Position numbers and translations under genes: made by a program | Notes under the pieces: model-generated | What the model saw: only the letters and a program-made list of their open reading frames with translations | Database searches by the model: none | What the model was told of the DNA's origin: nothing | Shown: positions 1 through 64,000 of the stretch, piece after piece | Layout: each line of letters starts with the position of its first letter | Position numbering within the stretch: the stretch's first letter is position 1 | Assembly (NCBI RefSeq): GCF_002119765.1 | Contig: NZ_CP021112.1 | Span: 5,202,501-5,266,500, forward strand | Direction: 5' to 3' | Length of the DNA: 64,000 bases | Origin: Pseudorhodoplanes sinuspersici | GTDB lineage: Bacteria; Pseudomonadota; Alphaproteobacteria; Rhizobiales; Xanthobacteraceae

Positions 1-295
1 GGCTAGCCGAGTCTGCATAGTTTTAAAGTCTAGTCCGGTGCGGGTGTGTCTGAAGTCTCCGCCGGCTCCTCCGACAGCATGCGAGGCAGTCTCACCCGCC
101 TAGAACTAACCCTTGGCGGGGGTGTGCTTCGCGTCGCCGCAAGAGGTCAATCGGTGCCGGCCAACGGTACCGGACGTTAGAGTGAACGGGCGTCGAACAG
201 AAATATGGGCTGAGGGTACGGGCTGGGGGACAGCGTCTGTATCTCGACTCGCCGGTGCAACGTCACCGGCATTGGAAGACAACGGGGCAAGACGA
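1..295. other. Leader region upstream of nrdJ; no gene recognised
   Basis: The nrdJ frame stays open upstream as far as about position 113, but the encoded residues do not resemble the family N-terminus, so I treat this as a 5' leader. I looked for a cobalamin riboswitch (B12 box) and for paired NrdR boxes and could not identify either by eye. A promoter is probably here, but I cannot place it. Confidence 0.4.
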
Positions 296-3200
296 ATGCG
301 AATTGAGCGGCGCTACACCAAAGAAGGCCAATCTCCCTACGCGGAGATCGGCTTCCGGCTGACCACGAGCGAGATCAAGAATCCGGATGGCTCGGTGGTG
401 TTCCGGCTCGACAATGTCGAGGTGCCGGACTTCTGGTCACAGGTGGCGTCGGACGTTCTCGCCCAGAAATATTTCCGCAAAGCCGGGGTTCCGTCGCGGT
501 TAAAGCGCGTCGAGGAAAATTCTGTCCCTTCTTTTCTGTGGCGCTCGGTGCCGGATGAATCCGCGCTGTCCATGCTCGTAGAAGCCGAGAAGTACGTCGG
601 CGAGCACTCCGCGAAACAGGTATTCGACCGGCTTGCCGGCACCTGGACTTACTGGGGCTGGAAGGGCGGCTATTTCGACAACGAGGACGATGCCCGCGCC
701 TATTACGACGAGCTGCGCTACATGCTGGCGATGCAGATGTGCGCGCCGAACTCGCCGCAATGGTTCAACACCGGCCTGCACTGGGCCTATGGCATCGATG
801 GTCCTTCGCAGGGCCACTATTATGTCGACTACGAAACCGGTCAGCTCACCAAGTCGGATTCGGCCTACGAGCATCCGCAGCCGCATGCCTGCTTCATCCA
901 GTCGATCTCCGACGACCTGGTGAATGAAGGCGGCATCATGGATCTGTGGGTGCGCGAGGCGCGCCTGTTCAAATACGGCTCCGGCACCGGTTCGAACTTC
1001 TCGCGTCTGCGCGGCGAAGGCGAAAAGTTGTCGGGCGGCGGCAAATCGTCCGGCCTGATGTCGTTCCTGAAGATCGGCGACCGCGCCGCGGGCGCGATCA
1101 AGTCGGGCGGCACCACGCGCCGGGCGGCGAAGATGGTGGTGGTCGATGCCGACCATCCGGATATCGAGCAATATATCGACTGGAAGGTGAAGGAGGAGCA
1201 GAAGGTCGCCGCTCTCGTCACCGGCTCCAAGATCAACCAGAAGCATCTGCGCGCGGTGCTGAAGGCCTGTGTGAATTGCGAAGGCTCGGGCGATGACTGC
1301 TTCTCGGCCGACAAGAACCCGGCGCTGAAGCGCGAGATCAAGCTGGCGCGCAAATCCTTCGTGCCGGACGCCATGATCAAGCGCGTGATCCAGTTCGCGC
1401 GTCAGGGCTATACCGATATCGAATTCCCGGTCTACGACACCGACTGGGATTCAGAAGCCTATCTCACCGTCTCGGGCCAGAACTCCAACAATTCCGTGCG
1501 CGTCACTGACGACTTCCTGAAAGCGGTCGAGACCGACAGCGGCTGGAATCTCAACTGGCGCAACAAGAAGGGCGTGGCGAAAACGCTGAAGGCGCGCGAG
1601 CTGTGGGACAAGATCGGCTATGCCGCCTGGGCCTGCGCCGATCCCGGCCTGCAATTCCACACCACGGTCAACGACTGGCACACCTGCCCGGCTTCGGGCG
1701 AGATCCGTGCGTCGAACCCGTGCTCGGAATACATGTTCCTCGACGACACGGCGTGTAACCTTGCCTCGCTGAACCTTCTCACCTTCCGCGACAAGGTCAC
1801 CAAGGAGTTCGACGTCGCCTCGTATGAACATGCGGTGCGGCTATGGACCATCGCCCTCGAAATCTCGGTGATGATGGCGCAATTCCCGTCCAAGGAAATC
1901 GCCCAGCTCTCCTATGAATACCGGACGCTCGGCCTTGGCTACGCCAATATCGGCGGCCTGCTCATGTCGTCCGGCATTCCCTATGACTCCGATGCCGGCC
2001 GCGCCATCGGCGCTGCCCTCACCGCGATCATGACCGGCATTTCCTACGCCACCTCGGCGGAAATGGCGGCGGAGCTCGGCACCTTCCCCGGCTTCGACAA
2101 GAACCGCGAACACATGCTGCGGGTGATGCGCAACCATCGCCGTGCCGCTTACGGCGAAAGCACCGGCTACGAACAGCTCGGCGTCAATCCGGTGCCGATC
2201 GAGGCCTCGCATTGCCCCGATCCGAAACTCGTCAGCCATGCCAAGCTCGCCTGGGACAAGGCGCTGGCGCTCGGCGAACAGCACGGCTATCGCAACGCGC
2301 AGGCGACCGTGATCGCGCCGACCGGCACGATCGGCCTCGTGATGGATTGCGACACCACCGGCATCGAGCCGGACTTCGCGCTGGTGAAGTTCAAGAAGCT
2401 GGCCGGCGGCGGTTACTGGAAGATCATCAACCGCGCCGTGCCGGAGGCGCTGCGCGCGCTCGGCTACAGCGAAGCCGATATCGCCGAGATCGAGGCCTAT
2501 GCCGTCGGCCACGGCAACCTGTCCAATGCGCCCGGCATCAATCACACGACGCTGAAGGCCAAGGGCTTCACCACCGAGGCGATCGCTCTCGTCGAAAAGG
2601 CCCTGCCGACCGCCTTCGACATCAAGTTCGTCTTCAACAAGTGGACGCTCGGCGAGCAATTCTGCCGCGATGCGCTCGGCGTCTCGCCGGCCGATCTCGC
2701 CAACCCGTCCTTTGACCTGCTCGCCCATCTCGGCTTCACCAAGCGCGAGATCGAAGCCGCCAACATCCATGTCTGCGGCGCGATGACGGTGGAAGGCGCG
2801 CCGCACCTGAAGCCGGCGCATTACGCTGTGTTCGACTGCGCCAATCCGTGCGGCCGCACCGGCAAGCGCTATCTCTCGGTCGAAAGCCACATCCGCATGA
2901 TGGCGGCGGCGCAGCCCTTCATCTCCGGCGCCATCTCCAAGACCATCAACATGCCGAACGAGGCGAGCGTCGAGGATTGCAAGAACGCCTACCTCCTCTC
3001 CTGGAAGCTCGCGCTGAAAGCCAACGCGCTCTATCGCGATGGCAGTAAGCTCAGCCAGCCGCTCAATTCGCAGCTGATCGCCGACGAGGACGACGAGGAC
3101 GACGATATCGAGGCCTTCCTCGACAAGCCGGCCGCGGCGCGCACCACGCAGCTTGCCGAACGCGTGATCGAGAAGGTGGTCGAGCGCATCACCGTCATCC

Positions 3201-4060
3201 GCGAGCGCGAGAAGCTGCCGTCACGCCGCAAGGGCTATACGCAGAAAGCCGTGGTCGGTGGCCACAAGGTCTATCTGCGGACCGGCGAATACGATGACGG
3301 CCGCATCGGCGAAATCTTCATCGACATGCACAAGGAAGGCGCCGCGCTCCGCTCCTTCATCAACAACTTCGCGATCGCGGTGTCGCTCGGCCTGCAATAT
3401 GGCGTGCCGCTCGAGGAATATGTCGACGCCTTCACCTTCACGCGGTTCGAGCCGTCGGGTCCGGTGCAGGGCAACGACACGATCAAGTTCGCAACCTCGA
3501 TCCTCGACTATGTGTTCCGCGAACTCGCCGTGTCCTATCTCTCGCGCTTCGATCTCGGCCATGTCGATCCGTCGGAAGGCGCGTTCGATGCGCTCGGCAA
3601 GGGCGAGGACGAAGGCAAGGCGCAGGGTATCCCCTCGCCGGCCGCGAAATATCTGTCCAAGGGCCTCACCCGCTCGCGCACCGACAAGCTCGGTGTGATT
3701 GCGGGCGGCACGACCCAGACCGGCAGCAGCGTGCCATCCTCGCCTGCGCAGCAGGCGGCGACCAATGTCACCTCGTTCCATTCCGCCGGCGCCACCGCGC
3801 TGAAGGCGGACGCCAAGCCCGCCGCCGGTCTCGACCGGCTGGAATGGCAGCAGGTGGAAGAGCGCATGCGCGCGATGGTGGGTGACGCCAAGCCGCAAGC
3901 ACAGGCCCAGGCCAAAGCGGTCGTCTCGGAGCGGCGCGCGGAAGCGAAAGCCCGCGGCTATGAAGGCGAAGCCTGCGGCGAGTGCCAGAACTTCACGCTT
4001 GTGCGCAACGGCACCTGCATGAAGTGCGACACGTGCGGCTCGACGACCGGCTGTTCGTAG
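296..4060 (+). CDS. nrdJ: Vitamin B12-dependent (class II) ribonucleoside-diphosphate reductase
   Basis: Reduces ribonucleotides to deoxyribonucleotides for DNA synthesis, using adenosylcobalamin as radical source, so it works with or without oxygen. The start at 296 gives 1254 residues and the usual family N-terminus ([18 protein letters not shown]). The finger-loop motif NPCSEY places the thiyl cysteine at C476 with N474 and E478. C199 (HACFIQS) and C487 ([10 protein letters not shown]) fit the redox pair. The last 35 or so residues carry a Cys-rich tail (CGEC...CMKCDTCG) that probably shuttles electrons or binds metal. An acidic stretch (DEDDEDDD, about residue 937) precedes the C-terminal extension. 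Monocistronic; a hairpin follows. An upstream in-frame start at 113 exists but adds 61 unconserved residues. Confidence 0.95.
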
Positions 4061-4073
4061 GGATTTGGTTGTC

Positions 4074-4097
4074 ATGGCCGGGCGTTCGCCCGGCCAT
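4074..4097 (+). terminator. Hairpin terminator after nrdJ
   Basis: Perfect 10-bp inverted repeat ATGGCCGGGC / GCCCGGCCAT around a 4-nt loop, followed by a T-rich stretch (TTTGTTT). It sits 13 nt after the nrdJ stop. The same arms recur at 4661-4683, so the sequence may also be a copy of a dispersed palindromic repeat. Confidence 0.65.
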
Positions 4098-4178
4098 TTG
4101 TTTCGCAGTATGTGCTCTTGGCGTTTCAGCGGCCATCGGTCATTGAACGATTTCAAACCAATACAAAAAGGATAACGC

Positions 4179-4610
4179 ATGACCTTCTTCCGCACCGTGT
4201 GCGTCGCGCTTGCCGCTCTCCTCGTTGCCGGCCTCACCAACGCCCGCGCCGACACCGGCACCATTCGCATCTCCTTCATCAAGGCGGGCTGGGTGATTGG
4301 CGGCACGGTCGGCTCAGGGACACTCACCTTTCGCGGCCGCACCTATCCGCTGACCATCGGCGGCCTCAGCTACGGCCTCACCTTCGGCGGTTCGCAGACT
4401 AATCTGCGCGGCCGTGTCAGCAACATCTTCCGCCCGCAGGATATCGAAGGCGTCTATGGCGCGGGCTCGGCCGGCGCCGCCGTGATCCGCGGCGCGCAGG
4501 CGGTGATCCTCACCAATCAGCGCGGCGCGGTGATGGAGCTCTCCGGCACGCAGACCGGGCTGATTTTGAATCTGGATCTGAACGGGATGGCGCTGAGCCT
4601 GAGGCGGTAA
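4179..4610 (+). CDS. Small secreted protein of unknown function
   Basis: 143 residues. Residues 1-24 form a clear Sec signal peptide (charged start, hydrophobic LAALLVAGL core, ARA-DT cleavage site). The mature part is rich in glycine and beta-branched residues (GTIRISFIKAGWVIGG, GSGTLTFRG, GVYGAGSAGAAVIRG), suggesting a small beta-sheet domain exported to the periplasm. An AGGA ribosome binding site lies before the ATG. I have seen similar short proteins in Bradyrhizobium-type genomes but cannot assign a function. It stands alone between two hairpins. Confidence 0.75.
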   Translation: MTFFRTVCVALAALLVAGLTNARADTGTIRISFIKAGWVIGGTVGSGTLTFRGRTYPLTIGGLSYGLTFGGSQTNLRGRVSNIFRPQDIEGVYGAGSAGAAVIRGAQAVILTNQRGAVMELSGTQTGLILNLDLNGMALSLRR

Positions 4611-4660
4611 TCTTCCAACACTGGAGAGCTGCGGGTTCTTAGGCAAACTCTCTCAACGTC

Positions 4661-4683
4661 ATGGCCGGGCCTAACCCGGCCAT
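4661..4683. repeat. Dispersed palindrome, second copy of the ATGGCCGGG type
   Basis: Arms ATGGCCGGG / CCCGGCCAT with a 5-nt loop, followed by ATCCACGACTT. This matches a short palindromic repeat that I recall being common between genes in Bradyrhizobium/Rhodopseudomonas-type genomes. The first copy is at 4074-4097. Confidence 0.55.
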
Positions 4684-4693
4684 CCACGACTTC

Positions 4694-4719
4694 AAAGGGC
4701 GGCCCAAAGGTCGCCCTTT
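4694..4719 (+). terminator. Hairpin after the secreted-protein gene
   Basis: Inverted repeat AAAGGGCG / CGCCCTTT with a 10-nt loop, followed by CTGTT. Plausible intrinsic terminator; the T-tract is short. Confidence 0.4.
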
Positions 4720-4762
4720 CTGTTAGTCTCACTCCGAGAACGCAATATCGCGAGTGCATGGC

Positions 4763-5011
4763 ATGAGCATTTCGGCAACTAACGTCAGCTTCGACGACTA
4801 TACGATGTGGGTCGAATTGACCGACGGACGCACCATCGGCGTGCCGCTGGCATGGTTTCCCCGGCTTCTGCAGGCGACGCCGGCACAGCGCGCGCGGGTC
4901 GAGCTGAGCCGCACCGATTTGCATTGGGAAGAGATCGACGAGGATATCTCCATCGCCGGCTTGCTGGCGGGGCGTGGGGATATGACGAAGAAGGTCGAGA
5001 GCGCAGCCTGA
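4763..5011 (+). CDS. DUF2442 domain protein
   Basis: 82 residues from the ATG at 4763; a GTG three codons upstream (4754) is an alternative. The motif pattern ...DDYTMWVELTDGRTI, VPLAWFPRL and WEEIDEDISIAGLL is the DUF2442 signature. DUF2442 proteins are small and of unknown role, sometimes found beside DUF4160 proteins as toxin-antitoxin-like pairs. No DUF4160 partner is present here. Confidence 0.8.
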   Translation: MSISATNVSFDDYTMWVELTDGRTIGVPLAWFPRLLQATPAQRARVELSRTDLHWEEIDEDISIAGLLAGRGDMTKKVESAA

Positions 5012-5024
5012 TGCGCGATACTCG

Positions 5025-5119
5025 TAGGGTGGGTTAGCGCCGAAGGTGCGTAACCCACCCGCGCTATCACGACGAGAAAGATGGTGGGTTACGGCACTGC
5101 GTGCCTAACCCCACCCTAC
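5025..5119. repeat. Nested inverted repeat (GTAGGGTGGGTTA family)
   Basis: GGGTGGGTTA (5027-5036) pairs perfectly with TAACCCACCC (5051-5060). A second GGTGGGTTA (5083-5091) pairs with a TAACCCCACCC copy (5106-5116) that carries one extra C. The outermost arms can also pair. It lies between convergent genes, so it may serve as a bidirectional terminator. It looks like a dispersed intergenic repeat rather than a gene. Confidence 0.55.
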
Positions 5120-5138
5120 AAATCTCACGCCGCAGCAC

Positions 5139-6401
5139 TCACCCCACCTCCACCGCACCATATCTCCGCGCGGCCTCGATCGTCAGCCCCTTCCCGACCG
5201 CGCCGAAGGTGTCGCCTTCGACTACGCGCGCGTCCGGCACGCAGGCGACAATCGCGCGCCGCACATGCGCAAGCTGCACCGAACCGCCCGTGAGGAACAC
5301 CGCATCGATGTCCGCCGCTTCAAGACTGGCTTGCGCGAGGCATCGCCCGATCCGCGCGGCGATGCCGTCGGCCAGCTCCGACGTGTGCTGCACGAGATCC
5401 TCGCGCGCGAGGTCGACGCTCAAACCCTGTTCGATCCAGTCCAGCGAAAAGCCTGAGCGCGGCGTATCCGACAAGGCGATCTTCGATGTCTCGACATCCA
5501 TCGCCAGCGTGTGGCCGCGCTGCTCGTCGAGCACGCGCAACAGGCGGTCGAACAGCTCCGGCTGTCTGGCTTCCTTGCGCACATGGCGGATGTCCTGCGC
5601 GACGCCGCGCTCATACATGCGGTTGATGTTCGACCAGGTCGCGAGATCGTGGAAATAGCTGGTCGGCGCGTTGAGCCCAGCCCGGTTCATCGCGCTGCCA
5701 TAGCCCAGAAGCGGCATGACCTTGCCGAGGCTGACGCGCCGGTCGAAATCCGTGCCGCCGATCCGCACACCGTCACTGGCGAGAATGTCGTCCGCGCGAT
5801 CGGCCAGGCGATGCCGCTGCGGGCTGAGGCGCACGATGGAAAAGTCCGACGTGCCGCCGCCGATATCGGCGATGAGCGCGATCTCCTCGCGCGATATCTG
5901 GCGCTCGTGTTCGAGCGCGGCCGCGATCGGCTCGAACTGGAAGGTGACGTCGTCAAAGCCGATGCCGCGGGCGATCGCGCGCAGCGACGTCTCGGCCGCC
6001 TTGTCGGCGTCCGGCGCATTGTCGACGAAATGCACCGGGCGGCCATGAACGACGTTGCGGAACTCCTGGCCCGCCGCCTGCTCCGCCCGCCGCTTCACCG
6101 CGCCGAGATAATAGGCGATGACATCGCTGAACTTGCGGCGCTCGCGTCCCACCTGCGTGGTCTCGTCGATCAACGAAGTGCCGAGCACGGATTTGAGGCT
6201 GCGCATCAGCCGGCCCGGCAATCCCTCGACATAGGCGTCGATGGCCCGCCGTCCGATCAGCGCGCCGCCGTTGCGTTCAAAGAAGATGGCGCTCGGGATC
6301 GTGCCGTGGTCCGCCTCCAGCGGCACCAGAACAGGGGCGTGATCGATGATATGGCCGAGCGTGGTATTCGAGGTGCCGAAATCAAATCCGCAAGATGACA
6401 T
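5139..6401 (-). CDS. yegD: YegD-like Hsp70-family ATPase
   Basis: 420 residues with the actin-like ATPase fold of Hsp70: phosphate-1 loop GFDFGTSNTTLG at the N-terminus, phosphate-2 loop IADIGGGTSDFSIVRL near residue 195, and an adenosine-type motif VFLTGGSVQLAHVR near 370. The substrate-binding domain of DnaK is missing. This is typical of the YegD family (E. coli YegD is about 450 residues), whose client and role are unclear. Transcribed alone, away from the small gene at 6561-6758. Confidence 0.85.
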   Translation of the reverse strand: MSSCGFDFGTSNTTLGHIIDHAPVLVPLEADHGTIPSAIFFERNGGALIGRRAIDAYVEGLPGRLMRSLKSVLGTSLIDETTQVGRERRKFSDVIAYYLGAVKRRAEQAAGQEFRNVVHGRPVHFVDNAPDADKAAETSLRAIARGIGFDDVTFQFEPIAAALEHERQISREEIALIADIGGGTSDFSIVRLSPQRHRLADRADDILASDGVRIGGTDFDRRVSLGKVMPLLGYGSAMNRAGLNAPTSYFHDLATWSNINRMYERGVAQDIRHVRKEARQPELFDRLLRVLDEQRGHTLAMDVETSKIALSDTPRSGFSLDWIEQGLSVDLAREDLVQHTSELADGIAARIGRCLAQASLEAADIDAVFLTGGSVQLAHVRRAIVACVPDARVVEGDTFGAVGKGLTIEAARRYGAVEVG

Positions 6402-6412
6402 TGTCGCTCCGC

Positions 6413-6472
6413 GAGCATGATGCCGAAAGCCTGCCCTCGGGCATCGACCCGAGGATGCGAAGCGTCATGCTC
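6413..6472. repeat. RIME-like intergenic palindromic element
   Basis: Outer arms GAGCATGA (6413-6420) and TCATGCTC (6465-6472) are perfectly complementary. An inner 7-bp stem CCTCGGG / CCCGAGG lies at 6435-6441 and 6448-6454. The GAGCATGATGCCGAAA start resembles RIME-type repeats of Rhizobiales. It lies just upstream of yegD. Confidence 0.55.
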
Positions 6473-6560
6473 CAACGTGTGAGAAGGAGCGTCCGTGTAC
6501 ACAGGTCGGGCGCAGCGATCCAGCGCTATTTGCCTTCAGGCAAAGCTCTCAAGGCCGCGT

Positions 6561-6758
6561 TCAGATCGGACCCTGGCGCATGTGCTTCTCGCGCCATTTC
6601 GGACCGGGACCGCGCATATAATGCAGCTCGGGACGATACGGATCGAAGAACCACGTCGTCGCCTTGAATACGATCCGCACGGCACGCGCCTGGCGGACGC
6701 GCGAAACAGCGTTGCGATGAAAACCGATTGCGAGCGGAGCCTGTGTCGAGATCGTCAT
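6561..6758 (-). CDS. Small basic protein of unknown function
   Basis: 65 residues. A strong ribosome binding site (AGGAGAG, about 6 nt before the ATG on the minus strand) supports a real gene. The protein is basic and ends in a motif that looks conserved rather than random (FDPYRPELHYMRGPGPKW). There is no signal peptide or membrane segment. I cannot name the family. It lies between the RIME-like repeat and the araC control region, reading toward yegD. Confidence 0.5.
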   Translation of the reverse strand: MTISTQAPLAIGFHRNAVSRVRQARAVRIVFKATTWFFDPYRPELHYMRGPGPKWREKHMRQGPI

Positions 6759-7266
6759 GGCGCTCTCCTGCGACCATCAAGGACAACCAACCTGCCCCGA
6801 CGATATCCACGCCCTGACGCCGATCCATTCTATGGAGGTTCATCCGCACGCGACGTTGGTGTCGTGGCTCACATACCAAGGTTTAGATCGCATCGAAGCG
6901 ATCGGACGCGGACGCGGACGCGCCATTTCATTCACCGCGCATTGACCAAACGCAATGACGCGTGGCGCATGCCGGCAATGGTCTGGCGTCAAAACCAAGT
7001 GGCGCGATCGCAACGACAACCGCTTTGCACGATGTGTCCGACATGGTGCGCTCGAGCGCTGTGCTGAATGAGACAATTGGGTAAGCGATGAACCGCCAAA
7101 TGATGAATTTCGCACTGCAACATGGGCATTTACCAAGCCTTCTTTCGGCAAATTTTGCGATGCTGCGATGCTTGTTTCCTGCGGCCATCCGGTGGGAATG
7201 GACCTGTGCTGTGATCGTGATATGAACAAGCCAGGGCGACTGGAAGAGGATCGTTAAGGCAAGGAT
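6759..7266. other. Intergenic control region upstream of the AraC-type regulator
   Basis: About 500 bp without a convincing gene. Reading frames on both strands lack ribosome binding sites and conserved composition. It holds one copy of the TGAGAC motif (7069-7087) found again before the hydroxylase operon, a small GATCGC/GCGATC inverted repeat near 6887-6904, and a short run of GGACGC repeats near 6905-6920. Confidence 0.5.
7069..7087 (+). promoter_or_regulatory. Candidate AraC-type operator, single copy
   Basis: TGAGACAATTGGGTAAGCG, 180 bp before the regulator start. It matches the tandem repeats at 8142-8202 in TGAGAC and in the TTNGGTAAGC half, so it may serve autoregulation. Confidence 0.45.
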
Positions 7267-8124
7267 ATGTCGACCGCTTTGCGCATTGCTCATGGTGAAT
7301 TCGGCCGTGTCGCCCTGCTCGACATGGACCGTTCGCTGGTGCGCCACGCGCATCCGCATTGCCATGTTCTGATCAAGGCGAGCGGCGCCGACACGCAGTT
7401 CGCGGTCGGCGATCATCTCGTCCCGCTCACCGACACGCAAGCCGTATTGATCAATACGTGGGAGCCGCATGCCTATGTGCATGATCAGGAGCGGCCGCGG
7501 ACCACGATCCTGGCTTTGTATATCGAGCCGGACTGGCTGAAGAGTTTCCGTCCGAACTGGAGCGCCAGCGGCGCGCCCGGCTTCTTCGAACAGCCTGCAG
7601 GCGAAGTGTCGCCGCGCATCCGGCGATTGTCGATGGATCTGGCGGCGCAGATGCTGGCGGACCCGACCGCCGAAGCCACGGAAGTGTTGCTGTCGGATCT
7701 GATGATCTCGATCATCGAGCGCTTCACGCCCTGGCGTGCCATGTCCAACCTGTTGCGCGAATTCGAAGCACAACACAACCAGTTCGACTGGCGCATCCGG
7801 CGCGCCATCACCGTCCTGCGCAACGATCCGAAAGCTGCGCCGGATGTCAGCGCGATGGCGAAGGAGGCCGGTCTGTCGCGGGCGCATTTCTATCGGCTGT
7901 TCGAACGCTCGACGCGGATGACGCCGCACCTCTACGTCAATCTGCTGCGGATGGAGCTTGCCGTCAAAACCGTGGTGCATAGTGACGAGAGCCTGGCTGC
8001 GGTGGGAGATTCGCTCGGATTCGCAGCTCCCAGTCACTTTACGCGCTTTTTCCGCGATCATTCCGGCGTGAATCCCAGCGAATTCCGGCAGGTTGCCCGA
8101 CTTGGTTCGGCATTTTCCGCCTGA
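7267..8124 (+). CDS. AraC-family transcriptional regulator
   Basis: 285 residues. The N-terminal part (1-150) looks like a cupin effector-binding domain (RHAHPHCHVLIKASG, INTWEPHAYVHDQ). The C-terminal 100 residues carry the two helix-turn-helix motifs of the family (VSAMAKEAGLSRAHFYRLFE and LAAVGDSLGFAAPSHFTRFF). It precedes and points toward the molybdenum-hydroxylase/CoA-ligase/transport block. Direct repeats lie between it and that block, so it is the likely activator of that operon, responding to its aromatic substrate. The effector is unknown. Confidence 0.9.
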   Translation: MSTALRIAHGEFGRVALLDMDRSLVRHAHPHCHVLIKASGADTQFAVGDHLVPLTDTQAVLINTWEPHAYVHDQERPRTTILALYIEPDWLKSFRPNWSASGAPGFFEQPAGEVSPRIRRLSMDLAAQMLADPTAEATEVLLSDLMISIIERFTPWRAMSNLLREFEAQHNQFDWRIRRAITVLRNDPKAAPDVSAMAKEAGLSRAHFYRLFERSTRMTPHLYVNLLRMELAVKTVVHSDESLAAVGDSLGFAAPSHFTRFFRDHSGVNPSEFRQVARLGSAFSA

Positions 8125-8141
8125 GTTTGCAGCGTTTCAGA

Positions 8142-8202
8142 TGAGACATTTCGGTAAGCCGAAATGAGACGCTTCGGTAAATCGTGAGACATGGCGGTAT
8201 CG
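8142..8202 (+). promoter_or_regulatory. Tandem direct repeats, candidate AraC-type operator
   Basis: Three head-to-tail repeats: TGAGACATTTCGGTAAGCC at 8142, TGAGACGCTTCGGTAAATCG at 8165 and a weaker TGAGACATGGCGGTATCG at 8185. Spacing is 23 and 20 bp, close to two helical turns, as in the tandem half-sites bound by AraC-family proteins. They lie 70-130 bp before the hydroxylase start. A TTTCGG/CCGAAA inverted repeat (8149-8164) is embedded. Confidence 0.6.
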
Positions 8203-8269
8203 CCCCGCCCTGCAAACCATGACAGCGTGACCCTCGAACGTGCCGGCAAGAGCATGTTGAGGGAACGTT

Positions 8270-11227
8270 TTGAATTCAGTCACACCGATCAAGAGCGCCA
8301 GTTGGTGCGGACAATCAGTCGAGCGCGTGGAAGACGCCGCGCTGCTGACGGGACGCGGCCGTTTCGTCGATGATCTCGGCGTCAGGCCCGGCACGCTGCA
8401 TGCCGCCATTCTGCGTTCGCCGCATGCGCATGCCACCATCACCGCCATTCGCACCGACGCCGCGCGGCAGATGCCGGGCGTCGTCGCGATCCTGACCGGG
8501 CCCGACATCACTGCCAATTCGGCAAGTCTTCCGGTCGGCGTGCGTGCGCCGATCGAATGCTGGCCGATCGCCGTCGATCGCGTGCGCTATGTCGGCGAGC
8601 CGGTCGCCATTGCCGTGGCCGAGAGCCGCTATCTCGCCGAAGACGCGCTCGATCTGATCGAGGTCGATTACGAAACGCTGCCGCCGGTGATCGATCCGCT
8701 TGCAGCGCTCGATAATGCCGGGCCCATCCTGCACGCCGCCTTGGGTTCGAACCTCGTCAACGAGCGCCATTTTCGCTACGGCGATCCGGAGCAAGCCTTT
8801 GCGCAAGCCGCGCGCAAGATCTCCGTCACGATCCGCTATCCGCGCAATTCCTGCACGCCGATCGAAACCTACGGCATCGTCGCCGAATACGATCCGGGCG
8901 AAGACGCGTATGACGTTCTCACCAACTTCATGGGGCCGTTCAGTCTGCACAGCGTAATGGCGCGCGCGCTGAAAGTGCCAGGCAACCGCTTCCGCCTGCG
9001 TACGCCGCCCGATTCCGGCGGCAGTTTCGGCGTCAAGCAAGGCGTCTTTCCTTACGTTGTGCTGATGGGCGTGGCTGCGCGTCTTTGCGGCCGGCCGGTG
9101 AAGTGGATCGAGGATCGGCTGGAGCATCTCGCCGCCTCCGTGTCCGCGACCAATCGCGTCACGACGCTGGAAGCCGCCGTCGACGCCGGAGGCCGCATAA
9201 AGGCGCTGTCCTACGACCAGATCGAGGATGTCGGCGCGCATATCCGCGCGCCCGAGCCGGCAACGCTCTATCGCATGCACGGCAATCTCACCGGTGCCTA
9301 TGACATCCGCCATGTCGCGGTGCGCAACCGCGTGGTGGTCACCAACAAGACGCCGACCGGCCTCAATCGCGGCTTCGGCGGCCCGCAGGTTTATTTCGCG
9401 CTCGAGCGATTGGTGCAGCAGATCGCGATCGAGCTTGGTCTCGACCCGCTCGACGTGATCCGCAAAAATCTCATTCCGTCCGGCGCCTTCCCCTATCGCA
9501 CGGCAAGTGGAGCGCTGCTGGACTCCGGCGATTACGTCAAAGCGTTCGATCTTGCGCTGGCCGATGGCGGTTTCGATGAACTGCGCAAGCGCCAGGCGCA
9601 AGCGCGTGCCGAAGGCCGTCTCTACGGCATCGGACTGACGGCCGCGGTCGAGCCCAGCGTCTCGAATATGGGCTACATCACCACGGTGCTGACGCCGGAA
9701 GAGCGGCGCAAGGCCGGGCCGAAGAATGGTGCGCAGGCGACAGCGACGATATCGCTCGATCCGCTCGGCTCGGTGTCGGTTCATGTCGCGTCCGCCCCCG
9801 CCGGTCAGGGCCATCGCACGGTCCTGGCGCAAATCGTTGCCGATGCATTCGGGCTGAAACCGTCCGACATCCGTGTCGTCGCCGAACTCGATACCGCACG
9901 CGATGCCTGGTCGATTGCCTCGGGCAATTATTCGAGCCGCTTTGCCGCCGCCGTCGGTGGCGCGGCGCATCTCGCCGCCGGCAAGATCAAGGCAAAGCTT
10001 GCGAGGACAGCGGCGGCGCAACTCAATGTGCCGGCCTCGGAGATCGAATTCGCGCACGGCCGCATCCGCGCGCGCGGCAATCCCGACAACGCGATTTCGT
10101 TCTCGCGCCTCGCAGCCGCAAGCCACTGGTCGCCCGGCCTCGTGCCGGAAGAAAACCAGGCGCTGCGCGAGACCGCCTTCTGGACGCCGCCGGAACTCAC
10201 GCCGCCGAACGAGCAGGACGAAATCAACTCCTCGCTGTGTCACGGATTCATCTTCGACTTCTGTGGTGTCGAGATCGATCGCATCACGGGCGCGGTGCGG
10301 ATCGACAAATACGTGACGATGCATGATTGCGGCCGCATTCTGCATCCGGGCATGGTCGAAGGCCAGGTCACCGGCGGCTTCGCGCATGCCGTCGGCGCCG
10401 CGTTGTACGAAGAGTTCGCCTACGGACCGGACGGCGCGTTCCTGACCGGCACCTTCGCCGATTATCTCGTGCCGACGGCGACGGAAGTGCCCTCGCCGGT
10501 CATCCTGCATTTTGAAACGCCGTCGCCGTTCACGCCGCTTGGCACCAAAGGGGTTGGTGAAGGCAATTGCATGAGCACGCCGGTCTGCCTTGCCAACGCG
10601 GTCGCGGACGCGCTCGGGATTGATGCCGTTGATCTACCGCTGACGCCGGCGAAGATTGCCGCCTTCGTGCATGGTGAGGAAAAGCCGCAACGCCATGCCA
10701 AGCCTGCTCCCGCGACATCTGCGAAAGCCGGAGGCCGCGCGCTGCGCGGTCAGGGCGAAGCGCGTGTTGCAGCGTCTCCCGAAGCCGTCTGGGAGATGCT
10801 GCTCGATGCGAACACGCTTGCCTCGATCATTCCCGGTGCGCATGGCGTTCAGAAACTCTCCGACACGCATTTCAAGGCCGATGTAACGCTCGGCGTCGGA
10901 CCGGTTACCGGACGCTACAAGGCGGATATCCAATTGTCCGATCTGGTGCGGCCGAAATCGGTGACATTGGCCGGCGTTGTGACGGGAGCACTCGGCGACG
11001 GGCGCGGCACCGGCCGCATCACCCTGACGCCGACGGATAACGGCGGCACGACCCTCGCTTACGACTACGACGCCGAGATCGGCGGCAAGGTCGCGTCGAT
11101 CGGCGGTCGTCTGCTCGACGGCGCAGCCAAGATGGTGATCCGGCAATTTTTTACGGCGCTGGCGCGGAAAACTGGCGGCGCGCCCAAGCGCGGTTTCTTC
11201 GCACGATGGTTCGGAGGCGGCGCATGA
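8270..11227 (+). CDS. Molybdenum hydroxylase large subunit with fused C-terminal CoxG-like domain
   Basis: 985 residues. Residues 1-790 are a xanthine dehydrogenase-family molybdopterin subunit: QSVERVEDAALLTGRGRFVDD start, GGSFGVK near 250, an XDH-like RGFGGPQ near 367, and the catalytic-glutamate motif KGVGEGN (E near 763). Residues 822-975 form an SRPBCC/CoxG-type domain (ARVAASPEAVWEMLLD, IIPG). The fusion is unusual because CoxG is normally a separate protein. The start is TTG with GAGGGA 5 nt upstream; no better start fits the conserved N-terminus. First gene of a long operon, overlapping the next gene by 4 bp. Substrate unknown; an aromatic or N-heteroaromatic ring is likely. Confidence 0.85.
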   Translation: MNSVTPIKSASWCGQSVERVEDAALLTGRGRFVDDLGVRPGTLHAAILRSPHAHATITAIRTDAARQMPGVVAILTGPDITANSASLPVGVRAPIECWPIAVDRVRYVGEPVAIAVAESRYLAEDALDLIEVDYETLPPVIDPLAALDNAGPILHAALGSNLVNERHFRYGDPEQAFAQAARKISVTIRYPRNSCTPIETYGIVAEYDPGEDAYDVLTNFMGPFSLHSVMARALKVPGNRFRLRTPPDSGGSFGVKQGVFPYVVLMGVAARLCGRPVKWIEDRLEHLAASVSATNRVTTLEAAVDAGGRIKALSYDQIEDVGAHIRAPEPATLYRMHGNLTGAYDIRHVAVRNRVVVTNKTPTGLNRGFGGPQVYFALERLVQQIAIELGLDPLDVIRKNLIPSGAFPYRTASGALLDSGDYVKAFDLALADGGFDELRKRQAQARAEGRLYGIGLTAAVEPSVSNMGYITTVLTPEERRKAGPKNGAQATATISLDPLGSVSVHVASAPAGQGHRTVLAQIVADAFGLKPSDIRVVAELDTARDAWSIASGNYSSRFAAAVGGAAHLAAGKIKAKLARTAAAQLNVPASEIEFAHGRIRARGNPDNAISFSRLAAASHWSPGLVPEENQALRETAFWTPPELTPPNEQDEINSSLCHGFIFDFCGVEIDRITGAVRIDKYVTMHDCGRILHPGMVEGQVTGGFAHAVGAALYEEFAYGPDGAFLTGTFADYLVPTATEVPSPVILHFETPSPFTPLGTKGVGEGNCMSTPVCLANAVADALGIDAVDLPLTPAKIAAFVHGEEKPQRHAKPAPATSAKAGGRALRGQGEARVAASPEAVWEMLLDANTLASIIPGAHGVQKLSDTHFKADVTLGVGPVTGRYKADIQLSDLVRPKSVTLAGVVTGALGDGRGTGRITLTPTDNGGTTLAYDYDAEIGGKVASIGGRLLDGAAKMVIRQFFTALARKTGGAPKRGFFARWFGGGA

Positions 11228-12051
11228 AACCGGCCCGCTTCGACTATCTGCGCGCCACTACACTCGCCGAGGCACATGCTGCGCTCGTGGAAGACGGCAA
11301 CGACGCCCGCATCGTCGCCGGCGGACAGACTCTCATGCCGATGCTGTCGATGCGGCTGGCGCGTCCCAAGGTCCTGGTCGACATCATGCATCTTCCCGAG
11401 CTGCGGAAGATTACCAGCAGCAACAACACCATTCGCGTCGGCGCCGCCGTGCGGCAGGCGGAACTGCTCAGTTGGCCGGAGCTTGCCAAAGAACAGCCTC
11501 TGCTTGCCGCCGCTCTGCCCTGGGTTGGCCATCCACAGACGCGCAGCCGCGGCACGGTCTGCGGCTCGGCCGCGCATGCCGACCCCAGCGCCGAAATCCC
11601 GCTCTCGCTGATCGCGCTCGGCGGCACCGTCGAACTGTCGTCCCGTCGCAAGCGGCGAAGCGTTGCCGCCGAAGATTTTTTCACCGGCATGATGTCGACC
11701 GCGCGTGATCATGACGAGATGATCGAGGCGGTCACCTTCCCCACGGCGAAGCGCGGTTACGGCTACGCGTTCAGTGAGTTCGGCCGCCGTCACGGCGATT
11801 TCGCGATTGTCGCTTGCGCCGCTGTTGCATCAGACAAGGAGACGCGGCTTGCGATTGGCGGCGTGGCCGACCGGCCGTCGACCCGTGAGTTCGGGACGCT
11901 CGAGGGCAGCGCTCTCGACGATGCGCTCAACGATTTCGCGTTCGATCTCGATGCGCGCGACGATCTGCATGCGACCGCGCGTTATCGCCGCGAGCTGGTG
12001 CGCCGGATGGGCCGCGCAACGATCGAGGGGGCCCGCCAATGCCGCGTCTGA
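11224..12051 (+). CDS. Molybdenum hydroxylase FAD-binding (medium) subunit
   Basis: 275 residues; ATG overlaps the previous stop (ATGA). FAD motifs are present: VAGGQTLMPMLSMRLARP near 35-55 and TRSRGTVCGSAAHADPSAE near 105, the usual NRGTIGGSLAHADP region. It passes electrons from the [2Fe-2S] clusters to the acceptor. There is no 4Fe-4S insertion of the 4-hydroxybenzoyl-CoA reductase type, which argues against that enzyme. The 3' end overlaps the small subunit by 13 bp. Confidence 0.88.
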   Translation: MKPARFDYLRATTLAEAHAALVEDGNDARIVAGGQTLMPMLSMRLARPKVLVDIMHLPELRKITSSNNTIRVGAAVRQAELLSWPELAKEQPLLAAALPWVGHPQTRSRGTVCGSAAHADPSAEIPLSLIALGGTVELSSRRKRRSVAAEDFFTGMMSTARDHDEMIEAVTFPTAKRGYGYAFSEFGRRHGDFAIVACAAVASDKETRLAIGGVADRPSTREFGTLEGSALDDALNDFAFDLDARDDLHATARYRRELVRRMGRATIEGARQCRV

Positions 12052-12548
12052 GCGCCGATGCGCGTCATCGCATTCGCTTCACCGTCAATGGACGCGTGAT
12101 GGAAACCGAGGCCGAACCGCGTGCCTTGCTCAGCGATGTCCTGCGCCACGATCTTGCGCTGACCGGAACGCATGTCGGTTGCGAACATGGTGTGTGTGGC
12201 GCCTGCACCATCCAGATCGATGGCGTGCCTGCGCGGTCGTGTCTCACGCTGGCTGTCCAGGCCGATGGCGCCGATGTTCGCACGATCGAAGCATTGGCGC
12301 CGGCTCCCGGCCGATTGTCCGTCTTGCAGGACTCGTTCCGTCGTCATCACGCCCTGCAATGCGGCTTCTGCACGGCGGGCATCCTGATGTCGCTCGACAG
12401 CTATCTCCGCAAACATCCCAACCCGTCCGAAGGCGAGTTGCGGGACTATCTCGGCGGGCATCTGTGCCGCTGCACCGGCTATGTCCCGATCGTTGCCGCG
12501 GCCCTCGACGCCGCGAAAAGACTGCAAGAGGAGCCCGCCCGTGCTTGA
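12039..12548 (+). CDS. Molybdenum hydroxylase [2Fe-2S] (small) subunit
   Basis: 169 residues. Both clusters are visible: plant-type GCEHGVCGACT...RSC and the second domain QCGFCT...LCRCTGY. It completes the L-M-S hydroxylase with the two preceding genes. Unlike the small subunit encoded at 37094, it ends soon after the second cluster (EEPARA) with no extra domain, because here the CoxG-like domain is on the large subunit. Confidence 0.9.
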   Translation: MPRLSADARHRIRFTVNGRVMETEAEPRALLSDVLRHDLALTGTHVGCEHGVCGACTIQIDGVPARSCLTLAVQADGADVRTIEALAPAPGRLSVLQDSFRRHHALQCGFCTAGILMSLDSYLRKHPNPSEGELRDYLGGHLCRCTGYVPIVAAALDAAKRLQEEPARA

Positions 12549-14091
12549 TCTTGGCAACAGTTTCCTGGGCAGCGTCGAGCGCAAGCCGGATGCGCTGGCC
12601 TTTGTCGATGGTCCGGTGCGCCTCACCTATGCGCAGGCCTATGAGCGCATCTCGGCGCTTGTCGCCGGCTTCGACGACCTCGGACTGATGCCCGGCGATC
12701 ATCTCGTCACCGTGCTGCAGAACCGGTACGAAGCCGCCCTGCTTCACTGGGCCTGCCAGTTCGCCGGCATCGTCATCACGCCGTTGAACTGGCGCGCCAA
12801 GGCCGACGAGATCGATTTCGGCATCGAAAATTCGGAAGCCAAGGCGATCGTGTTCGAGGACGTGTCGGCGGACGCCACACGGCTATCGTCGGAAGCACAA
12901 GCCCGCAAGTGCATTGCGCTGGACGGCGCCATCCCTGGTGAAACGACATTCGACAGCCTTATCGACCGCAAGGCGAGACCGGTCGAACCGCGCGTCTCCG
13001 CCGATGCCTGGTCGATCATGCTCTACACATCCGGCACCACAGCCAAACCGAAGGGCGTGCCGCGCCGTCAGCGGGCCGAACGCGCGGCGGCTTTGGCTCA
13101 CGTTGCACAAAATCTTTACGGAACGGGCGAATGCACGCTCGGCGTGATGCCGCTCTATCATACGATGGGCGTCCGCTCGCTCCTTGCGATGTCGCTCATC
13201 AACGGCACGTTCGTGTGCCTGCCGCGTTTCGATATTGCGACGGCGTTGAAGCTCATCGAACAGGAGCGCGTCACAAACCTCTATCTCGTACCGACGCTTT
13301 ATCACGACATCATTCACGATGAACGCTTCGGCACGTTCGATGTCAGCTCGGTGCGCAAGCTCGGCTTTGCCGGCGCGCCGATGACCGATGGCCTGCTGAA
13401 AGAATTGACCGCCATCTTCAAGCCCGAGCTGTTCGTCAACCATTACGGCTCGTCCGAAGTATACACCTTCACGATCGACCAGAACGCACCGAACAAGCCC
13501 GGCTCTGCCGGACGCGCCGGCATCAACCAGCGCATCCGTGTTGTGAAGCTCGGGTCCGGCTCGCCGGACGACCTTGCCGATATCGACGAAGAAGGCGAGA
13601 TCATCGCCCTGCTCCTTGGCGATGAGTCCTTCGAGGGCTATTGGCGCCGTCCTGACGCGAACGAAAAGTCGATCCGCAAAGGCTGGTACTTCACCGGCGA
13701 TACCGGCTATTTCGACAAGGACGGCGATCTGTTCGTCACCGGCCGCGTCGACGACATGATCATCACCGGCGGCGAGAATGTCTCGCCGGTGGAGATCGAA
13801 AGCTGCCTGTCGTTGCATCCCGGTGTGTCCGAAGTCGCTGTCGTCGGCCTGCCCGACGAACGCTGGGGCAAGATCGTCGCCGCCTTCATCAAGCGTCGCG
13901 GCAACGTGCAGGACGCTGAGCTCGATCAGTTCTGCCGCACATCCGGCCTCGCCAATTTCAAGCGGCCGCGCCGCTACATCTTTGTCAACGACATCCCGAA
14001 ATCGCCGGTCGGAAAACTTCTGCGCCGCAAGCTGGTCGCAGGCGAATTCGAGACCGAAGAGCAATCCCGCACAAAAGGCAATGCAGCATGA
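12541..14091 (+). CDS. AMP-forming acyl-CoA ligase, probably for an aromatic acid
   Basis: 516 residues from GTG at 12541; AGAGGAG lies 7 nt upstream and the start overlaps the previous gene by 8 bp. Motifs of the ANL superfamily: P-loop YTSGTTAKPKG near 162, YFTGDTGYFDKDG near 382, GRVDDMIITGGENVSPVEIE, and the adenylation lysine in PKSPVGKLLRRK near 492. It activates a carboxylic acid to its CoA thioester with ATP. Between a ring hydroxylase and a crotonase, an aryl or alicyclic acid is the likely substrate, but the specificity cannot be read from the sequence. Confidence 0.85.
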   Translation: MLDLGNSFLGSVERKPDALAFVDGPVRLTYAQAYERISALVAGFDDLGLMPGDHLVTVLQNRYEAALLHWACQFAGIVITPLNWRAKADEIDFGIENSEAKAIVFEDVSADATRLSSEAQARKCIALDGAIPGETTFDSLIDRKARPVEPRVSADAWSIMLYTSGTTAKPKGVPRRQRAERAAALAHVAQNLYGTGECTLGVMPLYHTMGVRSLLAMSLINGTFVCLPRFDIATALKLIEQERVTNLYLVPTLYHDIIHDERFGTFDVSSVRKLGFAGAPMTDGLLKELTAIFKPELFVNHYGSSEVYTFTIDQNAPNKPGSAGRAGINQRIRVVKLGSGSPDDLADIDEEGEIIALLLGDESFEGYWRRPDANEKSIRKGWYFTGDTGYFDKDGDLFVTGRVDDMIITGGENVSPVEIESCLSLHPGVSEVAVVGLPDERWGKIVAAFIKRRGNVQDAELDQFCRTSGLANFKRPRRYIFVNDIPKSPVGKLLRRKLVAGEFETEEQSRTKGNAA

Positions 14092-14894
14092 CGACCAAGA
14101 TGACATTCACCGATCCGCGCCTGGCGGCGCTCAACGGCTTCCGGGTTGAGCTGACGCCGGACAAGCAGCGCGCGGATATCATCCTGGATCGCCCCCCGCT
14201 CAACGTCATCGAGATGGCGCAGCGCGATCAGTTGCGGCTGGTCTTCGAAGCGCTTGACGAGGACGACCGCGTGCGCGTGATCGTCTTGCGCGGCATCGGT
14301 GAGCATTTCTCCAGCGGCGGCAACATCAAGGGCTTCATGGAAGCCTCGCCCGAGCATGTCTCGAAGCTCGCCTGGAATATCGCAGCTCCTGCACGCTGTT
14401 CGAAGCCGGTGATCGCCGCCAACCGCGGCTATTGCTTCGGCGTCGGCTTCGAGATTTCGCTCGCCTGCGATTTCCGCATCGTTTCCGAAACATGTTTTTA
14501 CGCCCTGCCCGAACAGAAGCTCGGCCAGATCCCGGGCTCCGGCGGCTCAGCCCGGTTGCAGAAGATCGTCGGCATCACCCGCACCAAGGACATCGTGATG
14601 CGCTCCAAGCGCATCCCCGGCAAGCAGGCGCTGGACTGGGGCATCGCCACAGAATGCGTGCCTGACAACAAGCTGGAAGCGGCGACCGACGCTCTCGTCG
14701 ATGAATTGCTGACCTTCTCGCCGCTCGCACAACGCACCGCCAAGAAACTGCTCAACGACACCGAAGACTCGACGCTCGCCATCGCCATCGAGCTCGAGGG
14801 TCATTGCTACAGCCGCCTGCGGCAATCGACAGACTTTAAGGAAGGGGTGGAAGCGTTCCACGGCAAGCGCGCTGCGAAATTCATTGGAAGCTGA
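14088..14894 (+). CDS. Crotonase-family enoyl-CoA hydratase/isomerase
   Basis: 268 residues, ATG overlapping the ligase stop. Both catalytic glutamates of the hydratase type are kept: E122 in GVGFEISLACD and E142 in LPEQKLGQIPGSGG, spaced 20 residues as in classic enoyl-CoA hydratases. The oxyanion-hole region is FSSGGNIKGF. In this operon it probably hydrates an unsaturated, possibly ring-derived acyl-CoA made after the ligase step. Cyclohexadienoyl-CoA hydratase-like activity is possible but unproven. Confidence 0.85.
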   Translation: MTTKMTFTDPRLAALNGFRVELTPDKQRADIILDRPPLNVIEMAQRDQLRLVFEALDEDDRVRVIVLRGIGEHFSSGGNIKGFMEASPEHVSKLAWNIAAPARCSKPVIAANRGYCFGVGFEISLACDFRIVSETCFYALPEQKLGQIPGSGGSARLQKIVGITRTKDIVMRSKRIPGKQALDWGIATECVPDNKLEAATDALVDELLTFSPLAQRTAKKLLNDTEDSTLAIAIELEGHCYSRLRQSTDFKEGVEAFHGKRAAKFIGS

Positions 14895-14950
14895 ACGTGA
14901 AATGCCGGTGGCAAAAGCCACCGGTCAATAATTCCAAAGGGAGAAATGCC

Positions 14951-16123
14951 ATGAGACAGATCAAAACAACCGCCCTCGCCGCCCTGATGTCGGCAACGGC
15001 ACTGACCACCGTTTACGCCGCCGATCCGATCAAGATCGGCGTCGTGACGCCGCTCAGCGGCACCTATGCCGGCATCGGCCAGCAGGTGAAATGGGGCCTC
15101 GAACTCGCAACGAAGGAAGTGAACGCTGCCGGCGGCATCATGGGCCGGCCGGTCGAACTGATCTTCGAAGACGAGGAAGCAAACCCCGCCGTTGCCGTGC
15201 AGAAGGCCGACAAGGTCTTTCAGGTCAACAAGGTCGACTTTCTCACCGGGACTGTGAACTCGGGCTCGACGCTTGCCGTCGGCCAGGTTGCCGAACGTGC
15301 CGGCAAGCTGATGGCGACAACCGTGTCGTTCGCCGATTCCATCACCGGCGACAAATGTTCGCCCAATGTCTATCGCGTCAATGCCCGCGCCGGTCAGCAA
15401 TCGGCCGCCCTCGCCGTCTGGATGTCCAAGGACAAGCCGAAGGCGAAAGTGTTCTATCTCGGCCCGGATTATGAAATGGGCCGTTCGACCGTCGCCGCCT
15501 TCAAGCAGAGCGCCGAGAAGGTCGGCGCGCAGACTGGCGGCGAGGTTTTCGCCCCGCTCGATTCCAAGGACTACACGCAGTATTTCGGTCAGCTTCGCGC
15601 CGCCCGGCCGCAGGTGCTCTACACCTCGGTCGCCGGCAACGACACCGTGCGTCTGTTCACGCAATTGCAGGAATTCGGCCTCCTTAACAACCTGACCGTT
15701 GTCGGCGCCTCCGGCACGGTGACGGCGCAGAATATCGGCGCAATCGGCAAGGCGGCGGAAGGTTTCGTCACCGGCGTCGGCTATTCGGCCGAGATCGATA
15801 CACCCGAGAACAAGAAGTTCGTCGAAGCCTTCAAGGCCGCGAACAAGATCGATCCCGATCTTTATGGCGCGGACTCCTACGGCTTGATCTACGCCTACAA
15901 GGCGGCCGTCGAAAAAGCCAAGAGCACCGACACCGACAAGGTCCGCGAAGCCTTCAAGGATCTGACGTGGAAGACGCCGCAAGGCGAAAAGACGCTGCGC
16001 GCTGGCGATCATCAGGCCGTGCAGACGATGTATGTCGTGCGTGTCAACAACGGCAAATTCGGCATCGTCGGTCAGGTGAAGGGCGAAGACGCTATCGGCG
16101 CCGACACCTGCACGCGCTTCTGA
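14951..16123 (+). CDS. Liv-type ABC transporter substrate-binding protein
   Basis: 390 residues from ATG at 14951, preceded by AAAGGGAG. Sec signal peptide (ALAALMSATALTTVYA-AD), then the periplasmic type-I fold start DPIKIGVVTPLSGTYAGIGQ and KADKVFQVNKVDFLTGTVNSG. Members of this branch (LivJ/HbaE-like) often bind aromatic acids in alphaproteobacteria. It heads the five-gene uptake system encoded through 19497. Its ligand is probably the acid activated by the upstream ligase. Confidence 0.9.
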   Translation: MRQIKTTALAALMSATALTTVYAADPIKIGVVTPLSGTYAGIGQQVKWGLELATKEVNAAGGIMGRPVELIFEDEEANPAVAVQKADKVFQVNKVDFLTGTVNSGSTLAVGQVAERAGKLMATTVSFADSITGDKCSPNVYRVNARAGQQSAALAVWMSKDKPKAKVFYLGPDYEMGRSTVAAFKQSAEKVGAQTGGEVFAPLDSKDYTQYFGQLRAARPQVLYTSVAGNDTVRLFTQLQEFGLLNNLTVVGASGTVTAQNIGAIGKAAEGFVTGVGYSAEIDTPENKKFVEAFKAANKIDPDLYGADSYGLIYAYKAAVEKAKSTDTDKVREAFKDLTWKTPQGEKTLRAGDHQAVQTMYVVRVNNGKFGIVGQVKGEDAIGADTCTRF

Positions 16124-16151
16124 TCGAAACGGATATCGGGCGCGAGGCACG

Positions 16152-17048
16152 ATGATGGCCGGAGCATTCGACTACTTCCAGTTCGTTCTGGCTCCCCAGA
16201 TCGTCATCGGCCTCGTGCTGGGTGTCGCTGTGATCCTGGTGGCGCTCGGGCTGACCATCATTTTCGGTCTGCTCGACGTGATCAACATGTCGCACGGCGA
16301 GTTCTACGCGCTCGGCGCCTTCATCAGCGTCTCGCTCGCAGCGCTCGGCGTGCCGTTCTGGCTGCTGCTGGTGCTTGTGCCGGCGCTGATGTTGCCGATC
16401 GGCTATGCGGTGGAGCGATTGCTGATCCAGCGGGTGTTTCATTCGCCGGATCGGCACGTCACGACATTGCTGCTGACCTTCGGCCTCGCTTTGGTGCTGG
16501 AAGATGTTTTCCGTCTGATCTGGGGCCCCAATCCGCTGCGGCCGGAAACGCCGATCCGCGGCGCGATCGAAGTCGCCGGCCTGTTCCTGCCGCTCTATCG
16601 CGTCTTCATGATCGGCATCGGTGCGCTGATCATCATCGGCACGGCGCTGATCGTCTATCGTACACGCATTGGCGCAATGGTGCGCGCCGCCGCCTTCGAC
16701 CGCAACATGGCGGCCTCGCTCGGCGTGCCGGTGCAACTGGTCTATGCTGGCGCTTTTGCCTTCGGCGTCTCGCTTGCGGGCCTCGCCGGCGTTCTGCTGG
16801 CGCCGCTCTATTCGGTCTTTCCGACCATGGGCCGCGATTTCATTTTGATGGCCTTCACCGTCGTCATTGTCGGCGGCATGGGCTCGATCGCCGGCGCCGT
16901 CGTCGCCGGCCTGTTCCTGACACAGGTTCAGGCGATCGCGTCTCTTTATATCTCGCCAGTCTGGACCGACCCGATCGTGTTCGGAATCATGGTGATCATG
17001 CTGATGGTGCGGCCGCAGGGCCTGTTCGGGCGGCTCGGCCATGCGTGA
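16152..17048 (+). CDS. Liv-type ABC transporter permease (LivH family)
   Basis: 298 residues, about eight hydrophobic segments. Typical LivH features: LGVAVILVALGLTIIFGLLD and VINMSHGEFYALGAF near the N-terminus and a VVIVGGMGSIAGAVVAGLF loop near the end. It forms the inner-membrane channel with the LivM partner. Its 3' end overlaps that gene by 8 bp. Confidence 0.92.
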   Translation: MMAGAFDYFQFVLAPQIVIGLVLGVAVILVALGLTIIFGLLDVINMSHGEFYALGAFISVSLAALGVPFWLLLVLVPALMLPIGYAVERLLIQRVFHSPDRHVTTLLLTFGLALVLEDVFRLIWGPNPLRPETPIRGAIEVAGLFLPLYRVFMIGIGALIIIGTALIVYRTRIGAMVRAAAFDRNMAASLGVPVQLVYAGAFAFGVSLAGLAGVLLAPLYSVFPTMGRDFILMAFTVVIVGGMGSIAGAVVAGLFLTQVQAIASLYISPVWTDPIVFGIMVIMLMVRPQGLFGRLGHA

Positions 17049-18045
17049 TGCTCTCACCACATCGATGCGTGCGAGCCATTGGCTCGCCGCCCTGCTCGTC
17101 GTCTTCGCGCTGATCACCGCCGCGGTGGGCGCGGCGATGAACGACACCTTCTACCTGCGGCTCGCCACTGAGGCGCTGATCTTCGCCGGTCTTGCTTTAT
17201 CGGTCGATATCCTTCTCGGCTATACCGGCCTCCTCTCGCTCGGACAGGCGCTGTATTTCGGACTCGGCGCTTACATCTCCGCATTGACGCTGATGCAGGT
17301 GCCGTCATTCTGGCTGGCCTTGCTGGTCGCTCTCGCGTCCGGACTGGTGCTGGGCCTCGTCGGCGGCTTCATCGCCTTGCGGGTGCGCGGTGTCTATTTC
17401 GCGCTGATCACCTTCGGCATGGCGCAGGTGATTGCCAAGGTCATCTATAATACCCGAGCGCTCGGCGCCTCCGACGGCATGACCGGCGTGCCGATCATCG
17501 ATGTCAATCTCGGCATCACATCGATTTCAAGCGCATCGCCGGCCGGCTTCTTCCTCGTCGTGCTGGCGGTGACCATGGTGCTCTACGCCATCGCCGCCTA
17601 TCTGCTCGATACGCCGTTCGGCCGGTTGCTGATCGCGATCAAGGCCAATGATCGCCGCGTGCCGTTCCTCGGATACAAGGCGCCAACACTGCGGCTCGGC
17701 TCCTATGTCCTCGCGGCGACCATCGCCACCGTGTCCGGCGCGCTATATCCGATGCTGCGCGGCTTCGTGTCGCCGGAACTGCTGTTCTTCTCAACCTCCG
17801 GCAATGCCGTCATCACCGTCATTCTGGGCGGCGTCGGCACACTGGTCGGTGCCCTCTATGGCAGCATCTTGCTGACGGTTCTGAAATCGGTGATCGGCAG
17901 CTGGACCGAACACCATCTGATCATCATCGGCCTTCTGTTCATGGGCGCTGTGATCTTCTTCCCGCAAGGCCTGATGGGCGTCATACGCCCGCAGGTCGCC
18001 AAGTGGCTTTCGTACAGGTGGCTATCGCGCGGAGGCAAACCATGA
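17041..18045 (+). CDS. Liv-type ABC transporter permease (LivM family)
   Basis: 334 residues. LivM hallmarks: YTGLLSLGQALYFGLGAY, IALRVRGVYFALITFGMAQ and VILGGVGTLVGALYGSILL. The start overlaps the LivH gene; the stop overlaps the ATPase ATG (ATGA), indicating translational coupling across the transporter. Confidence 0.92.
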   Translation: MRDALTTSMRASHWLAALLVVFALITAAVGAAMNDTFYLRLATEALIFAGLALSVDILLGYTGLLSLGQALYFGLGAYISALTLMQVPSFWLALLVALASGLVLGLVGGFIALRVRGVYFALITFGMAQVIAKVIYNTRALGASDGMTGVPIIDVNLGITSISSASPAGFFLVVLAVTMVLYAIAAYLLDTPFGRLLIAIKANDRRVPFLGYKAPTLRLGSYVLAATIATVSGALYPMLRGFVSPELLFFSTSGNAVITVILGGVGTLVGALYGSILLTVLKSVIGSWTEHHLIIIGLLFMGAVIFFPQGLMGVIRPQVAKWLSYRWLSRGGKP

Positions 18046-18788
18046 CCGCGCCGGTTCTCGAAACCCGCAATCTCTCCATCTGGTTCGGCGGCTTGCGCGC
18101 GGTCGACAATGTCAGCTTCAGCGTCGCACGCAACCGCATCACCACCATCATCGGGCCGAACGGCGCCGGCAAATCGACGCTGTTCAATCTGATCTCGGGT
18201 GCGATACGTCCGCGCTCCGGCGGTCATGTGCTGATCGACGGCACGGACTACACCGCGCAGCCACCGTACAAGATGCAGGCGGCGGGGCTCGCGCGTTCGT
18301 TCCAGATCACCAACCTGTTCTTCAACCTGTCCGTTGCCGAAAACCTGCGGCTCGCCTCGCAAATTCTCGAACCCTGGCGCATGGCATGGCGCCCCGTCTC
18401 CGCGAGCAAGGCGGCGCTGACTCGCGTCGATGAATTGCTGGAGCGTTTTTCACTCACCAGCAAAGCCGCCTATCAGGCCGGCGAACTCTCGCATGGCGAA
18501 CAACGCCGTCTGGAAGTCGCAGTCGCCCTCGCCTGCAAACCCAAAGTGCTGCTGCTGGACGAGCCGACGCAAGGCATGAGCCACGGCGACACACAGGACA
18601 CGGCGGAACTGATCAAGTCGCTGGCGAGCGATGTCACGGTGCTGCTGATCGAGCATGACATCGGCCTCGTGATGAGCCTGTCCGATCATGTGATCGTCAT
18701 GCATCAGGGCCAGAAGCTCGCCGAAGGCGCGCCCGCGGACGTCCGCAACAACCCGGCCGTTCAGGCCGCCTATTTCGGGCACGCCTGA
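18042..18788 (+). CDS. Liv-type ABC transporter ATP-binding protein (LivG family)
   Basis: 248 residues from ATG at 18042, with GGAGG 7 nt upstream. Walker A GPNGAGKST, signature LSHGEQRRLEVA, Walker B VLLLDEPTQG and switch H in LLIEHD. The LivG-type PTQGMS loop and the long insertion after Walker A support the G rather than F assignment. Confidence 0.92.
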   Translation: MTAPVLETRNLSIWFGGLRAVDNVSFSVARNRITTIIGPNGAGKSTLFNLISGAIRPRSGGHVLIDGTDYTAQPPYKMQAAGLARSFQITNLFFNLSVAENLRLASQILEPWRMAWRPVSASKAALTRVDELLERFSLTSKAAYQAGELSHGEQRRLEVAVALACKPKVLLLDEPTQGMSHGDTQDTAELIKSLASDVTVLLIEHDIGLVMSLSDHVIVMHQGQKLAEGAPADVRNNPAVQAAYFGHA

Positions 18789-18789
18789 C

Positions 18790-19497
18790 ATGCTCGACAT
18801 CCGCAATCTCCACACCAATTACGGTTCGAGCCACATCATTCAGGGCATCGACGTTTCGGTGCGCGATGGCGAAGTGTTCGGCATCTTCGGACGCAACGGC
18901 GTCGGCAAGACGACGCTGCTGAAAGCGATCGCCGGTTGGGTGAAGCCGACCCAAGGCGAAATCGAATTCGCCGGCACGCGCATCGACGGTCTCAGGTCCG
19001 ATCGCATCGCCCGGCTCGGTGTCGGCCTTGTCCCGGAGGACCGGCGGATCTTTCCCGGCCTCAGTGTCGAGGAAAATCTCACGCTTGGCTTCCTGCAGGT
19101 GCCGGGCCGCTCCCGCGCCGACGGTCAGGCGGCACTGGACAACATCTACAAGCGGTTTCCTCGATTGGCGGAACGCCGCCGCCAGAACGGCACGACCTTG
19201 TCGGGCGGCGAGCAGCAGATGCTGGCCATGGCCCGCGTCATGATCGGCAAGCCGCGCCTCCTGCTCATCGACGAGCCGAGCGAGGGCCTGGCGCCGATGA
19301 TCGTGGCCGATCTCTTCGCGATCATCCGCGAGATGAAAGCCGCTGGCTGCACGATCCTGCTGGTCGAGCAGAATGTGCACCAAGCCCTTTCGGTGTGCGA
19401 CCGCTTCATCGCCATCGAGCGCGGGCGCGTAATGCTGAGCGGTGATGCAAAGAACAAAGGCGATTGTGAGCGTCTGGTCGAAGGGATCGCCGTTTAG
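18790..19497 (+). CDS. Liv-type ABC transporter ATP-binding protein (LivF family)
   Basis: 235 residues. Walker A GRNGVGKTT, Q-loop region GLVPEDRRIFPGLSVEENL (a LivF signature), LSGGEQQMLAMAR and LLLIDEPSEGLAP. It starts 1 nt after the LivG stop and closes the five-protein importer. Confidence 0.92.
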   Translation: MLDIRNLHTNYGSSHIIQGIDVSVRDGEVFGIFGRNGVGKTTLLKAIAGWVKPTQGEIEFAGTRIDGLRSDRIARLGVGLVPEDRRIFPGLSVEENLTLGFLQVPGRSRADGQAALDNIYKRFPRLAERRRQNGTTLSGGEQQMLAMARVMIGKPRLLLIDEPSEGLAPMIVADLFAIIREMKAAGCTILLVEQNVHQALSVCDRFIAIERGRVMLSGDAKNKGDCERLVEGIAV

Positions 19498-19534
19498 CAC
19501 ACACTGAAAACAAGAAATTGGGAGGATAACCGTA

Positions 19535-20512
19535 ATGATGAGAACGAGATTGCTTCTGGCCGCAGCGTTTCTGTGTGCGGCAACAACCGTCGACGCGCAT
19601 GCACAAAGCGATAATTATCCCAATCGGCCGGTGACGGTGATCATGCCGTTCGCCGGCGGCAGCGCCAGCGATGTCATCACGCGCATCCTGCTCGATCGCA
19701 TGTCGAAGACCTTGGGACAGCCCTTCGTCGTCGATAACAGGCCCGGCGCCGGCGGCAATACCGGAACGGCGGCCGCCGCCAAGGTCACGCCCGACGGCTA
19801 TACGCTGCTCGTCAGTTCATCCGGCCCGCTGGCGGCGAACAAGACGCTGTTCAAGTCGCTGCCCTACGAACCGGAAAAAGACTTCACACCGGTCTCGCTG
19901 TTCGCGGTGATGCCGAACATCGTGGTCGTCAATTCCAAATTGCCGCCCAAGACGCTGAGCGAGTTCATCGGCTACGCCAAGGCGCATCCCAAGCAGCTCA
20001 ATTACGGCAGTGTTGGCGTCGGTTCATCGCAACACCTGGCTGGCGCCTTTTTTGATCAGTTGGCGGGCGTCGAACTGGTGCACGTGCCCTATCGCAACAT
20101 CGCGCAATACACGCCGGATTTCATCGCCGGTCAGGTGCCGATCGGCTTCCAGCTTCTGCCGAATGTGTCGGCGCTGCTGCAATCCGGCGACGCACGGCCG
20201 CTGGCTGTCACCAGCGACAAGCGCATGACCGCGTTGCCGGATGTTCCGACAGCGGAAGAAGCGGGCCTGAAAGGCTATCAGACCGGCGCATGGTTTGCCT
20301 TGCTCGGCCCGGCCGGCATGCCGAAGCCGATCGTCGACAAACTGTATGCGGCCATGTCGGAAGCCTTGAAGGACCCGGAGGTGCGCAAGCGCCTCACCGA
20401 ACAAGGTGCCGAGCCATCCTCGCCCGGGCCCGAGCACCTCAAGAAGTTCATCGCCTCCGAAACGATCAAGCAGCGCGACATCATCAAGAACGCCGGCGTC
20501 GAGCCGATGTGA
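19535..20512 (+). CDS. Bug/TctC-family periplasmic solute-binding protein
   Basis: 325 residues with a Sec signal peptide (LLLAAAFLCAATTVDAHAQ). Family signatures: YPNRPVTVIMPFAGGSASDV and VDNRPGAGGNTGTAAAAK. Such proteins serve tripartite tricarboxylate transporters or act as orphan sensors. No TctA/TctB membrane gene is in the window, so this is an orphan, as is common for Bug proteins. Co-directional with the Liv operon, 37 nt after livF, with a GGGAGGA ribosome binding site. Confidence 0.9.
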   Translation: MMRTRLLLAAAFLCAATTVDAHAQSDNYPNRPVTVIMPFAGGSASDVITRILLDRMSKTLGQPFVVDNRPGAGGNTGTAAAAKVTPDGYTLLVSSSGPLAANKTLFKSLPYEPEKDFTPVSLFAVMPNIVVVNSKLPPKTLSEFIGYAKAHPKQLNYGSVGVGSSQHLAGAFFDQLAGVELVHVPYRNIAQYTPDFIAGQVPIGFQLLPNVSALLQSGDARPLAVTSDKRMTALPDVPTAEEAGLKGYQTGAWFALLGPAGMPKPIVDKLYAAMSEALKDPEVRKRLTEQGAEPSSPGPEHLKKFIASETIKQRDIIKNAGVEPM

Positions 20513-20521
20513 GACGGATCA

Positions 20522-20543
20522 GCGGGGCCTTTACAGGCTCCGC
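20522..20543. terminator. Hairpin between convergent genes
   Basis: GCGGGGCC / GGCTCCGC with a TTTACA loop and one G-U pair, in the 56-nt gap between the Bug gene and the convergent ABC permease gene. Probably a bidirectional terminator; no long T-tract. Confidence 0.4.
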
Positions 20544-20568
20544 GCTTGCCCTGCTCCGGGCGCCGGCC

Positions 20569-21351
20569 TCATTCCGCCCGGCGCGACGTTGCGTGATGCC
20601 AGGGCAACGCAATGCGCTCGATCGCTCCGATCAGCGCTATCAGGGCGACACCCAGCACCGCGAGAATGGCGATCGCGGCAAAGACGCGCGGCGTGTCGAA
20701 GGTCCCCTGCGCCGTGAGGATCACATAGCCAAGACCACGCTGCGAGGAGACGAACTCGCCGACAATGGCACCGACCAGCGCCAGCGACATCGCCACCTTG
20801 AGCCCGGCAAACAGATGCGGCAGCGCGCAATAGAGCTTGATCCGCAGCAGCACTTTCAGGCGCGATCCGCGCAGCGTGCGCGCCAGATCGATGGTGTCCG
20901 GCGGCACCGATTGCAGACCGAGCGCGGTATCGATCACCACGGCGAAGACCGCGATCAGAAAGGCGATGGCGATTTTCGGTTCCGCCCCGGTGCCGAACCA
21001 GATCAGGAATAGCGGTGCCAGCGCCACCTTCGGCACGCTGTTGAGCGCGACAAACAGCGGAAACAGCAACCGGTCCAGCACCTTCCACTCAACGATGAGA
21101 ATGGCGAAAAGGACGCCGAACACGGTGGCGACGGCAAAGCCCGCCAGCGTGATGCCAAGTGTATACGCCGTCTGCTCCGCGAACCAGACCGGCGAAGCGA
21201 TCAGTTCTTCGCCAATCAGCGAGGGCGCCGGCAACAGGATCGGCCGCACGCCGAACAGGCGAACGCCCGCCTCCCACACGAGGAGAAAGATCACCGCGCC
21301 GAGGAGCGGCATGGCGCTGCGGCGCGCGGCTTTGGCCAGAGCACTAATCAT
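20569..21351 (-). CDS. ABC transporter permease, SsuC/TauC-type
   Basis: 260 residues, about six hydrophobic segments. The EAA-type loop of this family is visible (ALVGAIVGEFVSSQRGLGYVI), as is VALNSVPKVALAPLFLIWFG. Last gene of a three-gene importer read right to left; its start overlaps the ATPase stop by 8 bp. The importer class takes up sulfonates, pyrimidine precursors or aromatic anions; which one cannot be told here. Confidence 0.9.
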   Translation of the reverse strand: MISALAKAARRSAMPLLGAVIFLLVWEAGVRLFGVRPILLPAPSLIGEELIASPVWFAEQTAYTLGITLAGFAVATVFGVLFAILIVEWKVLDRLLFPLFVALNSVPKVALAPLFLIWFGTGAEPKIAIAFLIAVFAVVIDTALGLQSVPPDTIDLARTLRGSRLKVLLRIKLYCALPHLFAGLKVAMSLALVGAIVGEFVSSQRGLGYVILTAQGTFDTPRVFAAIAILAVLGVALIALIGAIERIALPWHHATSRRAE

Positions 21352-22117
21352 GGATCAGGCCCATCTGTTCGAACAGGCCCCGGATGCGGCTGGTATAAGC
21401 GCCGAATTCTGCGCTTTCCCGTATCGCCAGTTTGCGTTCGGCCGGAAGATCGATGGCAATGTCCTCGACGATGCGGCCCGGCCGCGGCGTGAACACGACC
21501 ACGCGGGTCGAGAGAAACACCGCCTCGGTGATGCTGTGCGTAACGAACACGACCGTCATCCGGTGCCTGGTCCATAGCCGGCGCAGATCGACATTGATCT
21601 GATCACGCGTCAGCGCATCCAGTGCTCCGAACGGCTCATCCATCAGCAGCAGGCGTGGATCCAGCAGCAGCGAGCGGCAGATGGCGACGCGCTGGCGCAT
21701 GCCGCCGGATAACGCTTGCGGATAGGCGCCGGTGAACGCGTCCAATCCGACCATCCGCAGCAATTCGCGCGCGCGGGCTTCGTATTTCTTCTTGCCATAG
21801 CCGCCGAAATCGGCAGGCAGCAGAACATTCTCGAGGACGTCGAACCATTCCAGCAGCGCATCGCGCTGAAACGCCATGCCAAGACGCTCCGGCGGCCCCT
21901 TGATCGGCGCGCCATCGAGTTGAAGGCTGCCGCTCGTCGGTACTTCGAGGCCGGCGAGACAACGAAGGAATGTGCTCTTGCCGCATCCGCTCGGCCCGAC
22001 CAGGCTAATAAATTCACCTTCGGCAATGTCGAGCGAAATGCCTTGCAATGCGGTGACGCCATCGGCACCGCCGAAACGTTTGACGACGTCAGACGCCGCG
22101 ATCATCGGCTTCGTCAA
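21344..22117 (-). CDS. ABC transporter ATP-binding protein, SsuB/TauB-type
   Basis: 257 residues. Walker A GPSGCGKSTFLR, signature LSGGMRQRVAICRSLL, Walker B LLMDEPFGALDALTR, switch histidine in VFVTHSITEA. The DEPFGALDALTR string is typical of the nitrate/sulfonate/taurine importer family. Begins 9 nt after the binding-protein stop, in one operon. Confidence 0.92.
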   Translation of the reverse strand: MTKPMIAASDVVKRFGGADGVTALQGISLDIAEGEFISLVGPSGCGKSTFLRCLAGLEVPTSGSLQLDGAPIKGPPERLGMAFQRDALLEWFDVLENVLLPADFGGYGKKKYEARARELLRMVGLDAFTGAYPQALSGGMRQRVAICRSLLLDPRLLLMDEPFGALDALTRDQINVDLRRLWTRHRMTVVFVTHSITEAVFLSTRVVVFTPRPGRIVEDIAIDLPAERKLAIRESAEFGAYTSRIRGLFEQMGLIHD

Positions 22118-22126
22118 CGGACGTGA

Positions 22127-23146
22127 TCAATGCTTGCCGCTGGCGACATCGGCAACGATCGCAGCGTCGATCAATTCGTTCGTGAATGTCGAATTCGAAT
22201 CCAGGCTTTTGTCGACCAGTCCACCTTCCACCAGAACCTCCACCGCCCGTTTCCAGTCGGAGGCCGCCATCGTGCCGAAGGGCAGCGACTTGGTCGCCTC
22301 GGTCACGGTGTAATCCTTCAGCGTATCGATTTGCTGGCGCAGCACGGCGGGATTAAGCTTGGCCTGCGGCCGCGCCGCGATGATCGCCTGCACCGCTTCA
22401 TCCTGATGCCCGTCGAAGATATAGGCCCAGGTCCCGGAGACGACGCTGGCAAAGCGTTTCAGCGCCTCGCGTTTCGACGCGATCGACTTTTCCGTCGCCA
22501 TCAATCCGAAGCTTGGAAAATTGAGGCCCTGATCGGCGAAGCGGATGGCATTCGAGGGCCGCTGGCTTGCGACCACGGCCAGAAAGAATGGCGCCGACGA
22601 AAACGCAGCATCGGAGCGTCCCGCCATGTACAGCCCCGCCTTCCCGGCCGCGTCGACGCTGATCAGATCGACATCGCCTCGTGTCAGCTTGCCGGCGGCG
22701 AGAAAGCGATCAATGAACGGCGCTTCCAGCGAGCCGGCCGTAAAGGCAATCTTCTTGCCCTTGAGATCGGCCGGCCCCGCGATGCCGCTGTCTTTCGGCA
22801 CCAGCAGGCCGATATCGTTCTGCTTGATGAAACCGGCAATCGCCTTGACCGGCAATCCCTTGGAGCGGGCGATAACCATCGGCGCGAGCGAGGCATGGCC
22901 GACATCGTATTCGCCATTGCCGACGATCTGAACGGTGGCGACGGATCCGTTACCGTCTTCCAGCACGACATCGAGATCGTATTTTGCGAACAATCCCTTC
23001 TTCGCTGCCAGATGGAAGGGCGCTTGCGATCCCCACGGCGTCCAGTCGAGCCGGACGGCCAGACGATCGGCGGCCGACGCCGGCTGATTCGTCAGTACAC
23101 CAGCAGAAAGAACTGCAATCGCAGTCAACAACCGAAATCCAAACAT
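22127..23146 (-). CDS. ABC transporter substrate-binding protein, NMT1/THI5-like
   Basis: 339 residues from ATG at 23146 with GAGGGG 8 nt upstream (a GTG five codons earlier is less likely). Sec signal peptide (LLTAIAVLSAGVLTNQPASA). Mature start RLAVRLDWTPWGSQAPFHLA is the NMT1/SsuA pattern. First gene of the importer, with a candidate MarR operator 79-97 bp before the start. Ligand unknown; shared regulation with the dioxygenase suggests an aromatic substrate or a related anion. Confidence 0.88.
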   Translation of the reverse strand: MFGFRLLTAIAVLSAGVLTNQPASAADRLAVRLDWTPWGSQAPFHLAAKKGLFAKYDLDVVLEDGNGSVATVQIVGNGEYDVGHASLAPMVIARSKGLPVKAIAGFIKQNDIGLLVPKDSGIAGPADLKGKKIAFTAGSLEAPFIDRFLAAGKLTRGDVDLISVDAAGKAGLYMAGRSDAAFSSAPFFLAVVASQRPSNAIRFADQGLNFPSFGLMATEKSIASKREALKRFASVVSGTWAYIFDGHQDEAVQAIIAARPQAKLNPAVLRQQIDTLKDYTVTEATKSLPFGTMAASDWKRAVEVLVEGGLVDKSLDSNSTFTNELIDAAIVADVASGKH

Positions 23147-23224
23147 GTGCACACCCCTCACATTTGCCCGGCATTACTGCTGCTTCCGGAAAAAGGATAC
23201 CACGCCCCCTCACTTCCGCAAGAT

Positions 23225-23243
23225 ATGATTATGTACTGATCAT
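23225..23243. promoter_or_regulatory. Candidate MarR operator 1, before the NMT1-type importer
   Basis: ATGATTATGTACTGATCAT, an imperfect palindrome with ATGAT / ATCAT arms. On the minus strand it lies between a TTGGCA-like -35 (23245-23250) and a CATAT-type -10, a position suited to repression of the importer operon. It resembles four other sites in this block. Confidence 0.55.
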
Positions 23244-23332
23244 TTGCCAAAGCGCCGCACAAACAAGCGTGGCGTCGAAGCGCCCCAGACGCAATTTACG
23301 TCGCTCGCAACATTCAGGCCGCACGCGCTGTT

Positions 23333-23977
23333 TCAGAACGCGTCGGCCTGCGTGCTTGGTTCGGTCGTTCGGAAGGCATCGAGCGTCATGCAGCGATCGG
23401 TGATCGCCAACAGCTTCGGATAAGCGTCCAGCGAACAATTGAACCGCCGCGCGTTGAAAATTTGCGGCACGAGGCAGATATCCGCCATTGTCACCGTATT
23501 GCCGTAACAGAAATCGCCGGACATCCCCTCGCGCGCGAGGTAACCCTCAAGGCCCGACAACCCTTCGGCGATCCAGTGCTCATACCAGGCATTGGTGGCC
23601 GCTTCGTCGGCGCCGAATTGCGCCTTCAGATGCTTCAGCACCCGCACATTGTTGAGCGGATGAATTTCACAACCGATGATTTGCGACACCGCCCGCACAT
23701 AGGCCCGCCCGGCCGGATCCTTCGGCATCAACGGCGGATCGGGATAGACCTCATCGAGATACTCGATGATCGCCATCGACTGGATCAGCGACCGGCCGCC
23801 CTCGACGAGGAGCGGCACCAATCCCTGCGGGTTGATGTCCCGATACGACGGGACCCGGTGCTCCATCTTCGGCAGGCTGACATAATGCGGCTCGTAATCG
23901 AGCCGCTTGTAAGCCAGCGCAATCCTCAGACGGAACGAGGTCGAGGAGCGGAAGAACGTGTAGAGCTGACGTGACAT
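23333..23977 (-). CDS. Zeta-class GST: maleylpyruvate or maleylacetoacetate isomerase
   Basis: 214 residues, the usual length for the family. N-terminal SSTSFRLRIAL is the zeta-class active-site motif (SSxSxRVRIAL), followed by NPQGLVPLL and SMAIIEYLDE. The C-terminal domain has the usual TMADICLVPQ. Such enzymes isomerise maleylpyruvate (gentisate route) or maleylacetoacetate (homogentisate route) with glutathione. The neighbouring oxygenase resembles salicylate 5-hydroxylase, whose product is gentisate, so maleylpyruvate isomerase is the better guess. No ring-cleavage dioxygenase gene is in the window. Read with the ABM-type gene, 6 nt after it. Confidence 0.82.
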   Translation of the reverse strand: MSRQLYTFFRSSTSFRLRIALAYKRLDYEPHYVSLPKMEHRVPSYRDINPQGLVPLLVEGGRSLIQSMAIIEYLDEVYPDPPLMPKDPAGRAYVRAVSQIIGCEIHPLNNVRVLKHLKAQFGADEAATNAWYEHWIAEGLSGLEGYLAREGMSGDFCYGNTVTMADICLVPQIFNARRFNCSLDAYPKLLAITDRCMTLDAFRTTEPSTQADAF

Positions 23978-23983
23978 GTCACG

Positions 23984-24352
23984 TCACTCTGCCGCCTTCT
24001 GCAGGATCTCGTCCGGTGTCGAGGAGACCACCTCGACATATTTCGGGATGAATTTCCCGCCTTCGATATACTTGATGAATTCCGGCTTGATCTCGTTGGC
24101 GAGAATCTTGCGGATCTTGGCGTGCTCCTCGATGTCACTCCACTCGGCGATCAGGAAGAAACGCTGCGGATCTTCGGTGTCGCGGCAAAGCACGCCGTCC
24201 TTCACCTGCGCCGATGATTTATGCATCGGATTGCCGTCCGAATAGTCAAACTCCTCGAACAGCCTGATGAATTCTTCCTCATGCCCAGGCATGACTTTGA
24301 AGTCGTAAATGTGAAGATAATTGCCCTTGGTGGCGATCGGCTCCTGCGCCAT
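23984..24352 (-). CDS. Small ABM-fold (dimeric alpha-beta barrel) protein
   Basis: 122 residues from ATG at 24352 with GGGAGA 7 nt upstream; an upstream in-frame start would run through the operator. YLHIYDFKVMPGHEEEFIRLFEEFD followed by FFLIAEWSD fits the antibiotic-biosynthesis-monooxygenase/ferredoxin-like fold. Such proteins act as small oxygenases, isomerases or accessory proteins in aromatic catabolism. First gene of an operon with the GST, divergent from the Rieske fusion gene; both promoters carry the candidate MarR site. Confidence 0.75.
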   Translation of the reverse strand: MAQEPIATKGNYLHIYDFKVMPGHEEEFIRLFEEFDYSDGNPMHKSSAQVKDGVLCRDTEDPQRFFLIAEWSDIEEHAKIRKILANEIKPEFIKYIEGGKFIPKYVEVVSSTPDEILQKAAE

Positions 24353-24377
24353 GCGAGTCTCCCGTTCCGTGGAATAT

Positions 24378-24396
24378 ATGATGGTACACTGAGTAT
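24378..24396. promoter_or_regulatory. Candidate MarR operator 2, before the ABM/GST operon
   Basis: ATGATGGTACACTGAGTAT, 26-44 bp before the start on the minus strand, touching a TATATT-like -10 (24373-24378). Same pattern as operator 3 in 16 of 19 positions. Confidence 0.6.
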
Positions 24397-24472
24397 TTTT
24401 CTTTAGCAATAGCGTCGATATCGCGCGCTTTTGCGATGCGCAACGGTTCGTCTGCAGTTGTGTGACGGAAAA

Positions 24473-24491
24473 ATGATGTTATACTGATTAT
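24473..24491. promoter_or_regulatory. Candidate MarR operator 3, before the Rieske fusion gene
   Basis: ATGATGTTATACTGATTAT, 18-36 bp before the start. It overlaps a probable -10 (TATACT 24480-24485, with TTGTGT 16 bp upstream, or TATAAT 24489-24494). Binding here would block the promoter. Confidence 0.6.
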
Positions 24492-24508
24492 AATTTCCAG
24501 TGTGAGAG

Positions 24509-27403
24509 ATGCCGCAGATGGCATGGACGATAGCGGCTTCGTTGAACGAGGTCCCCGAGGGCAAAACCCTTGGCGTGGAAGTCGATGGCGTTCACATCGC
24601 GCTCTACAATCTCGACGGCAAAATCTACGCGACGCACGGAATTTGCACACACGCCCTCGCCCTTCTGTCCGAAGGCTGGATCGAAGACGGCAAGATCGAA
24701 TGTCCGCTGCATCAGGGGCAGTTCGATATTCGCAGTGGAAAGGCATTGTGTTCGCCCGTCACCGAAGACTTGCGGACATTCGCTGTGCGTGTCGACGGCA
24801 ACGACATCCTCGTCGATGTCGATCAGCCGGGGGCCGCCTCACCGCTCAAGCATGTTACGCCCGAACCGGCGGCCTCGGAAAACACAAATCGGTCGGACAA
24901 CACCAATCGCGTGGTGATTGTCGGCGCCGGTCAGGCTGCGGCGGCGGCCATTCGCGCGATGCGCGCCGAGGGTTTCAACGGCAGCATCGATCTCGTCGGC
25001 GCCGAACCGCATCTTCCCTATGAAAGGCCGCCGCTGTCGAAGGAGCTGTTGCTCGGCCAGGCGGACGCTGCATCCGGCGTACGGCTCAGCGAGGCGGATG
25101 CAGCGCAGCACGGCGTGCATCTGCATCTTGGCATTGCGGCGACGTCGGTCGATCCGGCGCAGCGGCAGATCACGCTCGATGATGGCGGTGTGCTGGCCTA
25201 CGACGCGTTGCTGATCGCCACCGGCGGAGAGCCCCGGCGTCTGAGCATTCCCGGCGCCGATCTCGCCGGCGTCCATTATCTGCGGACGATCGAGGATTCG
25301 CTGGCGATTGCAGCGGCCCTTGACGGCGCACATCATGTTGCCGTCGTCGGCGGCGGCTTCATCGGGCTGGAGCTCGCATCGGCAGCGATCACGCGTGGCG
25401 TTGCCGTCACGCTGCTCGAGCGCGAGCCGGAGATCATGGCGCGGATCATGCCCGCGGCCATCGGCGGCGCCTTCCGCGATCTCGCGCGGCGTCATGGCGT
25501 CGATGTGCGCCGCAACGCCACCGTCACCGCCATCACCAAGCGCGGCACACGCCTCGGCGTCATCACCGGTGAGGATGTGGTCGAAGTCGATGCGGTGCTT
25601 GTTGGCATCGGCATGCAGCCCATGCTGAGCCTGGCTTTGCAGGCCGGCTGCGCAACCACGACAGGCGGCATCGCTGTGGATGCGCAGGGGCGCACTTCCG
25701 TGCCGGGAATCTGGGCGGCGGGCGATTGCGCCTTATATCACGATGCCATCGCCGGCCGTCGGATATCGCTCGAAAGCTGGCAGAATGCCGAAGAACAAGG
25801 CGCGGCAGCAGGCCGCTCCATGGCCGGAAACAAGGCGCCGGCTGCGCAAAAGCGGCCATGGTTCTGGACCGACCAGTTCGGCTGCAACATTCAGATGCTG
25901 GGCGTGACTGGCCCGCAAGATGGCGTGGCGTTTGCAGGTTCAGCCCAAGCGGCGCCCGGCGCGATCTATCGCACCTTCGATCGCGCGACCGGCGTGCTGA
26001 CCAGTGTTGTTGCTTTCTCCGACCCGCAGGCCATCCGGGCTGCGCGGGCCGAACTCGACGCCGCAACCCTATACGACCCAGCGGTCCACGGCCCTCTCCT
26101 GTCCGACGAGCGGGAGGACGCCGACACAACGACGGAGGCTAGCCTCATGAATGCCCATCCGAGCCTGTCGCTCACCAAGCGCTATATCTGGCCGGCCGAC
26201 GGCCTGACGCGCATTCCCGATTGGGTCTATACCGATCAGACCATTTATGAGCGCGAGGTCGAGAAGATCTTCCATGGCCGCACGTGGAATTATGTCGCGC
26301 TGGAAGCCGAAGTGCCGAATGCCGGCGACTATATCCGCTCGAATGTCGGGCCGACGCCGGTCGTGGTCGCGCGCGCCGAAGATGGATCGATCAATGTCTT
26401 CGAGAACCGCTGTGCCCATCGCGCAGCTGAGTTCTGCCGCGAGCTGTCCGGCAATGCCAAGGAGTTCGTCTGCCCCTATCATCAATGGTCCTACGACCTG
26501 AAGGGCAATCTTGCGGGCGTTCCGTTCCGGCGGGGCGTTGGCGGCAAAGGCGGCATGCCGGCCGACTTCAAGAATGCAGACCATGGCCTGCGCCGTCTCA
26601 AAGTCACCACACACCGCGGCGTTGTGTTTGCATCCTATTGCGAGGACATGGAGCCGCTCGCCGACTATCTCTCCCCGGAGATCCTGCGCGAGTTCGAAGC
26701 GACCTTCGACGGACGCCGCCTGAAGGTCCTCGGTCATTACCGCCACTCGCTGCCGGGCAATTGGAAGCTCTATCACGAGAACCTGAAAGACCCGTATCAC
26801 GCAACGCTGCTGCACACCTTCCTGGTGACATTCGGTCTTTTGGTGGCCGGCAACAAATCGCTGATGCTCGCCGATCCGAGCGGGCGTCACGGCGTGATGG
26901 CGTCGGCCAAGTCGGACGGCAAAGCTGTGTCCAGCGACGCCAAGAAGGAAATGCGCGCCTACAAGGAAGGCATGACGTTGGCCGATCCGCGCTTCATGGA
27001 TTTCGTCGACGAGTTCGACAGCCCGTGGTCGGTGACCATGGCGACGATCTGGCCCAATCTGATCATCCAGCGCGAGATGAACACGCTCGGCATCCGGCAG
27101 ATCGTCCCCACCGGCCCGCATGAATTCATCATGAAATGGACCATGTTTGGCTATGAAGGCGATACCGAAGAGATGACACGGCATCGCCTGCGGCAAGGCA
27201 ATCTCATGGGTCCCGCAGGCTTCCTCGGCCTGGAAGACAACGAAGCGATCAAGTTCGTCCAGGATGGCATGCTGGGCGTGCCGCATGGCGAACATCTCGT
27301 GAAGCTCGATCCCGCGGTCGAAGCCGGCACCGCCGACAACCTGATTTCGGAATCGGCCATCCGCGCCATGTACAAACACTGGCGTGCGGAAATGGGACTC
27401 TAG
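24509..27403 (+). CDS. Fused Rieske ferredoxin, FAD reductase and ring-hydroxylating oxygenase alpha subunit
   Basis: One open frame of 964 residues. Residues 1-105: Rieske ferredoxin (C46-x-H48, C65-x2-H68). Residues 133-540: FAD/NAD(P)H ferredoxin reductase (VVIVGAGQAAAAA near 134; NAD site VAVVGGGFIGLELA near 278; AGDCALYH near 412). Residues 547-964: oxygenase alpha subunit close to the salicylate 5-hydroxylase/NagG type, with a second Rieske centre (C635-x-H637, C655-x2-H658) and the iron site in NLKDPYHATLLH (bridging D761, H764, H769). A whole electron chain from NAD(P)H to the ring thus lies in one chain. The junction (DEREDADTTTEAS) precedes an internal ATG at 26147 with GGAGG 8 nt upstream, so a separate alpha subunit could also be made. 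The Rieske-reductase pair alone is known (AIFM3-like); the triple fusion is what is odd. A sequencing frameshift cannot be excluded. Confidence 0.85.
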   Translation: MPQMAWTIAASLNEVPEGKTLGVEVDGVHIALYNLDGKIYATHGICTHALALLSEGWIEDGKIECPLHQGQFDIRSGKALCSPVTEDLRTFAVRVDGNDILVDVDQPGAASPLKHVTPEPAASENTNRSDNTNRVVIVGAGQAAAAAIRAMRAEGFNGSIDLVGAEPHLPYERPPLSKELLLGQADAASGVRLSEADAAQHGVHLHLGIAATSVDPAQRQITLDDGGVLAYDALLIATGGEPRRLSIPGADLAGVHYLRTIEDSLAIAAALDGAHHVAVVGGGFIGLELASAAITRGVAVTLLEREPEIMARIMPAAIGGAFRDLARRHGVDVRRNATVTAITKRGTRLGVITGEDVVEVDAVLVGIGMQPMLSLALQAGCATTTGGIAVDAQGRTSVPGIWAAGDCALYHDAIAGRRISLESWQNAEEQGAAAGRSMAGNKAPAAQKRPWFWTDQFGCNIQMLGVTGPQDGVAFAGSAQAAPGAIYRTFDRATGVLTSVVAFSDPQAIRAARAELDAATLYDPAVHGPLLSDEREDADTTTEASLMNAHPSLSLTKRYIWPADGLTRIPDWVYTDQTIYEREVEKIFHGRTWNYVALEAEVPNAGDYIRSNVGPTPVVVARAEDGSINVFENRCAHRAAEFCRELSGNAKEFVCPYHQWSYDLKGNLAGVPFRRGVGGKGGMPADFKNADHGLRRLKVTTHRGVVFASYCEDMEPLADYLSPEILREFEATFDGRRLKVLGHYRHSLPGNWKLYHENLKDPYHATLLHTFLVTFGLLVAGNKSLMLADPSGRHGVMASAKSDGKAVSSDAKKEMRAYKEGMTLADPRFMDFVDEFDSPWSVTMATIWPNLIIQREMNTLGIRQIVPTGPHEFIMKWTMFGYEGDTEEMTRHRLRQGNLMGPAGFLGLEDNEAIKFVQDGMLGVPHGEHLVKLDPAVEAGTADNLISESAIRAMYKHWRAEMGL
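26134..26149 (+). promoter_or_regulatory. Internal ribosome binding site and start codon of the oxygenase alpha part
   Basis: GGAGG (26134-26138), 8 nt, then ATG (26147-26149), which opens the canonical alpha-subunit N-terminus MNAHPSLSLTKRYIW. GAGGCTAGCCTC (26135-26146) is also a perfect 12-bp palindrome. It suggests the alpha subunit was, or still is, started independently. Confidence 0.5.
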
Positions 27404-27406
27404 GTC

Positions 27407-27940
27407 ATGGATCTCGCCGTCAAGCGCACCCCATCGCCCGCTCCGCTCATGGATCCCCGTCTTGAAGCCGTTCTGCTGCGGCACGAGATCGAAACCTTCA
27501 ACGTCCGCTATGCGGCGGCGCTGGATGAGCAGCGCCTCTCCGACTGGACGGACATGTTCACCGACGACGCGCTCTACGTCGTCCTTTCGCGCGAGAATTT
27601 CGACCACAACATGCCGGTCGGCCTGATCTATTGCGAAGGCAAGCCGATGATCCATGATCGCGCTTTCGCATTGAGCGAAACGGCGATGTTCGCGCCGCGC
27701 TACCTGCGGCACATCATCGGAAATCTCGATGTGCTGAGCGAGGAACAGGACGGCATCGTCAAGGCGCGCGCGAACTATGTCGTGCTGCAGGTGCTTTTCG
27801 ATCGCCCCGACGCAACACTGCATCAGGTCGGCGCCTATCACGATGTCTTCCGCCGCGAGAACGGCGTGCTCAAGCTCGCCGAACGCCGCTGCGTCTACGA
27901 TAACCTGCTGGTTCCGAACGCGCTCTGTTTGCCGGTTTGA
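27407..27940 (+). CDS. Ring-hydroxylating dioxygenase beta subunit
   Basis: 177 residues with the NTF2-like fold of beta subunits: RHEIETFNVRYAAALDEQRL and WTDMFTDDALYVVLSRENFD, then the C-terminal VFRRENGVLKLAERRCVYDN. It starts 3 nt after the alpha stop, so the two are co-translated. It forms the structural partner of the oxygenase (alpha3beta3 in this family). Similar in length to NagH-type small subunits. Confidence 0.9.
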   Translation: MDLAVKRTPSPAPLMDPRLEAVLLRHEIETFNVRYAAALDEQRLSDWTDMFTDDALYVVLSRENFDHNMPVGLIYCEGKPMIHDRAFALSETAMFAPRYLRHIIGNLDVLSEEQDGIVKARANYVVLQVLFDRPDATLHQVGAYHDVFRRENGVLKLAERRCVYDNLLVPNALCLPV

Positions 27941-28003
27941 GGCCACATGATCTGCGGACAAACCCCGACAGATACAGGTCCCGCTCGCACCAGGCGAGCG
28001 GCC

Positions 28004-28561
28004 TCAGCTCGGCTGAAACACTGTCCGGCCCAGATGGTTGTTGGCGTCCACAAGCCGCAACAGTCCCGCCATCAATGCTGCCCGCTCCTTCGGCGGCAAC
28101 GGCTCGAGCAAACGGGCCTGCGCGCGCTGCATCGCCTTGAACATTTCGCGGGTGACTTTCTCGCCCGCTGGCGTCAGACGAGCGAGCACAGCTCTGCGGT
28201 CCACCTCGCCTCTGCGGCGCGTCAACAGACCCCGCTGCTCCAGGCGGCGAAGAACATCGGCGACATTGGTGCGATCGATGCCGACCTCGCGCCCGAGCGT
28301 GTGCTGATCGGTATCGGGATTGAGACTGAGCGTCGTCAGCAGCGAGTATTGGACCGGGGTGATGTCGAAGCCGGCGCATTCCTCGAAGAACAGCGCGTAA
28401 TTGATTTGATGCAGCCGGCGGATCAGGAATCCGGGACGGGCCCACAGCGGCATGCTGGCATAGAGAGACCGGTGCTCGACGCTCTTTTTGCGGGCTGGCG
28501 CGGCTTTCTTGGTCCGGACTGGGGTGGTCTTCTTGCTTTTCTTGGATTTGGCCAACGTCAA
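28004..28561 (-). CDS. MarR-family transcriptional regulator
   Basis: 185 residues. A Lys/Ala-rich basic tail (1-27) precedes the winged-helix domain: VQYSLLTTLSLNPDTDQHTL, recognition region LGREVGIDRTNVADVLRRLE and wing GLLTRRRGEVDRRAVLARLT. The start is TTG (28561, or a second TTG two codons on), with GGGAGA upstream. It lies amid five similar operator-like palindromes before catabolic genes and is the obvious candidate to bind them, releasing in the presence of an aromatic ligand or its CoA ester. No copy was found before its own gene. Convergent with the beta-subunit gene. Confidence 0.9.
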   Translation of the reverse strand: MTLAKSKKSKKTTPVRTKKAAPARKKSVEHRSLYASMPLWARPGFLIRRLHQINYALFFEECAGFDITPVQYSLLTTLSLNPDTDQHTLGREVGIDRTNVADVLRRLEQRGLLTRRRGEVDRRAVLARLTPAGEKVTREMFKAMQRAQARLLEPLPPKERAALMAGLLRLVDANNHLGRTVFQPS

Positions 28562-29114
28562 AAATCTCCCTGCGACTTCTCCGGCCGCTCTCTATCACCG
28601 TCCGCTTTCACTCGCATCTCCTTCGTTTTGGAAGATCCCATAAACTCGTCACGGCTCCATCTCCGCGCGTGACCGATTGCAGGCTTTCCCTATGACGGAG
28701 TTCATCAGCCCTGGGCCCGCAAAGAAAATAAGCAGCACGCTGCATAATATAGCGAGTCAGCGAATGTCCGCAATCGATCGGCGCCGCAATCGCCCGGTTC
28801 GTTTCATCGGACATCGCCGGGACTACACCAGATCCATTCTAATATATCTGCGGAATCCTGCAGTTTTTGCCGCAGTCGACCGATCGCCCATATCGAAGAT
28901 GCCCTGACGCCGGTAGACGCCCTGAAGTGGTGCAGCTTTTGCATCGTTCAAATAGGATATATACTGAGTAATATGGTTCAGACATGACCGCACACGGCAC
29001 GACGAACATGGTTCTTGGCAGACATGAAAGCGATTCCGATGGCGCGATGGTCGCGGCCGCAATGCATTTGTCAGCCGTCGTATTTTTCCAGTGAAGAAGA
29101 AGGGGATGGGAACT
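28562..29114. other. Intergenic region between marR-type and TRAP genes
   Basis: About 550 bp, AT-richer than the flanks. Short frames on both strands lack ribosome binding sites and family resemblance. It holds candidate MarR operator 4 (28953-28971) and probably the divergent promoters for the regulator and the TRAP operon. Confidence 0.5.
28953..28971. promoter_or_regulatory. Candidate MarR operator 4, before the TRAP operon
   Basis: TAGGATATATACTGAGTAA, sharing the core TATACTGAGTA with the other sites; the left arm is weaker. It overlaps a TATACT-type -10, about 145 bp before the binding-protein start. Confidence 0.5.
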
Positions 29115-30212
29115 ATGAATCGTCGTAAGCTATTAAAGGGATTGGCGGGCGGGACCGCTGCAACTGCTACGCTCGCTGCACCGGCCATTGCACAGACGCA
29201 GCCGACTGTCCGTTGGCGTATGGCGACGGGCTGGCCGAAAAGCCTCGACACGATCCATGGATCGGCAGAAGAGCTTTGCAAGCGCGTCGGTCAATTGACC
29301 GAAGGCCGCTTTGACATCCGCTGCTTCGCCGGTGGCGAAATCGTTCCGCCGCTGCAGGTTCTCGACGCCGTCCAGAACGGCACGATCGAGTGCGGGCACG
29401 TATTGTCCGCCAATTATATCGGCAAGAGCCCGACCTACGCCTTCGACGCCGGCTTGCCGTTTGGGCTGAATGCGCGGCAACAGGCAGCGTGGCTCTTTGA
29501 AGGCGGCGGATTGCCGCTCATTCGCGACTTCTACAAAAAGACCAATGTCATCCCCTTCCCGTGCGGCAATGTCGGCACTCAGATGGGCGGCTTCTACCGC
29601 AAGGAAATCAACTCCGTGCAGGACCTTCAGGGCCTGAAGATTCGCATCGGCGGTCTGGGCGGTGTGATCCTGCGCAAGCTCGGCGCCGTGCCGCAGCAAT
29701 TGCCGCCGTCCGATATCTATTCCGCCCTGGAGCGCGGCACGATCGACGCGTCGGAATGGATCGGACCATATGACGATGCCAAGCTCGGTTTGAACAAGGT
29801 GGCGAAATTCTATTACGCCCCCGGCTGGTGGGAAGGCAGCGCCGGCATTACCGCGCCGGTCAGCCTGCCGGCGTGGAATGCGCTGCCCGAGCATTTCAAG
29901 ATCGCCTTCGAGACCGCGTGCAACGAACAAATGATGATGATGCTCGCGAAATACGATGCGCGTAATCCGGATGCGCTGCGGCGCATGATCGGCGAAGGCA
30001 CGCAACTGCGTCTCTTCCCGCGCCCGGTGCTCGACGCCTGCTACCAGGCCAGCTTCGAGACCTTCGACGAGTTGTCAGCCAAGGACGCCGACTTCAAGAC
30101 GATCTACGGCCCCTGGAAGCGTTTCCTCGAAAGCTCCAATCCGTGGTTCCGGGTGGCCGAGCAAAGCCTCGACGCCTATCGCTTCTCCCACGATATCCCG
30201 CCATCCAAATGA
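29115..30212 (+). CDS. TRAP transporter solute-binding protein (DctP family), Tat-type signal
   Basis: 365 residues from ATG at 29115, behind a GGGGATGGGA ribosome binding region. The N-terminus NRRKLLKGLAGGTAATATLAAPAIA is a twin-arginine-like signal, as in the DctP branch that folds or dimerises before export. The mature part has WRMATGWPKSLDTIHGSAEEL and the solute-contacting GLKIRIGGLGG region. Encoded with the small and large TRAP permeases. Candidate MarR operator 4 upstream suggests uptake of the same aromatic or organic acid handled by the oxygenase. Confidence 0.9.
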   Translation: MNRRKLLKGLAGGTAATATLAAPAIAQTQPTVRWRMATGWPKSLDTIHGSAEELCKRVGQLTEGRFDIRCFAGGEIVPPLQVLDAVQNGTIECGHVLSANYIGKSPTYAFDAGLPFGLNARQQAAWLFEGGGLPLIRDFYKKTNVIPFPCGNVGTQMGGFYRKEINSVQDLQGLKIRIGGLGGVILRKLGAVPQQLPPSDIYSALERGTIDASEWIGPYDDAKLGLNKVAKFYYAPGWWEGSAGITAPVSLPAWNALPEHFKIAFETACNEQMMMMLAKYDARNPDALRRMIGEGTQLRLFPRPVLDACYQASFETFDELSAKDADFKTIYGPWKRFLESSNPWFRVAEQSLDAYRFSHDIPPSK

Positions 30213-30237
30213 ACCTGCGCATCTGATTGCGCGACCC

Positions 30238-30265
30238 GTGCCGGGCGATCCAAATCGCCCGGCAC
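30238..30265 (+). promoter_or_regulatory. Strong hairpin between TRAP binding-protein and permease genes
   Basis: Perfect 12-bp stem GTGCCGGGCGAT / ATCGCCCGGCAC with a CCAA loop, in the 161-nt gap after the binding-protein stop. No T-tract follows. It fits a partial terminator or mRNA-protecting stem that raises binding protein over permease, as is common in importer operons. Confidence 0.55.
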
Positions 30266-30373
30266 ATCTTCATTTGCAGATCGATACGCCATTCGCTTTG
30301 CGAGCCTGCGGTGAACAGGGCAGCGAATGTCAAATCCTCCCCACGAGATCGATCTGCAACAAAGGATGGATTG

Positions 30374-30922
30374 ATGCGTGCTTTGATGGCCTTGAGCCGC
30401 GGCATTGATGCCTTGAGTGCGGCCTTCGGCAAGATTGCGGACTGGATGGTGGCAGCGGCCTGTCTCATCAGCGCCGCCAATGCCGTGATCCGCTACAGTC
30501 TGAGCAACAGCTCGAACGCCTGGCTGGAAGCGCAATGGTATCTTCTGGCGGGCATGGTCATGCTCGGCGCCAGCTACACGCTGTTCCGCAACGGGCATGT
30601 CCGCGTCGATCTGCTGTACAGCACCTACAGCACCCGCACGCGTCTGTATGTCGACCTGTTCGGCATGACCTTCTTTCTGCTGCCGACCACCATCCTGCTG
30701 ACCTGGATGACCTGGCCATTCTTCGTCACCAGCTGGTTGTCGGACGAAGCCTCCTCGAATGCCGGCGGGCTGCTGCGATGGCCAGTGAAGCTGATCCTGC
30801 CCCTCGGCTTTCTGCTGCTCACGTTGCAGGGCTTTTCGGAAATCATCAAACGCATCGCGCTGTTGCGGGGCATGGATCCGCAAACCGAAGTCGTGACCGA
30901 TTATCAACGACCGGACCAATGA
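30374..30922 (+). CDS. TRAP transporter small permease (DctQ family)
   Basis: 182 residues from ATG at 30374, with AAAGGATGG upstream. Four hydrophobic segments and the conserved NAWLEAQWYLLAGMVMLGASYTL and GHVRVDLLY region of DctQ. An in-frame upstream start would add 49 unlike residues through the hairpin and is rejected. Confidence 0.88.
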   Translation: MRALMALSRGIDALSAAFGKIADWMVAAACLISAANAVIRYSLSNSSNAWLEAQWYLLAGMVMLGASYTLFRNGHVRVDLLYSTYSTRTRLYVDLFGMTFFLLPTTILLTWMTWPFFVTSWLSDEASSNAGGLLRWPVKLILPLGFLLLTLQGFSEIIKRIALLRGMDPQTEVVTDYQRPDQ

Positions 30923-30965
30923 TCATTTCCCCTGTACCTGCCGATCTCGTGAAAGATACCGCCCG

Positions 30966-32381
30966 ATGTTGACTGTAGAGCATATGCCGCCGCTCATGTT
31001 CGGCGGCATCGTCGTGTTCCTTTTGATCGGCTTTCCGGTTGCTTTCTCGCTTGCCGCGGTCGGGCTGTTCTTCGGCTTCCTGTCGGTCCATCTCGGCTTC
31101 TTTCCGGAGGTCTATCTCGGCAATCTGCCGCTGCGCGTGTTCGGCATTCTGTCGAACGATCTGCTGCTGGCGATTCCGTTCTTCACGCTGATGGGCGCGA
31201 TCCTCGAACGCAGCGGCCTGGCAGAAGACCTTCTGGAGGGAACGGGCCAGCTCTTCGGCGGCGTTCCGGGAGGCCTCGCTTATGCCGTGGTTATTGTGGG
31301 GGCCATTCTCGGCGCCATCACCGGCACCGTCGCCGCGTCGGTTATTGCGATGGGCATGATCTCGCTGCCGATCATGATACGCTACGGCTACGACATGCGC
31401 ATTGCAACCGGCGTGATCGCCGCATCGGGCACGATCACACAGATCATTCCGCCCTCACTCGTCCTCATCATTTTGGCCGATCAGCTCGGCCGCTCTGTTG
31501 GCGACATGTATGCCGGCGCGATCGGCCCAGCGATTCTTCAGGTGCTGCTGTTCCTTGCCTTTGTCACCGTCGTGGCGCTGATTGCGCCGCATCGCGTGCC
31601 GCCACTGCCGAAGGAAGCTCGTAAACAGCGAGGCTGGCCGCTGATCCGGCGCGTTCTTTGGGGCATGGTGCCCTCCATTATCCTGATCTTCATTGTGGTC
31701 GGGACGATCTTCATGGGGCTCGCCACCCCGACCGAAGCCGGCGCGATGGGTGCCGTCGGCGCCGCCATTCTTGCTGCGCTCAACCGCCGTTTGACCTTCG
31801 CGTTGATCAATCAGGCCCTGCAGAACACCATGCGCATCACCTCGATGGTGATCTTCATCCTGATCGGCTGCACCGTGTTCAGCCTCGTCTTTCAGGGTGT
31901 GGACGGCTCACGCTGGATCGAGCATCTGCTCAGCCACGTACCCGGCGGACAGACCGGCTTCCTGATCTTCGTCAATGTCTTCGTGTTCTTTCTCGCCTTC
32001 TTCCTCGACTTCTTCGAGATCGCCTTCATCATCGTTCCGCTGCTGGCGCCGGTGGCCGACAAGCTCGGCATCGATCTCATCTGGTTCGGCGTTCTGCTTT
32101 GCGTCAACATGCAGACGAGCTTCATGCATCCGCCGTTCGGCTTCGCGCTTTTCTATCTGCGGGGCATTGCTCCGAAAGAAGTGTTGACGCGCGATATCTA
32201 TCTTGGCGCCGTACCCTGGGTCGGGTTGCAACTCGTGTTGGTTGCGATCGTAATCGTCTGGCCCGGCAGCGTCACCTACTGGCTCGATAAACGCGCGAAC
32301 GTGGATCCATCGACGATCCGCATCGAACTTCCGAAGACCGACAGCGGCGAGAACGACGCTCCGGCCTTGAGTTTCAAATAA
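30966..32381 (+). CDS. TRAP transporter large permease (DctM family)
   Basis: 471 residues with 12 or so membrane segments. DctM signatures: AIPFFTLMGAILERSGLAEDL, IVGAILGAITGTVAASVIAM and IPPSLVLIILADQ. C-terminal hydrophilic tail of about 35 residues (LDKRANVDPSTIRIELP). Completes a P-Q-M sodium-driven importer. Confidence 0.92.
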   Translation: MLTVEHMPPLMFGGIVVFLLIGFPVAFSLAAVGLFFGFLSVHLGFFPEVYLGNLPLRVFGILSNDLLLAIPFFTLMGAILERSGLAEDLLEGTGQLFGGVPGGLAYAVVIVGAILGAITGTVAASVIAMGMISLPIMIRYGYDMRIATGVIAASGTITQIIPPSLVLIILADQLGRSVGDMYAGAIGPAILQVLLFLAFVTVVALIAPHRVPPLPKEARKQRGWPLIRRVLWGMVPSIILIFIVVGTIFMGLATPTEAGAMGAVGAAILAALNRRLTFALINQALQNTMRITSMVIFILIGCTVFSLVFQGVDGSRWIEHLLSHVPGGQTGFLIFVNVFVFFLAFFLDFFEIAFIIVPLLAPVADKLGIDLIWFGVLLCVNMQTSFMHPPFGFALFYLRGIAPKEVLTRDIYLGAVPWVGLQLVLVAIVIVWPGSVTYWLDKRANVDPSTIRIELPKTDSGENDAPALSFK

Positions 32382-32402
32382 CGCCCCCCCTGCGCCGTTG
32401 CC

Positions 32403-32438
32403 TTGACAGGCCCTTCTTTATAGTCAGTATACATCGCA
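32403..32438 (+). promoter_or_regulatory. Promoter and candidate MarR operator 5, before the amidase operon
   Basis: A consensus -35 TTGACA (32403-32408) is followed, 19 bp on, by TATACA (32428-32433) as a likely -10. The operator-like site 32420-32438 (minus-strand reading TGCGATGTATACTGACTAT) covers the spacer and -10, suiting repression. The start codon is 25 bp downstream. Confidence 0.55.
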
Positions 32439-32462
32439 TTATTGGACGGACAAGAAACCAGA

Positions 32463-33857
32463 ATGGCCCTGACACGCACGCAGATGAACGATCGGGCGAA
32501 AGCAGGCAGCATCGAGGAAACGATCGCCGATACGCTGGACCGCTGCGAGCGCAGCCAGTCGGAGCTCAATGCTTTTGCCCGCATTGATCGCGACGGTGCA
32601 CTCGCGACTGCGCGCAAACTTGACGCGGGCGAACAATCGGGAAAACTCGCCGGCATTCCGATCAGCGTGAAGGACATTCTCAATGTCGGCGGTCTGCCGA
32701 CCCATTGGGGATCGCGGCTGATGCAGGATGCAGCGCCTGCCGCGGCCGATACGGTCGCCGTCGCGCGTCTCCGCGCCGCCGGTGCCGTCATCATCGGCAA
32801 GAGCACGACGACAGAATTCGCGCACACCATGATGGGCTCCTCGCCCCACACCGGCCTGACCGTCAATCCCTGGAATGCCGACATAACATGCGGCGGATCG
32901 AGCTGCGGCGGCGGCGTCTCCGTCGCCGCGGGCCTCGTTCGCATGGCACTGACCACCGACGCCGGCGCATCGACACGCTTGCCGGCGGCCTGCACCGGCG
33001 TTCTCGGATTGAAGCCGACCCTCGGCCGCATCCCGCATGATCTCGTGCCGGAAGGCTTTGCCAATTTCATTCATCTCGGCGCTATCACCCGCAACGTCGC
33101 GGACATGGCGCTCGCCCTTGAGGCGATGGCGGGACCAGCATCGAGCGATCCGCATTCGCTCGCCGTGCCGCCGATCGACACCTCGCGCATCAACGCCCAG
33201 GCCGGAAATCTTGCGGGCAAACGCATCGGCCTGCTCATGCAGGTCGGCAACGCCCGCATCAGCCGCACGATGACGGACACGATACGGCGCGTGGCCAAGT
33301 CCTTTGAAGACTTCGGCGCTTCCGTCGCGGAGATCGACTGGACGATCGACAACCCCGAGCCGACCTGGCGCATCCTGCAGCAATCGAACTGGGCGGCGCG
33401 GCTGGGCAAGACCATCGACGAGGTCGAGAGCAAGATCGAGCCAAGCCTGACCGAAGGCGTGCGCATCGGCCTGTCTTATTCCGGTCAGGATCTCCAGGGC
33501 GCTCTCAATCGCCGCACCGCCATTTTCCGGCATGTGCAGAAACTGTTTGAAGGCTTCGACTTCCTTCTGACGCCGGTAATGAGCCGCGAACCGCTGGATG
33601 CGCTGCACAAGCCGCTCGACCCGATCAGCATCGACGGCGAGGTGGTCGGCGACATGCGGCGCGAATGGACGCCCTATCTCAATCTTTTCGACCTGAGCGG
33701 ACATCCCGCCATCAGCGTGCCGGCCGGATTGTCGGACAGCGGCGTTCCGCTGGCCTTCCAGCTCGTCGCCCCCTGGTATGCGGAAGAAAGATTGCTGTCG
33801 GCCGTCGCTTTCTATGAGCAGCAGCATCCCTGGCCACTTCTCGACGCCCGTTCGTGA
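32463..33857 (+). CDS. Amidase-signature family hydrolase
   Basis: 464 residues from ATG at 32463 (a TTG at 32442 is possible). The Ser-cisSer-Lys triad is visible: K70 in GIPISVKDI, S147 in GGSSCGGG and nucleophile S170 in TTDAGASTRLPAA. The usual GGSSGGS loop reads GGSSCGGG here, with a cysteine after the cis-serine. It hydrolyses an amide to acid and ammonia or amine. Placed before a molybdenum hydroxylase operon and behind a MarR-type site, it may open an aromatic amide before ring hydroxylation (inferred). Hydrazide, carbamate or acylated amine substrates are alternatives. Confidence 0.87.
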   Translation: MALTRTQMNDRAKAGSIEETIADTLDRCERSQSELNAFARIDRDGALATARKLDAGEQSGKLAGIPISVKDILNVGGLPTHWGSRLMQDAAPAAADTVAVARLRAAGAVIIGKSTTTEFAHTMMGSSPHTGLTVNPWNADITCGGSSCGGGVSVAAGLVRMALTTDAGASTRLPAACTGVLGLKPTLGRIPHDLVPEGFANFIHLGAITRNVADMALALEAMAGPASSDPHSLAVPPIDTSRINAQAGNLAGKRIGLLMQVGNARISRTMTDTIRRVAKSFEDFGASVAEIDWTIDNPEPTWRILQQSNWAARLGKTIDEVESKIEPSLTEGVRIGLSYSGQDLQGALNRRTAIFRHVQKLFEGFDFLLTPVMSREPLDALHKPLDPISIDGEVVGDMRREWTPYLNLFDLSGHPAISVPAGLSDSGVPLAFQLVAPWYAEERLLSAVAFYEQQHPWPLLDARS

Positions 33858-33892
33858 GGTAAGCTATCGACCCGTTCAAGAGCGCAAAGCAG

Positions 33893-36256
33893 ATGACACA
33901 CGATAATGATGGCGAAGGCATCGGCGCACGCGTCCCGCGAAAGGAAGATGATCGGCACTTGCATGGCCGCGGTCAGTTTACCGGTGACATTCGTTTGCCG
34001 GGCATGCGCGAGGTCGCCTTCCTCCGCAGTCCGGTCGCGCATGCGCTGATCACCCGGCAGAGCAAGCCGCAAGGCTATGAAGACAGTGTCTTCTTCCACG
34101 GCGACCTTGCCGGCGTCTTGCCGATCACCACACGCTCATCCATTCCCGGCTATAAAGTCTCGGACTATCCCGCACTCGCAACCGGACGTGTCCGCTTTGT
34201 CGGAGAACTGGTTGCGATGTGCGTGGCGAGCAACCGCGCAGCCGCCGAAGATCTCTGCGAGCTGGTCGACGTCGATTACGACGAACTGCCGGTCATTGCC
34301 TCCAGCACCGCCGGCCGCCAGCGCGATGCGGCGCTCCTGCATCGCGAATGGGGCGACAATCTCTTCCTCGAAACCAGTTTCGATCGCGGCATGGACAGTG
34401 TCGCCAAGACCGCGCCCGTCGCCGTCGAGCTCGACTTGTCGACCGCCCGTCAGGTGATGCACCCGATGGAGGGCAAGGGCCTCGTGGTGTGGTGGGATCA
34501 CCGCGCTGGCCAGCTTGTCGTGCATACATCGACGCAGGTGCCGCATCTGATCCGCATCGGTCTCGCCGAATGCCTCGGCATTCCGCAAGCGATCGTGCGG
34601 GTGGCGCCGCCCGATGTCGGCGGCGGCTTCGGCTATAAATGCATGTTGATGCCGGAAGAGATTGCAGTTGCCTGGCTTGCATTGACGCAGAAGCAGCCGT
34701 TCCGCTGGATCGAGGACCGCCGCGAACATCTGACGGCGGGCGCCAATGCGCGACAGCACGAATACAAGCTCAAGGCTTATGCGGATGAGCGCGGGCGCCT
34801 GCTCGGCCTTGATGCGGAAGTGGCGGTCGATTGCGGCGCCTATTCCGTGTGGCCGTTCTCGGCTTGCCTTGAAGCCGCGCAGGCCGGCGGCAATCTGCCC
34901 GGCCCTTATGATCTTAAATCCTATCGCTGCAAGACCTATTCGGTTGCGACCAACAAGCCGCCCTTCGCACCTTACCGCGGCGTCGCGCGTCCCGGTGTCT
35001 GCTTCGCCATCGAACTGACGATCGATGCCATCGCCAAGGCCGTCGGACGCGAGGCGTGGGAGGTCCGCATGGAGAATCTGGTGGCAGCGGCGGCGATGCC
35101 CTACACCAACATCACCAACAAGCACTACGACAGCGGCGACTATCCGGCTTCCCTTCTGGAAGTGAAGCGCATGATCGACTTCGATGCGCGGCGCAAACTG
35201 CCGGCGCGGGACGAGAAAGGCCGCTATCTCGGCATCGGCTTTGCGACCTATACCGAACAATCGGCGCATGGAACGAAAGTCTTCGCCGCCTGGGGGCTGC
35301 CGCTCGTGCCCGGCTTCGATCAGGCGCATGTCAAGCTCACGCCCGATGGCGCGCTCGAGGTGAAGGCTGGCATTCACACGATCGGACAGGGCCTCGAAAC
35401 AACACTGGCGCAAGTGGCACACGAGATGACGCGCGTGCCGTTGAAGGACATTCGCGTCACGCTCGGCGATACCGCAAACACCCCCTTCTCCACCGGCGCT
35501 TATGCCTCGCGCGGCATTGTGATGACCGGCGGCGCCGTCTCGCGCGCGGCCGATATGGTCGCCGTGCGGATCAAGGCCATCGCCGCGCATCTGCTGCAGG
35601 TCAAGGCCGACGACGTCACCTTCCGCGAAGGCCGCATCTTCGCCGGCGCGGCGAGCGTTTCCTACGCCGACGTCGGCCGCGCCTGGTATATCCGGCCCGA
35701 TGAATTGCCCGACAATGTCGACCGCTCCGGCCTTGAAGCCACCGCTGCCTACAAGCCAGAAACCGACAACGGCGTGTTCTCTTATGCCAGCCACGCGGCC
35801 TATGTCGCTGTTGATGCGCAGACCGGGCTTGTCGAAATTCTGGATTACGCCATCGTCGAGGATTGTGGACGCATGGTGAACCCGATGGTCGTCGAAGGGC
35901 AGACCTTCGGCGGCGCCGCGCAAGGCGTCGGCACCGCGCTGTTCGAGGAAAGCCCCTATGACGATAACGGCCAGCCGCTGGCATCGACCTTGATCGATTA
36001 TCTGCTGCCCGGCCCGACCGAATTGCCGCGTTTTCGCATCCATCACATGGAAACGCTGTCGCCCTATTCGGCGCACGGCGTCAAGGGCGTCGGTGAAGGC
36101 GGCGCCATCGCGCCATCCGCCGCGATTGTCAACGCGATCAACGATGCATTGTCGCCGTTGAACGCCGTGCTGCGCGACATTCCGGCGACGCCGGAACGCA
36201 TCCTGCATGCGATTGCCGCGGCCAAACCCAGCGCCCCCGAAAAGGATGCGGCATGA
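33893..36256 (+). CDS. Molybdenum hydroxylase large (molybdopterin) subunit
   Basis: 787 residues, standard length for the CoxL/aldehyde-oxidase branch. PRKEDDRHLHGRGQFTGDI start, molybdopterin loops GGGFGYK near 242, YRGVARP near 360, and the catalytic-glutamate motif KGVGEGG near 735. The CO dehydrogenase active-site loop (AYRCSFR) is absent, so it is not a CO oxidiser. It differs from the large subunit encoded at 8270 in the YRGVARP motif and in having no C-terminal CoxG-like domain. Begins 35 nt after the amidase and overlaps the FAD subunit by 4 bp. Confidence 0.88.
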   Translation: MTHDNDGEGIGARVPRKEDDRHLHGRGQFTGDIRLPGMREVAFLRSPVAHALITRQSKPQGYEDSVFFHGDLAGVLPITTRSSIPGYKVSDYPALATGRVRFVGELVAMCVASNRAAAEDLCELVDVDYDELPVIASSTAGRQRDAALLHREWGDNLFLETSFDRGMDSVAKTAPVAVELDLSTARQVMHPMEGKGLVVWWDHRAGQLVVHTSTQVPHLIRIGLAECLGIPQAIVRVAPPDVGGGFGYKCMLMPEEIAVAWLALTQKQPFRWIEDRREHLTAGANARQHEYKLKAYADERGRLLGLDAEVAVDCGAYSVWPFSACLEAAQAGGNLPGPYDLKSYRCKTYSVATNKPPFAPYRGVARPGVCFAIELTIDAIAKAVGREAWEVRMENLVAAAAMPYTNITNKHYDSGDYPASLLEVKRMIDFDARRKLPARDEKGRYLGIGFATYTEQSAHGTKVFAAWGLPLVPGFDQAHVKLTPDGALEVKAGIHTIGQGLETTLAQVAHEMTRVPLKDIRVTLGDTANTPFSTGAYASRGIVMTGGAVSRAADMVAVRIKAIAAHLLQVKADDVTFREGRIFAGAASVSYADVGRAWYIRPDELPDNVDRSGLEATAAYKPETDNGVFSYASHAAYVAVDAQTGLVEILDYAIVEDCGRMVNPMVVEGQTFGGAAQGVGTALFEESPYDDNGQPLASTLIDYLLPGPTELPRFRIHHMETLSPYSAHGVKGVGEGGAIAPSAAIVNAINDALSPLNAVLRDIPATPERILHAIAAAKPSAPEKDAA

Positions 36257-37092
36257 AACCCGCAGCACTCGATTATGCTCGCGCGCGGACGCTGGACGAA
36301 GCTTCGGAATGGCTCGCCGCCGGCAATGGCGACGCCAAGGTTTTCGCCGGCGGCCAATCCATCGGGCCGATGCTGAATCTGCGTCTCGCCCGCCCCGGCA
36401 AGCTGATCGATATCCGGCACATCCCGCAATTGCGGGCGATCGAGACTGACAGCCGCATCACGTCCATTGGCGCAACCTGGACTCATGCCGAGATCGAAGA
36501 CGGCATGATCGAGGATCCGACGCGCGGCTTTCTTCCCTTTGTCGCGCGCGGCATCGCCTATCGCGCGGTCCGCAATCGCGGCACGATCGGCGGCAGCCTG
36601 TCGCATGCCGATCCCGCCGCCGACTGGGTGTCGACGATGGCCACGCTTGGCGCGACCATCGTCATCCACAATGCAAAATCGGGCGCGCGCCGCATCGCCG
36701 CCGACAGTTTCCTGCTCGGCGCCTTCACGCCGCAACTGGATGCAACCGAAATTCTCTGCGCGGTGGAAATTCCGCGTTCCTCGCCGGACATGCGCTGGGG
36801 CTATTACAAGGTGTGCCGCAAGACCGGCGAATTCGCCAAGGCCATTGGCGCCTGCGTCGCGGATGCAAGATCGGGGACCTATCGCGTTCTGGCCGGCGCG
36901 CTGAACGGCCGTCCGCTGCTTCTGCCGAAAACCTCCGAATGCTTGAAGCAGGACGGAGCGGAACAGGCTGCCACCGTTGTGCGCGACGAAATCGATCAGT
37001 TGCTCGCGCATCTCGATGCGGCGCATCGCCAGCAATTGACGGTAGCGGTCCAGCGCAGCCTCGCGCAACTAACGGACACGCGGAGTTCCTGA
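36253..37092 (+). CDS. Molybdenum hydroxylase FAD-binding (medium) subunit
   Basis: 279 residues; ATG overlaps the large-subunit stop. FAD motifs FAGGQSIGPMLNLRLARP near 34 and VRNRGTIGGSLSHADPAAD near 112. No iron-sulfur insertion. Ends 1 nt before the small-subunit ATG. Confidence 0.9.
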   Translation: MKPAALDYARARTLDEASEWLAAGNGDAKVFAGGQSIGPMLNLRLARPGKLIDIRHIPQLRAIETDSRITSIGATWTHAEIEDGMIEDPTRGFLPFVARGIAYRAVRNRGTIGGSLSHADPAADWVSTMATLGATIVIHNAKSGARRIAADSFLLGAFTPQLDATEILCAVEIPRSSPDMRWGYYKVCRKTGEFAKAIGACVADARSGTYRVLAGALNGRPLLLPKTSECLKQDGAEQAATVVRDEIDQLLAHLDAAHRQQLTVAVQRSLAQLTDTRSS

Positions 37093-37093
37093 C

Positions 37094-38248
37094 ATGCCGA
37101 CGACGATCGATGTCTCTCTCTCGGTCAACGGACAGCCGGTGCGGCGTCAGGCCGAGCCGCGCATGCAACTGCTGGAACTGCTGCGAGACGATCTGAATCT
37201 CACCGGCGCGCATGTCGGCTGCGAGCAAGGCGTCTGCGGCGCCTGCACCGTCATCGTCAACGGCAAGCCGCAGCGCTCCTGCATCAGCTATGTCGGCGAT
37301 GCCGACGGCTCTGCCGTGACCACCATCGAGGGGTTGGATAACGATCCGCTGATGAATGAATTGCGGGCGGCATTCACCAGACATCATGGCCTGCAATGCG
37401 GCTTCTGCACGCCGGGCATGCTGATCACCGCGCGCGATATCGTCACCCGTCTTGGCGATGTCTCGGCAGCCCGCATTCGCGAAGAACTGTCCGGCAATCT
37501 CTGCCGCTGCACCGGCTATGTCGGCATTGTCGAGGCGATCCAAGAAACCTGCGCCGGCAAAACGCCAGTTGCGGCGTCCGCCGCAATCGCAGCCAGCGGC
37601 GCGCGAACCGAAACATCGTCGTCGATCGCGGTGACAGAAACCGCCGCGCCGCCGCGCCCATCATCCACCCCCGCCACATCCGCTGCAGGCAAGCCGTCCC
37701 GGCAGGGCTGGACCTCGATCGAGCAGCGATTGCAACTGGTATCGGCACCCGCCGATGTCTGGGCCAAACTGGCGAATTTCCAGGAGGTGGCGCGCTGTCT
37801 TCCCGGTGCGGAAATCACCGCCATTGAGGGCGAGCACATCGAGGGCCGGATGCACATGGCGCTCGGCCCGATGAAGGTCGCCTTCAAGGGCGAAGGCCAA
37901 GTGCACCTTGATGCGGCAACGCATCAAGGCACGATGACCGGCCGCGGGCGCGACACCGGATCGGGATCTGCGGCAGAGGGTGAAGTGATCTGGCGCGTGC
38001 TGCCCGCAGACGACACGCACGCAACCGGCAGCACTTTGCTGGTCACGTTGTCCTGGCGCCTCAGCGGCCGGCTGGCGCAATTCAATCGCGCGGGTCTCGT
38101 GCAGGATATCGTGCAGCGCCTCGCCGCCGACTTCGCGGCCAATCTCGACAACGCGATGACCGGCGCGCCGGTCTCGTCATCGCAGGTGAAACCGATCAGC
38201 GTCTGGTCATTGCTCTGGTCGATCCTGAAGTCGCGCTTGAAGGGATAA
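37094..38248 (+). CDS. Molybdenum hydroxylase [2Fe-2S] subunit with fused C-terminal CoxG-like domain
   Basis: 384 residues, over twice the usual size. Residues 1-155 carry both clusters (GCEQGVCGACT...RSC; QCGFCT...LCRCTGY). A Pro/Ala/Ser/Thr linker (156-205) joins an SRPBCC/CoxG-like domain (205-365: APADVWAKLANFQEVARCLPG, MALGPMKVAFKGEG). The end SVWSLLWSILKSRLKG could form a membrane-binding amphipathic helix. In the first hydroxylase the same kind of domain is on the large subunit, so the two systems reached the same set of domains by different fusions. CoxG proteins link CO dehydrogenase to the membrane and its quinone pool; a similar role here is inferred. Confidence 0.87.
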   Translation: MPTTIDVSLSVNGQPVRRQAEPRMQLLELLRDDLNLTGAHVGCEQGVCGACTVIVNGKPQRSCISYVGDADGSAVTTIEGLDNDPLMNELRAAFTRHHGLQCGFCTPGMLITARDIVTRLGDVSAARIREELSGNLCRCTGYVGIVEAIQETCAGKTPVAASAAIAASGARTETSSSIAVTETAAPPRPSSTPATSAAGKPSRQGWTSIEQRLQLVSAPADVWAKLANFQEVARCLPGAEITAIEGEHIEGRMHMALGPMKVAFKGEGQVHLDAATHQGTMTGRGRDTGSGSAAEGEVIWRVLPADDTHATGSTLLVTLSWRLSGRLAQFNRAGLVQDIVQRLAADFAANLDNAMTGAPVSSSQVKPISVWSLLWSILKSRLKG

Positions 38249-38267
38249 CGCACGAATCTCTCTCGAC

Positions 38268-38303
38268 TTGCCCCGGCAATTGCGACGCAGCTTGCCGGGG
38301 CAA
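38268..38303. terminator. Hairpin after the second hydroxylase operon
   Basis: Perfect 12-bp arms TTGCCCCGGCAA / TTGCCGGGGCAA around a 12-nt loop, 20 nt after the operon's last stop. No T-tract. It may be a terminator or a dispersed palindrome. Confidence 0.5.
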
Positions 38304-38395
38304 TCGTCCACGACAAGATCGATGACTCTGAATTAATGTCGCTCGACATTATACCGCTTCCAGTAACTGATCAGCGGCCAGACTGAACCGAAGCA

Positions 38396-39442
38396 ATGGA
38401 AGCGCCCGTCCACGAACGGGCATTTCTTTTGGATGGACGGATCGTGCTTCGGCTTCTTCGGATCGTAATCGCGGCTTGCATAACAGTCAGCGCGATTTGC
38501 TACGTTGCATTCAAATTCAGCCCCTGGCCATCGGCGATGCTCGTTCGCCTGCCCTTCGATTGGGAGGCGAGAAAAATGGCACAAGCGCTTGAAAAACATG
38601 TCCCGAAAGATGTGTCGGCGCATCTCGACATTCCATATGACGCCTCCGACGACGACGCGACGCTGGATGTCTTCTATCCGTCGCGCATCGAGGGAAGCGA
38701 CATAACCTTGCCAACGATCGTGTGGATTCACGGCGGCGCGTGGGTCTCGGGCAACAAGAATTACGTTGCAAATTATCTCAGGATACTCGCAGCACGCGGC
38801 TACACGACCGTCGGCGTCGGTTATTCGTTAGCACCGGACGCGACCTATCCGACACCCGTCAGACAGGCGAACGCGGCCCTTGGCTATCTGACGAAGAATG
38901 CAAAGTCGCTTCATATCGACAGCGGGACATTGTTCCTGGCGGGAGACTCGGCCGGAGCGCAGATCGCGGCACAACTCGCCAATATCATCAGCGTTGCATC
39001 TTATGCCGCGGATATTGGCATCATGCCAACCATACAACGATCCCAATTGCGCGGGGTGCTGCTCTATTGCGGCGCTTACGACATTGCCAAAATCGATCTC
39101 GACGGCCGTTTCAGCGACTTCCTGCGGACAGTCCTGTGGTCGTATCTTGGCACCAAGGATTTCATCCATGACCCACGATCGGCGCAGGCCTCGGTGGAAA
39201 GGCATGTCACGCCGGCGTTTCCTCCGACGTTCATCACGGCCGGTAACGATGATCCGCTGAGGGCACAATCACGCGAGATGGCGAAGGCTGTGGCGAGCCA
39301 GGGCGTCTATGTCGACAGCCTGTTTTATCCGGACGATCATAAGCCGCCGCTTCCACACGAATACCAGTTCAACCTCGACAATGCCGCTGGCCAGACCGCT
39401 TTGGAAAGGTCGCTGCAATTCCTTGCACGGCAGACCCAATAA
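38396..39442 (+). CDS. Alpha/beta hydrolase (HSL/carboxylesterase type), N-terminally anchored
   Basis: 348 residues. A hydrophobic segment near residues 18-40 (IVIAACITVSAICYVAF) suggests a membrane anchor or uncleaved signal. Oxyanion motif HGGAW near 112 and nucleophile elbow GDSAG (S near 185) mark the hormone-sensitive-lipase-like esterases. A late Asp and His (ITAGNDDPL, YPDDHK) complete the triad. No clear operon partner; convergent with the marC-type gene. Confidence 0.82.
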   Translation: MEAPVHERAFLLDGRIVLRLLRIVIAACITVSAICYVAFKFSPWPSAMLVRLPFDWEARKMAQALEKHVPKDVSAHLDIPYDASDDDATLDVFYPSRIEGSDITLPTIVWIHGGAWVSGNKNYVANYLRILAARGYTTVGVGYSLAPDATYPTPVRQANAALGYLTKNAKSLHIDSGTLFLAGDSAGAQIAAQLANIISVASYAADIGIMPTIQRSQLRGVLLYCGAYDIAKIDLDGRFSDFLRTVLWSYLGTKDFIHDPRSAQASVERHVTPAFPPTFITAGNDDPLRAQSREMAKAVASQGVYVDSLFYPDDHKPPLPHEYQFNLDNAAGQTALERSLQFLARQTQ

Positions 39443-39456
39443 TAGGCCATGCGTAT

Positions 39457-40110
39457 CTACCCAGCCGCGATCAGCGCCCGGATGCCGGTCCACAAAATCT
39501 GGATGCCGATGCAAAGCAGGATGAAAGCGGAAAGCCGCACCACGACGTTGGTGCCGCTCCGGCCCAACAGGGCGATCACGCTTTCGGCCGAGCGGTAGCA
39601 GACAAACACCGTCAGCGCGATCGCGAGAATGCCGGTGATCGCTGCACCGGACAACGCCACCCATTGCTCCCAGTCATGAACGCCGGACGGCCGCTGGCTG
39701 CCGAGCGCAATCGCCACCGAAATGCCGCCCGGACCGACGGTCAGCGGCATGGTCAGCGGGTAGAATGAATCGATCGGCGTCCCCTGCTTTTCCGCCTTGG
39801 CGGCACGCTGGTCGTCCGAATCGACGCCGCTTTGCAAAAGCTTCCAGCCGAACGCCGCCACCACCAGCCCGCCGGCGATGCGCACCACCGGCAGCGTAAT
39901 GCCGAAAAACACCAGAAGATGCGAGCCGATAAACATCGAGCCGGCCAGAAGAAAAATGCTGTTGATCCCCACACGCCATGCCAGCGTGTTGCGCTCGGCC
40001 TCCGTGCAGCCCGCGGTCAGCCCGAGGAAGATCGGCGCGCTGCCGACCGGATTGATGATCGGAAACAATCCGGCATAGACCAAGAGAAAGGCATTTATGA
40101 CGTCAGACAT
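39457..40110 (-). CDS. MarC-family integral membrane protein
   Basis: 217 residues from ATG at 40110 (a TTG four codons upstream is less likely). Six hydrophobic segments, with the family motif YAGLFPIINPVGSAPIFLGL at the N-terminus and FYPLTMPLTVGPGGISVAIA in the second half. The transported substrate of MarC proteins is not established; the early link to antibiotic resistance was not upheld. Confidence 0.9.
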   Translation of the reverse strand: MSDVINAFLLVYAGLFPIINPVGSAPIFLGLTAGCTEAERNTLAWRVGINSIFLLAGSMFIGSHLLVFFGITLPVVRIAGGLVVAAFGWKLLQSGVDSDDQRAAKAEKQGTPIDSFYPLTMPLTVGPGGISVAIALGSQRPSGVHDWEQWVALSGAAITGILAIALTVFVCYRSAESVIALLGRSGTNVVVRLSAFILLCIGIQILWTGIRALIAAG

Positions 40111-40309
40111 GGGGGAATCCAAAAGAACACTTGGTGCCGTCGAGGAACGGCATTCAAGGACGCAAGCTTATCACGGCATAAGCAGGAATATCCTAAAGCC
40201 CATCGTCAAAAATAGCCTGCGTCAATTGACGCTGCTCGCCGCCGGCACATAATGGCATCGCCACTGCGATTCAGCCGTCCCGACCTGGATCCTTTGTCAA
40301 AGGCTCGCC

Positions 40310-40777
40310 ATGATCCTCCCCGATCTGCTCTGGCTCTGCACCGCGGCCTATGCCCTCCACGTCGTCGAGGAATACCAGTTGAACTGGCGCGACTGGGCGC
40401 GCGCGGTGATCAGGCTGCCGGTGCAGTGGACGGATTTCTACATCGTCAATGTGCTGGCCATTCTGCTCGGCATCGTCGCCGCCAACATCGTCCGCCAGCC
40501 GGCGCTGGCCCTCGCCTATCCCGCGCTGATGCTGATCAATGCCACCTTCTTCCATGTGCTGCCGATGCTGCTCACGCGCGGCCGCTATTCCCCGGGGGTT
40601 TTCACCGCGGTCGTGCTGTTCTATCCGCTCGGCATCGCCTGCTTTCATCGTGCCTTGTCGGTCGGTCTCGTTGGCTGGCGCGGTGTTTCGCTCGCCTTCG
40701 TCATCGGTGCGCTGTTGATGGCAAGCCCGGTCGTGCTGCTCAAGCTTAAGAGCAAGCCGTATTTCCGGCAGACCTGA
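40310..40777 (+). CDS. HXXEE-domain membrane protein
   Basis: 155 residues, four or five hydrophobic segments. The HVVEE sequence near residue 17 is the motif that names the HXXEE family, and FFHVLPMLLTRGRYSPG holds the second conserved histidine. Function unknown. Stands alone. Confidence 0.8.
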   Translation: MILPDLLWLCTAAYALHVVEEYQLNWRDWARAVIRLPVQWTDFYIVNVLAILLGIVAANIVRQPALALAYPALMLINATFFHVLPMLLTRGRYSPGVFTAVVLFYPLGIACFHRALSVGLVGWRGVSLAFVIGALLMASPVVLLKLKSKPYFRQT

Positions 40778-40865
40778 CATGCACCTCCGCAGCCCCTGCG
40801 AAACTGCCAACATATGGGCTGATCGCCGCAACCATTCAGTAACGCGCCGCGCCTAGCTTCGCCGG

Positions 40866-41450
40866 ATGGGCTCGGTCGTTCCTTTCCGGCGCAATCCGCC
40901 GCCGCCTGCACGCAAAGCTGCGCCGCGTGGCCGGCGCCTGCTCGGCATTCCGGTCAGCATCGTGTTTATCGGCGGCGTCATCGGCGCAGTCGTGCTGCTG
41001 CGGCCGCTGATCGATCCAAAGCCCACCGCGATGACTTCGCCGGTCACGGTGATCGACGGCGATTCCCTGCGCACCGGACCTGAGACCATCCGCATTCTCA
41101 ACATCGATGCGCCGGAGCTGCATCAGAGCTGCCGCGACGAACAGGGGCGCGAATGGCCCTGCGGCCGCGCGGCGCGCAGGCGTCTTGCCGAGTTGACGGC
41201 GAAAGGCGACGTTGCCTGCACATCGCAAGGCCGCGACCGCTTCGGCCGCACGCTCGCCACCTGCACGGCGAAGGGTGTCGACGACATTGGCGCCGTCATG
41301 GTGCGCGAGGGCCTTGCCGTGAATTTCGGCGGCGAGACCGGTCCCTATGCATCGATCGAGGATGATGCGCGCATTGCCAAACGCGGCCTGTGGCGCGGCA
41401 GCTTCGAGCGCCCGCAGGCCTGGCGCGATGCGCATCCGCGACAAAACTGA
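40866..41450 (+). CDS. Membrane-anchored thermonuclease-family (SNase) protein
   Basis: 194 residues. Basic start, one membrane segment near 28-46 (IPVSIVFIGGVIGAVVLL), then an SNase-like OB fold: VTVIDGDSLRTGPETIRILN, DAPEL and GRDRFGRTLATC. Probably a periplasm-facing, calcium-dependent nuclease or a nuclease-fold protein; activity not certain. Confidence 0.82.
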   Translation: MGSVVPFRRNPPPPARKAAPRGRRLLGIPVSIVFIGGVIGAVVLLRPLIDPKPTAMTSPVTVIDGDSLRTGPETIRILNIDAPELHQSCRDEQGREWPCGRAARRRLAELTAKGDVACTSQGRDRFGRTLATCTAKGVDDIGAVMVREGLAVNFGGETGPYASIEDDARIAKRGLWRGSFERPQAWRDAHPRQN

Positions 41451-41655
41451 CGCACACTTCGCGGCGGCGGCACTGAGCGAAGGCCTTTCTCGCGCGGCCT
41501 GCATCACCGATATCCGTTATCGTTCATCGGAATCATGATGGCGCGCTTTTCCGGCGCTGCAGAGCATTGTTTTCCTCGTTGCCCGGAACCTCCGCCGTCG
41601 CGGTCCGTTGACGCATGCGCCTTTTGATTTGTGACAATGCGAGGTCGGCACGCGA

Positions 41656-42909
41656 ATGAAAGACGTTTTGCGAAAGCACGCCGCTCGGACGGAGAGGCGT
41701 CAGGCTCGCAGTATCGATATTGCCAATCGTGCAGAACTCAGGACATCCAAACACTGGCAAAAAGCCTTCGCCCATACCCGAAAGGACAAACGCTATTACG
41801 AGATCGTGCAGGACACGATCATGCCGGACTTCGACTTCCGCTATTTCATCCTTCGCGATGATGACGGCAAAGTCTGCGCAGTGCAGCCGTTCTTTCTGCT
41901 CGATCAGGATCTGCTTGAAGGCTCATCACGCATTCTGAGATCCAGCGCAGAGCTCATTCGCGGGATGTGGCCTTCTTTTCTGAAGATGCGCACTTTGATG
42001 CTCGGCTGCGCCGCAGGCGAAGCCCATCTCGACCGGAGCAATGGCCATGCATCGGCCGATGCAGCCTTGATCGCGCAAAACATCACCCATCATGCGAAAG
42101 CGATGGGTGCGAAGCTGATCGTGCTCAAGGAGTTTCCGGCCCGCTATCGCCACGATCTTGAATTCTTCATCGATCATGGCTTCGCGCGTATTCCCAGCCT
42201 GCCGATGGCGGAGTTGAAACTCGATTACAAGGATTTCGAGGATTATCTGCGGCGCGGTTTGAGTGCGCGCATGCGGTCGGATCTGCGGCGAAAATATCGT
42301 GCCGCCGACGCCGGCCCGCCAATCAGCATGACCGTGCTGCGTGATGTGTCGGATATCATCGACGAGATCTATCCGCTCTATCTGCAGGTTTACAATCGCT
42401 CGAACCGGCATTTCGAAAAACTGACCAAGGACTATTTCCGCGCGCTTGGCGCCCGCATGCCGGACAAATCGCGTTTTTTCGTCTGGCGGAGCGAGGGCCG
42501 CATCGTCGCCTTCAGCCTCACCATGGCGCACGGCGATCACATCTGTAACGAGTATCTCGGGCTCGATGACGATGTCGCGATGGAACGGCATCTGTATTTC
42601 GTGGCGTTCCGCGATGTGATGAGCTGGGCCATCGCCAATGGTTACAAGCGCTGCCTGTCGACCGGCTTGAGCTACGGCCCCAAGCTCCATCTCGGTTTCG
42701 ATCTTTATCCCATTGATCTCTATGTGCGGCATGTGTCGGATCACCTGAACGGATTGTTCAAACGCGTTCTTCCCTTTCTCGAGCCGACGCGCGCGGAGCC
42801 TCTGCTGAAGCGGTTCAGGAATTACGATGCGCTATGGGCGGGACAGTCGTCTCTCGGCGAAGGCAGGGCCCATGACCACCGCTCTGCGAAAGCTACCGCA
42901 CACCGATAG
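41656..42909 (+). CDS. GNAT/FemAB-like acyltransferase
   Basis: 417 residues. The C-terminal half has the GNAT-like pattern of FemAB/PF04339-type proteins (FFVWRSEGRIVAFSLTMAHGDHICNEYLGLD, then YFVAFRDVMSWAIANGYKRC). The long N-terminal half (AVQPFFLLDQDLL, KEFPARYRHDLEFFIDHGF) matches their first transferase domain. Possible roles include peptidoglycan or polysaccharide acylation; the substrate is unknown. Confidence 0.7.
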   Translation: MKDVLRKHAARTERRQARSIDIANRAELRTSKHWQKAFAHTRKDKRYYEIVQDTIMPDFDFRYFILRDDDGKVCAVQPFFLLDQDLLEGSSRILRSSAELIRGMWPSFLKMRTLMLGCAAGEAHLDRSNGHASADAALIAQNITHHAKAMGAKLIVLKEFPARYRHDLEFFIDHGFARIPSLPMAELKLDYKDFEDYLRRGLSARMRSDLRRKYRAADAGPPISMTVLRDVSDIIDEIYPLYLQVYNRSNRHFEKLTKDYFRALGARMPDKSRFFVWRSEGRIVAFSLTMAHGDHICNEYLGLDDDVAMERHLYFVAFRDVMSWAIANGYKRCLSTGLSYGPKLHLGFDLYPIDLYVRHVSDHLNGLFKRVLPFLEPTRAEPLLKRFRNYDALWAGQSSLGEGRAHDHRSAKATAHR

Positions 42910-43011
42910 GAATGCCCTGCGTCTTTCGGCGCATCATTCCCTCACCTTCTCAAGCTAAAAGCGTACCCCGCGCCGCAGAGAACAGGGGCGATCGAGCTTG
43001 CCTTGTGCGTC

Positions 43012-43317
43012 TCAGGTCTCCGGCTCGGTGGTGAAGAACAGCGGATAACCCTTCTGCTTGCCGAGATCGGTCGCTTCCTTCGCCTTGGTCTCGGCGACAT
43101 CGCGGGTGTAGACCGCGATCACGCAGGCGCCGCGGCGATGCGCCGTCATCATCACCGCATAGGCCCGCTCGGCCCCCATGCGGAACACAGCCTTGAGCAC
43201 CTGCACGACGAATTCGCGCGGCGTGTAGTCGTCGTTCAGCAAAATGACCTTGTAGAGCGGCGGCCGCGCCGTCCTGGTCTTGGTTTTCGGGCGGGTTTTG
43301 ACGATCGGGTCGGGCAT
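43012..43317 (-). CDS. clpS: ATP-dependent Clp protease adaptor ClpS (ClpS2-like)
   Basis: 101 residues from ATG at 43317 (an ATG seven codons earlier also exists). Core YKVILLNDDYTPREFVVQVL is the ClpS signature, carrying the N-degron pocket. The MMTAHRRGACVIAV and AKEATDLGKQKGYPLFFT stretches match the second ClpS paralog found in many alphaproteobacteria (ClpS2) rather than the main one. It delivers N-end-rule substrates to ClpAP. No clpA gene lies next to it here. Confidence 0.9.
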   Translation of the reverse strand: MPDPIVKTRPKTKTRTARPPLYKVILLNDDYTPREFVVQVLKAVFRMGAERAYAVMMTAHRRGACVIAVYTRDVAETKAKEATDLGKQKGYPLFFTTEPET

Positions 43318-43391
43318 TGCGGCCTCCGGCGTCGGCATCCGGCTAAAGGTAACGCAGAAGCCGGCAGGCGCAATATTGCCCTCGGCGCAGG

Positions 43392-43829
43392 TCAGCTCTT
43401 CGCAACCAGCGCCAGCAGCCGGTCGATGAAGTCACGCTGGCTCTCCAGGATTTTCACACGCGCGTCCTCAGGCGAAAACCACGCCACCCGGTCGACTTCG
43501 GGAAAGCTTTGCCTCCGCCCGCTTTTCGGCGGCCATTCCATCTCGAAGGCGCCGGGTTTGATGATGCTGATTTCGAGATCGCTCTCGAGCGCGAACGCGG
43601 TCACGATCTTGCCGCCGCGCTGCTTCACCTCGCCGAGCGCGTGGCAGTCGCCGCGCGGCACGATCCCGAGTTCTTCGGCAAATTCGCGCCGTGCCGCCGA
43701 CAGCGGCGCCTCGTCCGCACCATATTCGCCTTTGGGGATCGACCAGACGCCGTCATCCTTCTTCGCCCAGAAGGGCCCGCCGGGATGCACGAGCAGAACC
43801 TGCAAGCCCTCGCCCGCGCGCTTGTACAC
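43392..43829 (-). CDS. NUDIX hydrolase
   Basis: 145 residues from GTG at 43829. The NUDIX box reads GEYGADEAPLSAARREFAEELG, with the AREFxEExG core intact. The start is doubtful: in-frame codons upstream (SKRSAGLLV) look like the conserved family N-terminus, and a CTG at 43854-43856 sits 5 nt after a GGTGAGG ribosome binding site. So the real protein may be 154 residues with a non-AUG start. Substrate unknown; acts on nucleoside-diphosphate-linked compounds. Follows the 132-residue gene directly. Confidence 0.85.
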   Translation of the reverse strand: MYKRAGEGLQVLLVHPGGPFWAKKDDGVWSIPKGEYGADEAPLSAARREFAEELGIVPRGDCHALGEVKQRGGKIVTAFALESDLEISIIKPGAFEMEWPPKSGRRQSFPEVDRVAWFSPEDARVKILESQRDFIDRLLALVAKS

Positions 43830-43863
43830 CAGAAGACCGGCGCTGCGTTTTGACAGGATAGCC

Positions 43864-44259
43864 TCACCCGCTCACAACGAAGGTGACGCCGACATTACGC
43901 GCCTGCGCCCGTCGCGCGAACCTCGCCAGTTCGCTCAACCAGGCCCGGGCCTGATGCGGGGCATGGCCAAGCTCGGTTTCAAGCAGCGCAATCAACGCCG
44001 GAAGCTGCGGCGCAGTGAACCAGAATTCCTCATACGCGCCGATGATGCCTTCATGCGGGATGCCGTGCATATGTTCGCAGAGTGCGGACGTCTCGAAGGC
44101 ACTCCACGCATCGGCGGGAATGGGCCGGCTTTCGAACAGCGCCTCGTCGGCGGGGTCGCCCGGCGTCACGTCGTCGATCCATGGCCCGCGCGCGGCATAG
44201 GTCCGGCCGATCTCACGCGCCGTCTCGTGTGCGAGGTTTTGCGCCATCGTCGCCCCCAT
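43864..44259 (-). CDS. Conserved hypothetical protein
   Basis: 131 residues from ATG at 44259, GGAAG upstream. Soluble, no signal peptide. Visible features are an acidic mid-region and YEEFWFTAPQLPALIALLE followed by a helical Ala/Arg-rich end. I do not recognise the family. It is read with the NUDIX gene, whose likely start lies about 8 nt after its stop. Confidence 0.65.
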   Translation of the reverse strand: MGATMAQNLAHETAREIGRTYAARGPWIDDVTPGDPADEALFESRPIPADAWSAFETSALCEHMHGIPHEGIIGAYEEFWFTAPQLPALIALLETELGHAPHQARAWLSELARFARRAQARNVGVTFVVSG

Positions 44260-44337
44260 CAATCGCTTCCAGCTCCGACGCGGGCTGTCGGGCCCGCGCC
44301 CATGAGGAAAGATCGAAGGCGCGCGATGCGCGGCGGA

Positions 44338-44751
44338 TCACGCCGCCGGTTTAAAGTTCATCGCAACGCCGTTGATGCAATAGCGAAGACCAGTCGGCGG
44401 CGGGCCGTCCGGGAAGACATGGCCGAGATGGCTGCCGCAACGGCTGCAATGCACTTCGGTGCGCACCATGCCGTAGCTGCTATCTTCGGTCGTCTCGACG
44501 GCGCCCGGCTCCGGATCGTTGAAGCTCGGCCAGCCGGTGCCGCTCTCGAATTTGCGGCCGGACTTGAACAGCGGCTGGTCGCAGCCCGCGCACTCAAAGG
44601 TGCCGGCACGCTTTTCATAATTCAGCGCACAGCTTCCCGGCCGTTCGGTGCCGTGCTGGCGCATAATGTGATATTGCTCGGGCGTCAGCAGCGCACGCCA
44701 TTCGGCATCGGTGCGGGTGACGGGATAGGTTTTTGTCAGGGTGTCGCTCAT
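44338..44751 (-). CDS. msrB: Peptide-methionine (R)-S-oxide reductase MsrB
   Basis: 137 residues. Catalytic C125 in RYCINGVAMNF; structural zinc by C54-C57 and C102-C105; the family core ESGTGWPSF is present. C41 (SCALNYE) may be the resolving cysteine. Repairs oxidised methionine using thioredoxin. No msrA beside it. Confidence 0.93.
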   Translation of the reverse strand: MSDTLTKTYPVTRTDAEWRALLTPEQYHIMRQHGTERPGSCALNYEKRAGTFECAGCDQPLFKSGRKFESGTGWPSFNDPEPGAVETTEDSSYGMVRTEVHCSRCGSHLGHVFPDGPPPTGLRYCINGVAMNFKPAA

Positions 44752-44844
44752 GGCCGTAATATGGGCCCGGCGGCCTCACCTGCCAAGCCTGTCGCTCGGC
44801 CTGCCGCCGGGCGAGACGATCACATCTGCGGAACCTTATTGGTC

Positions 44845-45447
44845 ATGATCGAAACAGCGATCCGGTTTGCCCTTTCGAATTTCACGCTCACCCTCTTGAT
44901 GATCGGCCTGATCGCGGCGGCGATTGCGTATGCCGCAAAGCCCGCGCCGCGGACGCGCGGACAACTGGTCGAAGCGCTGTTTGCGTATTTCCTCTTGTTC
45001 TCGATCGGCATCAGCTATTTCTACAATTTCGTGATGCATGTGTTCTTCGGCGAGATGGCCGCGCGCTTCATCGGCTGGGCCGACAGCCCGTTCCAGACCG
45101 AGGTCGGTTTCGCCAGTCTCGGCTTTTCGGTCGTCGGGTTCCTCGCCTTTCGCGGCGATATCGGCCTGCGGACCGCGGCCGTCGTCGGCCCGTCGATCTT
45201 TCTTCTCGGCGCTGCCGGCGGCCATATCTATCAGATGATCACGGCGCATAATTTCGCGCCCGGCAATGCCGGCGTTATTTTCTGGACCGACATCCTCCTG
45301 CCGGTCATCGGTTTCGCACTTTTGTATCTGCAGAGACGTGAGATCGCGGTTTCGAAGCAGAATCCTCCGTTGTCCGCGGTCAACCAATTCAATCCTGCGC
45401 CGCCATCCCCAGCAGCACGATCAGGGCGTAAAACGGCAACGCAATGA
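44845..45447 (+). CDS. DUF6790-type membrane protein with a hydrophilic C-terminal extension
   Basis: 200 residues from ATG at 44845. Five or so hydrophobic segments; GQLVEALFAYFLLFSIGISYFYNFVMH and the following AARFIGWADSPFQTEVGFAS resemble DUF6790 proteins. Function unknown. The last 30 or so residues (after LLYLQRREIAVSK) are hydrophilic, Pro/Ala-rich and antisense to the end of the convergent gene, so the original stop may have been lost. The frame is open far upstream too, but that part lies opposite clpS, the NUDIX gene and msrB and is not coding. Confidence 0.75.
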   Translation: MIETAIRFALSNFTLTLLMIGLIAAAIAYAAKPAPRTRGQLVEALFAYFLLFSIGISYFYNFVMHVFFGEMAARFIGWADSPFQTEVGFASLGFSVVGFLAFRGDIGLRTAAVVGPSIFLLGAAGGHIYQMITAHNFAPGNAGVIFWTDILLPVIGFALLYLQRREIAVSKQNPPLSAVNQFNPAPPSPAARSGRKTATQ

Positions 45448-45703
45448 TGAGGCCGATGATCGCGCTGCCAACCGGTGTTTCACCTGGCGACGACCATGCC
45501 ACCAGCGCGAAGAATTCAGCGGCTAATCCGCCAAGAAAGATGCCGGCGCAGATGACAATGGCAATCTGACGCCCTCCGAAGAATACGTTCAGTGTCACGC
45601 TTGTTTCCTGCGTCACCCAAAGCCACAAAACGGCTCCGATCGCCAATGCGACCGCCGCGGCAATGCCGGGAACATGGCGACGAAGGAACGGCGACAGAAT
45701 CAT
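45389..45703 (-). CDS. Small membrane protein of unknown function
   Basis: 104 residues from ATG at 45703, GGAG 8 nt upstream. Three hydrophobic segments (AAAVALAIGAVLWLWV, IAIVICAGIFLGGLAAEFF, AIIGLIIALPFYALIVLL). No family recognised. Its 3' end overlaps the convergent DUF6790-type gene by 59 bp. Confidence 0.7.
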   Translation of the reverse strand: MILSPFLRRHVPGIAAAVALAIGAVLWLWVTQETSVTLNVFFGGRQIAIVICAGIFLGGLAAEFFALVAWSSPGETPVGSAIIGLIIALPFYALIVLLGMAAQD

Positions 45704-45835
45704 AACGAAGACTCCAAATGGGTCTTCGTCAGTCGCGAGGGACCTCAAGCCGGTTCAGAGCAAGAATAAACCGTTGCGCCAGTTTGGGTTATAGATGTCC
45801 GGGCGGCCGATTCACGGCGCTATCGAGGCCCCATC

Positions 45836-45985
45836 ATGAACCGCAATAACCTGCTCTATCTGGTCATCGGCGCTTTGGCGGTGATCGTCGCCATCCTCGG
45901 CTACAACCTTTATCAGGAGAGGAAACAGCCGGACGGAGTGCAGATCAATGTCGGTCCGGGCGGCATTTCCATCGAGAAGAAGTAG
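45836..45985 (+). CDS. Small single-span membrane protein (49 residues)
   Basis: Reads MNRNNLLYLVIGALAVIVAI, then LGYNLYQERKQPDGVQINVG and PGGISIEKK. One N-terminal transmembrane segment, a short charged linker and a small exposed tail. I have seen near-identical short proteins in Rhizobiales, which supports it despite its size. The ribosome binding site is weak. Function unknown. Confidence 0.7.
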   Translation: MNRNNLLYLVIGALAVIVAILGYNLYQERKQPDGVQINVGPGGISIEKK

Positions 45986-45999
45986 ACCGTCGCTGGCCA

Positions 46000-46512
46000 T
46001 TATTTCTCGACAAAGTCGGCGCATTTGGCAACATCGCCATTGGTGCCCCAGGGCATGATCGGAACCGATGACGTCGAATTTTTCGGCGATCCTTCAATGA
46101 TGCGATCGGAATAGACCATGTAAACAAGGACGTTGCGCTTCTCGTCGCAGCCGCGCACGATCTGCATCTTCTTGAAAAAGAGCGAGCGCCTGGCGCGGAA
46201 CACATCCTCGCCCTGTTCGAATTTCGCCTTGAAGCGGATCGGACCGATCTGGCGGCAGGCCAGCGAGATATCGGACACTTCCTCGGCAAGGCCGAGCCAG
46301 CCCTTGAAACCGCCCCTCTCCGGAACGGTGAAATGGCAGGCAACACCTTCAACCTCAGGATCATCAAGGCCGTAGGTCGCAAGCTTGTCGTTCGGCGAGA
46401 TCCATTTGAACACCGTGGATCGCTTGAAGATCAGATCCGGCTCTTCAGCCGCTCCGGCCGACCCAAGCGGCAACAGCACAAACGCGAACATCGCAACACT
46501 GCGGGCGAACAT
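46000..46512 (-). CDS. creA: CreA family protein
   Basis: 170 residues from ATG at 46512, with GGGAGG upstream. Sec signal peptide (VAMFAFVLLPLGSAGA). The family body is clear: DPEVEGVACHFTVPERGGFKGW, SLACRQIGPIRF and LVYMVYSDRIIEGSPKNS. Exported protein of unknown biochemical role, common in proteobacteria. Convergent with the 49-residue gene. Confidence 0.9.
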   Translation of the reverse strand: MFARSVAMFAFVLLPLGSAGAAEEPDLIFKRSTVFKWISPNDKLATYGLDDPEVEGVACHFTVPERGGFKGWLGLAEEVSDISLACRQIGPIRFKAKFEQGEDVFRARRSLFFKKMQIVRGCDEKRNVLVYMVYSDRIIEGSPKNSTSSVPIMPWGTNGDVAKCADFVEK

Positions 46513-46602
46513 TCCCCAGCCTCCCAAACAACAGCGGCCCCTACATAGTGTTGGTCGAGACCGGTGAAAGGGGCCGCCTTTACACAGGATCGCTCGCGGT
46601 TT

Positions 46603-46866
46603 TCAGCGGCGGGTGCGGTCGCGCTCTTTCGGCGCCGCTCGCGATGACGGCGCCGACGGCGCCTTATAGAGCGGATTCACAACGCACATATCGGTCCCAA
46701 GACGGGTCTGCTGACATTGCTCGAAGCTGACATAGCCGCAGCTATAGGCGCCCTCACTCAGACCGCCGGTGATGATGCACCACGGATAATTTGTGTCGGC
46801 GGATGCCGTATTGCCGCCGGCCAGCCACAATCCAAAACCCAGCGCGATCACCGATAACGTTTTCAT
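46603..46866 (-). CDS. DUF3551 domain protein
   Basis: 87 residues from ATG at 46866 with GGAGAGGAT upstream. Signal peptide, then YPWCIITGGLSEGAYSCGYVSFEQCQQT and DMCVVNP: the cysteine pattern of DUF3551, a short secreted family frequent in Bradyrhizobium relatives. A paralog lies at 51475-51741. Function unknown. Confidence 0.85.
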   Translation of the reverse strand: MKTLSVIALGFGLWLAGGNTASADTNYPWCIITGGLSEGAYSCGYVSFEQCQQTRLGTDMCVVNPLYKAPSAPSSRAAPKERDRTRR

Positions 46867-47078
46867 ATCGATCCTCTCCGGAAGGGGCAGTGTACGCGAG
46901 AAAACCCCGCCTGACCGGGCGGTGTTCCCTGACAAACACAAACCCGCAGCGACGTCACCACCGAGGCCTGCATGGTCTCCATGCGAATGGCGTCCTGCGC
47001 GTGAACATAAAGCGCAACACTGCCGCCCACAGCCAGGATCAGCGCGATCACACACAGCAATCGATTGACGACGTGCAT
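46863..47078 (-). CDS. Possible small membrane protein
   Basis: 71 residues from ATG at 47078. One N-terminal hydrophobic segment (LLCVIALILAVGGSVALYV), then a Cys-containing tail. No good ribosome binding site, and a small GC hairpin (CCGCC/GGCGG, then GGTTTT) lies inside its 3' part, so it may not be a gene. It would overlap the DUF3551 start by 4 bp. Confidence 0.35.
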   Translation of the reverse strand: MHVVNRLLCVIALILAVGGSVALYVHAQDAIRMETMQASVVTSLRVCVCQGTPPGQAGFSRVHCPFRRGSI

Positions 47079-47327
47079 GGGCAACCCGGAGCGTTCAAGG
47101 AATCCCTAGTTAGCTGTCGAAGGCCGCACTCCGTTCAGGCTTCGCCTGGTTGTAATGACGCTGCTGGTTACCCGCGGCTCAATGCGATCATAGAAAGGCG
47201 GTTTCGTTTTGCTCATCCCTATGGCGAGCTAGCCACAAATTTCTCCGAATTCGCGCCGTTCCACTTTGAACCGGCCTCAAAGTGGCCGCGACCAATGGCC
47301 ATCGCATCCAATCAAGGAAATCAGGCC

Positions 47328-47711
47328 ATGACCATTGTGACGAAATCCGCACTCGCCGCCGCAATTCTGGCCGTGATGGCCGTCTCCGCTCACGCCCAGC
47401 AGGGCCCGAGCCGGCAAATCCAGGTTCTTCCGGCTCCCGGCCAGCAAGCTCAGCTTCAACAGCCACAAGCAGCCGCCGCGCCGGCTCCTGCACAGGCTCA
47501 AGAGGCGTCTCAGGCCGAGGCGCCCGCGCCAAACGCTGCTCCTGCTCCCGCTCCGGAGGTCGCACCAAAGGCCGAACCGAAGCTCGTCCCGGCACCCGCA
47601 CCGAAATTTGCTGAGCCAAAATTTATCGAGAAGCCAGCTCGCAAGGCCTACGGTTACGCCGGTTACAGCGGCGGCTACGGTTACGGCCACCGCGCTCCGA
47701 ACTGCCACTAA
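47328..47711 (+). CDS. Secreted Pro/Ala/Gln-rich protein
   Basis: 127 residues from ATG at 47328, AAGGAA upstream. Signal peptide (ALAAAILAVMAVSAHAQ). The mature part is low-complexity: alternating Ala-Pro-Gln-Glu runs, then a Gly/Tyr-rich end (YGYAGYSGGYGYGH). Probably an unstructured periplasmic or envelope protein. Composition alone gives no function. Confidence 0.7.
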   Translation: MTIVTKSALAAAILAVMAVSAHAQQGPSRQIQVLPAPGQQAQLQQPQAAAAPAPAQAQEASQAEAPAPNAAPAPAPEVAPKAEPKLVPAPAPKFAEPKFIEKPARKAYGYAGYSGGYGYGHRAPNCH

Positions 47712-47725
47712 ATATTCGCTAGCTC

Positions 47726-47752
47726 CGCCGGCAGCATCTGATGCGGCCGGCG
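47726..47752. terminator. Bidirectional hairpin between convergent genes
   Basis: CGCCGGC / GCCGGCG outer stem and GCAT / ATGC inner stem with a CTG loop, in the 54-nt gap between convergent genes. Confidence 0.5.
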
Positions 47753-47765
47753 AACGCGTCAAAGA

Positions 47766-48572
47766 TCAGCGGATCATCGAGAAGAAGCCGCCATCGAACG
47801 GTCCCCGCCGCCAGCCACCGCTATTGGATGAGGAATAAGAATTCTCGCTCCAACGGCTGGCGCTGCGCTGCTCGTCCCGTCTGGCTCGCAATTCGGCACG
47901 GGCCTCACGCTGCTCGCGCGTCATACGCACCTTGCGCCGCGCTTCGCGGCGCTGGTCCTGTGCGCGATGCGTAATCGTATTGTTGATCTTTGGCGGCGTT
48001 GGACTGGTGACCGGTGCGGCGGTCGGCGGAGCTGCCGCTGGCGGCGTTTCGGACGGCGCTGCATTCGCCACGGTCGTCGCCTTTACAGGTGCGCTTGTCG
48101 CTTCGTTGCGCGGTGACACACCTGTCGTGCTGGCGGCCGTCTGCGTGGATCGAGAACGCGTCGTAACGATGGTTGTACCATCGGGCGATTTCACCCTCGT
48201 TCTTTTCTTGCGGGAGGCCAGCACGTGCGATCCAGATCTCTCCTTTCCCACGAGCGCTTGTCTGGATAGCCCACGCTCGGATCGTTTGAGAGATTGAGTA
48301 TCGATCAGGCAGCGTCCCTCGATAAACGGCCAGCTTTGCTCGGCACAGGATTTGTCCTGGTTCAACACGATTGCAGGCGGACGCACATCAGGCCCGGCAT
48401 TCGCCAGATCGGAGAGTTGATTGGATTTCAGATGCAGGATTGTCAGCAAACCTCCGCCGATCACGACGACGGCCGCGCTTGTGAGCGCGATAGCTGCCAG
48501 ACGGCCCCTGCGACGCTGTTGCGGCCGCAATCCGCCGTCGAAGGACGCTTGGAATACACCGAAAGCTGACAT
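47766..48572 (-). CDS. Single-span envelope protein with basic, low-complexity tail
   Basis: 268 residues from ATG at 48572, GGGAG upstream. One transmembrane segment near 27-45 (IALTSAAVVVIGGGLL) and a conserved periplasmic motif CAEQSWPFIEGRCL near 75, a pattern seen in many Bradyrhizobium-type proteins. Then a basic stretch, a Thr/Pro/Ala linker and an Arg/Glu-rich helix (REARRKVRMTREQREARAEL). Function unknown. Confidence 0.72.
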   Translation of the reverse strand: MSAFGVFQASFDGGLRPQQRRRGRLAAIALTSAAVVVIGGGLLTILHLKSNQLSDLANAGPDVRPPAIVLNQDKSCAEQSWPFIEGRCLIDTQSLKRSERGLSRQALVGKERSGSHVLASRKKRTRVKSPDGTTIVTTRSRSTQTAASTTGVSPRNEATSAPVKATTVANAAPSETPPAAAPPTAAPVTSPTPPKINNTITHRAQDQRREARRKVRMTREQREARAELRARRDEQRSASRWSENSYSSSNSGGWRRGPFDGGFFSMIR

Positions 48573-48731
48573 GCTCCCTGTCCCTTTCAGCCCCACAGCG
48601 TCCCGCTGATCAAACTCCTTAGTGGCCTCGCCGTTCCGCACCGTTGCACTCATGGAGGGCGCGATCACGGGTATTTGCATTCGATGGTTTTGAGAGCATT
48701 GATAAGCAACGGAAAAGGATAATCGAAGCTG

Positions 48732-48983
48732 ATGAACCGACCGCGCTTTGCAGCAGTGTTGGTGGCGCTCGCTACGCCACTTTTATCGGGGCACGCAAAG
48801 ACTTAGGGCGTGAGCCGTGCCGCAGCTTTCGGTTTTTCGTTCAAGACGCTGGACGGTGGCGACATCAAGCTCGCCGATTACAGCAGCCGGCCGATCCCCG
48901 TCGCGAATATGGCGTCGTTGTGCGGATATTCACCGCAATATGCCAGGCTAGCCAGACTAGCTAGATATGAGGCGTCCCAATGA
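48732..48983 (+). pseudogene. Glutathione peroxidase remnant
   Basis: The frame from ATG at 48732 gives a signal-like start (FAAVLVALATPLLSGHAKT), then an in-frame TAG at 48804-48806. After it comes FSFKTLDGGDIKLADYSSRP and MASLCGYSPQYA, the N-terminal half of a glutathione peroxidase including the CGYSPQY active-site region. Similarity stops there and the frame ends at 48983; the catalytic Gln and Trp regions are gone. Stop plus truncation indicate a decayed gene. The break falls in a CTAG-rich stretch (48947-48964). Confidence 0.7.
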
Positions 48984-49426
48984 ATGAACCCTCCACAGAG
49001 ACACCTATGACAGCCCAAGCCGCAATGACCGAAAGCGAAGTTCACGACCTGCTCAGGCGCTTTTTTGCCGCGTTTACCAACCCGGCTACGAAGCCTGAGC
49101 AATTTTCCGAGTTGCTGTCGCCCGACTACATCCAGCGTGTCGACGGCGAGCAGCTCGATTATGCTGGCTTCCTCCGACACAGCGAGGCAGTTCAGGCGAG
49201 CATTTCTTCAAGTAATGTGACGTTCGAGCATATAGTCACCGATGGCGTTTCTGCGGCGAGTGTTCATATTGCCGAGGCTATTAAGACCAACGGTAAACGC
49301 ATTCGTCTTAAGGTGATCGCGTATTACCAGTTTCGCGGCAACCGCATCAGCCTGGTGGATGAGCTGACCCACCTGCTCGAGGGCGATGCCCAGGATCGCG
49401 ATCTCGGTTCACGGATATCAGATTGA
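48980..49426 (+). CDS. SnoaL/NTF2-like domain protein
   Basis: 148 residues. VHDLLRRFFAAFTNPATKPE then ELLSPDYIQRVDGEQLDYAG and LKVIAYYQFRGNRISLVDEL fit a small SnoaL-like barrel. Catalytic role, if any, unknown. Its ATG overlaps the stop of the decayed peroxidase frame. A later ATG (residue 10) is an alternative start. Confidence 0.75.
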   Translation: MNEPSTETPMTAQAAMTESEVHDLLRRFFAAFTNPATKPEQFSELLSPDYIQRVDGEQLDYAGFLRHSEAVQASISSSNVTFEHIVTDGVSAASVHIAEAIKTNGKRIRLKVIAYYQFRGNRISLVDELTHLLEGDAQDRDLGSRISD

Positions 49427-49706
49427 GGGATGACGAAGCGGGCCCGTGGTCACAACAGGCACCGCACTGGAAGTTGAACGTATCGGTCGCACCCGCGGAC
49501 AGGGTCATCGGGAACCGAACGCAAGCTGTCCCAAACGGGGATTCCTGTGGAACAAATCGTGTCTGCCGCGTCACAGCTAACCATATTTCATTAACAATCA
49601 TGGCGGGATTGGGCTGATTCGTTGACTCCAGCCGGCAGAAGCGCTTTCCATGGAAAATCAGTGGGTAAGGAGCATAAGCTCCGCCACTTCTTGAGGGGGT
49701 TCCATC

Positions 49707-50576
49707 ATGCGCACCTCTTTCGCGTGTGTTCTTTTTGTGTCCGCATCACTCCTGAGTGCTCCAGCGATCGCCCAGACGGCCGGAACTGCGGCGAAATGCG
49801 ACAATCCGAACGCGCTCGGCATTTCGCGACTGGTCGAGATCGATACCACCGGCGGGCCGGGTTTCGGCTTCGAACATTTCAAGCAGCATGACTTCCTGCG
49901 CGCCAATGAAGTGCTACTGACCTTCGACGACGGCCCCTGGCCGGTGAATACGCCGGCCGTGCTCAAAGCGCTGGCCGAGCATTGCACCAAGGCGACGTTT
50001 TTCATCGTCGGTAAGCACGCGACCTACCACCCCGAGATCCTGAAGCAGGTTTACGACGCCGGCCACACTGTCGGTTCGCATACCTGGTCGCATCAGAATC
50101 TCAACCGCAAGTCGATGACACCGGAACAGGCCAAGGCGGAGATCGAAAAAGGCATCAGCGCCGTCAGCTTCGCTCTCGGCGCACCGGCTGCGCCCTTCTT
50201 CCGCTTCCCGGCCCTGCAGCATCCGCCGGAACTCGTGACCTATCTTGGCGAACGCAATGTGGCGATGTTCTCGACCGACCTCGACTCGTTCGATTTCAGA
50301 GCGCGCAAGCCTGAGCAAGTCATCAATACAATCATGGCGAAGCTGAAGAAATTCGGCAAAGGCATCGTGTTGATGCACGACTTCCAGCATGTCACCGCGG
50401 AAGCTCTCCCCGAATTGCTCAACCAGCTCAAGGCGAACGGCTACAAGATTGTTCACATGCGGGCGAAAGACACCGTGAAAACGATCGCCGCGTATGACGA
50501 AGCGATCAAGAAGGAAGCCAAGCTTCCGACTGTGAGCCAGCGTCCGACCGCGAGCGTGGTGCGCACCGTCGACTGA
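49707..50576 (+). CDS. Secreted polysaccharide deacetylase (NodB domain)
   Basis: 289 residues with a signal peptide (FVSASLLSAPAIAQ). NodB motif 1 TFDDGPWP near 72 and motif 2 SHTWSHQ near 124 supply the metal ligands; FFRFPAL is motif 3; LMHDFQH the last. Catalyses N- or O-deacetylation of a glycan in the envelope. GAGGGGG ribosome binding site. The gap before it (49427-49706) holds nothing recognisable. Confidence 0.9.
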   Translation: MRTSFACVLFVSASLLSAPAIAQTAGTAAKCDNPNALGISRLVEIDTTGGPGFGFEHFKQHDFLRANEVLLTFDDGPWPVNTPAVLKALAEHCTKATFFIVGKHATYHPEILKQVYDAGHTVGSHTWSHQNLNRKSMTPEQAKAEIEKGISAVSFALGAPAAPFFRFPALQHPPELVTYLGERNVAMFSTDLDSFDFRARKPEQVINTIMAKLKKFGKGIVLMHDFQHVTAEALPELLNQLKANGYKIVHMRAKDTVKTIAAYDEAIKKEAKLPTVSQRPTASVVRTVD

Positions 50577-50601
50577 TCGTCGTACGACAATCCAGATTGG
50601 T

Positions 50602-50635
50602 GAAATCGCCGGGCTTGCCCGGCGATTTTCTTTTT
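50602..50635 (+). terminator. Intrinsic terminator after the deacetylase gene
   Basis: GAAATCGCCGGG / CCCGGCGATTTTC stem, 4-nt loop, then TTTTT. Textbook form. Confidence 0.85.
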
Positions 50636-50688
50636 GTGTCACCGGCGTCACAATGGCTCACTCGTGACAAGAGCGGACGTTCCAAGTT

Positions 50689-51243
50689 ATGCTTTATCGC
50701 TTCATCGGCTATGCCATCGTATCGGAAGACGGAATGCTGGCCGATATCGCCGGCGTGATCCCTCCATCACTGATTGTGAAAGCAGACCAGGAGTTTTTCA
50801 TGCGCGGCCTCGATGCCGCTGCGGCGCTCGTGCATGGCCGCAACTCCGCCGAACAACCGACCTCGCCGCTTCGGCGCCGCCTGATCGCAACGCGAAAAAT
50901 ACCGGCGACCGCGCCGGCCGGAGACAATCCGAACGCGTTGTTATGGAATCCGCAAGGCGTCCCGGTTGACGACGCACTCAACAGGCTGGGCGTCCAGGGC
51001 GGCGACATCGCCATCATCGGTGGTACCGACATCTTCGGCGCTTTTCTGCCGCGTTATGACGTCTTTCACCTCACCCGGGTGCCGGACGTGGTGTTGCCCA
51101 GCGGGCGTCCGGTTTTTCCCGGTGTGCCCGCGCAATCCCCGGAAACACTCCTGAAAACCGCGGGCCTCGCACCGGGTATGGCCCAAAGTCTCGATCCGGA
51201 ACGCGGTATCACGGTAGTTAGTTGGCGGCGCGGTGAAGCATGA
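50689..51243 (+). CDS. Dihydrofolate reductase-like (RibD-fold) protein
   Basis: 184 residues. FIGYAIVSEDGMLADIAG resembles the DHFR/RibD start, ALVHGRNSAEQ the NADPH-adenosine region and IAIIGGTDIFGAFLPRYD the conserved GGxxxxxxxL motif. Probably an NADPH-dependent reductase of the RibD C-terminal type; substrate not known and true DHFR activity unlikely. Confidence 0.78.
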   Translation: MLYRFIGYAIVSEDGMLADIAGVIPPSLIVKADQEFFMRGLDAAAALVHGRNSAEQPTSPLRRRLIATRKIPATAPAGDNPNALLWNPQGVPVDDALNRLGVQGGDIAIIGGTDIFGAFLPRYDVFHLTRVPDVVLPSGRPVFPGVPAQSPETLLKTAGLAPGMAQSLDPERGITVVSWRRGEA

Positions 51244-51414
51244 TTGCCATTTCTCAACTGGCAACGTGCGGTAGCAAGATAAGGGTGACGCTGCCCAAGA
51301 ATCGGGCGATGATTCCTGCGAATTTCGATTCGCTTTTTTATTGGTCACGCGAGGCCGGCAGCTGTTGAGCGCCACTCGCATACGAGGTTCCTCCCGCGTG
51401 GCGTATCAAACTTG

Positions 51415-51435
51415 GGGCGGCTCGCTTGGCCGCCC
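51415..51435 (+). terminator. Hairpin terminator
   Basis: GGGCGGC / GCCGCCC with a 7-nt loop, then TCTTCCTTT, between convergent genes. Confidence 0.6.
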
Positions 51436-51474
51436 TCTTCCTTTCAGACAATCAGTCTTCGCCGCTGAGCATCG

Positions 51475-51741
51475 TCAGCGATAATATCGCCGCGGCTGAT
51501 AAGGGCCGGCAGGATAGCCGGCAAAGCGCGGGTTGATCGCGCAATCGCCGCCGGTCGCAGACACCGCCTCCTGGCATTGCTCGAAGGTGAAATACGAACA
51601 ATCCATCTGCCCGTCATAGGCGCGGACACACCACTTCGTTACCGGCCAGCGGCCAGCCTGAGCATCGTTCACCGCATCTGCGGCCATGGCCATCGCCAAC
51701 ACACCGGCCAGCATTAGCCCGCGCAGGAGATAACGTGACAT
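51475..51741 (-). CDS. DUF3551 domain protein
   Basis: 88 residues from ATG at 51741, AAGGAG upstream. Signal peptide (LMLAGVLAMAMAADAVNDAQA), then KWCVRAYDGQMDCSYFTFEQC and DCAINP: the same cysteine frame as the paralog at 46603-46866. Follows the DoxX-type gene by 19 nt. Function unknown. Confidence 0.85.
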   Translation of the reverse strand: MSRYLLRGLMLAGVLAMAMAADAVNDAQAGRWPVTKWCVRAYDGQMDCSYFTFEQCQEAVSATGGDCAINPRFAGYPAGPYQPRRYYR

Positions 51742-51760
51742 TCTCAAAGCTCCTTCACCG

Positions 51761-52225
51761 TTACAGGCGTTCCGCCGCAGGATCGTCATAGCGATAGGCC
51801 GAAGGCCGCCACGAACCAAGAACAAAAAACACCAGCAAGCCGCCGATCAATGACACATTCTTCAGTGCGTTGACCATATTGGCTTCGCGCTCCGCTCCGG
51901 TCATCGTCCAGAACGGATGGAAATAGTAGATCGTAGCAATCGTAAACAGAATCAGAAGTACGGCCCCGGCCCTTGTCCCGATATTGGCAGCGATCATCAA
52001 TGCCGCGCCGACTTCCACGATACCGGTGAGAATGGCCAGCATGTTGGCGGTGGTCATGCCCGTGGCCGTTTCGAGCTGTGGCGTATAGGCGGTCACGAAA
52101 TCCGGCAGGACGACTTTGGAGCCGATCAGCGTCGCCGTGCCCGGAATATCCATCAGCTTCTGTGCGCCCGAAAGAATAAAAATCAAAACAAAAGCAATCC
52201 GTCCCACAACGAAAAGAATATTCAT
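51761..52225 (-). CDS. DoxX-family membrane protein
   Basis: 154 residues from ATG at 52225, GGAG upstream. Four hydrophobic segments; VGRIAFVLIFILSGAQKLMD is the DoxX N-terminus and the late NALKNVSLIGGLLVFF the typical end. DoxX proteins are thought to take part in redox or oxidative-stress functions at the membrane; no partner here hints further. Confidence 0.88.
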   Translation of the reverse strand: MNILFVVGRIAFVLIFILSGAQKLMDIPGTATLIGSKVVLPDFVTAYTPQLETATGMTTANMLAILTGIVEVGAALMIAANIGTRAGAVLLILFTIATIYYFHPFWTMTGAEREANMVNALKNVSLIGGLLVFFVLGSWRPSAYRYDDPAAERL

Positions 52226-52351
52226 CGCAAGATCTCCATAAGGTCGCTGCGGCAAGACGTGACCGTGACGATCGCATGGGGCGAGCAACGGACCTGATGA
52301 AACGTGGCGACCCGGACACGACAATGCCATGACGGGGTCTTTTCCGCCGCT

Positions 52352-52771
52352 TCATTTTTTCGTGGCGCCGCCTTTCTTGGATGATTTTTTACCGGCTTTG
52401 GAGGGCCGCCCCTTCTTGGCCGCCGCAGCAGGAGGGCGCCCCCTGATCTCGACCACAAGCGCCCGGACCTCCTTGTCCCCTTCGTTCGCCGTGGCGGTTT
52501 CCTGGGAGGGAATCCACAATGCCTCACCCGCCTTGAACGTCAGCTCATAGGCGGTCCGGCCGGGCGGCGTAAAAACAAGGGAGCCGTCCGTCAGGGCATA
52601 CAAGAAAGTATTCGGGCGCGCTTCGGCCGGCTGCTTGGCACCCGGAGCGAGGCGCAATTCGCGCACCCTGATCTGATCGTTTTCCAGCAGCGCACGGCTG
52701 GGTTGATTTTGGGCGAAGGCAACCGACGCCGGCAAGATCGTCAGCGCGATAGCAAGAACAGCAGGTTTCAT
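52352..52771 (-). CDS. Secreted cupin-domain protein
   Basis: 139 residues from ATG at 52771. Signal peptide (AIALTILPASVAFA). A cupin-like core follows (RELRLAPGAKQPAEARPN, VFTPPGRTAYELTFKAGEAL) but the metal-binding histidines of classic cupins are mostly missing. The C-terminal tail is Lys/Gly/Ala-rich (KKGRPSKAGKKSSKKGG), perhaps for nucleic-acid or cell-wall binding. Confidence 0.72.
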   Translation of the reverse strand: MKPAVLAIALTILPASVAFAQNQPSRALLENDQIRVRELRLAPGAKQPAEARPNTFLYALTDGSLVFTPPGRTAYELTFKAGEALWIPSQETATANEGDKEVRALVVEIRGRPPAAAAKKGRPSKAGKKSSKKGGATKK

Positions 52772-52952
52772 GGAATCCGTGATGCTGGGGGCTATGGATG
52801 TCACGCGGCTCTGGTGCGTTGGAAATGGCGATCGTAACGCATACTCGCGAGGCGGTAAGAGCCAAAGACAAAACGGCATTTCAGCCCGCCTGTTCCTTGC
52901 CCCACCATAAACAGGAGCCAGACCGGCTTCAAATGCGCTGCCTCAAACGACA

Positions 52953-54605
52953 TCAGGCGGCAAAAGCCGATTTTCGAGGCGAAAGCTGCCGCAACGGCCC
53001 CGGGCTCAAGTCCAGCTCCCGCGGCCGCGGATCGATGGCGTCCATCAATTGCAGGAACGACGACGCCGGCAAAGGTGGCGCAAAAACATAACCCTGCGCC
53101 GACCGAATACCGCGCTCACGCAAGGCGATGACCTGCTCGAAGGTTTCAACACCTTCCGCGATGATGTCCATGCGCATGCTGTCAGCGAGATCGACCAGCG
53201 TCTCGATAATTGTCGAGGAATGGCTTTCGGTTGCCAGTGCATCGACGAACATCTTGTCGATCTTGATGATGTCAGCGCCGAGTTTGAGCATGTAGGACAA
53301 GCCGCCATGACCGGTCCCGACATCGTCGATGGCGACGCGAACGCCGAGATCCTGCAGCGTCGCCACGACGCGCCGCGTGCGGCTCAAATTCTCCAACGGC
53401 TGCCGCTCGGTGACTTCGAGGATGATTTGCGAATAGCGAATGGGAGAGCGCTCGAAGATCGCACGCAGGTCCCGCACGATGGTTTCGCGATCGAAATGCT
53501 GGGCGGTCATATTGAAGCCGATCTTGACTTTGGGACGCGCTGCGTAAGCATCGCCCATTTCCGCGATCACCGTCCGCATCATGCTGCGGGTCATCTCGAT
53601 GATGAGGCCGCTCGATTCCGCCAGCGGGATGAAGGCGGCAGGCGGAATGATGGTGCCGTCCTTCTTTCTCCACCGCATCAGCACTTCAGCGCCGTGCAGC
53701 TTGCCGTTCGTGATGTCGACGATCGGCTGATAATAGGGGATGAACTCGCCCGCCTTGAGCGCTCGCTCAAGCTCAGCGACCGGATTTTCGCATCGGCGCT
53801 GACGCAGCAGCAAGGCGAGGACGATGAGCACCAGGAGGCAGATCGCCGCAATAACGATCATCATTTCGCGCACGCCAGCGAGTGAGACGTTGCGATCGCG
53901 CTGCGGGTAGGACGTCGCGACGCGCAATGCAAACCGGTCCGAGCTGCGTGCATTGGCGTTGATGGCTGCAAGCGTGTCGGCATCCGAAGGACGATCGCCG
54001 ATTTCGTCGATGATGGTTCCATCCATCAACGCGATTTCAGCATAGCTGCCGGGATCGACATTGTGGCCCATCTGCGCAGACAATACGCTGGTCGGCAACA
54101 ATGCGGCGACGCCATTGGCACCAAAGCCGCTCTGACGGCGCAACCGCACCATGCGGGTCACACGATCGCCGATCTGGACGACCTCGAGCACCGCCCCGCT
54201 GCCCTTGACCGGCCGCGCACCCAGCACCTTGACGGGGCCGACTGTCACGCTGGAATCGGTGCAGAGCGGCTGGCCCGCCGGTCCCAATACCGACATCTGC
54301 TTGACCCAGGCGACGGAGAGCGAGGCAGCGTTTAGCGCATCGATCTGTTCGGGGCGGCAATCGTCGATGCCGCGACGCGCCAGGTCATCGAGTGCCGCCA
54401 GCGAAGCGCCGAGCCGTGCGTCGGCGAGAGTGATCGATCGCCGCGCGAAAGTCTCGATCTCGCTGGCGCTCTGGCGGACGATCAGCCGGTCGATCCAGCT
54501 ATCGAGCGCGATGAGGGGGACGCTCGCCAACAGGACTCCGACCGCCACCGCGATCAGCTTTTTAAGTCTCGGAGTCAAAAAACCGCCCCTGCTTATTCCG
54601 GACAA
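52953..54605 (-). CDS. Membrane-bound cyclic-di-GMP phosphodiesterase (CSS-like sensor plus EAL)
   Basis: 550 residues. Two membrane segments (about 15-37 and 243-265) flank a periplasmic domain with cysteines near 83 (IDDCRPE) and 113 (LCTDSS), resembling the redox-sensing CSS domain of PdeB/C-type enzymes. The EAL domain (275-530) keeps the catalytic set: AEVLMRW, N in GFNMTAQ, EVTER, IDDVGTG, K in KIDK, AEGVET and AQGY. So it probably degrades c-di-GMP and is controlled by envelope thiol state (inferred). Confidence 0.85.
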   Translation of the reverse strand: MSGISRGGFLTPRLKKLIAVAVGVLLASVPLIALDSWIDRLIVRQSASEIETFARRSITLADARLGASLAALDDLARRGIDDCRPEQIDALNAASLSVAWVKQMSVLGPAGQPLCTDSSVTVGPVKVLGARPVKGSGAVLEVVQIGDRVTRMVRLRRQSGFGANGVAALLPTSVLSAQMGHNVDPGSYAEIALMDGTIIDEIGDRPSDADTLAAINANARSSDRFALRVATSYPQRDRNVSLAGVREMMIVIAAICLLVLIVLALLLRQRRCENPVAELERALKAGEFIPYYQPIVDITNGKLHGAEVLMRWRKKDGTIIPPAAFIPLAESSGLIIEMTRSMMRTVIAEMGDAYAARPKVKIGFNMTAQHFDRETIVRDLRAIFERSPIRYSQIILEVTERQPLENLSRTRRVVATLQDLGVRVAIDDVGTGHGGLSYMLKLGADIIKIDKMFVDALATESHSSTIIETLVDLADSMRMDIIAEGVETFEQVIALRERGIRSAQGYVFAPPLPASSFLQLMDAIDPRPRELDLSPGPLRQLSPRKSAFAA

Positions 54606-54751
54606 ATTGCCGGTATGGCGTAAAAAGCAGGTTTAAGCGCGCGCTCGCCTTACGCGGTTACAGCCTCCATATCGCCTGTGATCGGAAATATGGTTACAAG
54701 AAGCTTAAATTGCGTGACATTCAAACGGCCGCGACGAACAGCTCGACCGTG

Positions 54752-55672
54752 TCAGTCATTCGGCAACGGGATGAACTCGACGTCATCACCCGGAACGGTG
54801 TCAAACCGCGCCGCTTTCCAGTCAGCCTTGGCCTGTTCGATCCGGTCCTTTCGCGACGACACGAAATTCCACCAGATATGACGCGGACCATCGAGCGCGG
54901 CGCCGCCGACAATCGCGATATGCGCTTTTTGCGTCGCGCGGATTGTGATGGGGTCACCGGGCCGAAACACCAGCAGCCTTGGCGCGGAGAAGCTGTCACC
55001 GGCGACCTCGATCTCGCCATCGACGATGTAAATGGCGCGCTCTTCGTAATCCGTATCGAGCGGAATCGTCGTTCCGGCTTCTAGCAGCACGTCGACAAAG
55101 ATCGTGTCGGACGCCGTGACCACCGGCGAGCGCATGCCAAAGGCCGAGCCCGCAATGACCCGTGCCGCAAAGCCATTGCCGGTCGTCAATGGCAGATCGC
55201 TCGCGTCCCGATGAAAGAAATCAGGTTCGATCTCTTCCTTGTCGGATGGCAGCGCCACCCAGCATTGCAGGCCGTGCAGTTTATCACCGGCGACGCGGCG
55301 TTCCGCGGCCGTGCGCTCCGAATGCACAATGCCGCGCCCGGCCGTCATCCAGTTGACCTCGCCCGGCCGGATCGCGGCGAAGGTGCCAAGGCTATCGCGG
55401 TGCTGGATTTCGCCATCGAACAGATAGGTAACGGTCGCAAGCCCGATATGCGGGTGCGGCCGCACATCGAGGCCGCTGCCGGCGCGAAATTCCGCCGGAC
55501 CCATGTGATCGAGAAAGACGAACGGACCGACCATGCGGCGCTGCGCCGATGGCAATGCTCGGCGGATTTCAAAACCGCCGAGGTCAGTCGTGCGCGGTAC
55601 GATCACGCGTTCAATGGCGTCACAAGCGAGCTTGTCGCCCGCAGCGGGATCTTGGCCTGGAAAAAAGCTCAT
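54752..55672 (-). CDS. Pirin family protein
   Basis: 306 residues. Metal site in the N-terminal cupin: [15 protein letters not shown] and later AGRGIVHSE supply three His and one Glu; the C-terminal cupin is also complete ([15 protein letters not shown]). Some bacterial pirins act as quercetinases, others as regulators. Alone in its region. Confidence 0.92.
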
Positions 55673-55738
55673 CGCCGATTGTAAGCGCGCAATCGTGAAG
55701 AATCCAAGACGCGCCTCATGTCCGTGACCAAGCGGTAA

Positions 55739-56422
55739 TCAAACCCGCAGGCCAAAGACATCACGAAACTTGCGCGCGCCAAGCGGCGTGACTTCAACCA
55801 CACGGCTGCTGCGGCTGCGTTTGATCCAGCCAGCCCCAAGGCAATGATCCATCATCCGCGCGCCCAAAGTGCCCGCGAGATGATGGCGCCGCTCGCTCCA
55901 GTCGAGGCATGGCCGGCAGAAAGGCCGGCCGTTCTTCGCGTCGGCCAGATCGAGACCGAGGCGGCGAAGGAAGATGCGTCCGCTATCGGTCAGTTCACCA
56001 CCATCGCCGGACAGCGACAGATGCCCTGCTTCGACCAACATATCGGCGATGCCGACAGCGAGCCGCCCGGCAAGATGATCATAGCAGGTGCGGATCAGCC
56101 GCAGCCTCTCGTCGGACGGCCCGATCCGGCCAAGCCTGTGCGTGGGCTCTGCCGCCACCACCATCATGCTTTCCAGCATCAGCGCGACTTGTGGCGAGGC
56201 AAGCCGGTAATAGCGGTGGCGTCCCTGGCTGGCGACTACGAGCAATCCCGCATCGACCATGCGTGCCAGATGCCCACTCGCAGTTTGCGGCGTAACGCGC
56301 GCGACAGCCGACAATTCGCCGGCGGTGAAAGCGCGACCGTCGGCCAAAATGGACAACATGCTGGCGCGTGCCGGATCGCCGGCGCAGGCGGCCACAATGG
56401 CGAGTGTGTTGCTTGCAGTCAT
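55739..56422 (-). CDS. ArsR-family transcriptional regulator
   Basis: 227 residues from ATG at 56422. Winged-helix core near 15-85: RASMLSILADGRAFTAGELS, TPQTASGHLARMVDAGLLVV, QGRHRYYRL. The long C-terminal part (CYDHLAGRLAVGIADMLVEA, FCRPCLDWSERRHHLAGTLG) is typical of the larger ArsR group, with Cys/His that may sense metal or thiol state. Divergent from the DUF1127 gene. Confidence 0.85.
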   Translation of the reverse strand: MTASNTLAIVAACAGDPARASMLSILADGRAFTAGELSAVARVTPQTASGHLARMVDAGLLVVASQGRHRYYRLASPQVALMLESMMVVAAEPTHRLGRIGPSDERLRLIRTCYDHLAGRLAVGIADMLVEAGHLSLSGDGGELTDSGRIFLRRLGLDLADAKNGRPFCRPCLDWSERRHHLAGTLGARMMDHCLGAGWIKRSRSSRVVEVTPLGARKFRDVFGLRV

Positions 56423-56541
56423 GCACGCGAATCTGGACCGCCGGAGCGAAGCGCGCAAGGCGCAACCCTTCGGCAATTGCCGAAACATTGAGGGGACGAG
56501 CGGCGATATGCGGAGCGTCCAGACGATGGACGAGGCCGACC

Positions 56542-56706
56542 ATGACCAAGCTATGTCGATGGATATCCGCAATGATCGTGTCGCTCGCCGCCATCGCAGA
56601 ACGGCGGCGGCAGCGACGATCGCTGGCCAATCTCAACGATCATCTTCTGCGCGATATCGGGATCACTCGTTACGATGCTGAGCAGGAAATCAAGAAACTA
56701 TTTTAG
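56542..56706 (+). CDS. DUF1127 protein
   Basis: 54 residues from ATG at 56542, GAGG 6 nt upstream. Ends in the DUF1127 signature RRSLANLNDHLLRDIGITRY. Such small basic proteins (YjiS-like) influence RNA turnover and phosphate or C/N metabolism in Agrobacterium. Its stop lies 10 nt from the speE stop. Confidence 0.85.
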   Translation: MTKLCRWISAMIVSLAAIAERRRQRRSLANLNDHLLRDIGITRYDAEQEIKKLF

Positions 56707-56716
56707 CGACACAGGA

Positions 56717-57586
56717 TTACGCCGCATCTACACGGTCACGAATGAAGCGCGGCAATGCGAAGGCGGCGCGATGGACTTCGGGCGTCCAGTATTTGGTGGA
56801 GAAACGGCCGGCCGCCTCATAACGCTGCGTCAGCGTTTCAACGGAAACATCGCGCAGCGATTTGTCGTCGCTTGCCCATCCCATCGCCAGGTGGCCGCCG
56901 ACATAGGTCGGAATCGCCGCGACGTAGCAGCTACCATCGGCAAACAGCTTGCGGAATTTCGATACCGAGCCTGTCAATTCGTCGGGCTGGAAGAACGGCA
57001 CACCGTTCTGCGTCACCATCACGCCGTCCGGTTTCAGGCAGCGCTTCACACCGGCATAGAATTCCTCGGTGAACAGCACGGCGCCCGGCCCTTGCGGATC
57101 GGTTGAGTCGACAATCACCACATCGAAACGGCGATCCGTCTCGGCGACGAATTTCATGCCGTCATCGATGACAAGATCGAAGCGTTTGTCAGACAGCACC
57201 GGGCCGGTGAATTCCGGGAAATGCTCTTTCGAAAATTCGACAACGGACGCGTCGATTTCGACCTGCGTCAGGCGCGCCACCGATTTGTGCTTGAGCACTT
57301 CCTCGGCAATGCCGCAATCGCCGCCGCCGACGATCAGCACCTCTTGCGCATTGCCATGCGCCAGGATCGGCACATGCGACATCATCTCGTGATAGACGAA
57401 CTCGTCGGCGGTCGTGACCTGGGTCGCGCCATCCAGCATCAGCATCTTGCCGAAATACGGATTCTCGAACAGCACGAGATCCTGATGCTCGGTCTTCATC
57501 TCGTACAGCACGCGCTCGACCTTGTACGACACGCGGAAGCCGAGTTCGTCGAACAGCGTTTCCGAAATCCAGCGCTCGTTGGTCAT
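56717..57586 (-). CDS. speE: Spermidine synthase
   Basis: 289 residues. Decarboxylated-SAM site VLIVGGGDCGIAEEVL (Cys replaces the common Gly after GGGD), acidic VEIDASVV, and the catalytic region VDSTDPQGPGAVLFTEEFY. Transfers an aminopropyl group to putrescine. Follows speD in the same direction. Confidence 0.92.
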   Translation of the reverse strand: MTNERWISETLFDELGFRVSYKVERVLYEMKTEHQDLVLFENPYFGKMLMLDGATQVTTADEFVYHEMMSHVPILAHGNAQEVLIVGGGDCGIAEEVLKHKSVARLTQVEIDASVVEFSKEHFPEFTGPVLSDKRFDLVIDDGMKFVAETDRRFDVVIVDSTDPQGPGAVLFTEEFYAGVKRCLKPDGVMVTQNGVPFFQPDELTGSVSKFRKLFADGSCYVAAIPTYVGGHLAMGWASDDKSLRDVSVETLTQRYEAAGRFSTKYWTPEVHRAAFALPRFIRDRVDAA

Positions 57587-57601
57587 TGTTTATGTCCGCT
57601 C

Positions 57602-57666
57602 ATTCCCGCGAAGGCGGGAATCCAGAGTCTTTGCATTACGCGCTGGGTCCCCGCCTGCGCGGGGAC
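57602..57666. repeat. Pair of dispersed palindromes between speD and speE
   Basis: ATTCCCGC / GCGGGAAT (57602-57621) and GTCCCCGC / GCGGGGAC (57647-57666), separated by TCCAGAGTCTTTGC and neighbours. This two-stem layout is a known intergenic repeat form in Bradyrhizobiaceae-like genomes. It may affect speD-speE transcript processing. Confidence 0.6.
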
Positions 57667-57696
57667 GAGCGGCAGATTTTGCACCACTCAGCGCAA

Positions 57697-58176
57697 TCAA
57701 ACGCCCTGCCCGCGCAGGATTTCACTCACCGCGATGCGGCCCGGCTTGAACGCCTCGCGCAGCACCGGCACGCAGGCTTCCGGCTTGGCATCGCCGCACA
57801 TGAACACATCGAGCGCGGCATAGCCGTTCTCGGGCCATGAATGGATCGAGATGTGGCTCTCGGCCAGAACGGCGACGCCGGATACGCCTCCATTCGGCTC
57901 GAAGTGATGCAGATGGATGTGCAGCAGCGTCGCACCGGACGCAGTCACGCAGGCGCGCAAAGCCGCCTCAATGTGATCGATGTCGTCCAGCTTCTGCGCG
58001 TCGTAGAGATCGATGATGAGATGCGCACCGGCGCACTTCACCCCGTTCCTCACCACGAAATGGTCGTTACGTTCATCAGCTTGCGCCGTTGGCGTCGCGA
58101 CCGCGAAATCCTTCTTTCGGGAGGTACTTGGGGTCCCCAAGCCCGTCGCCGATTGAAAGAGGCTGTTCCGGCTCAT
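57697..58176 (-). CDS. speD: S-adenosylmethionine decarboxylase proenzyme
   Basis: 159 residues; GAGGAGG 7 nt before the ATG. Self-cleavage site E106-S107 in AESHISIHSWPENG gives the pyruvoyl group; H112 and C127 (DVFMCGDA) complete the site. Provides decarboxylated SAM to SpeE. The N-terminal 40 residues exceed the short bacterial form. Confidence 0.92.
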   Translation of the reverse strand: MSRNSLFQSATGLGTPSTSRKKDFAVATPTAQADERNDHFVVRNGVKCAGAHLIIDLYDAQKLDDIDHIEAALRACVTASGATLLHIHLHHFEPNGGVSGVAVLAESHISIHSWPENGYAALDVFMCGDAKPEACVPVLREAFKPGRIAVSEILRGQGV

Positions 58177-58342
58177 ATGCCGTCCTCCTCAACCAGAGAG
58201 CGAAGCCCGAGAGACCGGCATGCCGGCTCACGGAGTGAAAAAAAACGCCGCCCCGACAGCCCATCACGAAGCAAATGGACTAATCCAAGCGGCTTCAGGG
58301 GAAATAGTCAGTTCGGCGCAGGGTATCAAGCAAATTCTTGAT

Positions 58343-58363
58343 TTGGCGTTGTGACAACGCCAA
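58343..58363. promoter_or_regulatory. Perfect 21-bp palindrome upstream of speD
   Basis: Arms TTGGCGTTGT and ACAACGCCAA around one G. About 170 bp before speD and 50 bp past the maeB stop. Looks like a dimeric-repressor operator or a terminator for maeB; no T-tract. Confidence 0.45.
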
Positions 58364-58415
58364 TGGGCGTTAATTAAGGACAATTTGCCGCGAAACGCGC
58401 GCTCGACAGATTTTG

Positions 58416-60710
58416 TCAGAATTTTGCGCCTTGCGCTTCCACCACCGCCAGCGCCGTCATGTTGATGACGCCACGCGCCGTCACCGACGGCGTCAGGATA
58501 TGCGCCGGCATTGCCGCTCCGATCAGGATCGGCCCGACGGCGAGCGCGTCGGCCAGCACCTTCGTCATCTGATAGGCGATATTCGCCGCATCGAGATTGG
58601 GCATGATCAGCACATTGGCTTCGCCCTTGAGCCGTGAATTTGGGAACACCCGTTCGCGGATCATCGGGCTCAGCGCGGTGTCGCCATTCATCTCGCCCTC
58701 AACTTCCAGATCCGGATGGCTTTCGCGCAACCGTGCCAGCGCCGCACGCATCTTGGCGGCCGATGCGCTGTCGAACGAGCCAAAGTCGGAATGCGACAGC
58801 AGAGCGATTTTCGGTTGCAGGCCAAAGCGGCGGACATGTTCCGCCGCCAGGGCGGCCATATCGGCGATCGCGTCGGCATTGGGCTCGGGCGTCACTTGCG
58901 TGTCGGCCAGGAAATACGCGCCCTTCTTGGTGATGACGAGCGAGAGCGCTGCGAATTCGCGCACGCCGGGCGCCAGCCCGATGACATCGCGGATATTCTT
59001 CAGATGCGCCATGTAGCGGCCTTCAAGGCCGCAGATCATCGCATCGGCGAGCTTCAAGCGTACCGCGAGCGCAGCAATGACCGTGGCATTGGTGCGCACA
59101 ATCGTGCGCGCCGCATCCGGCGTGATACCGCGCCGTCCCGCCGCCTCGATATAGGCGTGGACATATTCGCGGTAGCGCGGGTCGTCCTCGGGATTGATCA
59201 GCGTAAAGTCGCGATCCGGACGGATCGAGAGGCCGTAGCGTTCAAGCCGCGTCTCGACCACCGACGGGCGGCCAATCAGGATCGGCGTCGCCAGCCCCTC
59301 CTCCACGATCACCTGTGTTGCACGCAACACGCGCTCATCTTCGCCTTCGGCGTAGATGATGCGCTTGGGCTCCTGCTTCGCCCGCGTGAAGACCGGCTTC
59401 ATGATGAAGCCGGAGCGGAACACGAAACGATTGAGCCGCTCACGGTAAGCGTCGAAATCGCTGAGCGGCCGCGTCGCCACGCCGGATTCGATCGCCGCCT
59501 GCGCTACGGCCGGCGCGATACGCAGGATCAGCCGCGGATCGAACGGATTGGGGATCAACGAGCCGGTGCCAAAGGTGCGCGCCTCGCCGCCATACGCCAT
59601 CGCGGCCACATCCGACGGCGCCTCGCGCGCCAGCGCGGCGATAGCCTCAACGGCGGCCCGCTTCATCTCCTCGTTGATCGTGGTGGCGCCGACATCCAGC
59701 GCGCCGCGAAAGATGTAAGGGAAACACAGCACGTTATTGACCTGGTTCGGATAGTCCGAGCGGCCGGTGCATATCATCGCATCGGGCCGCACCGCGATCG
59801 CCTCTTCCGGCATGATTTCCGGGTTCGGATTGGCCAGCGCCATGATCAGCGGGCGCTCGGCCATGCGCTTGACCATGTCCGGTTTCAGAACGCCGCCGGC
59901 CGACACGCCGAGGAAAACGTCGGCACCTTCGATGATCTCGCCAAGTTTCCGCGCCTTGGTGTCCTGCGCGTAAACTTCCTTCCAGCGATCCATCAGGGTG
60001 TTGCGGCCGCGATAAACCACACCCTCGATATCGGAGACGAAGATATTCTCGCGCTTGGCACCCAGCGCAACGAGAAGATTGAGACAGGCGAGCGCCGCAG
60101 CACCCGCGCCCGACGTGACGATCTTGACGGCCTCGATCTTCTTGCCTGTCAGATAAAGGGCATTCAGAACCGCTGCGCCGACGATGATGGCGGTGCCGTG
60201 CTGGTCGTCGTGAAAGACCGGGATCTTCATCCGCTCTTTCAGTTGCGCCTCGACATCGAAACATTCCGGCGCCTTGATGTCTTCGAGGTTGATGCCGCCG
60301 AAGGTCGGCTCCAGCGCCGACACCACATTGACCATGCGCGCGACATCCGGCGCATCGATCTCGATATCGAACACATCGATGCCGGCGAATTTCTTGAACA
60401 GAACCGCCTTGCCTTCCATCACCGGCTTTGATGCCAAGGGGCCGATATTGCCGAGGCCCAGCACGGCACTGCCGTTGGAAATCACAGCAACCAGATTCTG
60501 GCGGCTGGTCAGTTCGGCCGCTTCTTTCGGATCAGCAGCAATCGCCTCGCAGGCTGCGGCAACGCCGGGCGAATAAGCCAGCGCCAGATCGTGCTGGGTG
60601 CCGAGCGGCTTGGTGGCTGCGATCTCGAGCTTTCCGGGCTTCGGAAAGCGGTGATAGGTGAGCGCTTGCGTCTTAAGGTCGTCGGACAGATTGGACATTA
60701 CAGATGGCAT
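58416..60710 (-). CDS. maeB: NADP-dependent malic enzyme with C-terminal phosphotransacetylase-like domain
   Basis: 764 residues, the full MaeB length. Malic-enzyme part: [49 protein letters not shown]-terminal PTA-like domain from about 440 ([20 protein letters not shown]), usually regulatory, not catalytic. Makes pyruvate and NADPH from malate, feeding gluconeogenic growth on organic acids. An ATG four codons on is an alternative start. Confidence 0.94.
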
Positions 60711-60764
60711 CCAAGGATTCTCCCGACGTCCAGCTTAGGAAAGAATGGCGCAGGACCGAAAGAC

Positions 60765-62564
60765 TTATGACTTCTGAGGCAGTGCAAGCCGGATATGCAA
60801 TTCCTTGAGCTGCTTCGGCGTCACTTCCGACGGCGCACCCATGAGCAGATCCTCTGCCCGCTGGTTCATCGGGAACAGCACAACCTCGCGGAGATTCTCT
60901 TCTTCGCACAGAAGCATGACGATACGATCTATGCCTGGCGCAATGCCGCCATGCGGCGGTGCGCCAAGCGACAGCGCCCGCAGCATGCCGCCGAACTTGG
61001 CTTCCAGCACGTCCTCGCCGTAGCCGGCGATGGCGAAGGCCTTCTTCATCACGTCGGGGCGATGGTTTCTTATGGCACCCGAAGAAAGCTCCACGCCATT
61101 GCAGACGATGTCGTACTGGAACGCCTTGATGCCGAGAATTTTGTCGGTCTCGCTCGGATCGAGGCCTAAGAATTCATCGACCGGCATGTTCGGCATTGAG
61201 AACGGGTTGTGGGAGAAGTCGATCTTCTTCTCCTCCTCGCTCCATTCATACATCGGGAAGTCGACGATCCAGCAAAACTCGAAGCGGTCCGTGTCGACCA
61301 GCTTCAGTTCTTCGCCGACGCGCGTGCGCGCAAGGCCTGCAAATTTCACGAAGTCCTTCGGCTTGCCGGCCACGAAGAACACAGCGTCGCCAACGCCAAG
61401 CTTGAGCTGATCGGCAATCTGCTTGGTCCGCTCAGGGCCGATATTCTTGGCAAGCGGACCCGCGCCGCCCTCCTCGCCTTCGCGCCAGAAGATGTAACCC
61501 AAGCCAGGCTGCCCTTCGCTCTGCGCCCAGGAATTCATCCGGTCGCAGAAAGCGCGGTTGCCGCCGGTCGGCGCCGGGATCGCCCACACCTCGACCGCTG
61601 GATCATTCGCGATCATGTTGGCGAAAATCTTGAAGCCCGAGCCCCGGAAAGCATCCGTGACATTGGCCATCTTGATCGGGTTGCGCAGATCCGGCTTGTC
61701 GGTGCCGTAAAGGCGCATCGCATCCGCATAAGCAATGTGCGGAAACTTCTGCGTCACCGGCTTGCCGTTCGCGAACTCCTCGAACACGCCGCGCAGCACC
61801 GGCTCGACCGCATTGAACACGTCGTCCTGCGTGACGAAGCTCATCTCGATATCGAGCTGATAGAATTCGCCCGGCGACCGGTCGGCGCGCGCATCCTCGT
61901 CGCGGAAACAGGGCGCGATCTGGAAATAGCGATCGAAGCCCGACACCATGATGAGCTGCTTGAACTGCTGCGGCGCCTGCGGCAGCGCGTAGAACTTGCC
62001 GGGATGAATGCGCGAGGGCACGAGATAGTCGCGCGCGCCTTCCGGCGAGGAGGCCGTCAGGATCGGCGTCTGGAATTCGAAGAAGCCGCCCGCCTTCATG
62101 CGGCTGCGGATCGAATCGATGATCGCGCCGCGCTTCATGATGTTGTTGTGCAGCCGCTCGCGCCGCAGATCGAGGAAGCGGTACCGCAGCCGGATGTCTT
62201 CGGGATATTCCTGATCGCCGAACACCGGCATCGGCAATTCGCCGGCCGGCCCGAGAACTTCGATTTCGCTGGCGAAAACCTCGACCATTCCGGTCGGGAG
62301 ATCGGGATTCTCGGTGCCTGCGGGACGATTCCGCACCTTTCCGTCGATCTTTACGACCCATTCCGAGCGCAGTTTCTCGGCGTCCTTGAAGGCCGGGCTG
62401 TCCGGATCGGCCACCACCTGGGTCAGGCCGTAGTGGTCGCGCAGGTCGATGAACAAAAGGCCACCATGATCGCGCACGCGATGCACCCAGCCGGACACCC
62501 GGACCGCGGAGCCAATGTCGGTCTCGCGGAGCGCGCCGCAGGTATGGGTGCGATAACGGTGCAT
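60765..62564 (-). CDS. aspS: Aspartyl-tRNA synthetase, probably non-discriminating
   Basis: 599 residues, bacterial class IIb type with the GAD insertion. Anticodon domain [19 protein letters not shown]; class II motifs around [15 protein letters not shown] and [12 protein letters not shown]. The residue before GG is His (H33), as in non-discriminating enzymes that also charge tRNA-Asn; discriminating E. coli-type enzymes have Leu. This predicts reliance on GatCAB for Asn-tRNA. Reads toward maeB, 54 nt away. Confidence 0.94.
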
Positions 62565-62721
62565 GAAAATCAGGTCTCGCGGTCGATTCGGTACGGAAAT
62601 CGGTGTGTCTGGAGGCGCGGGAAAAGCGCATGGGGGTCACGCTTTGTCAAGGCAAGCTGCGGCCTCGACAGCGCCGCGCGTATCTGCATTGTGAGAGGCG
62701 GAAACAGACCCTCAAGGAATC

Positions 62722-64000
62722 ATGACAAACACAAGCGCAAAGCCGGCTCCAAGCCCGGCCAGCCTCAGCAATTCCAACCCTCCCGCGCGGATGACCACCG
62801 GCCAGGCCGTGGTGTCCTCGCTGCTCGCGCACGGAATCGACACGATTTATGCGCTGCCGGGCGTTCACAATGACCACTTTTTCGACGCCCTGTATGGCGC
62901 CGGGAACTCTGTCCGGGTGCTCCACAGCCGCCATGAGCAGGGCTGCGCCTATATGGCCCTTGGCGCGGCGCTCGCGACCGGCAAGCCGCAGGTCTACTGC
63001 GTGGTGCCCGGCCCCGGCCTCCTGAATACCGGCGCGGCGCTGTTGAATGCCTACAGCACCAACGCCCCGGTGCTGGCGCTAATCGGCCAGATCCCGCAAA
63101 GCGCCATCGGCCGCGACCTTGGCCATCTCCACGAAATCCGCGATCAAGCCGGTATCATCGCCCGGCTGGTCGACCATTCGGCCCGGATTCCCCGCGCGGC
63201 CGATGCGCCCCGGATGGTGGCGGCGGCGGTCCAATCCATGTTCACCGACCGGCCGGGTCCCGCAGCTCTGGAAGTCGGCATGGACGTCTGGGGCCGGACC
63301 GAGCCGGTGGCCGAAATGGGCCCCTTGCCCGCTTTCCAGCCACCGATCGACGAGGACGCGGTCGCGGCGGGCGCCAAACTGCTGGGGGCCGCCAAGAACC
63401 CAATGATCATTTGCGGTGGCGGCGCGCAGGACGCCTCGCCGGAGGTGACCGAGCTCTCCGCGATGCTGCAGGCCCCGGTCGCCGGCTATCGGCGCGGCCG
63501 TGGCGTGCTCGACAGCCGCGACCCGCTCAGCATCACCCTGCCGCTCTGCCATGCCATGTGGCCGGAGGTCGATGTGGTCGTCAGCGTCGGCTCCCGGCTG
63601 CAGCAGCAGCTCACCGTCTGGGGCACGGACAAGAACCTGAAAGTCATCCGCATCGATGCCGACCCGGATGAACCGGAGCGCGCCTGCAAGCCGGACGTCG
63701 CCCTGATCGGCGATGCCGCGCCGATCCTGCGCGCCCTGCTCAAAGCCCTCCCTGCACACAATGCCAAGCGCGCCTCGCGCAAGGAAGAAATGGAAGAGCG
63801 GCAAGCAAAGATGCGCAAGCGGCTTGAGGTGCTGGTGCCGCAGCTTGCCATCCTTGAGGCCATCCGCGCCGAATTGCCGGAAGACGGCATCTTCGTCGAT
63901 GAGGTGACGCAGATCGGCTTTGCCGCGCGCCTCACCATGCCGGTCTACAAGCCACGCACTTTCATCTCGCCCGGCTATCAGGACAATCTTGGCTGGGGCT
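62722..64000 (+). CDS. Thiamine-diphosphate-dependent enzyme, acetolactate synthase-like (partial)
   Basis: Open to the window edge; 426 codons seen. AAGGA precedes the ATG. The N-terminal domain has GIDTIYALPGVHNDHFFDAL and the catalytic Glu in HEQGCAYMALG; the middle domain has ICGGGAQDASPEVTELSAML; the ThDP-binding domain begins near the cut (SPGYQDNLGWG). Acetolactate synthase, benzoylformate decarboxylase and oxalyl-CoA decarboxylase-like enzymes share this layout; the missing end is needed to choose. Divergent from aspS. Confidence 0.85.
   Translation, partial: MTNTSAKPAPSPASLSNSNPPARMTTGQAVVSSLLAHGIDTIYALPGVHNDHFFDALYGAGNSVRVLHSRHEQGCAYMALGAALATGKPQVYCVVPGPGLLNTGAALLNAYSTNAPVLALIGQIPQSAIGRDLGHLHEIRDQAGIIARLVDHSARIPRAADAPRMVAAAVQSMFTDRPGPAALEVGMDVWGRTEPVAEMGPLPAFQPPIDEDAVAAGAKLLGAAKNPMIICGGGAQDASPEVTELSAMLQAPVAGYRRGRGVLDSRDPLSITLPLCHAMWPEVDVVVSVGSRLQQQLTVWGTDKNLKVIRIDADPDEPERACKPDVALIGDAAPILRALLKALPAHNAKRASRKEEMEERQAKMRKRLEVLVPQLAILEAIRAELPEDGIFVDEVTQIGFAARLTMPVYKPRTFISPGYQDNLGWG

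Follow-up and report, generated by a model that had tools for sequence, protein, structure and literature searches.

A conserved ferredoxin-reductase-oxygenase alpha fusion with a probable internal start for free alpha in Pseudorhodoplanes sinuspersici

Salicylate 5-hydroxylase NagGH and terephthalate dioxygenase systems use separate redox proteins. Their alpha subunits (7c8z, 7q04) share fold and subfamily with the alpha part of the fused gene described here, though their substrates differ. Self-sufficient P450s (BM3, CYP116B) hold an oxygenase and its redox chain in one polypeptide, but their fold is unrelated, they have no separate beta subunit, and the fusion differs from them in that its internal start probably yields a second product. 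Chains that join a Rieske ferredoxin to a reductase, which we take to be AIFM3-like, have these two domains in the order found in the fusion but lack the oxygenase; in our family sample they match fusion residues ~10-510 at 33-39% identity. Anthranilate 1,2-dioxygenase (AndAa-d) has the same types of component and supplies the best NCBIfam names (AndAc for alpha), but the fusion is well below every curated equivalog cut-off (399/750 bits for AndAc and 281/650, 109/150 and 130/230 for the other And models).

PicB1B2B3B4 of Alcaligenes faecalis JQ135 and Bordetella bronchiseptica RB50 resembles the fusion in component set and order, going by PMC10142695 and the Alcaligenes loci L109 and L111. 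Locus L111 (A. faecalis AU14) served as a stand-in for the JQ135 sequences. At these PicB-type loci alpha is ~69% identical to the fusion alpha and a Mo hydroxylase is a neighbour, as it is in the window (the whole 64,000-nucleotide stretch that was analysed). From the gene order in L109 and L111 we would assign B1 to ferredoxin, B2 to reductase, B3 to alpha and B4 to beta. PicB1-4 are encoded by four separate genes, whereas in the window three of them form one gene with a putative internal start. An internal start that releases the C-terminal domain as an additional, separate subunit for the same complex was shown for Cas10d/Cas11d of type I-D CRISPR systems (PMC9123187); the proteins are unrelated, and what was shown for Cas is for the fusion our reading of the sequence. 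A 2025 review states that a self-sufficient Rieske oxygenase has not been identified so far. Among the papers listed from the openly licensed (CC0, CC BY or CC BY-SA) literature, we found no report of a natural gene that joins ferredoxin, reductase and alpha, nor of an internal start within such a gene, in agreement with the first-pass annotation, which knew of no such triple fusion. The comparison drew on PMC12445004, PMC10142695, PMC9060491, PMC6525221 and PMC9123187.

The fused gene and its domains

The first-pass annotation had read a single frame as Rieske ferredoxin, FAD/NAD(P)H reductase and complete alpha subunit followed by a beta gene, and this was confirmed. The frame runs for 964 codons without a stop, and its parts are as follows (positions in the window).

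24509..27403, plus strand: fused ferredoxin-reductase-alpha gene in one frame (ORF reading, Pfam, homologs)
24518..24820, plus strand: Rieske ferredoxin domain, residues 4-104, with C46, H48, C65 and H68 (Pfam Rieske 6-91; ligands invariant 44/44)
24821..24901, plus strand: linker 1, residues 105-131 (13% mean identity to the window; pLDDT <50 at 111-130)
24902..26083, plus strand: FAD/NAD(P)H ferredoxin reductase domain, residues 132-525 (Pyr_redox_2, Reductase_C)
26084..26176, plus strand: linker 2, residues 526-556, containing the internal start signal (17% mean identity; pLDDT <50 at 534-573)
26177..27403, plus strand: oxygenase alpha domain, residues 557-964 (Pfam, alignment, fold like NagG and TPADO alpha)
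27407..27940, plus strand: oxygenase beta subunit gene (Ring_hydroxyl_B, PF00866, 9.2e-17)

Pfam placed Pyr_redox_2 at residues 134-431, Reductase_C at 451-525 and Ring_hydroxyl_A at 737-962, with a second Rieske stretch in addition to the one at 6-91. The ligands named at first pass (C46/H48, C65/H68 and the iron site D761/H764/H769) were all recovered. They are invariant in 44/44 fused genes checked by alignment, as are the alpha Rieske ligands C635, H637, C655 and H658 and the reductase residues G141, G281, G283, G405 and D406. D919 is also invariant among aligned fused genes and is the probable third ligand of the alpha iron site; which Asp bridges and which binds Fe was assigned by the pattern of the family. 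Structure comparison of the modelled reductase domain gave 3lxd, BphA4 and toluene dioxygenase reductase as nearest folds. The alpha Rieske centre, the 2-His-1-Asp site and the neighbouring beta gene are those of a Rieske non-heme iron oxygenase of alpha/beta type, while ferredoxin and reductase, usually separate electron-transfer proteins, lie inside the alpha chain. As read from the sequence, the domain order is the operon order of separate ferredoxin, reductase and alpha genes, with beta still separate. The best start aligns exactly at M4 (ATG 24518) in 49/51 fused genes, so that the product probably has 961 residues; the 964 residues given at first pass hold for the codons of the ORF.

Conservation of the fusion

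At least 51 non-duplicate, co-linear full-length fusions were collected, with the best 80 matches kept from a scan of genome contigs. Homologs are thus not always split at the junction, the outcome that the first-pass annotation had named as fatal to a fusion. In the family sample, 15 further genomes have a co-linear frame spanning almost the whole 964 residues at 65-75% identity (16/391 with the window genome), a finding that excludes a sequencing error, and the junction at 26050-26160, singled out for checking, is free of stop codons. Rieske, Pyr_redox_2, Reductase_C and Ring_hydroxyl_A were all matched by 42/42 aligned members (42 of the 51). Loci L026, L028, L033, L046, L120, L123, L136, L142 and L143 were removed from the 51-gene set, the first three being duplicates that were also left out of the tree and the first linker counts; the ferredoxin of L039 is partial, cut by a contig end. 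The tblastn matches on the Caballeronia SBC1 and SBC2 plasmids look full length, but in SBC2 (L117), the one whose sequence was inspected, the alignment crosses stops and the genes are split, so it was rejected as a fusion.

The bipartition between fused and split genes had only 89/89 support, with outgroups on very long branches, so that the direction of change may have been fusion or fission. Reductase and alpha were in frame in 45/45 genes of the fused clade where both adjoin, and in the same frame in 12/33 split relatives, in several of which just a stop and a short spacer part them. At least 23 length changes have occurred in linker 2 across the fused genes while the frame was kept; as these were counted among one-frame genes, their being in whole codons is partly by construction, and 45/45 is the unbiased figure. 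Exceptions in the fused clade are six genes that lost the reductase, four without ferredoxin or reductase at the locus, and the 5'-truncated L073. Together these results support a natural, conserved triple fusion that carries its own electron chain.

A start signal in linker 2

Linker 2 holds the following features, which the first-pass annotation had missed.

26134..26138, plus strand: internal Shine-Dalgarno (SD) GGAGG, 8 nt ahead of the internal ATG (sequence)
26147..27403, plus strand: internal ORF for a putative free alpha, ATG 26147 (M547), 418 aa (sequence, conservation)

An in-frame start codon with an SD word was present in linker 2 of 49/51 fused genes, against 1/51 for linker 1, used as a control; by the aligned test it was absent from L067 and L124, which form one cluster. 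When genes were clustered at 75% identity, the signal was found in 19/20 clusters (codon-shuffle expectation 3.7/20, tail 9e-15) and in 0/20 for linker 1. Linker codons were also redrawn with the amino acids fixed: a start with a 5-nt SD was seen in 16/20 clusters against 8.2 expected (tail 1.3e-6), and with a 4-nt SD in 19 of 20 against 11.2 (tail 2.7e-6), all tail values assuming independent clusters. At the gene level 28.7/51 were expected against 49 seen, since the acidic linker favours GAG/GGA strings, so that the amino acids by themselves would account for more than half of the SD signal. An earlier redraw on 44 genes (24.6 expected, 41 seen) used the best-scoring site, which favours the observed value; when it was repeated without that choice the excess stayed. 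Eight genes added later formed a held-out set, five of which fall in 75% clusters with earlier genes.

The internal initiator was ATG in 36 and GTG in 7 of the first 44 fused genes. Relative to alpha, the signal shifted position at least 13 times, a count made with the best-site choice among signal-bearing genes, so that the presence of an SD at each position is partly by construction. As a positive control, the alpha SD-start was detected in 33/33 split genes, a set with possible duplicates. Predicted SD pairing averaged -7.5 kcal/mol at the internal site vs -5.9 at the ferredoxin start, the internal site being stronger in 38/49. Most genes that dropped the reductase have lost the signal, a weak one being left in 2/6. 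In the plasmid gene table of the fused Paracoccus seriniphilus, the alpha CDS begins at the corresponding internal start. Start codons with SD-like strings recur elsewhere, at residues 890-950 in 44/44 genes and at 790-850 in 28-29, so recurrence alone is no proof; as these sites lie inside highly conserved coding sequence, we take them to be probable side effects of the protein sequence and not starts. Linker 2 combines a conserved start and SD with poor conservation of the linker and an excess over the amino-acid expectation. A ribosome-binding site and start codon kept ahead of alpha in 49/51 genes suggest that free alpha is probably made in addition to the fusion, and we infer that the gene gives rise to both. 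The first-pass idea of a self-sufficient enzyme needing only beta is supported as to the electron chain within the fusion and incomplete as to the subunits.

Other readings of the gene were weighed against this one. A mistake in sequencing or assembly, or the decay of a gene through loss of its stop codon, could draw on the same-frame split relatives with their short spacers, but at least 51 non-duplicate fusions, intact ligand sets and a maintained frame already refute it and its probability is negligible. It is also improbable that ferredoxin and reductase are vestigial, with alpha from the internal start working on outside electron donors: the fused-clade members with lost or truncated redox parts would fit such a history, while the FAD/NAD motifs and ferredoxin ligands are invariant (44/44) and the frame is maintained. 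We give more weight, though still far less than to two products, to the full-length fusion being the sole product, with an unused start-like signal arising from an acidic, purine-rich linker. That would explain why amino acids alone yield so many SD-like strings, why similar sites recur within conserved coding sequence, and why the L067 and L124 cluster does without the start. Against it stand the excess over synonymous redraw (16/20 clusters vs 8.2), the persistence of an initiator codon in a linker of low conservation, the near absence of the signal from the equally unconserved linker 1, and its loss from most reductase-less genes.

Enzyme identity and proposed mechanism

The neighbours of the fused gene in the window are as follows.

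23333..23977, minus strand: GST resembling glutathione-dependent isomerases (maiA equivalog, 264.7 bits against a cut-off of 171)
23984..24409, minus strand: ABM-type small protein, divergent neighbour (weak Pfam ABM; present in 21/82 related loci)
28004..28561, minus strand: MarR-family regulator (44% identical to MarR of a Variovorax pic-type locus)
29091..32381, plus strand: TRAP transporter, three genes (first PF03480 DctP; other two by eye from sequence and position)
32442..33857, plus strand: amidase (PF01425)
33893..38248, plus strand: PicA-like molybdenum hydroxylase of three subunits (its Mo subunit shares 57% identity with that of the Variovorax locus)

Relatives that keep these genes separate, with the order unchanged, are found in picolinate (pic) clusters, which makes the window enzyme most likely a fused PicB, that is, 6-hydroxypicolinate monooxygenase-like, rather than a generic dioxygenase. 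Lower-pathway pic genes were nearby in 17/36 fused and 25/35 split-clade loci (L046 left out). In many relatives the gene order is that of PicB, and picA, picC-G and picR lie in the cluster; the window has just the PicA-like and MarR genes, picC-G being absent near the fusion and ABM, GST and amidase present instead. Elsewhere in the genome there is a 2,5-dihydroxypyridine dioxygenase homolog (63%), and the best PicC match is 48%, so the substrate may differ. According to PMC10142695, PicB hydroxylates 6-hydroxypicolinate as a monooxygenase and picB1B2B3B4 is clustered with picA1A2A3; PMC9060491 assigns a picolinate enzyme to the TphA2/NagG subfamily. The term dioxygenase, used at first pass, is probably wrong in view of the many relatives in picolinate clusters. 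An auxin-degradation (iad) Rieske oxygenase, hinted at by the MarR neighbour and by Variovorax, was dropped because the neighbourhoods carry pyridine-pathway genes.

A different aryl acid as substrate, one like salicylate, anthranilate or terephthalate, is the most serious competing reading, though we consider it clearly less likely than 6-hydroxypicolinate. The nearest solved relatives of alpha are NagG and TphA2-type chains, with salicylate 5-hydroxylase NagG best, the best NCBIfam model is AndAc, and ABM, GST and amidase replace picC-G in the window; but the And models are far under cut-off, closer relatives share pic clusters, and the PicA-like Mo hydroxylase and MarR gene are kept. The GST hints at a salicylate-to-gentisate route, which is retained only as a competing reading.

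Our preferred reading, in which we have good though not full confidence, is a fused PicB-group oxygenase whose internal start leads to mixed alpha3beta3 hexamers with a tethered electron chain. NAD(P)H would reduce the FAD of the reductase domain, and the tethered ferredoxin would swing on its flexible linkers between FAD and the alpha Rieske cluster, which would pass electrons to the mononuclear iron. The conserved internal start is most likely also translated to give free alpha, and alpha, fused alpha and beta would assemble into hexamers with a redox arm on just some of the alphas. Self-sufficiency is suggested by anatomy, all the needed domains and motifs being present.

We lean, somewhat less firmly, towards a natural family of self-sufficient Rieske oxygenases in which armed and unarmed alpha come from one gene and translation sets the ratio of arms to active sites. 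If so, mixing the two forms would relieve the crowding of a large redox arm on every alpha of the hexamer. Such fusions can be hidden in gene lists: the Paracoccus seriniphilus plasmid table, self-described as incomplete, shows the alpha part only. The family numbers at least 51 members, has relatives in several fusion states and offers ready templates and linkers. The internal start also hints at a reason for which plain one-to-one fusions might perform poorly, as fused and free alpha seem to be mixed in nature.

A single frame for ferredoxin, reductase and alpha subunit

The first-pass annotation had claimed that ferredoxin, reductase and alpha subunit of a ring-hydroxylating Rieske oxygenase share one frame, with the beta gene adjoining. 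We found this frame uninterrupted, and the Pfam domains agreed.

24509-27403 (+): fused gene, a single ORF of 964 codons without a stop
27407-27940: beta subunit gene, directly 3' of the fused gene

The ferredoxin Rieske domain occupies residues 6-91. The FAD/NAD reductase spans residues 134-431 and its C-terminal domain residues 451-525; next come another Rieske stretch and the alpha catalytic domain, which reaches residue 962. ATG 24518 is the first start conserved among fused genes, giving a probable product length of 961 residues. By sequence, the closest solved chains were NagG and terephthalate dioxygenase alpha, followed by BphA4/TodA-type reductases; by fold, reductases ranked on top with TPADO and NagG behind. 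An antisense open frame of 630 codons (26069-27961, -) lies opposite alpha and beta, and we read it as a shadow ORF of a GC-rich gene.

Distribution, selection and origin

A search for full-length co-linear homologs, proposed with the original annotation, was successful. The full fusion was found in one frame in 16/391 genomes of the family sample and in 3/347, 6/385 and 3/398 of the order, class and phylum samples (window genome counted in each). Its distribution is patchy, since it was absent from all 60 relatives drawn first, including all 7 other members of the genus, though present in the family sample. We assembled 93 loci (our own, nine from the family, the best 80 named loci of a contig search and three plasmid loci), of which 47 held a triple fusion, 6 a ferredoxin-alpha fusion lacking the reductase and 40 an alpha gene alone in its frame. 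Adding 13 further fused loci and removing duplicates gave at least 51 fused genes. Among the matches listed, named hosts include Bradyrhizobium, Xanthobacter, Rhodopseudomonas, Azospirillum, Roseomonas, Rhodovarius, Paracoccus and Alloalcanivorax; one record labelled Bacteroidota (L067) probably stems from a MAG with the wrong label. In 44/44 fused genes all Rieske and iron ligands were invariant, as were those nucleotide-binding glycines that were checked, and all four Pfam families were matched in 42/42 aligned members. The fusion is no accident. A Paracoccus seriniphilus plasmid (L115:11851-14817) carries the complete triple fusion in one frame, but its PLSDB gene table lists just an alpha CDS that begins at the internal start.

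The two linkers (linker 1, ferredoxin-reductase; linker 2, reductase-alpha) averaged 13% and 17% identity to the window, the three domains 55, 52 and 81%. The frame was kept in 45/45 fused-group genes where reductase adjoins alpha, even though the tree implies 23 or more changes in the length of linker 2; among split relatives, with separate genes, the reductase is in the same frame as alpha in 12/33, about one third. Judged from these sequence comparisons, the fusion is under selection.

In a tree of 90 alpha domains and 4 outgroups, the fused genes clustered in a single group of 55 rows, made up of 44 triple fusions, 6 ferredoxin-alpha fusions and 5 genes with alpha only. The neighbouring group comprised 35 alpha-only rows, mainly Burkholderiales and Pseudomonas; in 33 of these rows a separate reductase gene lies immediately upstream of alpha. 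Gene order in the split relatives matches the order of parts in the fusion. That fusion rather than fission gave the fused form is likely but not proven, because the division between the groups has support of 89/89 and the outgroups are far. Three changes on the tree are needed to account for the ferredoxin-alpha form, and three or more independent losses of the reductase are therefore probable. These six genes (L039, L040, L041, L048, L051 and L058) all come from MAGs. Four alpha-only members of the fused group had neither ferredoxin nor reductase in the locus. In Mangrovicoccus ximenensis (L073:5632-7236) the fused gene is truncated inside the reductase, still in frame, and retains the alpha part with its internal start.

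Gene neighbourhood and candidate substrate

Paracoccus (fused) and Variovorax (split) loci share a three-subunit Mo hydroxylase, amidohydrolase, 2,5-dihydroxypyridine dioxygenase (so annotated in Variovorax; leucyl aminopeptidase in Paracoccus), alpha/beta hydrolase, isochorismatase-type hydrolase and MarR; the Paracoccus locus also has a maleate isomerase. The picolinate degradation set PicA, C-G and R, as described in PMC10142695, consists of the same gene kinds, which makes PicB, the 6-hydroxypicolinate monooxygenase, the most likely counterpart of the oxygenase. The window has a MarR gene (44%) and the following:

23333-24409: ABM-type protein and maleylacetoacetate-isomerase-type GST genes
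32442-33857: amidase
33893-38248: PicA-like hydroxylase (Mo subunit 57%)

The ABM, GST and amidase genes stand in place of picC-G. Across 82 loci, an ABM gene occurred in 21 (13 of them with GST and amidase) and picC, D, F or G in 42, and never both within flanks of at most 6 kb (10-12 kb for three plasmid loci; some ended by contig ends). These may perhaps be two alternative follow-up routes; we speculate that the ABM route could cleave the ring with no preceding decarboxylation and involve a GST-catalysed cis-trans isomerisation and the hydrolysis of an amide. The window genome encodes a dihydroxypyridine dioxygenase homolog (63%) about 2.7 Mb distant, and its best PicC match (48%) has one stop in the matched frame. 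A second molybdenum hydroxylase operon lies at 8270-12548 (large subunit profile-scanned), beside genes that by eye resemble acyl-CoA ligase, enoyl-CoA hydratase and branched-chain-type ABC transporter genes.

A probable internal start and a putative free alpha subunit

Linker 2 of the window contains GGAGG, 8 nt and ATG (26134-26149); 10 codons further on lies the first aligned alpha position. Of the first 44 genes, 43 had a start codon preceded by a Shine-Dalgarno (SD) word at this place (36 ATG, 7 GTG), compared with 8.5% of their other in-frame start codons; the overall count was 49/51 fused genes. Clustered at 75% identity, 19/20 clusters carried the signal (3.7 expected by codon shuffling); the equally unconserved linker 1 had it in 1/51 genes and 0/20 clusters, below the shuffle expectation of 8.4/51. 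In a later set of 8 genes, added once the pattern was known, 7 passed the aligned test; the eighth, L124, has no more than a weak GTG site when a less strict local test is applied. Five of these 8 genes fall into clusters already represented in the first set. The same search recovered the alpha start in 33/33 split genes, and predicted SD pairing was stronger at the internal site than at the ferredoxin start in 38/49 genes.

The signal could instead reflect the encoded amino acids. Two observations count against an internal start: L067 and L124 do not have the signal, and start-like sites do recur within conserved coding stretches. With amino acids fixed and all linker codons redrawn, a 5-nt SD word plus start was expected in 8.2/20 clusters and seen in 16 (tail 1.3e-6), a 4-nt word in 11.2 and seen in 19 (tail 2.7e-6), the tails treating clusters as independent. 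The amino acids would thus account for over half of the signal, not all of it. Among genes with the signal, its position relative to alpha shifted at least 13 times. On these sequence grounds, the gene very probably yields free alpha in addition to the full fusion. Cas10d/Cas11d offers a precedent for an additional subunit produced by internal initiation (PMC9123187).

AlphaFold folded the domains of the fusion and gave low confidence to the linkers 111-130 and 534-573 (pLDDT below 50); mean pLDDT of the model was 77.4 and pTM 0.55, and relative domain placement is therefore uninformative. In separate systems electrons pass from NAD(P)H via FAD, ferredoxin and the alpha Rieske centre to iron; in the fusion they would take this path through the tethered ferredoxin. 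Excerpts on the alpha3beta3 cumene dioxygenase place ferredoxin docking at the alpha/beta boundary (PMC9361823). A hexamer with three large redox arms may be crowded, and a mix of armed and free alpha would ease this. Among the ferredoxin-alpha genes 4/6 have no internal SD-start and 2/6 keep a weak signal; loss of the start alongside the bulky reductase fits the crowding idea, in six genes only.

In excerpts of a 2025 review (PMC12445004) a self-sufficient Rieske oxygenase is called not yet identified, and none was found among the papers listed in our literature search. We regard the enzyme as a Rieske oxygenase whose natural architecture is new, and its gene probably holds a gene within a gene. 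L067 and L124, the only fused cluster in which the aligned test finds no internal start, provide a natural control for this two-product model.
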